Source of the DNA: Owenia fusiformis
Taxonomy: Eukaryota; Annelida; Polychaeta; Sabellida; Oweniidae
DNA length: 64,000 nucleotides
Direction of reading: 5' to 3'
Assembly: GCA_903813345.2 (NCBI GenBank)
Contig: CAIIXF020000001.1
Location: forward strand, 35,247,366 to 35,311,365
In this document: positions 1 to 64,000 of the stretch, piece by piece
Numbering within the stretch: the stretch's first letter is position 1
Layout: each line of letters opens with the position of its first letter
The notes under the pieces: generated by a model
Told to the model about the DNA's origin: nothing
Seen by the model: only the letters and a program-made list of their open reading frames with translations
The model's database searches: none
Position numbers and translations under genes: made by a program

Positions 1-4833
<4,833 letters not shown>

Positions 4834-7407
4834 ACTATTGATTGACACTGAATTTTTTCAGGAATTAAGAGATGGTGTCCAAATGTTGACAGTTGATTTG
4901 AAAAATCTTGGTTTCCCTTTCACTTTTTTAAATAATCAAATCCCCTTATTATATCTGTTTTCCAGAACTGGTAACACGTGGATACCATTCCTAATCTGGT
5001 TATTTGTAGTTAAATAACTGAAAAAATAGAATACATGTACTGTAGAGAAAAAATACTGTATAGAACTTATGGTGATAACTTACAATTTCTTAAGATGGTT
5101 GGCTGCTGTGTTATTGAACGTTACTTTTAACTGTACTGTTATTTAAACAAAGAACAAATGAAATATTTTCTATTTAAACCCATATATAGCAGGAAAACAG
5201 ACAGACCTGACATCTATGAGTATTATCAAGCCTAATTACCTATCTGTGTCATATGGCAACTTGTATTTTATAGGATCACAATATTGATGCAAGATAGTAT
5301 GATAGATTTCACATGTATAGAATATATTTACAAAAGCATTATCAGGTCGGGCTCTATGCATCAAAACAGACAATACTCAGTATGTTGGTCTGAGGTAATT
5401 CAATATGTACCACTGGGGTACTTCATTATGTACCTCAGAGTATTTCAGGATGTTCATCTGAGGTAATCCATTGTGTCAATGTGTACATCTGGAGTAATTC
5501 ATAATGTAACTCTGGGTAAATTCAGTATGAACTTCTGGGGCAAAATGTATTTACCTCTTGGGTTCTTCAATATGAACTACTTCAATATGGACCTCTTGGG
5601 TACTTCAGTATGTACCTCAGAAACTTCAATAGGTATCTCTTGGTTAATTCTGAGGTAATCCAATTACCATTGTGTAACTGAGGTATTTCAGAGTGTACAT
5701 CTACGGTAATTCAGTATGTACCCTATAGTGTAAAGCATGAGTGCAATAACATACTCAGAATGAACTTTAACACATATAATATACTAGATTCTTTTTATTT
5801 GTTTTGGAATCAAAATTGAAGAAAGCAAAAATTGTGGTCGGTGTTCTGTACAGGCCTGAAGTACATGTACATCTTTTTGTTATTTGTTATGGGCCTATTG
5901 AAATCTATTTGTTTCTATTTTCCACCAATGACAAAGGTCATATCAGAATGTAAAACCCATTTTCAAGATGACAATTTCAATATTTTTAGTTTAGTTACCT
6001 AGTTGCAAGTAGGTACCAATTTCATCACACGGTGACTGATTCAAATCAGATAACATGGGAGACAAAAAAGCTCCCTTAAACTTGGATTATAGACTTAAAA
6101 TTTAGCCTTGACATTTTTACCACACCAAGCTTGCATGGCATAGAAGCTCCGCAGCATGATAAATTGTAAGCTACAATCCATTGGAATCCAATGGATTCTC
6201 AACATGAATTCTTTGTTTGTCACTATGCAGTTCTTATTACCATTCTCATGTACAGGTGTATGAATATATTGTTGGACATGATATAGGAACACAGGATATA
6301 TAGGAATGATTTTATTTATCATATTGAGGAGTTTCTATGTCTGTATGTCATACAAGCTTGATATGGTTAAAAAAAACTGATGTCTAAATAAAAACTCGAA
6401 TATTGGAATTGACATTTAATTTACCATCTGCCATTTTGAAAGAGAAAGTAATGGCTATTAGCCTCTCCAGATTCTGATGAGTGAATGAAGGTAAATGATA
6501 TCTCTTGAGTTTTTTGCCAGAACCCAGGACCGCTGGGTATAGGTGGTCAATCCAACTAATATTTCTGTTGATGAAGAGCCCCATTTTGCCCACTGTGCCT
6601 ATTGAACTGAATCAAACATGTTAATACTGTTGTTTTCAACCTATGCAGGTTACATAGTGTATTTTTAAAATATGTTGTACATTGGTAACAGATATATTTA
6701 AATTGTATAGACATGAATTTTGACTTTATCATAAAGGATGTATTACTGTTATAATTCATATTGTTATGGTTGTGAGATTCTAAATATGCAACTTTTATGA
6801 TAATGGATGTTTGCAAGCTTTCGATGTCTTGTTAACTTTCTTTGAATGTAAGTTGAGAGCCATTGGTAGCCAGTTTTGATGGCAACACAGAAATGATGAA
6901 TACAAAAGCTGCCTCAATGCAGTTATAAATGGTATTTGCTATAATGCTTCGATTGAATACAGGCAATATTATTGAGAAGCTCCCTTAGTACAATGTTTTA
7001 ACTCATACTTTTTATATCAATACAATTTTCTAATGACATTTTGCGTGGAATTAATGTATAGTAGATAATTATGAATGTTAAGTTTGGACTGTAGTGATAT
7101 GTGTGACATTACTGCATATTTTGAATTGGATTGAATAGATCATGGATATTGTGGATAACCATGGTAACTGTCACAAGTTTGTCTTTTTCTGTTTTTATCT
7201 ATGTAGTTTCTTAAAGCATTGCCAGGGTGACCATTTTCAATGCACATGCAATTCAACACCTGTTGGTGTATAGTATAGTGAAGATTCCAGATTTTAATGG
7301 GAATTTTTTTCATTTGTGTACATTTTCTTGAATATCTCAAATAATGTTTTAAAACATTTGAATGTCAAATATATTTATTATTATTATTTCAAAGAAGAAT
7401 AAATTTA
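4834..7407 (+). other. PASK 3' flank / probable 3' UTR
   Basis: No further coding exon is recognisable. The stretch is AT-rich and includes the degenerate minisatellite described separately. AATAAA-type signals occur, the last close to 7390-7405. I cannot say which is used, so the 3' UTR length is unknown. Confidence 0.4.
5395..5735. repeat. Degenerate minisatellite downstream of the PASK stop
   Basis: A 20-30 bp motif of the form (T)TCAGTATGTACCTCTGGG recurs about a dozen times with drift (for example near 5402, 5495, 5525, 5583 and 5715). Each copy combines AATTCA/ACTTCA, (A)TATG(T/A)AC and CTCTGGG/CTGAGG. The spacing is irregular, so the array is old or recombined. Confidence 0.7.
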
Positions 7408-7409
7408 TA

Positions 7410-8954
7410 CAGGGTGGGCCAAAAAAAACCACCCCCCTAGCCAATATTCCTGATAAATATTTATTTTTTAACAATTACACCAACAATGATATATCATATA
7501 AAAGATTATTTAATTTGCAACAAAATGATATATAATAGCACCATTTTCAACAACCCAATATAGAAATATGACCATTTATGTGACATGGGGGTCAAAAAAC
7601 ACCTTTTCAATTTTCGTTGATTTTGCGAACAATTGCCTATTTCTACCAAATTTTAGTAAATTACAACATTGTCATGAGTCTTTCATAATTGGATATTATA
7701 TATTGTTTTCATTCAGTTTTTGAACCACACATGCTCAATATACATGTGTATGCTTATAAAACTAATTCATTTCTTCTTCAGTCTGTCCAAAAATAGCTCA
7801 ATAGACCCACCCCCAGGACCCATCCTCTGATTGGATTATTCGCTTAAGACGCGGAAGCCATTGGTTGATGGCATAATTGATTGATGTATGCAGAAGTACC
7901 ATTCAACTACTAGTTATTCTTTCTTTTAGTTCCTCTACATCCCTGATAGGCTGGGTATATTTAAATACCAACTGTTCTAGATGCCCCCAGGTATGGAAAT
8001 CAACATTATTGGCAACTGGACTGCCAGTAAGCCATTTTTCTGGGCTAGAGATGGTGACATTTCGAATCTCCAAAAACTCCAGGGTAGCATTGGACCTGTG
8101 TGATGGAGCACTGTTCTATCAGAAAATGAAATTTCTTTCACATGTTTTTTATATTCTTGAGGAGTCCTTTTTTACCACCTCATGTCATTAAAATTCAGAG
8201 TATATTTTTGCTCCTGGTTCAAAAAACAGGGCCTGTATTGTCTTTCCTTTTTGGGAAACACCGAGTGGACACCACCTACCTTTCAGAAAAATGTCATCTC
8301 GATTTGAGTAGCCTTTCATCGCAAATGTCACTATTCTTGCTTACTGATATAGAGTATAGCCTTTTGATTACATGTATAGGACTTGGGGCATTTAGAACAG
8401 TTGGCCTATGGAGATCCCTAGACCATCAGGGGTGTAGACAAACAGAAAGAATGAATAATTAGGTGTTGGATGGTACTTCTGCAGAGCTCCATCAATTATA
8501 CCAATGGCTTTCGCGTTTTAAGCGAGAAATCAAATCAGAAGTTGGGTCCGGGGGTGAGTCTATTGAGCCATATTTGGACAGACTGAAGAAGAAATGAATT
8601 AGTTTTATAAACATACACATGTATATTGAGCATACAAGGTTCAAAAACTGAATGAAAACAATATATAATATCCAATTATGAAAGACTCATGACAATGTTG
8701 TAATTTACTAAAATTTGGTAGAAATAGGCAATTGTTTGCAAAATCGACGAAAATTGAAAAGGTGTTTTTTGACCGCCATGTCACATAAATGGTTATATCT
8801 CGAGCCAGAGTTGTTGAAAATTGTTCTATTATATATCATTTTGTTGCAAATTAAATTATCTTTAAAATGATATATCATTGTTGGTGTGCATGTTAAAAAT
8901 TGAATATTTATCAGAAATATTGGCTAGGGGGGTGGGTTTTTTTGGCCCACCCTG
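7410..8954 (-). mobile_element. Tc1/mariner-type element with very long inverted arms
   Basis: The ends CAGGGTGGGCCAAAAAAAAC and the inverted GGCCCACCCTG are flanked by TA on both sides. Inverted similarity continues inward for roughly 450 bp on each side (about 7410-7870 and 8490-8954), far longer than usual mariner ends. Read on the minus strand, about 8130-7900 encodes a degenerate transposase C-terminus: NSAPSHRSNATLEFL, then ISSPEKWLTGSP, then a WGHLEQLVF block and IRDVEELKE. This is the familiar D...SPDLNP...WG..K..V pattern with the DLNP part mutated. The element is inactive. Confidence 0.85.
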
Positions 8955-8956
8955 TA

Positions 8957-11268
8957 TGTATTGTAACAGAAAAACAAAATGTACATTTGCTATTTTTGAA
9001 TCAATTTTATTTCATTTCATCTGTCCAATTTGTTGATTAATAAAATGTTCATAAACAAGATAAAGGGCATACAACAGACCCTTGATCCAAATATACCAAC
9101 TTGGGCAATTTTAAATTACCTTTACACAACAAAGTGACTGAGCAGCACATTGACACAGAAACAGAGGTATTCAATGACATAGACAGCCAGACAGCTGGTC
9201 AAAGATGCCTACATTAATGATTAAACTAAACTTCTAATATACTTCTAAAGAATGCTTTTCTGCAGATCCAGATGTACATTCAATATAAAGATAAAAATAT
9301 AAATAAAACACAGAGAACACACAGCTTTAAAGTCAATATACAGATGGAGACTAGTTTCTGTATAATGTAATCTAATTTTAGTTCGCCAAATGTTCAAGAT
9401 ATTTAGTCCAATATCATGCATTTTTACATAAATAATCATGCACTGAAATTGTGCAGAATATAAACAAATTTTCATTGCGAAATTAATGTAGCCTAACTAT
9501 AATCTGATCCCAGACTTGGAACAAAAAAGTTAAATAAGTATTGCTGAACAAAAAAAATACTTTTGTGTTTTTATCAGTCTCAGTTTGACAGAACTGCATT
9601 TCCTCTTTTAATGCAAAGGCATTCATTAAAAAATGATTATGCGGATGTTTTAATTATATATAGGCCTAAATTATACTGTATAATCATTATTGATACAATA
9701 TTAGCAATTGCACTTTTATAGTGAGACATAGTGTCTACTTGATGAACACATCATCAATGTATTAACATTTTGATGATTTCAGACAACCTTCAACTTTTAC
9801 CAAAACGCACCTCCTTTTATAGTTCACAAATATTTTATCTGGTGATTCTGATGAAGCAGATCATAAGTCAATCGTGTGTTTTGAAAATCATGATGCTCAT
9901 TTGTTTTACATTGCTTCCTCTTGTTCATAATCTTAAATAATGTCTTTACTTACACATTTCAAGTATATATATTCATGCAGTGTTCTCCCTAGGAAATTTC
10001 TCAAGTGGGTGCAAAATTCTTAATTTCACAATTTTTAAAATCTCAGAGTGGGTGCAGCGCCCACTTGCTTTAATGCTGGGGAGATCACTATCATGTCACT
10101 GGCTTTATAGAACAGATGCACAGATCTTTTACCCTCAAGTTGTACAAATATAAATCTTAACAATACCATTGTCCATAATTGATGAGTCACACTTGACATA
10201 CTGACATAGAGATGTTATTTACTGGGATGGATTGAATATGTTTTACACCGAGACCCTAAACGATATTTCTTGACCAAAGAAAATATACCACTGACAAAGT
10301 TCTCAATTCATTTCCCAGGAAAAAACCTCAGTATCAAGTTTCAACATTAATGTACAATAAGATTTATACAATAATAAGGATTATCAAATATCACATATAT
10401 CCATGAATCGCATTGATAATGATGCAACATTAAAATTAAAATGTTTAACTTTAATTTGAATTGAAACAACTTTGTCTTTTTTGTTGAAGATATATTTAAC
10501 AGTAACAAAAAATGTATACAAACAAACAGCGTGAAGAAAAAATTATAACACGAAACATGATATGATAATAATATAGAGATACAATTTAATATTTTTTTCT
10601 TTATCCCATGATTTATGTGTTATCTGTTCAATAACAGCTGAACAGATAGTAATATTTCTGATAATATTGAAATCTGTGTGATATTTTTCAGAAAATCTTT
10701 AATCAACCTCATATGCGGTTGATATCACGCAAATTTGAAATTTGTTGAATTTATTATTTTAATTATGGGATAAACCCAATATCAGGTAATTTCTAGTGAT
10801 ATCATTTAATTGCCTTGAAGAGGCAATTAAACAAGTGACCGAAGTGAATGAGTGTTGATATAATTTGATATCAACTCGTCAATAATAAAAAAGATATCAC
10901 TCAAAATGATCTGATATTCTGCACAGACATGATAACCAATAATTCATTCCAATGCAATCAGCATTTGAATGACACACCAATCTTCATTTGAATGACACAC
11001 CAATCTTCAGCTTCCCTGTACACAACATTTCCTGAGATAAATGAATATACTAAGAACACTTGAATGTCATTTAAAATTAAATATGATATTTTAAGGTTTG
11101 CTAAGTATGGTGTGGAAAATAACTCCTAAAATGCATCTGCTGGAGTGATGAAATCCTCAATGAGATAACAACAATAATATAATATTAAATTCTCACTCTT
11201 ACTGAGGCCAATGCATTATGGGAACAATTTTCCTATTTGAAAAACCTAAATCTACGGTTTGGTAATTA
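8957..11268. other. Intergenic / EMC2 3' flank
   Basis: The DNA is AT-rich with no coding exon that I can support. It contains one small MITE (9983-10089) and short hairpins near 10690-10900, such as AATTGCCTTGAAGAGGCAATT. Minus-strand sequence just below 11269 is presumably the EMC2 3' UTR; its end was not identified. Confidence 0.4.
9983..10089. mobile_element. Small MITE with CAGTGTTCTCCC ends
   Basis: The left end CAGTGTTCTCCCTAG and the right end CTGGGGAGATCACTA are imperfect inverted repeats about 105 bp apart. TCATG stands immediately outside both ends and may be a target duplication. No coding content. The superfamily is uncertain, hAT-like at best. Confidence 0.5.
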
Positions 11269-14200
11269 TCAATGGTTCATCTGGGGTGAAGAAATATTAA
11301 CTTTGCTATCACACATCATCTCTATTGCTTTGAGTTGCTCCTTGCCTTTATCTGTTGTATTCCGTAATTTTTTCTACAAATAAATCCATACAAACATTAT
11401 TATTTCCAATGCAATTTTATTTTACATTCAACAAATAGACCCATATCATTAAATTTTTAACAATTGGTTAAAATTATTTTGATACAATAAAATGCAACTG
11501 AAGTCGAACTTCAATTCAATATATTCAGTCTATAATTTTCAATTACCTCGTATCGTTGTTCTATTTGCTTGGAGGCCCACATTCCATATTTTGAATTCTT
11601 ACTTTTGGATTTGGAATCATTGTGTGCATAATGGCTCGAGCTCTGGAAGAGATGGAAAGATTAATAACATAACATGTATTTCCATTTCATTAACTATTCT
11701 ACTCTAGGAATTCAACTATATTATTTTGGACAGGCCCTCATTATTTTTATATCTAGGTACTCAACATTTAGACACTTAGCCTAACTGAACATGAGTAACA
11801 TGCCCTTGCATTATAGGTGTTCAACATTATGATACAAACAAGGCCCTCATGTTATACAGCTAATCACAAATAAAACACTGAACAAGGCCCTTGTGTTATA
11901 TAGCTACTCACCAATAAAATAACAAACAAGGCCCTCAAGTTATATAGTCACTGACCAATAAAACACTAAACAAGGCTCTTGTGTTATATAACTACTCACC
12001 AATAAAATATCAAGCAAGACCCTCATGTTATATAACTACTCACCAATAAAACACCAAACAAGGCCCTTGTGTTACATAACTACTCACCAATAAAATATCA
12101 AGCAAGACCCTCATGTTATATAACTACTCAACAATAAAACACCAAAAAAGGCCCTCATGTTATATAGCTACTCACCAATAAAACACCAAACAAGGCCCTC
12201 ATGTTATATAACTACTCACCAATAAAACACCAAACAAGGCCCTCATGTTATATAGCTACTCTCCAATAAAACACCAAACAAGGCCCTCATGTTATATAGC
12301 TACTCACCAATAAAACACCAAACAAGACCCTCGTGTTATATAGCTACTCACCAATAAAACACCAAACAAGGCCCTCGTGTTATATAGCTACTCACCAATA
12401 AAACACCAAACAAGGCCCTCGTGTTATATAACTACTCACCAATAAAACGCCAAACAAGGCCCTCGTGTTATATAACTACTGACCAATAAAACACCAAACA
12501 AGGCCCTCGTGTTATATAGTTACTCAGCAATAAAACACCAAACAAGGCCCTCATGTTATATAAATACTCACCAATAAAACAACAAACAAGGTCTTCATGT
12601 TATATAGCTACTATAGCTACTCACCAATAAAACACCAAACAAGGTCATCATGTTATATAGCTACTCACCAATAAAACACCAAATAAGGTTATCATGTTAT
12701 ATAGCTACTCACCAATAAAACACCAAACATGGCCCTCGTGTCATATAACTACTCACCAATAAAACACCAAACAAGGCCCTCATGTTTTCTGGATTCAGTT
12801 TTGCAGCCTGAGAGAAGTAAGAGAGAGCTGTGGCATATTCGCCTTGGGAATATTTGATCTGAAAGTAAGAATACAAAAAATTAGCATTGATTTTTCATTT
12901 CTCATTATTAATCACTTTTTTACGTAGGCAATACTCAGTTATAATGTTTCAAACATCCATTGATGTAAACTGTATAATATTCAGATATGTGAAATAGACG
13001 ATGAAAAATTTGCCCAAACAGAAACTGATATGTTGAAGAGACCATTAGGTCAACTATAAACTATAGCTTATTGCCTCCACTTTGCAAGAAGAAAAACGTG
13101 TCTTGCAACAAGTCTTCTTCAGGTTGGGGGTGTCACAAGGGCTTCAAGCAAGACTAAGGAATAACATACTTCTGCATATCTCTGGTAGTAGAGATGGTTA
13201 TGTGGGTTTTGCAAGATGAGTTCTTCCATACAAAAGGCAGCCTTTTGGAAGTCATTCTGCCCAAGGTACAAGTCACAAAGCTCACCCCATGCCTCATAGT
13301 CACCACAACACCTGCAATCATAAAATAGTGCTACAATTATAAGAATGTAATAAAATTCCAGTTCAGAGCCCAAGAACAGAATATATAAGTATAGTTGGAG
13401 TGTTACTTTGACGTAAGTCGTCAAAGTAACATACATTGCTAATATAATGGACTTTCGTCAATGTAACAAAAGCGAGGGGCTAAATATATGAATTGCAACT
13501 TTATTTACGAAACAAATTCCAAATCGAAGAAACTTCTATAAAACTATACTATATTTTCTAGTTTTGTGCCAAATTATAATCTGCAACTTGACTTATAAAG
13601 AGGTTTAAATCGAGAAACTGTAAATAACTTACTCATTTAGGTATTTGGTAAGCTGCTCAATGGCCTTTTCATAATTGTTCTCACACTTGTGAACAGCAAT
13701 AAGTCTCTTTTTGGCAAACTGTAAATACATAACATAAGAATTTAGAACAATACAAGTACTTTATTCTTAGCAAGACATATTCATATAATATTCTGGATGA
13801 TCATACCCGTGTAATGGATAAAATCAAACAATGAAACTTCAATGTTCAATAAGATTTCTCAAACAGGGCAAAGAGGAATCAAACCCTTTTCAGGGACAAT
13901 ATATCTCAAATGATATTTAAAATGGCTGTGACTGATAACAAGAAGTACTTTAAATGTAGTCCTATTCCAAAAATCTGAACAAGATATTATACCACTGTGT
14001 ACATCTTTGGTACCACAAAATAGTGTTCCATGTACAAAGGTTCATTTTATTATTTTACTTACTTTTTTTATTTTTTTTATTTACTTTACATTTTAAAAAA
14101 TGGGGCTTTAAAAAGAGTTCTACTTGAGAGTTACTTAAACAGATTTTTCACTTAACAGGTTTTACTATAAAAGCAATTTGCCAAATGTGGTGTAAATAGA

Positions 14201-17200
14201 CAAGTACAACTTACTTGGTTAGTTGGATCTCTTTGTAGAATCTCGTTATATTCTTGCTTAGCCTTTTCATATTCTCCTATTGCCTCTAGCTCCATACCAA
14301 GTAACTTCATGACTCGTAAACTATTAGGAAATTTGTTATGTAGGGCAGTTATACAATCCTATAAAACACAACACAGCATAATATATATATGGATACCAAC
14401 GTCCAGCATCTTAAAGCCATTAAACATTATTCATAGTCTGAAAGCATCAATTAAGGTGCAGAAATATCTAACAAATGACGTAATTCATTTATTCCTTGGG
14501 GTTAAACGCAATTATGACACGATACGCCATTGATTTATGACAATTTAAAATTTCAACATTTCACATACTGTACAGAGTTAATTTCAAAATGTACCTGTCC
14601 AATCTCCAATCTACCACAATCAAAGGCTGCAATGCACACTTGCTCATAGATTAACCATACTGAAACAAGAGGAAAAACAAATAATGACAAATCATAAACT
14701 AGATGTGTGAATTTTCTTCAAATTAACTAAAACTATAACATTCACTGGAATGAATATACTGTACTGTACAACAAGTCATAAGTTTATACATGTACAGTAC
14801 TAGGAACTTTGATTGATAGTCATCTTGAGTAATAGATTCTTTTAAAATTGGAATAATTAGGTGCTGTAAACAGTTTATAATTTGAAAATGATCATGCAGC
14901 CAGTCAAAATCAGTATCTCCATAAAGTTGAGAATTCGGAGAATCATGAAGAATTTGTTATTTTGAATATGTCGTTTGAATATCTTGTCAGAATTCAGTTG
15001 ACTAATTTCAATATTATATGATTGTAGCTTACACTCATCCCCAAGCCATGGTATGTTGTTCTCTAATACTGTTTCCCAGAGTTCTACCACCTCCTCACTA
15101 CATCTGTAATTTTGTTCTCTAATCACCTTCACACGCTCTTTGGCACCTACAAGCATAAAATTCCCACAACTGGGGTCAGCTGAAAGATCTCCATTTAATT
15201 TAAGATACCCAAAGCCTTTAAAAGAGATCTGACTGGTGGAGCTCTAATACAGGATATGCCTTCCCATGATACTAATGGTCAGTTCATCTCTGTAATTGAT
15301 CTCATTGGTCCTCAACATTTCAGAAAAATTGCCAGAACTCATCACTTTCTAGAAAGGAACAAATAGAAAGCCATTTCTTATGGTTGTTAATGGTCCCATG
15401 TGTAAAAAATGTATATTTCAGATTTTTTAGTTTTTTGTGCAATAAGCCTGTGCCGTCTTGTAATTTGAAGAATTTCAGCCATGTTAATCTTATTGAAAAT
15501 AACATGGCAGAGAAACATCCAAATATAATAGGCCACACACTTTATAAGCCAAACTAGAAGCAATCCAAGATATACAAATGTCATTCATGTACATTATGAA
15601 TATACTTTTCACACCAGAGATTACAGAAAACACCATGAAGTTTCTTAAAATCCACTAGAAACAATAACCAAATTTTGTTAAGACTATGTGATCATTTGAT
15701 TAAATTGGCTGTTTCTTGTGATGTGATGTAACTGAAAGATGAAGAGCATCGGACATCACCAGAAACTATCAAATTTGGACATTATCTTAACACTCTGAAA
15801 ATTTGGAACAATTGTCTCAGGAAATCTCTATTCACATCGTCAATATTTATTATTTATATTTATTAAATTAGCAATGTGTATGTAGATAATCATGTTTTTA
15901 TTTTTGAGTTATTTCCTTAAAGAGGCTCTATACCATAGGATAGCACAATCAAGACCCCTCTGGACCTTTTTGCATATTGGGATTAACCACATATTCATCC
16001 ATCTACTTACTCTTACCCTTTAGTGTTAATTTTAATTAATTCAATCTGAAGTTTAAATAAAATATACCGGGAAAATCCCCCTGTTATATGATTAATCGTT
16101 GAATTTGTTTATCATGAACCTGAATGGCTGCTTGGTTCTAGGCGCGTTAGGTGCTTGTGTGACCCAACGGGGATTCCTCTCGCTAGCCGAGTAATCGATT
16201 GTGTTTAACTCTGGAGGTTGGTTGTTCTGTTGATTATTTCAATATTTCGGTAATAATATACCCTTAAGTTATTCTCAAGATATATCCATGGTATGTGAGA
16301 TATTATATTAGCAATAACGAAGGGACATCACAGTGTGTCGGATAAGCAGTCGTCATTCGCCAAATACCATCAGAAAATACATCTGACGAACAGTTTTGAT
16401 GGAGCACTTGCCATATCGGCGATCTGGGATCAAATCAGACTTGAAAACCCGAAAAATAATGGCATATTTCTGCCAAGGAACTCACCGAAAGATATTTATC
16501 GTGATGATGCACTGAATTACAAAATATGCCACTTTTTCCGCATTTTAGTATAAGTAATGATGAAGTACTCTATTATCGCCTGCTGACTTCTTTCGAAAAT
16601 TATTTTTTCTGTGTATTTCGGTAATAATACTTGGTTATTCTTTGATATTTCTTGAACTTTGTGAAGCAGGGTGAATGGTTATTAGAGGTCGGCGCTAAAA
16701 ACGGCGATTACTGTTACTAAGCCACGATAATTTTTGGTTCTTCATTAATTTTCTGTGTAGATCTACAAACTTGACTTTTATGAGGAATATTTGGAGTCAC
16801 GAGACCTAAAATGGCTGCAATCTAAATTCCAAAGTTTTGTTGTCTAATAGAACATTGATTTACTCCAACAACAGACTGTTGAAGGAGCAAAATAAGGTAA
16901 CAACAAATAAATTATGTATTGATTCAAAAATCAGAGATACACGATAGTTGAAAAAAACTTGATAGCCATTGTGGCTAATTCTTCCGAAAATTTTTTAGCC
17001 AACCAAAATATGAATTAGCCATTTTGACCGAAAAAAATTTAACACTTCTGATGACCGTTTTCCTTTTAAAAAATGGAATAAAATACTAGGAAGACCATAT
17101 TTGGTTGAAACCAGCTATACTGTTAAGCTGCTATACATTTATTAAGCATTTTTGAAGGACACAACTACCCCGGAGAGAATATACAGATACATGATGATGC

Positions 17201-17955
17201 GCCACAATACTGATAGAGTTCTACTGTGAAATAGCATAGTGTGTAAAATTAATATATATGTCGCGTCATGAGTGACCAGAAATCTACTTTTCCGAAAAAG
17301 TTTTCTTCTGAAAAGTCGTTAAAATTCAACATTTATAAAGTTGTTTGGTGAGTAAACCGTAAAAAAAGGGAATTCGCCATAACTGCGAAATACCTTTACA
17401 TATTTTTCGCCACCTCTTTCGAAAATTTGCGATTGGCGAATGTCTACCGTGATCTCTGCAAAAATATAGCATATTATAAAAAATGGGCTCGGTTTTTTCT
17501 CCAGTTTCCCAGAGCTTTTGTCAGCTCAGTAGAGTAAGAAATATGGGAAGTTACCTACCATTCTAGACATCTAGTTGAAAGCCCATGGAGATGGTGAAGG
17601 TAAAGGTCAATTCGAGGGTCATATTTTGGGGTGTGGTTTTTGGATGTACTATTTTGGGTTTTGTGTCCGGTCTTCGCATTATTTAATTGAGCCTACTTCC
17701 AATGGGGACTGGATCTGACTCGGGGCCTGGTGTGCCACAAAAAAAAATTAGATCTATCAAAAAAATAAACGCCGGTAATTTGTCAAGGAATTCTTACATA
17801 ATTAGCTCAGGCAGTAACAATAAAATTGTTAAAATGAAACAATGGTATAATCAGTTAGTAGAGTGATGTTTGAAATGAAGATCAATAATGTATGTTTTCT
17901 GTTTAAGTATGAAATATATGTTCCTACCATCTAAACTTGAAATTTTTGACGCCAT
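11269..17955 (-). CDS. EMC2: ER membrane protein complex subunit 2 (TPR protein)
   Basis: Nine coding exons on the minus strand: 17955-17928, 15146-15033, 14659-14595, 14358-14215, 13718-13633, 13311-13170, 12858-12757, 11642-11547 and 11373-11269 (stop at 11271-11269). They sum to 882 nt, 293 residues against 297 in human. Signature stretches are [50 protein letters not shown] and [25 protein letters not shown]2 is the cytosolic TPR scaffold of the EMC insertase, which places transmembrane proteins in the ER membrane. The start [10 protein letters not shown] was chosen because exon 1 joins exon 2 in phase across a GT-AG intron and the ATG faces the DNALI1 start. The N-terminus is shorter than in vertebrates. 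The donor of exon 7 sits in a tandem array repeating that donor. Confidence 0.95.
11841..12800. repeat. 44-bp minisatellite built from EMC2 exon 7 end plus splice donor
   Basis: About 20 tandem copies of a 44-bp unit fill much of EMC2 intron 7. On the gene strand each unit reads ATGAGGGCCTTGTTTGGTG, then TTTTATTG, then the donor GTGAGTAGC and TATATAAC. The first part is the coding sequence for MRALFGVLL at the end of exon 7. Copies differ at a few sites (CTCATG/CTCGTG, TAGCTA/TAACTA), drift most at the distal end near 11841-11960, and one carries an 11-nt insertion near 12604. Because 44 is not a multiple of three, use of a more distal donor shifts the frame. Confidence 0.95.
13391..13620. 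mobile_element. MITE fragment in EMC2 intron 5
   Basis: The stretch TTACTTTGACGTAAGTCGTC through AATCTGCAACTTGACTT closely matches the right half of the foldback element at 51070-51575, including GTAACAAAAGCGAGGGGCTA. It is therefore a one-armed copy of the same non-autonomous family. It occupies most of the 321-nt intron between exons 5 and 6. Confidence 0.8.
15147..17927 (-). other. EMC2 intron 1
   Basis: This 2.8-kb intron separates the 28-nt first coding exon from the rest. I see no further exon, RNA gene or well-bounded transposon in it; it is AT-rich single-copy-looking sequence. Confidence 0.6.
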
Positions 17956-18111
17956 TCTGTATACGGTAGTTCTCGTTCACCACGAGATTTAGACGAGATA
18001 TCTCCTCTTGCGCATGCGCGTTTGACTCATTACTATAGCGACAAAGAAGCCAGGTTAAAAATTTCCACTTTCACATACGTTTTCATTGTTTTTCTCAACT
18101 TTACATTCAAA
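17956..18111. promoter_or_regulatory. Bidirectional promoter interval between EMC2 and DNALI1
   Basis: Only 156 bp separate the two divergent start codons. The interval holds the palindromic core TGCGCATGCGCG at 18009-18020, matching the known NRF1 recognition sequence, and several TCTCGT/ACGAGA motifs in both orientations at 17970-18003. No convincing TATA box is seen. Both transcription start sites must lie here or just inside the genes unless further 5' non-coding exons exist. Confidence 0.75.
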
Positions 18112-21100
18112 ATGATACCACCAAATGCATCCCTCGTAAAATATGACAACCCTGTACTCGTCAGTAGAAATACAGACAAGAAAACTCCAAGAGTAAGTAT
18201 GAAATCACAGTTCAAAACTAAAAAATATTTTCCTTCGGGCTTCAGTCTGAGTTCATATTCAGTTCAACTCATTAGCGCCCTAGCTTACTCAACTTCAAAT
18301 TGAAGCTCAAGTTGAAACAAATTTTACCACTTTACAGCTGACACTGGTGACAGAGGTAAGAAAAGGACAAAATATAATATATGTTATCAAACCTCTATAA
18401 ATTTTCTTCTGTGCTTGCTGAATCTCTCTGGCGGTAAAGGTATCACGACATTATATTCCAGCCCCAAAGGACAGAGGCAATGTCATCCATATAGGTAATC
18501 GCATACACTGAGTGTCCGACAATTACCTACTTGGACTACATTACCTCCATGTAGTCTACTCTATATCTGCTTAGGCTGAATGGGCTTAGCTATAGCTTTT
18601 TTGCAGATTATATAGACAAGAGGGAAAATACTTCAGAATTCTTTCCTAAGGCTCAATTTTGTTTATTTTACATTTCCAAGATAAATTTAAAATAAGAGTG
18701 AAAATCCTTCACAATATATAATTTTGTTCTCGCTGTTGCAGTCTGAGGATTGAAATTTACATTACAGTACCCTGTAAGAGGCTAGAGGTGTATTGAAATC
18801 TAACAAAAAGGTGTACTGGGCTATTCCTAGAAAATACATAAATAAAATATGAAACTGTGTCTTTCTGAAATTGAACTACATGTACATATACTGAACTCAG
18901 AAGGACAACGATCCATTTGTTCAATTGTCATATTTTTGAGCATCAAAATAAGGAACAGAACTCACATTGTATGTTTCATGAGATCTGATTTATTGCATTA
19001 ATATTTATAGGCAAGGGCCCTTAAAGTGAGTCCCCAACAGCCATCTAATGGAGGCCCAGTGCCAAGTCCACCTCCTGGCAAACAGAAGCTTGCACCAGTA
19101 GATGCCAAGAACTCCCAGCAAACAGATGAGATCCTCAACTCTATCCTTCCACCAAGGTAATATCAGCAAAGTAACAAAACTTGTTGGAATAGTGTTATCA
19201 GTCAAACTCCTGCATTACTAACTGACATACATGTATTATCTATTGTACTCAATTTTGAATAAAATACATATAAGATGTTGCTGTTTATTTTAGCAAATGA
19301 GAAATCAATTGACCATAAAATCATATACTTAACCCTTGTACATCATCAGGGACTCCCCTCTCCTTTGATTGGAGCAAACAGCATTAGATATCACAATATT
19401 GTATGTTAGCCTACACATTTTTTACATGCTTCAGGGAATGGACTGAGGCTGGGCAGCTGTGGGTACAACAAGTGTCGAGTACCCCTGCAACCCGTCTAGA
19501 TGTTGTTAACCTACAGGAAGAACTTGACCGTAGACTACAACAGAGACAAGCCAGGGAAACAGGAATCTGTCCAGTCAGGAGAGAACTCTACTCACAATGC
19601 TTTGGTTAGTCAATGCCTCCTTAAAAAAATAATCCCCTAAACTACTGTAGTATAGGGTGACCCAAAAATGAAAGCTATGAAAATGAATAAACAAGGTATT
19701 AACATGCATAATGTCACCACCTGCCATTTCCATAGATGTCAAACATCGACTGTCAAAAAGCTTCACAAAAAATAGAGACTACTGTATAATGATAGGTCAT
19801 CACTTGTGGTCGTGACATAAAAATCCCATAATTGATTCATTTTGTGAGAACTACATATTTGGCACAACTTTGGTCAATACCTGTCTGTAATCTGTCTGCT
19901 TCAGATCCAATCTATCATAAATCAGTAGTTGTGAACTTTTATCATTCACACCCTGTATTGAATGCATTGCATTGCATTTGGGTATAATCAGAGGACACTT
20001 CAACATAAGGATAATCTGTACGGGATAAAAGCAATTCAAATGACTTGTTTATTTGAAAAATATTGGCAAAGAAAGATGAAACAAAATTCAAACCTCGACA
20101 TATTGATGCAAGAGCATTCTATTAAACACTCTAGGCCTATTATATTTACACAAAAGAAAATTTAAGATGAGTCCATCAATATTGAAAAAGTCGTTTGATA
20201 TTCAGTTTTGACATTACCCCGCCCTTTATCATATTTCATGTATTTATATCAAAGCAATTTCTCCTTTCTCATCATGAGACAAATCTGATGAAAAATTTGA
20301 ATTACTGATCGGAAATCATTTGATTTGATTAATCATCCATATTAGCATTCATTGTTATTGTTTTATTATTGTGGAAACTTTTGAGACACATTCTTGACAG
20401 GTAATTCCAGGTCGAAGCATCTTTCAGTTGCAAGTCAGAGATAAATTGTCCCCCTCTGCTATTCCACTTCATTAATAACCTTGATTATGATGGACTATTC
20501 CATTGAACTTTGAAAATATAGGCAACAAGTCAATTTACCCAAGTTATCACCCGAGTTTTCAATCATAAACTGTACCTTCATCATTCCTTAGATGAACTGA
20601 TTCGCCAAGTGACAATCAACTGTGCAGAACGAGGCTTGCTGTTACTGAGGGTTAGAGATGAGATCCGCATGACCATAGCTGCCTATCAGACTTTATATGA
20701 GAGCAGTGTGGCATTTGGAATGAGGAAGGCCCTGCAGGCAGAGCAAGGCAAAGCTGAGATGGAGCAGAAAGTAAGTGGAATTGAAACATATTTTAAACTA
20801 TGACGCAGTCAAATACTAAATGTGTTTTGCTTAACAGAAATGAACAAGGCATTAACATGACAAAATGTCACCACCTTATTGCTCACAATATTAGGAGTTC
20901 AATCTTAAGTCAGATTTGAATTTCTGATAACTTGTAGATGACTTTGAAAAAATGAATTGGTAAATTTGAAGAAAGTTGAAAAAATACCCTTTTTGACCCT
21001 GAGATCATTGAAGGTGAAATTTCAAATCTAAAGTTAGATTTGAACTTCCGAGAACTTGTAGATGATTTTGGAAGAAAATTGGTCAATTTGAAGCAGGATG

Positions 21101-23033
21101 AAAAAATACCTTTTTGACCTTGAGAATGTCATTGAAGGTCAAATCTATAGTCAGATGTGAACTGTTGAGAACTTGTAGATGATTTTGAAAAAAGAATTTG
21201 GTCAATTTGAAGCAAGTTGAAAAAATACCTTTTTTGACCGTGAGAAGGTCAAATCTCAAATCTAAAGTCAGATTTGAACTTCTGATAACTTGTAGATGAT
21301 TTTGAAAAAATATCGGTCAATTTGAAGCCTTTTTGACCTTTTTCAACCTTGAGAAGGTCATTGAAGGTCAAATCTCAAATCTTAAGTCAGATTTGAATTT
21401 CTGAGAACTTGTAGATGATTTTGAAAAAATAAATTGGTCAATTTGAAGCAAGTTTAAAAAAGACCTTTTTTGACCATGAAGGTGAAATCTCAAATCTAAA
21501 GTCAGATTTGAACTTCTGGGAACTTGTAGATGATTTTGAAAAAAAATTGGTCAATTTGAAGCAAGATGAAAAGACCCTTTTGACCTTGAGAATGTTATTG
21601 AAGGTCAAATCTATAGTCAGATTTGAACTGTTGAGAACTTGTAGATGATTTTTCAAAAAAAAAATTTCAATTTGAAGCAAGTTGAAAAATACCTTTTTGA
21701 CCTTTTTTGACCTTGAGAAGGTCATTGAAGATCAAATCTCAAATCTAAAGTCAGATTTAAACTTCTGATAACTTGTAGATGATTTTGAAAAAAAATCAGT
21801 CAATTTGAAGCAAGTTGAAAAAGACCTTTTCAAATCTTAAATATAATGTCAGATTTGAACTTCTGAAAACATGTAGGTGATTTTGAAAAGAATTGAAGTC
21901 AGTCTAAACAGTATCTGTTAAGTTATTGGAAGTTGTAAGAATTTGTTAAAGACACTGATCGCCAACTGCCAACCACCAACCGCCGTCAAAAAAACGGAGA
22001 CCATAACAATATGTCACCACTTTTTGGTGGTGACATAAAAAATAAAAAGTGGTTCCATTTTCACCCTTTAAGATATCTTGATGTGAATGTTGAACATATC
22101 TAAAACGATTAAGGAAAAGCACCTGGAATCTTCCACATCTTTTATTACATCATTTAGTATTTGTATTCTGGCCTATCAAATTCTTTCTCAATCAAGAAAG
22201 ATAAAACGAGGATACTGGTATATCAGAATGTATCATTTGCATCACTAGGTCAAAAGCATGTACCTGGAGAAGACTCAAGGATATTTTGAATATACTTTTA
22301 TATCATTGGCTCATATAGTATTACTATATTTAAATGCTTCTACTTCATGAATATGCCTGCATTTTCAAATTAAAAGTTACAGAAATTAGATTATCATATG
22401 GTTCCTTTCGTGTTTAGATCGATGAGCTTGAACAAGACAAAAGAGATTTAGAGCGTCAGGTAAATGAACTGAAGGCCAAATGTGAGCAGATTGAGAAACG
22501 TGCAGCAGAACAACGTCAAGTTGAAGAGAAGAAACACACAGAGGAAATCCAGTTCTTGAAGAGGACAAACCAACAACTCAAGGTATTTTAATCTGTTTTT
22601 TCCAAATATACAAGTACATGTACAGTTTTAATAACTGAAGTCATGTAAGACTAAGGCAAATATTGATGCATAAAGTTGTCTTAGGAGCACATTCAAGATT
22701 ATCTTTTCTACTTGTTTGCCAAATAACGTGCAATAATACATGTGATCTTTTAAGTTCCAACCTCTACCCAGACATTTCAGGTTTCCTTTATTTATGTTAT
22801 ATACAAAGACATATAATACTATATTTTAAGTTTGCTGCTCTGAAAATATAGTCCTTTTACTGTACTTCTATTATTACTCATCACTAGCAATTAATATTAT
22901 CACATTTTAATTGTCAAACTTGTATTTAAGGAAATTCAATTACAGTAACATGATTTGAGACCCACTAAAGTTACATAAAAATATGTTTGTTTTACAGACT
23001 CAGCTTGAAGGCATCATAGCTCCCAAGAAGTAG
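18112..23033 (+). CDS. DNALI1: Axonemal dynein light intermediate chain (p28 family)
   Basis: Six coding exons: 18112-18192, 19011-19156, 19435-19604, 20592-20770, 22418-22582 and 22998-23033 (TAG). All junctions are GT-AG and in phase, giving 258 residues, the usual family length. The start MIPPNASLVKYDNPVLVSRN matches the conserved N-terminus of the family, so this ATG was preferred over an in-frame one at 18022. Near-invariant blocks follow: LWVQQVSSTPATRLDVV, RQARETGICPVRRELYSQCF, ELIRQVTINCAERGLLLLRV and AAYQTLYESSVAFGMRKAL. A coiled coil from about residue 165 ends in QLEGIIAPKK. The protein belongs to single-headed inner-arm dyneins of cilia and flagella, so expression should follow ciliated tissues. 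Intron 4 contains a 118-bp tandem array. Confidence 0.97.
20885..21890. repeat. ~118-bp tandem array in DNALI1 intron 4
   Basis: About nine imperfect copies, marked by AACTTGTAGATGATTTTG at roughly 20930, 21052, 21170, 21288, 21406, 21521, 21634 and 21770. Each unit also carries AGTCAGATTTGAACTTCTG and TTTTTGACCTTGAGAAGGTC. Unit length varies between about 113 and 136 bp. The array is flanked by AATGTCACCACC near 20866 and by the terminal palindrome at 22010-22037. Confidence 0.9.
22010..22037. repeat. Terminal palindrome of a minisatellite-bearing mobile element
   Basis: TATGTCACCAC, a TTTTT loop and GGTGGTGACATA form a near-perfect hairpin. The same structure with small changes ends at about 30688, again preceded by AACAATATGTCACCA and by short CCAACCNCC-type repeats. 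A shared hairpin end next to tandem repeats resembles non-autonomous Helitron/Helentron-like elements; that assignment is inference. Confidence 0.6.
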
Positions 23034-24639
23034 AAACAGAGAACTGGCAAATATAAGCGTGATGAATCTTCAAACAAATCTAGAATATTTGGAAAACTAT
23101 TCAATGGACAATCCAAACCTGATACATGGAAACTAAGGCCAGATACACCCGCATGAACACTGGAAAACATTAAACCTCTTCACTATGAATAAATGTGCTG
23201 TGATAAGTTATAATCATTATGCAGAGTAAAGCGAAAACTTTCGAGATTCATAAATAATCCGTCCAATTTATATAAAGTGTTCTCGAACTTTTTTATCATC
23301 TATTTTCCGTCCAATGTAAGCTGCTCGATTAAATATTTTAATATTATATAAATCCATTGAATTTTTGTTACAAAAATGTAAATATCATTTAAATGTATAT
23401 TGTTGTGTAGTAATATAATATGTAAATATAAACTTTAGGACTTATGTTTGGTTGATGGTAAACACTTTCATTCATTCAGAATGCAACAGATCTTTCCAAT
23501 AAATCCTGCCTTGCTGATTGCAAGGTTTCCTCATAAAAAAGGATCTACTTTTAACTTATTTTGAAAATCGAAAAGTTGTCACTCATTCTCCGTGGATGAT
23601 CCATTCCGTGGTAATACATGGCCTTGGATTGAATGTCTTTAACTGGTAAATGAGGTTATTATGAACGGCACTGACCCGCTCAGTCATATACAACTAAAAT
23701 ATCTGTAGCCAACAAGTGAAATCGGTTCCAATCATCGAGATTTAAAATATACTTTATGACAATTTTTTTTTACGTTTTGGCGAATGTAAACAAAGGACAT
23801 TACTTCACTAAGGCTTTTAAACTCTTCACTCGTAAGGTTTACAATTGATTTCTATACCAAGAAAAATCAATTTTCCTGAGACTGGGTGCTGTAGTATTGC
23901 GAAACATCTCCATTTCCATAGGGTAAGATCACCATTTTTACTGAAATTATCATATCAGTGATACATAAAAGGACAACTGAAATAGGTTTTCTCAACTTGC
24001 AGCTACAAAAGTGCAGTTTTCTTCATTGTAAGCCCAACGTTCTTGTGATAACCATTATAAAAGAAATGTTAGATAACTGTAAATAGTCATAAATACCGTA
24101 GTAAAATTAACTGATCAATCAGATTGGCATTAACTAAAATTTGAATCAAATCAGACTACATGCATGGTGTACATGTTTTTTGTTTTTTTATTTCTGTATA
24201 TCTCTACCTTTCAGGAGGCTATGAAACCAAATTAGAACATGAGTAATTCAATTTCTATTCTAACAGAAGAATGTCATATTTCTCTTAAATTCTTTTAGAA
24301 TTGTGTATTTCATATAGCTGCCATGTAGGATTATGTACATTAATAAATACATTAGAAAGGAACATATAAGAGTTGCATTGTACATCACAAACACACCCTC
24401 TGCATTTCTACAAGTTAAAACATTTCTAAATTTAGTCATGTCCTTATTTCTGGGAGAATGACCTTGTCAGAAAGTCAGCTTGTATCACATACCAGACTGT
24501 TTATTAACTAAACGATAGACTTCTCACATATAACAGAATCTTTGGTTAGATTCAAATATATTAATCTTGCATTGCACTTGGATGTGTATCAAACAGCAGT
24601 CTGCCTAGTTCATCACATACAGGAGAATTACATTATCAA
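23034..24639. other. Convergent 3' ends of DNALI1 and HMGCL
   Basis: No coding sequence is seen. AATAAA at 23498-23503 (plus) is a plausible DNALI1 polyadenylation signal about 465 nt after its stop. TTTATT at 24500-24505, AATAAA on the minus strand, lies about 135 nt after the HMGCL stop. The two transcription units point at each other. Confidence 0.55.
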
Positions 24640-27600
24640 TCACAATTTAGATTTGGCCTGGGCTACTTTAGATGATGTATTTCTACCCAGTTCTTGGCAT
24701 ATATAAGTCCCTGCCTTCATCACCTTCTCCAAACTCACACCCTGAAAACAGAGGAGAAAAAACTCATTCAATATTAAAGTGTGCGCCAAAGTTTAAAACT
24801 GCGCAGGCGCACCGCTCTCGCTAAACTATATAAAGAGATTGCCCGGTACACAATTCAGAGGTAAGCCAGGAAGGCGAACGATCTTCGTCTCGTGACGATT
24901 TCCCATATAATCTTAACCAGGGAAGTTTCAACATTGAAATTGAAAATTACTATTAGATATACTTTGTAGATGTTATTTATGAAGCTATTTAGTGTTTGCA
25001 TCAATCAAATGGCTCATTTTGAACATATAAAACGTATTTGTGTTTTGTTTCCCAGGGAATTGTATTGTATGTAGTACACACATAAATAGTGTACATTATA
25101 CTTGAATAGCCTGGTTTACATAATATTGAAGGGCATGCTGATTACATGCACACGAGTACATGAATGAAGGCCTAATATTGATATACGTAGCTTGCATACC
25201 TAAATAAAAAATAAACTCTTCTAATCACCTAATGTAAACACGGCGGTATACGTAGCCTGATTTATCGGGGACTTTAAGAGGTAATTCTTCGCTTGAAAAA
25301 TGATAAATACTGTATGCATATGTTAATCATGGAAAGCATAATGTCATAGTGGTAAGACTAGACTCAACAAAAACAAGATGAGATAACAAACATTTGTCAT
25401 AATTTAACAATATTATTTGCTCATATCAACAGTCCATATTATGATATGACTACTTTTTAAAAAATCAGACAGTTCTAACTTTACTTAAAGAATATAGAAG
25501 TTAAAACAAGGTGTATGTTGGTGAATGGATATACTACTCACTGTTTCTATTCCTAAACCATTTAATAAATATAAAACATCTTCAGTTGCTACATTTCCAC
25601 TTGCACCTTTGGCATAAGGACATCCTCCAAGGCCTGCTACAGAGCTATCCACAACTGATACACCCATCTACAACACAAGAACACCATGGAATTACAATAC
25701 AATGAAAGGGCAGGAAGGACATCTCCAAGGCCTGCTACAGAGCTATCCACAACTGATACACCCATCTACAACACAAGAACACCATGGAATTACAATACGA
25801 TGAAAGGGCAGGAAGGACATCCTCCAAGGCCTGCTACAGAGCTATCCACCACTGATACACCCATCTACAACACCAGAACACCATGGAATTACAATGCAAT
25901 GAAAGGGCAGGAAGGACATCCTCCAAGGCCTGCTACAGAGCTATCCACCACTGATACATCCATCTACAACACCAGAACACCATGGAATAACAATACGATG
26001 AAAGGGCAGGAAGGACATCCTCCAAGGCCTGCTACAGAGCTATCCACCACTGATACACCCATCTACAACACAAGAACACCATGGAATTACAATACAATGA
26101 AAGGGCAGGATGGACATCCTCCAAGGCCTGCTACAGAGCTATCCACAACTGATACACCCATCTACAACACAAGAACACCATGGAATTACAATACGATGAA
26201 AGGGCAGGAAGGACATCCTCAAAGGCCTGCTACAGAGCTATCCACAACTGATACACCCATCTACAACACAAGAACACCATGGAATTACAATACGATGAAA
26301 GGGCAGGAAGGACATCCTCCAAGGCCTGCTACAGAGCTATCCGCCACTGATACACCCATCTATAACACAAGAACACCATGGAATTACAATACAATGAAAG
26401 GGCAGGAAGGACATCCTCCAAGGCCTGCTACAGAGCTATCCACAACTGATACACCCATCTACAACACAAGAACACCATGGAATTACAATACGATGAAAGG
26501 GCAGGAAGGACATCCTCCAAGGCCTGCTACAGAGCTATCCACAACTGATACACCTATCTACAACACAAGAACACCATGGAATTACAATACGATGAAAGGG
26601 CAGGAAGGACATCCTCCAAGGCCTGCTACAGAGCTATCCACCACTGATACACCCATCTATAACACAAGAACACCATGGAATTACAATACGATGAAAGGGC
26701 AGGAAGGACATCCTCCAAGGCCTGCTACAGAGCTATCCACAACTGATACACCCATCTACAACACAAGAACACCATGGAATTACAATACGATGAAAGGGCA
26801 GGAAGGACATCCTCAAAGGCCTGCTACAGAGCTATCCACAACTGATACACCCATCTACAACACAAGAACACCATGGAATTACAATACGATGAAAGGGCAG
26901 GAAGGACATCCTCCAAGGCCTGCTACAGAGCTATCCGCCACTGATACACCCATCTATAACACAAGAACACCATGGAATTACAATACAATGAAAGGGCAGG
27001 AAGGACATCCTCCAAGGCCTGCTACAGAGCTATCCACAACTGATACACCCATCTACAACACAAGAACACCATGGCATTACAATACAATGAAAGGGCAGGA
27101 AGGACATCCTCCAAGGCCTGCTACAGAGCTATCCACAACTGATACACCCATCTACAACACAAGAACACCATGGAATTACAATACGATGAAAGGGCAGGAA
27201 GGACATCCTCAAAGGCCTGCTACAGAGCTATCCACAACTGATACACCCATCTACAACACAAGAACACCATGGAATTACAATACGATGAAAGGGCAGGAAG
27301 GACATCCTCCAAGGCCTGCTACAGAGCTATCCACAACTGATACACCTATCTATAACACAAGAACACCATGGAATTACAATACGATGAAAGGGCAGGAAGG
27401 ACATCCTCCAAGGCCTGCTACAGAGCTATCCACAACTGATACACCCATCTACAACACAAGAACACCATGGAATTACAATACGATGAAAGGGCAGGAAGGA
27501 CATCCTCAAAGGCCTGCTACAGAGCTATCCACAACTGATACACCCATCTACAACACAAGAACACCATGGAATTACAATACGATGAAAGGGCAGGAAGGAC

Positions 27601-30600
27601 ATCCTCCAAGGCCTGCTACAGAGCTATCCACCACTGATACACCCATCTACAACACAAGAACACCATGGAATTACAATACAATGAAAGGGCAGGAAGGACA
27701 TCCTCAAAGGCCTGCTACAAAGCTATCCACCACTGATACACCCATCTACAACACAAGAACACCATGGAATTACAATACGATGAAAGGGCAGGAAGGACAT
27801 CCTCAAAGGCCTGCTACAAAGCTATCCACCACTGATACACCCATCTACAACACAAGAACACCATGGAATTACAATACGATGAAAGGGCAGGAAGGACATC
27901 CTCCAAGGCCTGCTACAGAGCTATTCACAACTGATACACCCATCTACAACACAAGAACACCATGGAATTACAGTAAAATAAAAGGGCAGGAAGGACATCC
28001 TCCAAGGCCTGCTACAGAGCTATCCACCACTGATACACCCATCTACAACACAAGAACACCATGGGATTACAATACGATGAAAGGGCAGGAAGGACATCCT
28101 CCAAGGCCTGCTACTGAGCTATTCACAACTGATACACCCATCTACAACACAAGAACACCATGGAATTACAGTAAAATAAAAGGGCAGGAAGGACATCCTC
28201 CAAGGCCGGCTACAGAGCTATCCACCACTGATACAACCATCTACAACACAAGAACACCATGGAATTACAATACAATGAAAGGGCAGGAAGGACATCCTCC
28301 AAGGCCTGCTACAGAGCTATCCACAACTGATACACCCATCTACAACACAAGAACACCATGGAATTACAATACAATGAAAGGGCAGGAAGGACATCCTCCA
28401 AGGCCTGCTACAGAGCTATTCACAACTGATACACCCATCTACAACACAAGAACACCATGGAATTACAATACGATGAAAGGGCAGGAAGGACATCCTCCAA
28501 GGCCTGCTACTGAGCTATCCACAACTGACACACCCATCTACAACACAAGAACACCATGGAATTACAATACGATGAAAGGGCAGGAAGGACATCCTCCAAG
28601 GCCTGCTACAGAGCTATCCACAACTGACACACCCATCTACAACACAAGAACACCATGGAATTACAATACGATGAAAGGGCAGGAAGGACATCCTCCAAGG
28701 CCTGCTACTGAGCTATCCACAACTGATACACCCATCTACAACACAAGAACACCATGGAATTACAATACGATGAAAGGGCAGGAAGGACATCCTCCAAGGC
28801 CTGCTACTGAGCTATCCACAACTGACACACCCATCTACAACACAAGAACACCATGGAATTACAATACGATGAAAGGGCAGGAAGGACATCCTCCAAGGCC
28901 TGCTACTGAGCTATTCACAACTGATACACCCATCTATAACACAAGAACACCATGGAATTACAATACGATGAAAGGGCAGGAAGGACATCCTCCAAGGCCT
29001 GCTACAGAGCTATCCACCACTGATACACCCATCTACAACACAAGAACACCATGGAATTACAATACGATGAAAGGGCAGGAAGGACATCCTGAAAGGCCTG
29101 CTACAGAGCTATCCACAACTGTTACACCTATCTACAACACAAGAACACCATGGAATTACAATACGATGAAAGGGCAGGAAGGACATCCTCAAAGGCCTGC
29201 TACAGAGCTATCCACAACTGTTACACCTATCTACAACACAAGAACACCATGGCATTACAATACAATGAAAGGACAGGCCTTAGATCTGCTAATACATACA
29301 ACTCTTGAATTTGGTACCCGATTTTACAAGAAAAACACCAACTCTCTAGAGTAGCAAATCACAATGCATAAATACGTATTTTATCAAAATGGTTTTGAAC
29401 ATATCATGACTGTAATAACCAGGCAATAGGATTGTTGTCTTAAGTAATATCTATTATCTACACCTACACCAATTTAATTAGGTGAATCAGCTAAACACAT
29501 TTTTTGTTGACTCAGTTTTTTATAATCGTGTTGACTAATTTTTTCCGCCTCTTTCACCATCACTTATAATATAATTTGCCAGAGATTTCTCATATCATGC
29601 CTCATTACAGTGAAACCTGCATATCCGAACACCTCTTTTATCCGAACATCTCTCAATGTGAACACCTTTTCTTGGTCCTAATTTTATTCCCATTGATTTT
29701 CATGTTTATAAAACCTTGGAATGTGAACACCTGCTAATCTGAATACTTTTGGTCAGTCCCAGAGGCATTCGGATTAGATAGGTTTTACTGTACTATTCTT
29801 TACGTAAACGTAAGTCATCATATGATGCAGATTGTGTAAGAATGAAGGCGTAATTGAGTGCTCTTTACATCAGTTAAATGTAATTTTGTAAAGTTAATAA
29901 GTAGAATAAAAGCAATAATTTGTGAATATTGCAAAATATTGCAAGTTAGTCATTACTCTTTGTGTCAGTAACATTTAATTCAGAAAAATCAGTAGGCACT
30001 AACATTGTGAAATTAAAAAAAAAAGATTTTACATAAGTAAATTCTGTAAAATAATTAGGCACTAATATTGTGAAAATGGTTTACAAAATGAAATGCGTCA
30101 AATCAATGACGTAAACAATATCCATATTGCTATGAAACACAAGAAGAAATGACGACAATATTCTACACTGTAATACAAGTCATTTACCGGACAGAATGTC
30201 ACCACTTGGCTGTATGTAGTATTAGGGACCAATGGAAAACTTCAATGTTAGAGAGTGAACTATATTCTAAAAGTTAACTCTCAGATACCCCCTCCCCTGT
30301 AAACTATACATGTATATGAGAAATGTTGACACTCATAATTCTAACAGGTTTCCAACTTTTGGCAACCTATATAGGACTTTAATTTTCTTTTTGACTATCA
30401 TGTATTCCTTTATAAGGGATGATTGCTTTATTTAGTGAACAACTTTGAGCTTTTGTATTGCAGTCTTACATGTATCTAAAGCTGATAACTGTCCACTAGA
30501 CAGACTAATGGCATTGTTCAGCATGAAAAATGTTGCCTTTGGTACCACTACAATACCACAAGATGATGTGGGTTGTGTTTTGAAAAAACTGACCACCGAA

Positions 30601-33600
30601 CATTAATCACCAAATGCCAACCGCTGAATACAGTTCACAAAAAAGTTGGGAAATATAACAATATGTCACCATTTCTGGTGGTAACATAAAAAACATTTTG
30701 AAATGATACACACCTGTAGAGCTGCATATATATTACTGATTGCCTGTCCATATGTATCATGACAATGCACAGCTAGCTTGTTTAAAGGAACACACTTAGC
30801 AACTTCCTCTAACATCTCAGACATGGCTATGGGTGTAGCTACACCTATAGTGTCACCTAGCGATATCTCACAGCATCCCATATCATATAGTTGCTTGGAT
30901 ACCTGCAAACAGTGTATTGTAGGTAGAGGTGCATCAAGGAAAATGGAGGGGAATTATGGGAAACAAGTCCTTTCAGACGCATTTGCGGAGAAACTGTTCA
31001 ATATCATTTTATTCATTTTATGAGACACACTTTAAATGCAGAACTGCTGGATGTACCGTATGTTAATAACCATTTTTAAGGAGGTAATTTCCTTTTTTTG
31101 ACGAAAGATCGTATAAGATTGTGACCAATAGAAGCGGGCTAAGCAATATCACTTCACTAAGAATATCACTTCTTAGAGCAGATTGAACAAGCACATTTAT
31201 CTGGCCTGAATTAAGCACAGGTCAAAGGGTTTAATCAAAGCACAATCTAATCTTGAGTCATTATTGGGCAACTTTCCCATTAATAAACCTGTGACCCATA
31301 TGATCTGGAGCCAATCTGCGTGAATCAACCTGACAAACTAGAAAACAGCAACTCCTCGGAGTAGCAAATCATCTTAAAAATGTCTTCTTGAGCAGGGCTC
31401 CTTTGTACCCAGACAACAGCATATAAAATTTGAACCAAATCCATCCACTAGTATTTGAGTTATCAAAGATTATATTTTTTCCGAAAAATGGCTGCCATTT
31501 TGAATTAAGTGGCCATATTGAAAATTCCTTCTCAAACAGAGGTCCTACACCCATAAGGCATAAGCCTATAAAATTTGAATGAAATCCGTCAACCGATATT
31601 TGATTTATTGCCCGGACACACAAACAGACGGACGGCTTTCCTATATCCCTCTCGAACTTCGTACAGTGGGATAATAAGTCTTACCTCAGCTACTTTTATA
31701 GGGTGAATCTTTCCTTCATACGGGCAACCCACTACACAAGACACATACCTGGAACAATCAAATACAACATTGATTACCCTGAATATACCTAAATATTCTG
31801 GAGGCAGTAATAGTCTATATACCACTTATCTCTGCAGCAAGCAAATAAATGACAATATCTTGATAAGTCTCAGAACTATTTCTATGACAGGGACAATAAA
31901 GTGTCTTTTAATAATAAATGTCTTATAAACAGGTTTAACAGTGCAGAACACATGAACATTTCTTCAGTACACATTATATAAGTTAAGTAAGCTTACATAT
32001 ACATGTACATGTATAAGTCAATCACCTGGAGGAATTAAGGACATGTTGAATACGTAATACAAGCTGTAAACAAAATAACAAACACTAGCAAATCAAACAC
32101 ATAATCTGTGTATATTGTGAAAAACTGCCATTTATGAGAAGTGCCAACAAAGAATATGTATTTAGTAGAATGGAATCATAAGTAAGGATTGAAAACAAGG
32201 AATGGTACATACCCCCTGACAGGTATTTTGTCTCTCTTTGCTGCCTCCATTACCTCAGACGACCTGCGCAAACTCTCTGCAATGTCGCAGTTAATATTTT
32301 TTCTGGAATAAAATTCAAATTTTAAGTTTTGGTACATCCCATATCCAATCCTTCCCGATTATTACATTTTAAATAAGAATCAATGTACATGTATATTAAG
32401 GACATTTAGTACATTTGATGTGTGAGAACAGTATTACCAATAATTTTAACTACTAAGATGTTTGCAATTTAGATTGCAATGAAAAAAATTAACAGCAAAT
32501 AATCATGGAGGTTGAAATAATAATTTATTCCGTATTGTATATTCGCATTAGGGCATTAGGGACTCATCAAGCAAAGGTAATGGCCGTCACCTTCGCATCA
32601 AAGATGGCGGATGGGAAGTGTCGATTTCGATGCTTTCAGTTTTCATCGAATTAAACTACTTTGTAGTTGACGTAATGCTTTGATATTTGAACTAAACCCG
32701 ACTTATATGATGTCTCGTTGCCGTGCATGGAAACCAACATGACCGTTACTGTATCTTACATTACCAGTTACCTTCCCTTAAGCGGTGGAATATATCCTTG
32801 AACTTGGGCGCCCACCCATGATATATGAACAAATCATCATATTCCATAGTTATATGAGTCTGATTTGGTTCAAACATCAAAGCATTACGTCAACTATAAA
32901 GTGTAGTTTAATTTGATGAAAACTAAAGATATTAAAACCTTCGCTTGATACTTACCAGTGATCTGTATAAATGCTTGAAATTGCAAACTGTATGAATATT
33001 GAATACCTGTTTATAAATTATGGTATGTAAAGGCAGTAAAAGACAAACATACTTTGAAAAACTTTCTGATGCCGCTACGAATACTGCAATTTCATCTGCC
33101 TTTGCTGAAACCTTAAAACAAAAAGAATTCAATAAATACTTCTAAGATTTCTTAAATGCCAAATTCTATTACATAACAATATATTAACATAAAAACACTT
33201 GTGAAGATTCTTGTGAATCAACCAATGACTAAATAATTGGCTTTTGTGACGTCAACCAGAACTTCTTCCGCCATCATTAACAAAAATTACAATATATACT
33301 TGTCATAGTAATCATTAGAATTTTTAAACAAACAACATATTCTATTCTTACAACACTTAACTAAAAAAAAACACTTAAAAAGTGTAAATTATGGTGAATC
33401 AGCCGATTCCTAATATAATTGGCTTTTGTGACATCAAGCTTAACTTCTTCAGTTATCATTATTCACAGTGTAATGCTACGTTACAAAAATGTTATTTATG
33501 AGTTCATTAATGCATTGCCATAGTAACATACATGTATATGTTTATTGTTGTTCACATGTGCACGTTGACAATAACATTTCAACATGAGTCATATTGACAT

Positions 33601-36600
33601 TTTAAATTATGGCAAATGGTTCAAAAGTGTAACAATATGTTCCAGTCACCAACCACCCTCTGGCAACCACTGAAACCAAATGCCAATCAATGAACACTGA
33701 ATGCAAGCCACTGGCACCAAATGCCAATCAATGAACACTGAATGCAAGTCACTGGCACCAAATGCCAATCAATGAACACTGAATGCCAACCACTGACACC
33801 AAATGCCAATCAATGAACACTGAATGCCAACCACTGACACCAAATGCCAATCAATGAACACTGAATGCAAGCCACTGACACCAAATGCCAATCAATGAAC
33901 ACTGAATGCCAACCACTGACACCAAATGCCAATCAATGAACACTGAATGCCAACCACTGACACCAAATGCCAATCAATGAACACTGAATGCCAACCACTG
34001 ACACCAAATGCCAATCAATGAACACTGAATGCAAGCCACTGACACCAAATGCCAATCAATGAACACTGAATGCAAACCTCTGACACCAAATGCCAATCAA
34101 TAAACACTGAATGCAAATCATTGACACCGAATGCCATTTCGTGAACACTGAATGAAAACAACTGAATTAACCAAATGCCAATCAATGAATACTGTTTGTC
34201 AACCACTGACACCAAATGCCAATCAATGAACACTGAATGCCAACCACTGACACCAAATGCCAATCAATGAACACTGAATGCAAACCTCTGACACCAAATG
34301 CCAATCAATAAACACTGAATCCAAATCATTGACACCGAATGCCATTTCGTGAACACTGAATGAAAACAACAGAATTAACCAAATGCCAATCAATGAATAC
34401 TGTTTGTCAACCACTGAAACCAAATGCCAATCAATGAACACTGAATGCCAACCACAGACACCAAATACCAATCCATGAACATTGAATGTAAACCACTGAC
34501 AACAAATGCCAATCAATGAACACTGAATACAAACCACTGAAACCAAATGCCAATCAATGAACACTGAATACAAACCACTGAAACTAAATGCCAATCGATG
34601 AACACTGAATGCCAACCACTGACACCAAATGCCAATCAAAAAACACTGAATACAAACCACTGAAACTAAATGCCAATCAGTTAACACTAGTGTTGTCGCG
34701 ATGTGCCATAATCGTACATCGATGCATCGGCAATTTTCAGTAGTAAACATCGATGCACATCGCGATGTACATCGAGAAAAAGTTCGAGAAAAGTGCACTG
34801 AAATACCGAACGCTAATGCACTAAAATATCGAACAGAACAAATTAATAAGAGTACGCTGGTATATCCGGGAACATAGCAACAGTGAAATGAAAGTAAAGT
34901 AATTTTTTTAGATTAATGGTTCATTTCGACTAGCTAAAACAGTTTTAAAGCGAAAGAATATCAGAAAACATTTGAAAATGAAATAAGACATGAAAAAAGG
35001 TAAGCAATTTGCGTCAAAATAAGATAAGAAAGGGCGATTTTTAGCAAATCAATTTTTTTTAAAAACATCTATGTTTTGTTTCAGACATCGATGCATCCCC
35101 AGAACCAGCTTTGGCGATGTATATCGCGATGTATCGATTAATCGCAACAACACTAGTTAACACTGAATACAAATATACAAGTGTGAATGCCAAAGGGAAG
35201 GGTGACTAAAAACTTTAAAGAAACCCAACAAGAAAAGCAAACTGTAAGTGTAGATCTGTCATAAGAAAAGTAGACCCTATATATCCCAAAACCATGATCT
35301 AATGTGAAAAGAAACAATGTCTAACTTCCCCCTCCCCCTCCAATCGAGAATATCACAATCCAGGACCAGAACACCAAGGGACATTTCATTCATACTGAAG
35401 TCATTACAATACATGTTGAAGAAAAATTGAAAAAATTGATAGCCAATACTCATAACATCAAAAATAGTTGTAGATACTAGTGCTCATAAAATATAGAGTA
35501 TTCAGTCTCAAATGATGTGGGATAGATAAAACCCAGTCTCGAAGTCCATAAGCAATTCAAAGGGTCAAAGTCCGTTCCCAAAGCCATCGTCATAATCCAT
35601 AAAACACAATAATTCACAATGGTCATCAGGAGAAAACTATGGCTGGTTTCAATCCCTATTTCTCAAACATTAATGCCATAGCCGGGATCCACCTCAAAAG
35701 GTGCCAAGTGAAAAAATTGTGAGTTCATTGCCAATTTATTATACCATTCCTACATCCTTCAACATCTCAAGTGGTAAAACTTGAAATTTCGAAATTAATG
35801 ATTTGTATTTCTTAAGTTTTTTACAAGTATAACCTTGACCTAACAGCTTGATCGCTAAAATATGGTGTCTTGATTTGAAATCTAGATATTTTGAACACGC
35901 CCTGCTATAATAAAGTACAGACACCATATGCCAATCAAAGAATACTGAATACAAACCACTGACACCAAATGCCAATCATTGAACACTGAATGCTGACCAC
36001 TGACACCAAATGCCAATCATTTAAACCTGCACATCGCTCCAAAACGCAATATGTTGACATATATTGTTTTTACATTTTCATATCGCCGGCTCCGATCGAA
36101 GCAAATTCAATGAAAAATCTTTGAAATGACACATTTATCGTAAGTATTTCTACACAAGATTTGCCCCATTTGTTCATCATTCTATAATCTTTCATTAAGC
36201 TCAAAATGATAAAGTTCACCCCCGAAACAACCCAAGATTGCGTTTCGGAGCGTAGTCCAGCTTTAACACTGAATGCTGACCACTGAAACCAAATGCCAAT
36301 CAATGAACACAGAATGCAATTAAATAATCCAAGCCCAACTGTCAAAAGGGGAAATTTCAAAAGAAATTCCACAAGATTATAGGAATCAGTCAGCCTTTCG
36401 ATTTTAACTCTCTATCCTTGATTCCTAAAATCAGCACAATTCATTTTCTCAAGTTTTTCTTGGAAGTCAATAAATGCACGCTTCACCGAATTAATGACAC
36501 TGCTCATGAAAACCCCATTAGTCAGGAACACTGCAACCTTTTTCAAACATTGATTAATGACAACATAATGTCCTGAACTTAAGAGGGTGGAACCATATCA

Positions 36601-39600
36601 TCTAGAAATGTGTCAAGAACACAGGAAGTTTTATTTTGCATATCATTTATTGAACAACTAAAACAACAAAAAGCCAATCCTGCAATAAGGCAGGTGCATG
36701 TACTTTGTTTCTGAGACAGATCATTTACAAAATTCACATCAATTCTTCTTGTGACTGAAATAATACTATGTATGTTTGTATGATAACCAGAACAACGGCA
36801 ACGCCAAAGCGTAGCGAATCCCATCGAACAGAAATGGCTGGCATTTTTACAAAGAAATATATAGCAAATATCATAAAATAACACACATAAGAAAGGTCAC
36901 CATTTTCAAAATGGTTGCTCACTAGCCAAGTTGTCATCAGAAGAAGTAATATGCTTTTTCTTTATAGTATTCACATACCAAATATGAACAAAATTGCTCC
37001 ACTACTTTTCGAGTTGTAGTAAAATACTTGAAAATGGTGGAAATTTTTCAAAATGGCCCGCCTTCTACCAAAAGTATGTCATTAGACAGTGTGCCATGCT
37101 TATAGTATTCACATACCAAATATGAACAAAATCACTCCACTACTTTTCGAGTTACAGCAAAAATCGTAAAACAACGAGTAAAGGCAGAGTAAAATACATT
37201 TAAATGGCGGCCATTTTTCAAAATGGCCACCTTCTACCAAAAGTGTCATTAGACCGTGTACCATGCTTATAGTATTCACATACCAAATATGAACAAGATC
37301 GCTCCACCACTTTTCGAGTTATAGTAAAATACGTTAAAACGGCGGCCATTTTTCAAAATGGCCACCTTCTGCCAAAAGTGTCATTAGACAGTGTGCCATG
37401 CTTATGTCATTCACATACCAAATATGAACAAAATCGCTCCACTACTTTTCGAGTTATAGTAAAATACATTAAATTTGCGGGGAGCCTTCTACCAAAAGTG
37501 TCATAAGACAGTGTGCCATGCTTATAGTATTCACAAACCAAATATGAACAAAATCGCTCCACTACTTCTTGAGTTACAGCAAAAAGTTATAGTAAAATAA
37601 GTTAAAATGGCCACCATTTTTCAAAATGGCCGCCTCCTACCAAAAGTGTCATTAGACAGTGTGCCATGCTTATAGTATTCACAGACCAAATATGAACAAA
37701 ATCGCTCCACTACTTCTTGAGTTACAGCAAAAATCGTAAAATAACGAGTAAAGGCCGCCATTTTTCAAGATGGCTGCCATGTGCTTCTTTAATATCTATA
37801 TTTCTAGCTTTATCAATGTCCTATATAATTTTTTACATTTAAAACATATTGCTATTACAGTTTTACATATTGCACTTAAATTACTGTAAAATCGGCACTA
37901 AAATGGCCGCCATTTTTTAATGAGCGGCCATTTTGAAAATCAGCTTTCGAGCAGAACTTCTACCCCCATAGGGTATATGTGTACAAAATATGAATAAAAT
38001 CAGGCCAACGGTATTTGAGTTATTGCCCGGACGGACGGACGGACGGACGGACAGACGTACGGACGTACGTACGGACAGACGGACGGAGGCGTTCCCTATA
38101 TCCCTCCGAACTTCGTTCGATGGGATAATTTATAAAAAAGCAAAAGGAATGTTAGAGTGCAACTTGATAACATCTGAGCAACAAGATAATTGAAGATCCT
38201 GTTAGCATTTCAATCTTTACTGCATACCTAAAATTCCAGTAAACTTGATCACAATGACATACATATAGTGAAATTATTTATTTTTGAGTATTTTCTGAAC
38301 ATAGTGATTGTTCAACAATATAATCCTTGATGGAGGAAGCACCAATCAATAAAAGTGGCTTTGTCAGTTTGATGCAATGTTGTTTGTTAATTAGACGATG
38401 ATTATACATCATTCATGGCAGGTACTTCATAAAATAGGTTACAAGAGCACAATAATAGATCGCTACATGCACTTTTTATGCTTTTGAAATGTTGCATACC
38501 CGTCCTTTAGTTCAACAATACAATTCAATACTTCCAACATTCATAAATAGATCCATTAGCGATGCCAATCTGATATTCAAATATAAATACTTTAAATTTT
38601 TATCTCAATTTATCAATTTACTCAAGGATATATGTAAGATAGGGTCTAACCCAAATAACTGCCATTCCTCAGATACAGGGTGACACAAAAAGTGCCACCC
38701 AAATAATGTTAAATAACCTTTTCGTCCGTATGATTCCTGACTTTTTTTTGCACATTAAAACTAAACTTCATGGAGCGACTCCACAAGAAGTTTCAGATGA
38801 TTGACTTAACTAGGCCCAATTTTATAAGCTTTATTTTCACAAAGAAAATATTTTTATGGAGCAAATCAAGTGATTCAGTATGGATTAGACATGTCAGAAA
38901 TATTCTTATATCAGTAGATATGGAACAGGATTTTATTGATGAACAAGTTTTCAACCTTAAACTGTTAGAAACGTCTTTAATGGGAAATTATGTTCCTGCA
39001 TGGGAAGTAGCAATAAAGGCTAAGCCAAAATTGCGCACTTATGTAACCTTTAAAAAAGTGCATAAAGTAGATAAGTATCTGTTACAATAAATTTTTCAAA
39101 ATTTGAGCAAAGTCTAGCAGCTCAATTTAGACCAGGTATTTTGCCACTTAGGCTAGAGACAGGCAGATTTAAGGGCGAACATGTGGAAGAAAGATTATGT
39201 ACACTATGTAACGATAAATCAGTTGAAACAGAAATACATTTTCTATTCCATTGTAATAGATATGATGATCTGAGAAAACATATTTTGATGAGGTAGATTT
39301 TAAAGATCTGGATAATGAAGGTAGCAAGGGAACATACCTGTAAAATTGTTAAATTTATTAAGATGGCTTTTGTGCGGAGAAGGCAATTCATTTACAACCT
39401 ATGATATTGATTTTCATGTATTAATTTTGTATTTCCTATTGTTAACAGTGGTTAATAAGCCCAAGGTGGGTTGGGTAAAATTGTAATTAATTTTTTATAT
39501 TTTATAATTGAATTGTAAGACTGACCACTATAAATAAATAAATAAACTAAACTAAACTAAAACTAAACTATAAGACATTCTCTAAATGTCAGAAACACCT

Positions 39601-42600
39601 GAATTCTATAGGTAAAGTTATTGACGACCCACACATTCCACATATTCCCAGACATAAATGGCCCTGATCTCTCTGGTGATCTCTATCTTCAGGTGTTCTA
39701 TGGTTTGGAGGTTTGTTACATACACATGATTCTTCAAGTACCCTCAGAGATAAAAAAAATGAGGGATTATGTCAGATGAATGTGGTTAATAACTTTGCCA
39801 GTAGGATCCAGAAGTATGCCTGCAATGGAATGGACGACATTTTGATCACATCTTGTAACGATTGTATAGGCCCTCATTTTCCTCTGCAGTAAAAGCTTTA
39901 TATCTAAAAACCTCTCTATGCTGAACGCCTCCCAAAGTGAATGCTTTTTGCCAATCCAGACACTTTATGCCATTTTGGAATTTCATGTTTTTTAATTTGC
40001 ATGGAACTCAAATCTTTTTCTTTTTGCACCTTTTTAAATTTGATGCTGGGTATGGCATTAATGGTTGAGAAATAGTGATTGAAAATTGAAGAGAAAAGAC
40101 AGGAAATCAAACGTACCATATAATACAATAAAAGACATCTGCTCTGCTGCGCATCGTAAAATACAGACCTTCTCGGGGAGAACATTTTCTGTATTTCACT
40201 CAAATCATTGAATAACTTCAAATACAAATACAAAGTATCTACAAATACTTTTGATGTTATGAGTATTGGTTATCTATTAAAATTTATTCTTCAGCATGAA
40301 TTCACTTTAGTATGAATGAAATGTCCCTTGACATTGTGATCTTAGATTGTGATAATGGAACTTGAATGGTGGATGGGATGGGGTTATCAGACATTGTTTT
40401 TTCACATTAGATCATGGTTTGGGATAGTTGGGGTTTGTTTTCCTCATGACTAGTGTCCTCTTATATGTTTTGTTTTTTATTCTTCAAAGAGTATGATTAT
40501 TGATATTACACATGCTAGCTTTCAGTTTTTCTGTACAGCAGCAGAAAAACAATTTTGATTTTATCCCTGTAGCATTTATTCCAAGGAAAACGAGCACATG
40601 TGATTTACCTGTATTTACTTACAGCTCCATTGTATCCTTGTATGTTAGGAGTGAGGGCAGCATATGTTGTGTTCTTATGTCTTGTTATACCTTTCATGAC
40701 ATCTGTGTGGTCACCCATCTACAACAACAAACCCTTGGATACTTAAATCTTAGCAAAAGTAATTTTCATGCTATTTTATGGCCATTTGTATGAAATCATC
40801 ATGTACTTAATCATCACATAATGATGCAGAATGAGAATGTTTATAAGCATTATCACAATACACTCGGTGCACATATAAATTCATGTGCCCTCGAGCTTTA
40901 AAATATGAAAACTAGAAATGAATAGCACATATATGTTCCACATTTATCCCACCTTTCTGTTTTGTAACTAGCAATATCTCAAGACTAAGAATAGAGTGGA
41001 CATGGAGTAGCATGGTTAATTTTCCCGTAAAATTTCATTTCATTATTTTCAGGCGTGAAAAAAATATCAATATACTGCAGAAGCAGAAATTAAATAAAAT
41101 ATCTGATATGTTTTATATGCAAGACACCGAACAAAGAATTCTAAATGGCAACATATAACAAGGATCGTTACCTGTGGCACCCATTTGGGAGACACAAAAC
41201 TTGTCACTTCAATACTTGACAGCCCAGCCTCACTCAACAAGTCAACAAGTTTTACTTTGGTCTCTGTGGGAACAACATCCTGTATAGATATATTTGAATA
41301 AAAAATCATCATGCATATTTCTTTATTAATGACATTTTTCAAAATTTATTACTAAATTGTAACATAATATTATGTAGATTTCTTGAGTTCCATATTATAT
41401 ATATAATAATGTACTTAAAACTAATATCAAAATATTTGTTTCAATTATAGTTTTTTAGTTTATTGCCTGCATTTTAAATTTCTAAATTGTGCCTTTTGGT
41501 TTGCCTTAAAGTTCTTAACCATGTACATGTACTGTTATATTTTATTATACTGCACCTAAGCACCTTGATATTCTGTAAGCCGTCTCTTGGTCCCACTTCT
41601 ACAATTTTAACTGATGTAGGCAGGCTTCCCTAGAACAAACAAATAACAAAATAAATCTAAAGGAACATTTGTATATTACCTTTTCAAATTTTCTTTCTGG
41701 TTTTTTGATTGGTCTCCTTTGGAATGGAATCTCATGCAAAAATATTTAGTGGCATCTATCTGGCCAGATAGAGATTAGAAATTCAAGCCCAAAACTCACA
41801 AATATTGTCATATAAATGCAAGAATTATGAGCTTATAGCAGGCCTGTCAACTGACCCACATTTGCTGAAGAAATTGAAGTCATCTCAGTTTTTTTATGTG
41901 ACAGAATATGTCACACAAATACGTTTGTGATTATTGTCAAGCAAAAATATTTCCAGAGAAGAGCAAAAAAAAATGAATGCCAAAAACATAAAAAAACACC
42001 AAAAAACCAAATGCAACTTTCATTCAGAATTTTTTTGTATATGACACGCATTTGCTTTGATTTTTTGGGGTCTGCGTGATTTTGAAAAAAATTCTGGCCA
42101 GGGGGATTGTTCGCTCAAACCCCCCCAGCCCCTCTGGCTGTGGGCCTAGAGTATATGGTACATCAAACACTGGTGTGATGTTTTAATTGACATAAATTCC
42201 TTACAAGAAAACATACAATCATAACCAGAACAACGGCAACGCCAAAGCGTAGCGAATCCCATCAAACAGAAATGGCTGGCATTTTTACAAACGAAATATA
42301 TAGCAAATATTATAAAACAACACACCAGAAAGGCCACCATTTTCAAAATGGTTAGCCAAGTTGTCATCAGAAGAAATAATATGCTTTTAGTAGCCACCTA
42401 TAAAATTTTTGAAAAATCGCACACATGTACTTGTGAAATAAGTAAAAAATGTAAAAATGACAGCCATTTTTTAAAATGGCCGTCTACTATCCAAGTGTCA
42501 TGAGACAGTGTGCAAGGCTCGTGAGTATTCACATATCAAATATGAACAAAATCGCTTCACTACTTTTCAAGTTATAGTAAAAACGTAAAAATGGTGGTCA

Positions 42601-44440
42601 TTTTTCAAAATGGCCGCCTACTACCCAAAGTGTCATTAGACAATGTGCCATGCTTATAGTATTCACATAAAATATGAAACATACCAAATATGAACAAAAT
42701 CGCTTCACTACTTTTCAAGTTATAGTAAAAACGTAAAAATGGTGGTCATTTTTCAAAATGGCCGCCTACTACCCAAAGTGTCATTAGACAATGTGCCATG
42801 CTTATAGTATTCACATAAAATATGAAACATACCAAATATGAACAAAATCGCTGAACTACTTTTCGAGTTATAGTAAAATACGTTAAAATGGCAGCCATTT
42901 TTCAAAATGGCCACCTTCTACCAAAAGTGTCATTAGACAATGTGACATGCTTATAGTATTCACATACCAAATATGAACAAAATTGCTTCACTACTTTTCG
43001 AGTTATTGTAAAATACGCTAAAATGGCGGCCATTTTTCAAAATGGCTGCCTTCTACCAAAAGTGTCATAGGACAGTGTGCCATACTTATAGTATTCACAT
43101 ACCAAATATAAACAAAATTGCTTCTCTACTTTTCGAGTTATAGTAAAATACGTTAAAATGGCGGCCGTTTTTCAAAATGGCCGCCTTCTACCAAAAGTGT
43201 CATAGGACAGTGTGCCATGCTTATAGTATTCACATACCAAATATGAACAAAATCGCTCCACTACTTTTCGAGTTACAGCAAAAATCGTAAAATAACGAGT
43301 AAAGGCCGCCATTTTTCAAGATGGCTGCCATGTGCTTTTTTAATATCTACATTTGTAGCTTTATTAATGTCCTTTATAATTTTTTTACACTTAAAACATA
43401 TTGCTATTACAGTTTTACATATTGTACCTAAATTACTGTAAAATCGGCACTAAAATGGCCGCCATTTTGAAATGAGCGGCCATTTTGAAAATCGGCTTTC
43501 GAGCAGAACTTCTACCCCCATAGGGTATATGTGTAAAAAATATGAACAAAATCGGGCCAACGGTATTTGAGTTATTGCCCGGACGGACGGACAGACGGAC
43601 GGACGGACGGACGGACGGACGGACGGACGGACGGACGGACGGAGGCGTTCCCTATATCCCTCCGAACTTCGTTCGATGGGATAATAATTCAAGGAATGTA
43701 TGATGATGAAACAGGGTTCATGACATGAGTTTTTAATGACGTAAATCAAGATTATTTCTACTCGCATCTGGGATATTCAACATGACTTCAACAATTTGTG
43801 TTTGATACAGACTGCCATCTTGTTCCCAGTCCTCTTTATAATCCATGCTCCAGCTTTCGCCAGAAACTTACTTGACGTACGTGGGATTTCGTGAAAAATA
43901 TTCGCCGTATCTAAAGTCAAATAACTGCATCCATAGGTTATTCACTTGAACCAAACAAGTAGAAATAGAAAGATGAAGATCTCAGCTATAAAATAAGTGC
44001 AAAATCTGTCACAGGGAAGCAGGTACCATTTTGTATAAGGAACGTTGGTGGTCACTTTTTTTGAAATTTTCCAATTTAGTGACGCATCTTCTGTATTATT
44101 CTTTGAGCCTATGAGATCCTATTACAAAACGATCTGGCCAATATCTGTGGATGAGAACAGAAACTTTCTGAATCGGAGAAGATTTCAACTGAACTTCAAG
44201 AAAAATAGAAGTAAGCTTAGACTAGATCTAATCTACCTCTATCAAAAAACAAATTGATCTAATTTAGCTATGGACTGTAGTTGTAATCGAATCAGTCCCA
44301 ATAAAAGAACATAACTATAAAAACAGTAATATTTTTGATTAATTTATAATGTAAATTGTACTTGCATATGTAGTTGAAAGGCAACGCGCGGCATTTTGCA
44401 GAATTTTAGGTCGAATCCAATTTTTCATTTTCGATGCCAT
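24640..44440 (-). CDS. HMGCL: Hydroxymethylglutaryl-CoA lyase
   Basis: Ten coding exons, minus strand: 44440-44366, 41629-41564, 41279-41172, 40718-40623, 33111-33053, 32302-32213, 31748-31685, 30902-30714, 25667-25542 and 24741-24640. They total 975 nt, 324 residues (human 325). The enzyme splits HMG-CoA into acetoacetate and acetyl-CoA, the last step of ketogenesis and leucine breakdown. Active-site elements are present: VGPRDGLQN (Arg40, Asp41), VHCHDTYGQ (metal-binding His232 and His234) and [14 protein letters not shown] (Cys265). Exon 1 encodes a basic transit-like peptide (RCLSTTY) lacking acids, consistent with mitochondrial import, and the protein ends in SKL, the peroxisomal PTS1 signal. 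Exon 1 joins exon 2 in frame only through a GC donor (TAT|GCAAGT). Exon 9 opens at the last acceptor of a ~37-copy array. Introns 1 and 4 are full of transposons. Confidence 0.96.
25617..29275. repeat. 99-bp minisatellite built from HMGCL exon 9 start plus splice acceptor
   Basis: About 37 tandem copies with a 99-bp period (one 98-bp unit next to the exon), filling two thirds of HMGCL intron 8. On the gene strand each unit reads TTCTTGTGTTGTAG, the true acceptor of exon 9, then ATGGGTGTATCAGTTGTGG and onward to GGAGGATGTCC. That is the first ~50 nt of exon 9 ([17 protein letters not shown]). A ~35-nt spacer (CCTTTCATTGTATTGTAATT) follows. Units differ at scattered sites (AATACG/AATACA, CCACAACT/CCACCACT, CTCCAAGG/CTCAAAGG). 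Blocks of units share variants, which points to higher-order duplication of several units at a time. The gene-strand frame entering from exon 9 meets TAA in the spacer. Confidence 0.97.
29608..29790. mobile_element. Pogo/Tc1-type MITE in HMGCL intron 8
   Basis: A 183-bp element with ends CAGTGAAACCTGCATATCCG and the inverted CGGATTAGATAGGTTTTACTG, flanked by TA on both sides. Internal GAACACCT repeats and GTGAAACC-like ends are typical of MITEs derived from pogo-like Tc1/mariner transposons. Non-coding. Confidence 0.8.
30190..30690. repeat. Second copy of the GTCACCAC hairpin family, HMGCL intron 8
   Basis: It begins near AGAATGTCACCACTTGG (about 30194) and ends with TATGTCACC, ATTTCT and GGTGGTAACATA at about 30662-30688. 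Just before the hairpin are CACCAAATGCCAACCGCTG and a short A-run, as at 21960-22010. The hairpin ends only about 25 nt from the exon 8 donor of HMGCL. Confidence 0.55.
31375..31675. repeat. Short copy of a dispersed repeat ending in a GGAC-type run, HMGCL intron 7
   Basis: It shares GAGTTATTGCCCGGAC-like sequence, CAGACGGACGG, CCTATATCCCTC and CGAACTTCGTACAGTGGGAT with the large copies at 36788-38130 and 42226-43685. It also has one AAAATGGCTGCCATTTTG hairpin. It ends about 10 nt from the exon 7 donor. Confidence 0.7.
32560..32935. repeat. Dispersed repeat in HMGCL intron 5, paired with 45290-45735
   Basis: Shared blocks are GCCGTCACCTTCGCAT, AAGATGGCGGA, GTTGACGT(A/T)ATGCTTTG, AAGCGGTGGAA and ATATATGAACAAAT(C/G)ATCAT. 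Both ends carry inverted CAAAGCATNACGTCAAC/GTTGACGTNATGCTTTG, so the element is itself a foldback. Non-coding. Confidence 0.7.
34688..35155. mobile_element. hAT-like MITE inserted in the 41-bp satellite
   Basis: The ends TAGTGTTGTCGCGATGT and the inverted ATCGCAACAACACTA are flanked by a perfect 8-bp direct repeat GTTAACAC (34680-34687 and 35156-35163). An 8-bp duplication is diagnostic of hAT. The empty site is readable because it lies in a known repeat unit. Sub-terminal CATCGATGCATCG motifs occur near both ends. No coding content; 468 bp. Confidence 0.92.
35170..35480. repeat. Dispersed repeat, inverted partner at 40235-40470, third copy near 46640-46880
   Basis: Shared sequence includes AAGGGACATTTCATTCATAC, AGTATTGGCTATC-like, CCCAAAACCATGATCTAATG and ACATTGTTTCTTTTCACATT, each in the reverse complement at the partner locus. 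The third copy at 46640-46880 shares GATCATGGTTTTGGGATATA and AGGGTCTACTTTTC. Non-coding. Confidence 0.6.
36025..36262. mobile_element. TTAA-flanked MITE inserted in satellite sequence
   Basis: Imperfect inverted ends (ACCTGCACATCGCTCC and GGAGCGTAGTCCAGCT) continue into AAAACGCAAT and ATTGCGTTTC. TTAA stands directly outside both ends (36021-36024 and 36263-36266), the piggyBac-type target. The surrounding satellite unit confirms the insertion point. 238 bp, non-coding. Confidence 0.8.
36788..38130. repeat. Composite repeat with self-complementary tandem units, HMGCL intron 4
   Basis: The left end carries GCGAATCCCATCGAACAG and the right end the inverted CTTCGTTCGATGGGATAAT, giving short terminal inverted repeats. 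Inside are five or six units of about 120-170 bp. Each contains AGTGTCATTAGACAGTGTGC, CATACCAAATATGAACAAAA, CACTACTTTTCGAGTTATAG and a hairpin AAAATGGCGGCCATTTTTCA/AAATGGCCGCC. A GGAC/GTACGGAC microsatellite precedes the right end. A second full copy lies at 42226-43685. Confidence 0.9.
38678..38763. mobile_element. Solitary mariner-type end
   Basis: CAGGGTGACACAAAAAGTGC, preceded by ATA, resembles one end of the mariner-type elements in this window. The opposite end was not found. A LINE fragment begins right after it. Confidence 0.4.
38765..39555 (+). mobile_element. 5'-truncated non-LTR retrotransposon (LINE) 3' end
   Basis: The translated stretch 38770-39087 contains [12 protein letters not shown] and KVDKYLL. 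It continues after a frameshift at about 39120-39290 with [21 protein letters not shown] and [17 protein letters not shown]. This cysteine-rich tail is typical of the region after the reverse transcriptase in invertebrate LINEs. The 3' end is a TAAA/AAACT run (about 39530-39560). Truncated and frameshifted, so inactive. Confidence 0.85.
40235..40470. repeat. Inverted partner of the 35170-35480 repeat
   Basis: TTTAGTATGAATGAAATGTCCC, in shortened form GTATGAATGAAATGTCCC, and TCACATTAGATCATGG are reverse complements of the copy at 35170-35480. The two copies point towards each other across 5 kb of intron 4, about 150 bp away from HMGCL exon 4. Confidence 0.6.
42226..43685. repeat. Second composite repeat with self-complementary units, HMGCL intron 1
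   Basis: Same orientation and architecture as 36788-38130: left end AACGGCAACGCCAAAGCG, six or more units with AAAATGG(C/T)GG(C/T)CATTTTTC hairpins, then TATTTGAGTTATTGCCCGGA, a (GGAC)n run at about 43580-43640 and the right end GAACTTCGTTCGATGGGAT. Some units contain an extra CACATAAAATATGAAACATA segment. Confidence 0.9.
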
Positions 44441-44709
44441 TTTGAAGGATGCCAAACTTTTCTGAGAAACGAAATCATAAATATAAAATTGACTTTCTTG
44501 ACACATCTGTGAAATAAGAATAGACTAAAACCAATACACTAAAATTCCCGCCATCTTTGGTATTTAACAAGATCGATATTACTTTATTCAAAGAAAATGT
44601 TTCTTGGAATTTTAGACCTCCATGGGCCCCCCCTCCATCCAATATTAATTTCGATTATTTTTTAAACGCTTGGAAACTAACTTAAAAAAAGTGAGCAATA
44701 TCATTAGTG

Positions 44710-46215
44710 TTGTGATAATAACACGCCGTCGCCTAACCATCGCGTAAGCAGGCGTCACCGTACAGCGTTAAAAAATACAGTAGTACAGTTTTCTGTACGG
44801 TGACGAAAATTAACTGAGTTGAAGCAAAAACTATAATGAGGGTTTTAAAAAGATTAATTAGATGAAAATAAATACGATTTTGGGTGTAATAAAAACAGCA
44901 TTCTCTTAGGAATGGTTTTTACTTTCTAATTATGATCAAAGTTTTTCGAGCACTGCTCGGATTTTTTCTGACTGGATCGGCCCACATAATCGACTCGAGA
45001 GAAAAATGTTGTTTTTTTCACTTTTCGTTTGGTTATTATTTTCCCTGTCGTCTGAGAGTATGGATTATTTTTATGAGAATATGTATTTGTTATCTACACA
45101 TTTTAGAACAGATGAATATTCGGCAAATAATCATTCATTCAGTGTATTTATTTAAAAAAGATCAGAACTATACGGTGACGCATCAGCTGTACGGTGACGA
45201 TTCCTTAGATTTCTAAGCTTACTGTTCGAACAAGAGGTAAAGAAGCGTCAGATCTACATGTACATTATCACTGGTAAGTATCAAGCCGTTACAGCCGTCA
45301 CCTTCGCATTTAAGATGGCGGACAGGAAGTATTAATTTCGATATTTTTAGTTTTCATGGAATTAACTATTTGAAAGTTGACGTTATGCTTTGGTATCATT
45401 TGAACTTAATCAGGCTTTTCTCATATGACTAACAAAGATAGCCTACACAGCCATCTTTACCCCATGCAAGATATTGCATCTTTCATCCTAAAAAGTCACA
45501 CGTGCAAGATGAGATTAACTTGTGACATCCCTTCTTTTAAAACATCAATAACATAGCAACAAGATAGTTTTTGGTTTCATGATCTTTACCGTATCATACA
45601 TTTCCAGTAACCTTCCATTAAGCGGTGGAAGGTGTCGTTGAACTGTAGCGCCCATGCACTATATATGAACAAATGATCATACTCCAGAGTTTCCATTTCA
45701 TACAATCTTAGTCTCATTTAGTTCATCAAAGCATAGCGTCACCGTACAGCTGGTGCGTCACCGTACAAATTTGATCTTTTTTAAATATACATAATGAATG
45801 GTTGTTTGCTGAATCTTCGCCCGTTCTGAAATGTGTATTTAACAAATACTTGTTCTCATAAAAATAATCCATACTCTCAGACGGCAGGGAAAATAATAAC
45901 CAAACGAAATGTGAAAAACAACCTTTTTTCACTTGGGTCGATTATGTGGGCCGATTCACTAAGAAAAAAATCCGAACAGTGCTCGTAAAACGTTTATCAT
46001 AATCAGAAAGTTAAAACCATTTCTAAGAGAATGCTGTTTTTATTCCACATGAAATCGTATTAGTTTTCATCAAATTAATTTTTTTTAAACCCTTGTCATA
46101 GTTTTTGCTTCAAAGCAGTTAATTTGCGTTACCGTACAGAAAACTGTACTCCGCTATTTTTTGACGCTGTACGGCGACGCCTGCTTACGCGATGGTAAGG
46201 CGTGAATAACGTCCC
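44710..46215. repeat. 1.5-kb foldback element with GTCACCGTACAG motifs
   Basis: Two inverted arms of about 480-500 bp (44715-45215 and 45735-46210) match end to end. The outer ends are CGTCGCCTAACCATCGCG and CGCGATGGTAAGGCG. The motif GTCACCGTACAG or its complement occurs at both arm ends (near 44755, 44800, 45170, 45190, 45735, 45755 and 46133). The loop (45290-45735) is a copy of the repeat at 32560-32935. Open frames in the arms (44932-45216 plus, 45726-45932 minus) are mirror images of each other; no known protein was recognised. Confidence 0.88.
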
Positions 46216-49200
46216 TCTATTTATTACGGGTCGTGTAGAGCATTGTTGCCTGATTTATAGCAAAAAATTGACTTTTGCACGTTCTCGCGTAACGTTGGTG
46301 ATGATGCGCCCTTTTTAATAGTCTCATATCTTAGACATGTTAGAAGCGTATCAGTTCAAAAAAAATATTAGAAGACCTAACATATTTTGCCATGCACTGT
46401 GCCTATTCATTTGAAAATTCAGTTGTAAATTCTCTCTTGAAAAAATAAATCTTCCAAAGGAGTGGTATCGATATGGAGAACATTTGAACACACGTTTCTC
46501 TTAAACCAGTCATAAAAAAATCTAAAAATTTAACACATCATCAATTTAATGGTCATCTTTTGAATGGTAACTATATAATTTGTAATATATATATATATAC
46601 TTTCATCTATATTGTTTTAGAAAACACATCAAACACTTGTTTTATTCTTGGTATCATGTTTCCAGAGTGAAATGAAACAGTCTTTCCGAACCTCATTGGA
46701 ACAAAACGACTTAATCACAATATGTTTAGGTCTCTCAATATTGGGGGAGGGGATGTTACACTTTTTTTCACGTCAGATCATGGTTTTGGGATATATAGGG
46801 TCTACTTTTCTTATGACAGATTTACACTTACAGTTTGCTTTTCTTGTTGAGTTTCTTTTAGTCACCCTTCTCTTTGGCATTTGCGCTTATATATTGTAAT
46901 TGTACAAAGGAATTTTGTACAAAACAAAGGGGATTTTGTTTTAATTTTTTGAATACTTTTTTAAAATCAACCAAAAATTCCTTCGTATAACTATTATATT
47001 GAGAGGACTAAAAACATGTTGTATATGCTATTTTGTTCCAACAAGTTTCGGAAAGACATTTTATTTCATTCTCTAGAATTGGTAGAAAGGAGCAAAAACA
47101 ATTGCACTAAAAACAAAAAAAATGTTAACAAAAACAGTTATATAAAATATTTCTAAATAATTTTCGCCTACTAAATAAAATCGCCTACTCCCCCTCCACC
47201 CATTTTGTGCGATCACCGGGGGTGCAATGAAACTTTTTGCGAGGGTCAAGTTGGCAGAGCATCAATTTCAATCTGTAAAGTCAAGTTGTCACCTTGAAAA
47301 CCAAATAAGGAATGACCTTGGATGCGGTGATTGGTTATCTACAGGGTGGGCCAAAAAAAACCAATACCCAACTTCAAATCAGGATAAAAATAGTTACATT
47401 CAATATGGTACATTGACTTACATATCATTTTAAAGGTAATCCATTTTCAAACAATTTGGTATATAAAAGATGGCTGCACGAGATTTCATTGATTTTTCTG
47501 CTATTTAGAAACTATCCTATTGATTCTTCATTCAATTGCCTACCCCTGAAGATGATATATTGCTGAGGGACTAATATCCATGTCGCTGTTTAAAGGGAAA
47601 CTGCTTGCAAGGTAGTTCTCACCAAAAGAAACAAAAGGGTCAACTTATTTTTGATGCTTGTCCCAAAAGATGATATATGGCTGAAAGACGGAATCAATAT
47701 CAATTTAGCCATTAAGGGAAACTGCTTGTAAGATAGTTCTCATCCAAAGTCAAACTAAAATATTTGTCTTCATAATAATGATATGTTATACAATGGATAG
47801 ATTAAAATACGTCCACTTGTTTGATAGCAAAACAATGGGTTTCAAACTGACGAAAAAACTCTCCTACGTGCACCTTTTCAATTTTAAAAAGCAACCATTT
47901 GACTTCATACCTTTAGCTTCAATTGAATTATTCTTTGAAAATGCCAAATAAATATATCATATATTGGAAAGTCACAACTAGATTATTTGATATTTGAGTT
48001 GAATACCTAGGTTTTGTGTTTTCAATATGTTGCCTTTGTGTCCTACCTTTGATAATGGTGTTTAATAGGTCCTCTAAATTGAATATCCTAGGTTAAACCT
48101 ACTGCATACCAACTGAGGTGATACTTTTGCTGAGATTCAAGATTAAGATTCATAGATATATTACATTTTAGGGGTTGTTTTATGATTTGTGTTTTCAATA
48201 TGTTGCCCTTTGTGTCCTACCTTAATGATATTTTGATATATCGATTGATTGAATGGTCAATATACTTAAAATAGTCAGGAGTGAAGACTAACATACCCCT
48301 AACATGATATTTATAATGATTTGCATAGTCAAATTTAAATGCACTGAATGACCTTAGTTTTAATCCCTATGACCTAATTTTGTTTTGGATGTGTTCATAA
48401 TTTATAAAAGTAGTTATTTCCATGTTATATTCTTTAGGTACATGGGGTAACGGATCCTTTGCCTAGCCGACTTTTTTATACTGACTACGCCCCTAGATAG
48501 CACACCATTTATTGATCATGAATTTCGGTAATGTTGAACCCCCGGCCGGTGTTTAACTATGGTGATACTATTTTGATTACAAGATGCGGCAAACGAAGGA
48601 TAGGAACATGGGATGTTTCCAAAAATGACCTAAGAATACACTTGATAAACTATAGGCTGATATCAGGCCACTTTATTGAACAAGATGTTATCTTATATTT
48701 CTGACTTATCATCGGTGGTAGCCGATAACTAACTATATTTATGTAATAAATGGTCCATAAAGTGGCTTTAATGTGCAATACCCTTCCGCCACCCACCGAA
48801 TGCAGGTAAGTACTTAAAGAAACAGAGACATTTTTCTTTTTTACTTTTGTTTAAAATATCAAGCCGATCAAATAAAAATGATGAATGAGTTTTTTATCCA
48901 TGAGACTTCCCTGATATAAGATATAGCAGTACAATTACACAGCAACGTAAATGTTTGCGCAATATAATTTGGTTTATCACGCTTGAGCTGTACTCTAATT
49001 TAATTTTTCCATTCTATCATTTCAGTAGAATTGTTTATGTGATGCATTTTATTCTCCTAAGATTTTGTAATTAGGTTTAATCAACAATTACTTAAAGGTA
49101 ATCTTTGATCTATCAGTCACAAAACAAAACAATCTTTAATTGCCAGCCGTGTACCGAGCCTTCAATGGCTTTCTTTGGCAGGCAAGAAAAACAAACTTTT

Positions 49201-49400
49201 AATACACCAAATATCATAGTGAAGTGATATAAGATATCATTTTGTTCAAAAATTCATATCTTATAGAAATGAATCCTAGTATGTTCATTTGTTGAGAAAA
49301 CGCCCACACTTCAAAGTTGTAGACAGATATTCTGAAAAACTGTGAGATGTTCTCGAATACAATAGTCGTCAACAAGATCTTCAAATACTTCCAAAAAATG
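46216..49400. other. Intergenic DNA with repeat remnants
   Basis: No coding exon recognised. There is a copy of a dispersed repeat at 46240-46400 (similar to 55815-55930, sharing AGAAGACCTGATATTTT-like text), part of the 35170/40235 family at 46640-46880, and a solitary mariner end CAGGGTGGGCCAAAAAAAAC at 47342. Confidence 0.5.
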
Positions 49401-49468
49401 AATTTTAGTGTAAAAGTTGATTTCATGTTTAAGGTTACGCCATCTTGGGAAGACACGGCACAACTAAG

Positions 49469-51003
49469 ATGGTTCTGTTGAAATTAATTGTCATGGCAGC
49501 ATTGGTTGCCATGGTGAGCAGTTGCTTCATTGGAAAACAATTCGAAGAAGGAGGAAAGTGCTGGGCTGGTTGTCCCTGCCAGAATGGAATGCGTTGTGAG
49601 GCATTTGTTCACAGGTGTAAAAAGAAAGGAATCCTAGATGAGAGATGTCATTTGACGAGACCATGCGCGGATGGCTTCAGTTGTCAACCAGGCATACATA
49701 AGTAAGAACCTCATTACTACTGTGGTAGGGGACAACAGCTGGGCTAACTCATAAAACTCGTCAAAAATACGATTGAATATCAGTTAAGACATACGGCACA
49801 ATCCTCGACAAGGACGCATGCTATTTATGTCAACGTATTTGAAAATCTTTATACATTTAGCACAAATAAAGAAATCAAATAAATACACAAAATATCCACA
49901 AAAATGAATGAACCAACAACCAGACTTGCACATTTCCGTATTAAATTGGGTATAATTGCAGATGTTACAACAAGCCTAGATTGGAGGGGCAACCATGCAT
50001 AGCAGGTCATCCATGCGGACCAGGACTAAGGTGTGAAGCCGGAAGTCACGTATGTAGAAAACTAGGAACACTTCTGGATAGTTGCCATGCGACAAGACCT
50101 TGTGGTGACGGGTATAGTTGTCAGCCAGGGGTTCATCGATGCTACAACAAACCCCGTTTAGATGGTCAACCATGCGTCGCGGGACATGGCTGCGCAAAAG
50201 GACTACACTGTGAGGCGGGTTCTCAACGATGCAGGGCTCCGGGCAAGTTAGAAGAGAGCTGCCACCTCACCCGACCATGTGAGAAAGGTCTCAGTTGTCA
50301 ACCTGGTATCCACAAATGCTACGACCTTCCGCGTTTAGAGGGTCAGCCCTGCGTTGCTGGACATGGATGTGGTACAAACCTAACATGCGAGGCAGGTTCA
50401 CATCGTTGCAGACTACCAGGTGGGCTATTGGACAGTTGTCATCTTACTCGACCATGTGGTGACGAACTCTTCTGTGTTCCTTTAATTCATAAATGTCTTC
50501 CAGATTTCTTAATCTCCGATGAATTCCTAGATTTCATTTTCAATTTAACTGCCAATGATACTGCCATGATTGTTGAAATATTAGAAAACATTGATCCAAA
50601 TGACATAGAAGGAATCTTTAAATTCATTGAACTCATCCCAAAAGATCTTTTAAATGGAATTCTAGAACTCCTTTCTTCTTTAACACCAAAAGATCTGAAC
50701 AATATTGTCGATTTTTTGAAAACGTTAGATCCTAAAATGGTTGAATCTATCGCTGAATTCCTTGCCAGTCTTACAGAGAAAGACATTACGGAATTGGTGG
50801 ATATCTTGTCAAAGATTGATATTGATCAGGTGAAAGGCCTGTTTGATATGCTCCTTTCCCTCGATGGCAATGAGATTGATATGATACTTGGTGCTCTGTC
50901 TCAACTTAGTGAGGAGGACCTCATGGACATTGTTGACATCCTGGCTAATATTACGGAGGACGATTTGAAAACAATCGAGGAACTCATTGGTATAATTGGG
51001 TAA
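49469..51003 (+). CDS. Secreted cysteine-rich protein with 15-residue acidic helical repeats (family not recognised)
   Basis: Two coding exons, 49469-49701 and 49962-51003 (TAA), joined by a GT-AG intron with matching phase (lysine codon AA|A); 424 residues. Residues 1-18 (MVLLKLIVMAALVAMVSS) form a clear signal peptide. Residues about 28-256 hold eight modules with spacing C-x5-C-x5-C-x6-C, alternating as GQPCVAGHGC...CEAGSHRC and DSCHLTRPC...CQPGIHKC types, so four pairs. Residues 274-423 are ten 15-residue units such as TPKDLNNIVDFLKTL and SEEDLMDIVDILANI, predicted acidic amphipathic helices. The cysteine spacing is loosely like small secreted disulfide domains (colipase/Dickkopf type), but I cannot name a family. 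An extracellular or matrix role is inference. The start is the only in-frame ATG before the hydrophobic segment. Confidence 0.85.
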
Positions 51004-51069
51004 TTGCTAGCAAAAGTAACACGCTTAGACCAGCTCATAGTCTCGAGAGAGCTTTAATTTACCTTTTCA

Positions 51070-51575
51070 CTGTTCCACAACTAGTTACTTTGACGGAACG
51101 TCAATATAACAAAATGAACAAACTTCCTGGATGTACGAGTTTTTTTGTTTTCTCGATTTAAACTTACGTATAAGTCATGTTGCGAATTATCATTTGGCAC
51201 AAAGTTAGACAATATAGTCTAGCTTTTAGAAATGCTTTGGGCTTGGAATTTGATTTTTAATAAAAGCTGTAATTCATGCATTTAGACCATCGCTTTTGTT
51301 ACATTGACGTAAGTCGTCAAAGTAACATACATTAGTAATATAACGGACTTTCGTCAATGTAACAAAAGCGAGGGGCTAATTATATGAATTGCAACTTCAT
51401 TTACAAAACAAAATCCAAATCGAAGAAACTTATTAAAACTAGCATTTTCCAGCTTTGTGCCAAATTATAATCTGCAACTTGACTTGACTCGAGAAAACAA
51501 AAAACTCGTAACCAGGAAGTTCATCCATTTTGTTACATTGACGTTCTGTCAAAGTAACTAACTGTGGAACAAGCT
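51070..51575. mobile_element. Foldback MITE downstream of the secreted-protein gene
   Basis: Inverted arms start TGTTCCACAACTAGTTACTT and end AAGTAACTAACTGTGGAACA. Matching continues through CAAACTTCCTGG/CCAGGAAGTT and inner GTTACATTGACGTAAG/CTTTCGTCAATGTAAC. The element is about 505 bp. A one-armed copy lies in EMC2 intron 5 (13391-13620). Confidence 0.85.
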
Positions 51576-51650
51576 TTTGGCTCATCTTATTCTTATTCTT
51601 GATGTCCTTTAATTCTATATATTGTTTTTGATTTAGTTATGATATATGTG

Positions 51651-51656
51651 AATAAA
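51651..51656 (+). promoter_or_regulatory. Possible polyadenylation signal
   Basis: AATAAA about 650 nt after the stop of the secreted-protein gene. An earlier AATAAA at 51259-51264 lies inside the foldback MITE and is an alternative. Confidence 0.3.
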
Positions 51657-51834
51657 ATAAATATAATGTTTATCTTGATGGCGTAAAGCAGAAATAAACG
51701 CAATTAGTGAAAATAATATTCTAGATTAAGTAAATGTAAATACCACTGCCAACCTCAACCTGCAGTCGAGACGTGATAATGCATGACCATACAAATGAAA
51801 AGGGCGAGTGAACAATAATATAAGTATTTGGTAA

Positions 51835-54040
51835 GTCAGCCTTACCCCCCTAAAACTAGTTCTTACCCGTTCTTGCCAGTTCTACGAAAACGTCGTAAAA
51901 CGGGCTCAATCTGGCTGTGGTCGGGAAATATGTCTAAAATAATTAGCTACTTCGTTCATAAACAGTCTTCAATATAGTCCATGGTATGAAATCTCTAGGA
52001 CGTCTAATAAAGGAGCTGGTAGCACACTATAGTGCAGCGATATTTGACCTTACATTTACATACCTACATATGTTCCCTAATAATTTTTATTATAACCGTT
52101 CAATATACTTCCGGCTTTTAGGGTGAATTATGCCTGCCATTAACAGAGGTCAAAAAATCACAAAAAAACAAAATCCCAATTTTTCACAATTTGGAGTACA
52201 CAATGCAACAGAAAAGAATACAAAATGATTTTCAAAATATGATTTAGGTTTCTAAGCTATAAGTTTGAGGTTATTTTTCTTATCAATACCCAAAAATATG
52301 CAATCAGTGTATCGACGTTTTGTATTGTTTCTCAGGTATCAATAAGATAAATGCTACAAATGAATCGCTTTTATATTGGAATGACAAATGCTTAAATTAT
52401 GCTAGTTTTTCACAAAATGGTTCTCAATACGTTTTGAGATATGGACTTTTATTCAGCGGTGAACATTATCAATAAAGGAGGGCCTATTGCTCTTCCTTGA
52501 CTTATTGGGACTATAGCTAAAATTCTATTTCCCGAAGTTAGATATAGCTCAGTTGCTTATAAAACAACCATCAAGACTTGGTCGAATTCATGAATAATTG
52601 AGTAAAATCGTTATCATTATCTTCCTGAAATTTGATTGTATCCAGCGGTAAGGTCAAAGAAGAAACAGCCGTCAGAAAACTTGATGATAGCCACAAGTAA
52701 CGTCGAGGAAGAATTGTAAGGCGTTCGATTGCATATGACTCTAATTGATTATTAGACATGCCTTTGGAATATATGAACATTCCAATACCTCTGAAACATT
52801 TAATTAGATATAAATCTAACCTATTTGTTATTGTATTATGTTTTATAAAACATTACCAATAATTTGTTGTTAGACCCCTTGCGATTATATGGACAAATTC
52901 TGGTAATAAAATGTTTTAAATGGTAAGAAAACTAATATGTTCCCAATCATAAATTACCTAAATATTCCACACAATTTTGTTGGATCGGCTTGGCTCATAT
53001 TTGAAATATGAAACAAAATCTGAAAACACACACTTGTATAATTACACTAATTAAACACCAACATCTACGGTAAAATTATGTAGTATATCTTTTAATTATG
53101 ACCATATTTTTTGTTCGTATGCTTAGAATAACAGTCTGTGTCTTATAAAATGTATAAAAGTTCGAATCAAAATATTTACGTTTTTTGACCCCTTGTATTG
53201 AAAGACATTTTTCGACCCGAAAGCCGGAAGTTTTTTCAGCAAATGGTATTTTAAAAGAATCAAGACATGTACACTTTCATAAATATTGCTTCAAATGTTG
53301 CTGCGCTATAGTGTGCTACGCATACTTCATATTCGGAAGTCATACCATGGACTAATACGTCCATCTCATTCGCAATTCGTTCAGGTCGCACCACGTCGGT
53401 GTGCAACGTCGTATAACGCGTGCCTTAGTCTAGAAGGTCATCATGACCTGATTACAGAACGGTATGGTCGCCATCGAATTTTGAATCATTTTAATCATTT
53501 CAAAATTCTAAAATCACCTTCTTCACCGTCTGGGAACGTTCATGAAGTTCGTAAATAGTCCTTAGAAAGTTGCAGCTACGTTCATTCCGTTCGCACACAG
53601 TTTAAAACCAGTTTTGAAGAACGCAGTGGCAACTTGTTTGGTGTGATAGCTATATTTTTGCTAACTCGTTCATAAGCAGTCTTTAATACGTTCTTAATCA
53701 GTTTAAACCCATTTGCAATTAGTTCTACCTCGTTCTCAATACGTCCTCAGAGAGTTCAACTCGTTGTTAAAACGTCCCTAGTAGGATTGAAGTACGACGG
53801 TTCCGTTCGTAGTACGCCCAGCTCGTCGTTAGTACGTTGTCACTCGTTCTAATTGTAGAACGTGACGACCACGAGAGCATTTTGAGCATGTTCTAAGTTC
53901 TAGAGGACCTACCCGTTCAAGTACGTTCGATGAAGTTTGTAAATAGACCCCAAACGGTTCTAAGTACGTCCAGTCCGTTCGTACACAGTTGAATCCCGTT
54001 TTCGAGAACGAAGTGCGAACTAGTTTGGTATGATAGTAGT
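51835..54040. repeat. Large composite foldback rich in CGTTC motifs
   Basis: The left arm (about 51840-52130) and right arm (about 53220-54030) share inverted blocks: GCACACTATAGTGCAGC with GCTGCGCTATAGTGTGC, CTTCGTTCATAAACAGTC with GTTCATAAGCAGTC, and ACTTCCGGCTTTTAG with AAGCCGGAAGTT. In the right arm a ~110-bp segment (GTAAATAG, then CCGTTCGNACACAGTT, then GAACGNAGTG) occurs twice, near 53545-53650 and 53935-54030. CGTTC/TACGTC words are strikingly frequent. Non-coding as far as I can see. Confidence 0.65.
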
Positions 54041-54105
54041 GTTACCATGAATTTGAACTAACAAAACAATTACAGAGACTGACTGTTATTCCCAACCCAA
54101 TTTTG

Positions 54106-54131
54106 GGTGGTTCTGTTTTTTTGGGTTACCC
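54106..54131. mobile_element. Solitary mariner-type end
   Basis: GGTTCTGTTTTTTTGGGTTA followed by CCCTGTA is the right end of a mariner-type element; no partner end is visible nearby. Confidence 0.5.
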
Positions 54132-54134
54132 TGT

Positions 54135-56765
54135 ATATTCTACCATCTGATATTTTACGCATTCAGAATTATCTGTTATTGGAAAAAACATTCCGATCCC
54201 ATAGAATTCTCCCGTTTACATTTAGTCGAAATGAAAAGAAAACAGTTCTCTGAACTATTTTATTAGTTATTATTACGTACATTATATAGGATTGTCGCGA
54301 AACGACAGAGTTATTTGACAATACGTAATGATTAATGCGTTTCTGATGAGCGTTGTCTCTTGTCTTGGGAAGGCAACGATATCCAACTGAACATTATCTA
54401 ACGTAGTTCATTATATTAATACAATATCTAGAAAGGCATATTTGTGTCACTGTTTTGGATAAAAGAATGGGTAACACTTCTAATACTTTGATATCGCTTC
54501 TTTAAAAGAGAGTCCTTAAATCCTGACCTCATGGGCTTTATGTAAATGTTATAACTAAATAGTGACAGCAAAAAGTTCTAAAAAGCAAGCCCAATGTCCT
54601 GTTTAACAACCCCTATTCTTTCTATTGACAATGGATTCTAGCAATATTATCCCACATGAATCAATCAACTTCAGTTCTGAAAACATGAGGATTTCAGCAA
54701 GGGTGCATTAACTTAAACATGGGGATATACACCATTGACCAATGACTTAGGATCTCAGGATACCATCATGTATGTCACGATGTTAAGTCATAGTAAGAAT
54801 GGGGGTTCTTGAACAGGACATTAAAGCTTAACTAAGGGCTTTTCGAATTTTTGGTTAGTACTAAAATATAGTAGGTCCGCAAAGACACAGTTCAATAACA
54901 TTGGTACGTATATATGGGTTATGAACTGGGAGGTTTTGAATACAGAAAATATCCCGAGATATACAATACATCTTCCCGAGGGCCCGAAGGAACCAAGAGA
55001 AGATATATTGTATATCCCAAGAATTTTTCTTGACTAAAATGTTGATGGTTTGTCGAATATAATGAGAATGATAGCGTTGCCCAAGTCGGTCTCTTACTTA
55101 TTTTGCTTTCTATTAATTCAAGATAAGATAAGTAAAAAATACCGACTTGGGCAAGGCTATGAGAATGAGAACATTTTAAGAAAACAAACATGGATATTGA
55201 GTGTCCTGAAATCCTCACTTGTCAAAGGATAAATTAGGTATGTGATGCTTTGTTTTGAATATGGGGTAGTATATCCCTCGGGGAAATATATCTAACTGAG
55301 GGCCAGTAGCTATATTTCCCTCAGGATACACCCCATATCCAAAACCCCTCGTAACATAACCCTGTGTGTATGTTCAAGCGGGGATTATATGCGAAGCGTA
55401 ATCACTGTTTTTGATGTATCGATGCCCATCAATCACGCAATTTTAAGGGGAACGAAGTGAGCAACAGATCATGCTTGAGGTATCAAATCTCGCTAATGAC
55501 TTATCTGTACACATGTCCCTAGATAATTGCCTTGTTCATTGGTTGTGCTCTGAAAATGTTTTTAAACACCACAGTTGCGGTGCGACCGACAAGGCGTGTG
55601 AGGCGTGTTCCTTTATCATTTTGAAATATGCAGATGTGCGGGATCTTTATTTTGTGTATGTACAAAAAGCAATTGTCTATCACTTCCGTCCATTCAGGAA
55701 CTGTCATTAAGTATCACAATTTAAACCCACTATATCACTCATACTGAAGCACAGGTAACTTTGATACTCTAGTGCTAATTACAGTTCGTGTACAGGCTGT
55801 AAACCATTGTAGGCCGATTCATAGCAAAAATGCACGTTGTTGATGCACCTTTTTAAATATATCTCATATTTTAGAAGCGCATCGGTTCAAAAACAATCCT
55901 AGAAGACCTGATATTTTACCATACCGTGCGCCTAGCAACTTTCTCTTCCAGATTCCAGAGAAACTATCTTCCAGATTTGTTGAATTTCCTTGCAGAAATT
56001 GGCGCATCTCCCTTCGTTTATTCTGTGAGGTCATTTTATTTTTATTTTATCATTTTATGATATGCTGTTATGGGTTCACGTCGAAGTTAACAGCTTTCTC
56101 AAATGTGCATAATTTGCGTAAGATCAAGAAGATTAATGATTCGACACAGGTATTGTCCTCCCTTGTAACGATGTTATTGCATGCTTCAGTTTATAACGAA
56201 TCCCTCGCTTTCATTTCAATCAGAAAGAACAAAAAGAATTGGAAAGCACCCGTCACTGAACAAGAAAAAGACCATCTTTGATGATCACATGCATCTCACA
56301 CATGATATGTAGTACATGAGACAGGGGCGTAGCCAGCTTCCGGTCAGGGGGTGCGATCAACAATTAAAAAAATATTCAGTCAACCCGTTGCAATTGTGGC
56401 ATGAGCAACCCCCAACATTTTTTTTAAAGATTTGTTTTGAATTTTACAAAAATTGATGCAACTTCCTTCAAAATTGAGCTATAAGTGAGGCTACACTTTA
56501 AGATTGTTTCAGGTAACATTTTCATGATCATACGACCATGAACACCGTGGACTTTGTGCTATGAGGTAAAACTGGATAGATACCTATAATTATTGTTTAT
56601 ATGATGTAATTATTAATACTAATTAAATTCCTTAAGTTCGAATATTGCTAGAATGGCAAACCTTTACCTATTACTACCATTTGATCTTATTGAGCTTACG
56701 GGTATGTTGGGACTTAGCATAAGTAATAAAGCGGAGTGTAACAGCAAATATCTAAGAGTGTGTTA
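54135..56765. other. Intergenic DNA, no gene recognised
   Basis: Contains a short foldback (55061-55174, arms GCCCAAGTCGGT and ACCGACTTGGGC) and inverted TATCCCGAGATATAC/TATCCCTCGGGG words around 54950-55320. A GGGGCGTAGCCAG word at 56325 is common at ends of invertebrate repeats. The open frames here have no recognisable product. Confidence 0.5.
55061..55174. repeat. Small foldback repeat
   Basis: GTTGCCCAAGTCGGTCTCTT and the inverted GTAAAAAATACCGACTTGGG form arms of about 50 bp around a short loop. Non-coding. Confidence 0.65.
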
Positions 56766-56769
56766 TGTA

Positions 56770-57416
56770 CACTCCCCTTCATAAGTTTGGCAACCTTAAA
56801 CCCCAGTCACATTTGTCGCACGGCGGCCGTAAGTCGATTAAATCGGTGAATTTCTGCGGCGAGCGTAGGGAAACTACGGGCGCCTTGTGGTCTCCGTACG
56901 GCGTATGCAGACTTTTACAGGCCACAGGGAAGGCGTAGAAATTATAACTCGGAGTTATAATATTTTTCATTTCTGCGGTGCCCGTAGAAATCAACTGGCT
57001 CAACAAGATAGAATCATTATTTGTTAATGTTTCACGATCACTTTTCATTTGATATTACATCCTAGCACTATGAATAACATCTATAAATTGTCCTGATGTA
57101 AATAAAATGAAAAAAGTATTATTTATCAACAGAAATTTAAAATTCACCGTGCGGCTGCCGTGGGAAATGTGACTGCAAAAGTATGAGAGCGCAGAAATTC
57201 TACGGCGGGCGTAGAAAAGCTACTGGCCGCAGAAATGATAGACCGTACGGCGGCCGTGGGAAATGTGACGGGGGTGTTAGCTCCCCCATTGAACTACGTG
57301 TTAAAGCCTCTTTACTTTTGAATTTTTATTTACTTAACCAGCGATTTAAACGTAAAGAGGCTTTAACACGTAATTCAATGGAGGAGCTAAGGTTGCCAAA
57401 CTTATGGAGGGGAGTG
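56770..57416. mobile_element. TA-flanked MITE, host of a nested insertion
   Basis: The ends CACTCCCCTTCATAAGTTTG and the inverted AACTTATGGAGGGGAGTG are flanked by TA (56768-56769 and 57417-57418). With the inner element removed, the left arm continues from CAACCTTA into GCTCCCCCATTG and pairs with the right arm at 57335-57416. This is a Tc1/mariner-type MITE by target site and structure. Confidence 0.88.
56799..57276. mobile_element. Harbinger-like MITE nested in the 56770-57416 MITE
   Basis: The ends AACCCCAGTCACATTTG and the inverted AAATGTGACGGGGGTG are flanked by TTA on both sides (56796-56798 and 57277-57279). A three-base TTA/TAA duplication is characteristic of PIF/Harbinger. Internal CGGCGGCCGT and CTACGG(G)C(G)GCCGTAG-like words recur. 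GC-rich compared with its surroundings; 478 bp. Confidence 0.85.
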
Positions 57417-57555
57417 TAGGTCATTTTGACATGGTACTTACATGTACATATATTTAGGTTTAGATCAATACAAACTGGTCCATTTTATTGCAATTTAACG
57501 ATGGATTTTTCAGTTTTGTCTATACTGAGTTCAGTATACTGTTTCACTGTCAGTA

Positions 57556-58714
57556 ATGCCTTGGTCACATAGGCTCCGATTTTCACTACGGCGCCCGGCC
57601 GATGAGTATTTTGTTCAAAATCGGCCGGCGAGCCCGGGCATCGTACGGGCGCCGGGCGATGATCGCCACTCATCGGCCGATTTTTAGACATTGTACGGGC
57701 GCCGGCAGAGTTTTATCGCGGAGATAAAAGTTGCCGATGTCTTGGCGATTTTTTCTCAACCAAACTCATCGGTACCTACCCGGCCGTGTCCCGTCCGATC
57801 ATCGTACGATTATCTTACGGCGCCCGGTGGCATCGCACGGTCATCTTGGGATTTTGCGTGCTGATTAAATCTTAATAATGATTACTTATAAAGTAATATA
57901 AAGGTTTTAAAAATAATGAGGTAAGGAATTATAATTACTACACACTGTCATGAGATTTTTTATAAAACATAAATGGAACAGTCAAAAGAAAGATGCAGAA
58001 ATATGGAATTTTGCTAATAGCATCGGATGGACAGGTAGACATAGTATTTGTTTATATGAAAGATCTAAAAATAAATTAAGGTCAGTTCACTTTAATGAAT
58101 TCAAAAGACCACGTGCAGTATGGCAAGTGATTTTAGACGGTCGTATCTTTCACCATGAGTACTTTCTGGGCATAAATACACGTACAGTGTTTTTATTAAA
58201 ACAATATGTTTTCTTTCAATTGAAGTACCCATGATATAGTAAAAATATCAATCAAACAATTTGAAAAATTATGAATAGGGACCCCATGTCAGCATTTTTT
58301 CTAAATATTGAACCTATTTACTCAAAAGAGGATCTTTCTGATTGTTATTGCATGGAAACATTATTATCCTGGAAGTCCTGTCTATCGAAGTATTTCGTTT
58401 TCAAATCTTGCATTCACGCCATGTGGAACAGGCATACCGGGTCATACAAGAATTTTGTATAATCTAGAGGCCTGTAGATCGATCGACCGATGTCCTGGCG
58501 GGTGCCGTACGGCCATCGGCAGATAGCCTTGCGATACCCGTGCGATGTCTTTCAGATTCAATTGATTGCGGGCGCCGTACGATGCCTGTACTTATGTGAC
58601 CATACTCACGATTAGATCAAGACATCGGTGAAAAGTCACCGGCGCCCGGTCGATTTAGAAATCGGCCGATGACTACTCATCGGCCGGCGCCCGGCGGCTA
58701 TGTGACCCAGGCAT
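57556..58714 (+). mobile_element. TIR element with GC-rich ends and an unidentified open frame
   Basis: The ends ATGCCTTGGTCACATAG and the inverted CTATGTGACCCAGGCAT are flanked by TA. The GC-rich sub-ends (CGGCGCCCGGCCGATGAG, and CATCGGCCGGCGCCCGG at the other end) contrast with an AT-rich core. The core holds an open frame at 57950-58234 (94 codons, containing WNFANSIGWTGRH and FKRPRAVWQVILDGR) that looks protein-like but unfamiliar. Further short frames follow to 58526. The ends resemble the neighbouring 56799-57276 element (GTCACAT core), suggesting a related superfamily. Confidence 0.7.
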
Positions 58715-58719
58715 TAACC

Positions 58720-60600
58720 TACGCGTTCTCAGCTTCGGCTTTGTGATGCCCTATCGGTAATGATACTGATAAGTTATTGCAGATGAATTTAGATTAAACC
58801 CCAGGCTCTTGGTATGAGACTTCGAAGACTGAAAAGTTGAACCTGTAAATGTATTATTTCTTCTGACATTTGATCTTAAATAATTGAAACAATTAATCTT
58901 AAATGATAGAGCCCAGCAGTGCTTTCTAACATTTTCAAGATTAGTGTGGCATCGACACGAACACGTTACAGAGTCGCCAGATTGCACACAACTGGTGCCC
59001 CGGGGATTTCACTCCAATATATCTCTTAATTCCTATGTACCGCACTAAAGACCCCCTTTTGAGCATTATTTCCATGTCAATTTTCTTCCAAGATTGAAGG
59101 TTTCCATGTTTAATTCCTTTCAGACTTGTAAAAGTCAATTTTATTCCTCTCAACCTCATAGATATGTCCATGTCGAATTCTTCTGGACTGGGACTTACAT
59201 AATATATAGTTAAATTGGCTAAAAAATCGACTTTTCCAGTCATTTATCCCAGGCCTCGGCAACTTATTTAACCAATTTAATACCCTTTTTTATAAAAAAA
59301 ACAAACTGAATTTTGATCTTTTGAAAGGTAGTTTCTTTGGCAATTTTTCATCTTTTTTTCCTCTCAGATTGACCAGTTTCCATGTTTTATGCCCAACACC
59401 AAAATTGGTCGTACTGCACACACTTTACTTCTAGTACATGTACCCACTCAGAGTGAACCCCCGGGAATGGTGCACGGGTGGTGGAACTCTTCAAACTGTT
59501 TAGGAAAACGGACCTGTTTCTGTAACAAAATGGTTTCACAAGATGTAGGGAGAATCTTTAAGACATTTCTGATACTTGGCATCATCACGACTGGGAAGGG
59601 GCAAGGGGAATACCTCAGTATCCAGAGAAGACCTATCTTCAATGAAAAGTTAATAGAGATGACCCTCCATGGTAATAAGTAAACGATTTTAGGTTATATG
59701 ACTCTTAATTTGGCAAGAAATCAACAAAAATAGGATGCTGATATAAAAAGATATTTTGATTCCAGGACGACAGTGGGCAAATTCTTTTAAAGCGATTTCT
59801 TATTTCTTATCAAAACGCACTTTGTACGCAGGTAGGCATATAGCTCATGTTTTTTCAAAATTTATTTCTATGAAGCACAATTCACAATTCTTACTTCATT
59901 TTAACGATATTGAGGGATATGGATATTGATGATACATACCACTTCTCAACCTTTGTTCACAGCTCTTTGTTCTATTACCCTGCGCGAGCGGCAGAGTCTA
60001 TATAGTTATAAACGAAGCTCTCTATTAAGAAGTGAAGTCGAACGAAAGGGTGCTGTTGGAGTCCAGGGTCGCTTAAAATGATATTCAATTCAAATCAATT
60101 CAATTCAATTTATTATTCAATTCTAGTTTTCATACAATATTAATTTACAAGTGATATAAAAATGTAACCCAAATATTCGCATGACACAGTAAACAAAAAC
60201 AATCTCTATCAATTGGAAGATGATCGGCGTCCCTAGATAATTACAAGGTGAGGGATAATAGAAAGCTCATAATGGTACTGATCTAATTAATTCTTTCTAG
60301 ATTCAAGTCATTTACTTGATTACAAGAACTCGGACAGTAATCCTCATAAAACACATTTTCATAAATGATGCGTCTTTATCACATTTTATCGTAACAACTT
60401 CTGTGCGAGTATTAGGCAACTGAACAGCAACACACATAATCGTTAACTCGGATTGGCATAATCAGAAAAATAACAATAAAAAAATTACAAAAATATTCAC
60501 CCAGCCTAGACCCGGAATTTTTCATTTCATAAGTGCAGTTTTGCTAGCTTTCATTATTTCTCACACTTCAATATAATTTTGGCTTTGCGTAATATAACTT
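58720..60600. other. Intergenic DNA
   Basis: No gene recognised. The stretch 59985-60055 is an internally deleted copy of the PASK intron 6 repeat (2401-2715). A short AATTCAA run occurs near 60085-60120. Confidence 0.5.
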
Positions 60601-60615
60601 AGTTAGATACATGTA

Positions 60616-61768
60616 CAGGGTGACCCAAAAAATGCAACCCTCCATATTTTTCTTAAATGGAGGTAATTGCTCTGAGATTTGGCACACAAGGATTTCATTC
60701 AAAGTGGGATCCTCTGGCAAAGTTTTAATAATCAGTCTAATATTGATAGAGTTATGGTTGTTTCAAGATATGCTCCAGATGTCGACAATTTCGCTGAAAA
60801 CAAACTTGCAATGTTCAAGGAAAACTGTTCATAACACGGATGCATTCTTTCCCATGGGTATGGCTCAAATTTTTGCAGCCATTGCTTACTGGAGTTCTGC
60901 AATTGCGGTAGGGTAATTTTCATACACATTATCCTTTAAATAACCCCATATATAGAAGTCAGGGGCATTGAGATCAAGACTGTGGGATGACCATGGGTTC
61001 TCCATCCTAGGAGAGATAATCTTCTCATAGAAATGACTAGTGAGCCAGGCTATGCTATCATTCGAAGTGTGAGGAGTAGCTCCATCCTTCTAGAACCACT
61101 GTTCTTGTCTATTGAAGCCTCTATGGCACTCCAGGGGGGAGATTTCCCAAAGATGCCCTATCATATTAGCATGTTCGAAAACAAATTTTATAAACAGGCC
61201 TAAATTTGCCGTTGAAATGGATCTTCAAATGTTCACTGTAGTTTTATGAGTATTCTCTACAAGTATGGATCGAGTAACTTCGATAGTATTACCGTAGGTT
61301 AAGTTTGAAATGACGATGTTGAACTGATGTAAACGCCATTCTCACGATTTCAAATTTAACTCTGCGCATGCGCAGCACTGAGAGAGCATGTGCCCATGAT
61401 TGTTCACGTGATCGAATCCTGCAATTTGATTGGAGATGATGCAAGAGATGATGTAATGGGGAATCCCCGAATACGATAGAATATGAAAGAATTATGGGAG
61501 CTACTCACTCCTCCTGATGTCACTCTATAACTGCCTAGAACTTCCTGGGAACGCCAATATCGCGCTGTGCGACAACAGTAACAGGAACAGGAACAGGAAC
61601 AGGAAATGTGATTCATCCGAAAACCTAACATTAGAAATGGACATTTGGAGCATATTTTGGAACAACCATAACTCTATCAATATAAAACTATGATTATTGA
61701 AACTTTGCCAGAGGATCCCACATTGAATGAAGTCCTTGTGTGCCTTTCAGCGCAATTAACCTCCACCT
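60616..61768 (-). mobile_element. Degenerate Tc1/mariner-type element, relative of 3593-4499
   Basis: The left end CAGGGTGACCCAAAAAATGC is preceded by TA; the right end stops at about 61768 without its terminal GGGTCACCCTG, so it is truncated. On the minus strand (about 61035-60920) the transposase signature SLDLNAPDFYIWGYLKD is readable, then VYENYPTAIAEL. A segment around 61140-61480 has no counterpart in the copy at 3593-4499 and may be an extra insertion or the part lost there. Inactive. Confidence 0.85.
61578..61605. repeat. Short AACAGG microsatellite
   Basis: Four to five tandem copies of AACAGG inside the mariner-type element. Confidence 0.8.
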
Positions 61769-61769
61769 T

Positions 61770-64000
61770 TTCTGGATATAACTGACGCATTTGCTTTACA
61801 AAATGAAATGGAATTCATCGCCTACTCCTCGCCAACCTCTTTCAACAGGTTGCTAGATATTACTCGATCTATATCTTGATTAAAACTCCTCATAAAATCT
61901 AGATGATTTTCGCAATTCTGTTTTGACAATTCTGTATTCATAACCTTTTGTACTGTCTCTCATGTCACTACTACTTTTGAAACTGGTCTGCGTATCTGAC
62001 CATGGGCTCTCCATGATCTATGGATTCAGCACAAATGCCAAAAGGAAATGATGAAAATGTGTTACAAAACGCAGCAACATTCATTAACGGGTCTCTCATG
62101 CAATTAGCAAGATTCGAAGATGCATTTCTGTCGTATACATAATTTTGCATAGTCACATTTTTTACCTATTTTCGAATCTTTCTTAGCACGGCATGTTGCT
62201 AATTTATACCAAAATTTTAAATTACATACATTAGACTCATCGACAGGATATCTACCAGGTTCACCATCATGTTAGTCCATGTATTGCCTACTAAGATATC
62301 AATTTAATGTAATTTTCTCGATAGGTAACGAATTACACCTAGATCGAGAAGTTAGAATATTGCTTTTTCTGGTACCTATGTTTATCATAAAATAACACTC
62401 GTAATCACTGGTTTCATCTGCAATTTAGATTATGACCATCATATTTTGCTTTCTCAGTATTACTTTTGATTTGCCTTTATGACGATATGATCTTTACGTG
62501 GAAAAGCGCATTGAAGCTTATCTATGTTATTAGTGAGGTGACAGTGTCATCATCCACCGAGTTCATTTCCTATAGCTAATTGTTCACAACTTTTTCAATA
62601 AATAATCCTCGACGTTGACGTTCAGATAAAGTGAATGCACCGGATGAGAAATATTTTCCCTCGCAATTCACAGAATGCAACAAACAATTTGGACTGAATA
62701 CGAAGTTTGTAAATAACAAAGCTTTTCATATTGCCATACATGTTTTGTATATAGGTACTTATTTCTTTTTTATACTAAGCTTATATATTATATATTTTTA
62801 TTTGTTTCATTCAAACACCATCATGGCGCCCCCTAAACATTGTCCCATTTAAAAAATCATTCAAAAAGGTTTCAGCAAAGTTCAAAACGTAATTGGTTGT
62901 TGAGTAGCTTTTTCATAATAGCATAAATAATTTGGACTTTCCAGAAAGCATCTGATAAACAGCAAACACGACTACCTGTTGTCGATCCCTATGATTTTAA
63001 GCATCGCAATACTGTGCAATGACAGTTTAGACTCGTAGTTCTACTTTGACACTTTTTACAACCCTAACCGAGATCTTATTTTTTCGTAATTCTGCCCCCG
63101 CTCCCCCACTTCGAAAATTTGATAATTTTCCCCCACCCCTGAGTCCCAGTGTGTACACCATCGTCATACTAATCATCGTAATATACTCATAGCATGATAA
63201 TACTAAATAGGCCTCCGATAATACATAGAAGGATGAGAGCAAAGATAATGTACTCTCAACTCGTTTCCCGTTTCCATCCCCTCTATCTCTACTTAGTAAA
63301 TATACACAGCCTCTGTAATCTGGAATCAATGCAAATCCCCCAATGTACGTACATAAGTTGATTAAAATTCAGACAGGGGATCTCGAAATGTAATAATGAT
63401 CAGATTATGTACAAAGTACACCCGGGAAAGTACATGCCAATGAAATCCAGATTCTTTGATAACACCCCAATTTCCTTGAATGTCAATGTTATGGATATTC
63501 GTATTTTTTCTCATGCAGCTAACAAAATGCTAAACGTACCATAACAATTTTCCGAAAGGGCTCAGTCTGACGAGGCACAAATGATACAGGCATGTTGCAC
63601 ATTAGACTGTCTGGTATTTTCCCTGGTAAATCGAATTCAATTATTTTTATCATCATTGCATCGTATTTACAACGGAATTGGTAAGACATACGACGGTCTA
63701 TTACAAGAAGATTCAACGATGACATGTAGATGTCCAAAAGCAATACGGGACAGGAAAACAGACTTGAGACTAAGCTTGTATGGGATCTGGGGATTGAGGC
63801 ATAACCGTAGCCTTGCACATGAAATTCTAAACAACGAAATTCGAAATTGAGATATAGGGCAATCGCTCACTTGTCCGTCTCTCTGTGACTCTGTACGTCT
63901 CTGTGTCTGTCAGCCTGTCAATCTGTCAACAATCAATAGGGACACGTTTTAAAACCTCTGTCGATTTTTGTTCAACATCAATTTGAATTTTCTCGGCGCA
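61770..64000. other. Distal intergenic DNA, nothing supported
   Basis: Open frames of 60-100 codons occur on both strands but none resembles a known protein or is bounded by convincing splice signals. The last 130 bp contain a CTGT/TCTC-rich low-complexity run near 63870-63930. Confidence 0.5.

Follow-up and report, generated by a model that had tools for sequence, protein, structure and literature searches.

How does a gene keep its message intact when one of its splice acceptors is repeated dozens of times ahead of a single exon? The question was raised by HMGCL of Owenia fusiformis, in which a tandem array covers an intron-exon boundary. We analysed the surrounding 64,000 nucleotides of genomic DNA (the window), together with samples of the rest of the assembly. 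In the assembly, COX1 found no match, and the annelid haemoglobin-linker family PF16915 scored 3 matches above cut-off but 0 in 14 control genomes (prokaryotes where named), which makes an annelid origin probable from the sequence as well.

The HMGCL gene and its repeated acceptor

When HMGCL exons 2-10 were joined, an open sequence of 299 amino acids and a stop was obtained, with GT and AG present at the intron ends. The product matched human HMGCL (2cw6) with an E value of 9.4e-131 and scored 463 bits against the HMG-CoA lyase family profile NF004283 (cut-off 246). The eight introns between these exons were 284-7511 nt long with a median of 766, six of them spanning just 284-800 nt, and the one between the penultimate and the last coding exons measured 800 nt. 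A candidate for exon 1, picked by eye near 44440, was dropped as it gave no in-frame junction; the number "exon 9" for the penultimate coding exon hangs on an exon 1 without confident placement and is provisional. The features used below were as follows (window coordinates).

24640-24741, minus strand: last coding exon of HMGCL, ending in a TGA stop
25542-25667, minus strand: penultimate coding exon of HMGCL (126 nt), directly after the terminal acceptor; the terminal repeat copy takes up its first 52 nt (25616-25667)
25616-29277, minus strand: minisatellite of 37 copies of a 99-bp unit, each unit joining an HMGCL acceptor to the first 52 nt of the exon (TRF and motif script)
25659-29351, plus strand: antisense open frame over the array, 1231 codons, no stop
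25668-25714, minus strand: intron-like part of the terminal acceptor, with pyrimidine-rich tract and AG (from the sequence)
29179-29277, minus strand: 5′-most copy, carrying changes that copy 2 also has (the ATG start codon turned into ATA), with other intron sequence upstream
30714-30902, minus strand: preceding exon of HMGCL, 189 nt, donor CTACAG/GTGTGT
31685-41629, minus strand: HMGCL exons 2-7 by protein match (41629-41564, 41279-41172, 40718-40623, 33111-33053, 32302-32213 and 31748-31685)

The array was described by TRF as 37.0 copies of period 99 with 96% matches and a score of 6771. An acceptor motif scan by script on the minus strand, in which up to 5 substitutions were tolerated, counted 37 motifs in head-to-tail order, spaced by exactly 99 nt in 35 of the 36 intervals and by 98 nt in one, because the exon-like part of copy 36 is one base short. 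Read on the minus strand, a unit is composed of 47 nt of intron-like and 52 nt of exon-like sequence, the intron-like part being pyrimidine-rich (TTGTGTTGTAG), and the acceptor AG was intact in 37 of 37 copies. The exon body and a donor are reached by the terminal copy only, which leads into the 126-nt exon, in frame and with the donor ACA/GTGAGT, and both homology and splice signals identify this terminal unit as the HMGCL acceptor plus exon start. A preliminary description of this stretch had proposed about 37 copies of a 99-bp unit made of a polypyrimidine tract, an AG and about 50 nt of exon, with some 37 nearly identical acceptors standing before a single donor and only the last unit running on into the exon body; all of this anatomy was borne out. 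The array makes up 72% of its host intron, and a putative branch point presumably lies inside 25668-25714. The 17 codons within the repeat give residues identical to human HMGCL in the 2cw6 alignment, GGCP among them.

A dispersed repeat or transposon was rejected: a search of the assembly with the unit DNA (one that passes over very common words) gave 38 matches, and the array locus alone was matched. Of 18 HMGCL boundaries used as queries, one, the exon 9 acceptor, produced matches in an array (37); for some of the others, short matches turned up at other places in the window. Related repeats were seen on the minus strand at 31680-31625, 38129-38028 and 43690-43580 (82-83% over about 55 bases), the last two continuing into a CCGT/CGGA microsatellite near 135-bp repeats. 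Elsewhere in the window, candidates for a DNALI1-like gene (plus strand) and an EMC2-like gene (minus strand) were noted by eye within 14000-23060, and a kinase-domain exon lies at 2040-2246 on the plus strand (G000:C1:35249405-35249611).

A protein search of the 498-Mb assembly with HMGCL placed 8 of 8 matches at this locus (exon 5 here was missed by the search), and no paralogue that might serve as backup was found. Since HMGCL was found at one place only, a working acceptor seems to be needed. It is very improbable, in our estimate, that the array breaks splicing on this haplotype and that the other allele supplies HMGCL; such a loss-of-function allele would agree with the one haplotype in view and the single HMGCL locus found, against it stand the open exons 2-10, with GT/AG intron ends, and an intact terminal exon.

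Consequences of acceptor choice

From the donor of the preceding exon it is 1483 nt to the first of the array acceptors and 5046 nt to the terminal one. The first is transcribed 3.6 kb ahead of the last, which counts against the main use of the terminal acceptor proposed below. Reading from the terminal acceptor to the donor and on into the last exon yields the HMGCL C-terminus. When the 36 upstream acceptors were read in the same way, every one led to a premature stop. The preliminary description had predicted an in-frame TAA for a retained distal acceptor; the early stop was indeed common to all 36, although this TAA, at residue 25, was the first stop in 27 of them and not in all. In seven others a GGA to TGA change gives a stop at residue 14, one reads on to the next TAG at residue 33, and copy 36 stops at residue 43 after a frameshift. 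A coding tandem repeat in the exon frame was rejected on account of these stops, found in 36 of 36 read-throughs.

The premature stops lie 95-3647 nt ahead of the exon junction. Nonsense decay usually follows a 50-55 nt rule, under which decay of all these products would be expected. The terminal acceptor gives an exon of 126 nt, and the nearest upstream choices would give exons of 224, 323 and 422 nt, lengths at which exon definition could still work. Copy-number tuning of HMGCL, as had been suggested for this array, is possible as a hypothesis but gained no support here. In its plain form, 36 decoy acceptors would feed nonsense decay and the length of the array would set the HMGCL level; the stops in 36 of 36 upstream products, all 95 nt or more ahead of the junction, and the exon sizes of the nearest decoys speak for it, and we nevertheless regard it as unlikely given the lack of significant constraint on the decoy copies described below.

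Choice of the terminal acceptor

The next question is what could direct splicing to the terminal copy. From position -20 to +3, 26 of the 36 other copies are identical to it, and copy 10 equals it from -46 to +52 (98 nt). As copy 10 matches over these 98 nt, local sequence carries no mark of the terminal site, and position must choose. The earlier suggestion that the downstream donor favours the terminal acceptor is therefore upheld to the extent that position relative to the donor was the only visible distinction. Most likely, position acts through exon definition: the terminal acceptor would be favoured as the sole one 126 nt from the donor. A published survey reports that, where flanking introns are large, the splice sites closest across the exon are favoured (PMC9225289, in the portion available). 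From these features we infer that the terminal acceptor is probably the main one in use, and exon definition is the best-supported mode of action for the array locus. With six of these eight introns as short as they are, exon definition cannot be taken for granted in this species.

Donor-like signals inside the units were then considered. On the gene strand the array held no GTRAG site and neither AATAAA nor ATTAAA. GTRNGT was present at three sites, all of them GTGTGT (copies 5, 7 and 8). This is also the donor hexamer of the exon before the array, and the absence of donors from the units therefore holds with that reservation. AGGTR occurred at four places (copies 1, 2, 20 and 28), four bases 3′ of the main AG. 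The GTGTGT and AGGTR sites all lie four bases into the exon-like part, where their use would give four-base exons or none; the units are thus not expected as separate exons.

In the copies at 29228, 29129, 27347 and 26555 (minus strand), ATG is changed to ATA and the junction reads TAG/GTGTAA or TAG/GTGTAT. These copies may resemble a recursive splice site, but with a poor donor. In a recursive splice site the AG is followed directly by a donor GT, an arrangement absent at the main AG here: the terminal boundary reads AG/ATGGG. A more elaborate form of dosage control can be built on these copies, in which the array is a length-variable splicing rheostat: decoys, near-identical in sequence to the real acceptor and differing from it in distance to the donor, would divert a set share of HMGCL to nonsense decay, and the four TAG/GTGTA(A/T) copies would serve as occasional recursive points. 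We hold this rheostat to be decidedly improbable.

Variation among the copies

Among the 36 full units, 27 distinct 99-mers were found. This number bears on the reality of the array, as tandem arrays are error-prone in assemblies and the real copy number might be lower than 37. An artefact of this kind appears very unlikely to us: besides the many distinct units, an exact-match search of the window located each 100-bp flank a single time, and contigs C1-C12 of 32-62 Mb suggest a long-read assembly.

The exon-like part of the units was no less variable than the intron-like part (13 of 53 against 9 of 46 variable positions), and both missense and nonsense changes were present in upstream copies. 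The terminal copy showed 0 differences from the consensus over 63 common positions. In the exon frame, 10 of 24 variant types were synonymous, somewhat above a simulated mean of 6.75 (P 0.094), which counts against a neutral array, and in the open plus-strand frame the corresponding figures were 8 of 24 and 6.13 expected (P 0.24). The copies show no significant coding selection in either frame.

The plus-strand frame deserves a word of its own, since it runs without a stop from 25659 to 29351 and could be taken for an antisense gene whose 1231 codons spell out a 33-residue repeat. With a unit length that is a multiple of three, however, a frame once open stays open in every copy, and 39% of simulations were likewise stop-free; together with the proportion of synonymous changes given above, this leaves the antisense repeat-protein gene with hardly any probability. 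The open frame is judged a by-product of the unit length being divisible by three.

Identical multi-unit blocks recur in the array (copies 18-19 equal 25-26, and 23-25 equal 29-31). At lags 1, 2 and 3, neighbouring copies resembled each other more closely than shuffled ones did, with nominal P values of 0.033, 0.016 and 0.031 (15 lags tested, one array), and P was not below 0.05 at lags 4-15. The recurring blocks and the likeness of neighbours would suit ordinary minisatellite turnover. The repeated codons include GGCP, which we take to be the HMG-CoA lyase active-site motif, and turnover of the array could therefore rewrite an essential coding stretch.

The reading that we consider probable is that of a neutral minisatellite sitting on the HMGCL acceptor. 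It would have originated when 99 bp across the intron's 3′ splice site were duplicated in tandem, and may have grown by unequal exchange or slippage. Splicing would most likely take place mainly at the terminal acceptor, the use of any upstream acceptor would lead through a premature stop to nonsense decay, and for these two reasons the array, having no special function, would be tolerated.

Arrays elsewhere in the genome

The size of the array had been called very unusual. In a survey of 12 arbitrarily placed 10-kb pieces of the assembly (L005-L016), with lower limits of 300 bp for array length, 20 for period and 2.5 for copy number, 11 arrays occupied 17,936 of 120,000 bases (about 15%). In five of the 12 pieces there was an array 1.8-4.9 kb long, in some cases truncated where the piece ends, and the claim is therefore not supported for this genome; by the same rule the window contains five arrays. 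For the HMGCL array it is the position that is remarkable in this genome, not the size. Periods divisible by three were found in 11 of the 16 arrays (11 from the survey and five from the window), a pattern seen post hoc. One surveyed piece held a 96-bp array of 51 copies, in which one frame runs through all 1639 codons without a stop (L007:5083-10000), and this array looks like a coding repeat protein.

For comparison, 30 loci of 144 kinase matches were inspected. Nine arrays of at least 100 bp lay in 6 of the 30 loci, all of them clear of the matched stretch, which in 0 of 30 loci was overlapped by a local direct repeat (E 1e-6, low-complexity masking). At L033, 28 nt separate the end of an array from the start of the kinase-matched stretch. 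The kinase loci make a weak control, as matched stretches were compared and not mapped intron boundaries. A separate observation concerned two adjacent kinase exons (L047:2389-2534 and 2567-2712), a few tens of bases apart and 68% identical in DNA; by eye they appear GSK3-like and are possibly mutually exclusive exons.

Relation to known junction repeats

No report of an HMGCL array was present among the matches listed in a literature search. The closest relatives are the amphioxus "mirages", minisatellite-like tandem duplications of an intron-exon boundary (PMC3087553, PMC3902484). According to the excerpted text, the repeated piece in the globin gene BflGb6 joins an intron end to the beginning of exon 2, with 6 or 3 units depending on the haplotype (PMC3087553); the units are 150-160 bp long and 81-100% identical, and many mirage repeats carry AG/GT signals (PMC3087553, PMC3902484). 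Globin BflGb9 belongs to the mirages too, PGBD5, Adh3 and TnC are cited there as additional examples (PMC3087553, PMC3902484), and RT-PCR is stated to suggest normal splicing of the junction minisatellites (PMC3087553). The HMGCL array shares with the mirages its head-to-tail repeats, a unit lying across an intron-exon boundary and copies that carry the splice dinucleotide, and with BflGb6 in particular the joining of the 3′ end of an intron to the 5′ part of an exon (PMC3087553). It differs in gene and probably in phylum, and stands at 37 units of 99 bp with 96% TRF matches against the 6 or 3 units of 150-160 bp in BflGb6. Judged by these excerpts, the HMGCL array is of the same kind as the mirages, with more units than BflGb6.

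In human ABCA7, a VNTR in intron 18 has 25-bp units, from 12 to about 427 of them, and includes a splice donor; as far as the cited portion describes it, a longer array raises exon 19 skipping and is disease-linked (PMC5954066). Here too a tandem array contains a functional splice site, and retention of one unit gives a frameshift; in ABCA7, however, it is the donor that is repeated, with the unit starting at the donor and flanking the exon, whereas the HMGCL array repeats an acceptor. This case bears in two ways on the tuning of HMGCL by array length discussed above: VNTR length alters the skipping of exon 19, which favours it, but the retention of a single unit is independent of length, unlike skipping (PMC5954066). 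As the length of a junction array can alter splicing in ABCA7, denying the HMGCL array any function may go too far.

Human genes with variable internal tandem repeats, and introns gained through tandem duplication (PMC2812944, PMC2809761), are similar, so far as these sources were available, in that junction repeats provide spare splice sites and nonsense decay may shelter them. New introns were formed in those cases, whereas the HMGCL intron was pre-existing and the copies lie inside it. In earthworm metallothionein genes, large minisatellite arrays are likewise found in an annelid intron, and duplications of an exon missing from the transcript are also reported (PMC12783039); the excerpt places those arrays within intron 1 and does not speak of their spanning a splice junction.

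The junction minisatellites in the papers cited here being from amphioxus and human, the HMGCL array would place one in an annelid. If splicing of HMGCL is accurate, the locus would offer an acceptor of near-constant sequence whose distance to the donor varies in steps of 99 nt (once 98), and the proximity rule of exon definition would be directly measurable from the RNA reads of one natural gene. A genome as rich in minisatellites as this one also allows asking how often selection tolerates arrays at splice junctions.
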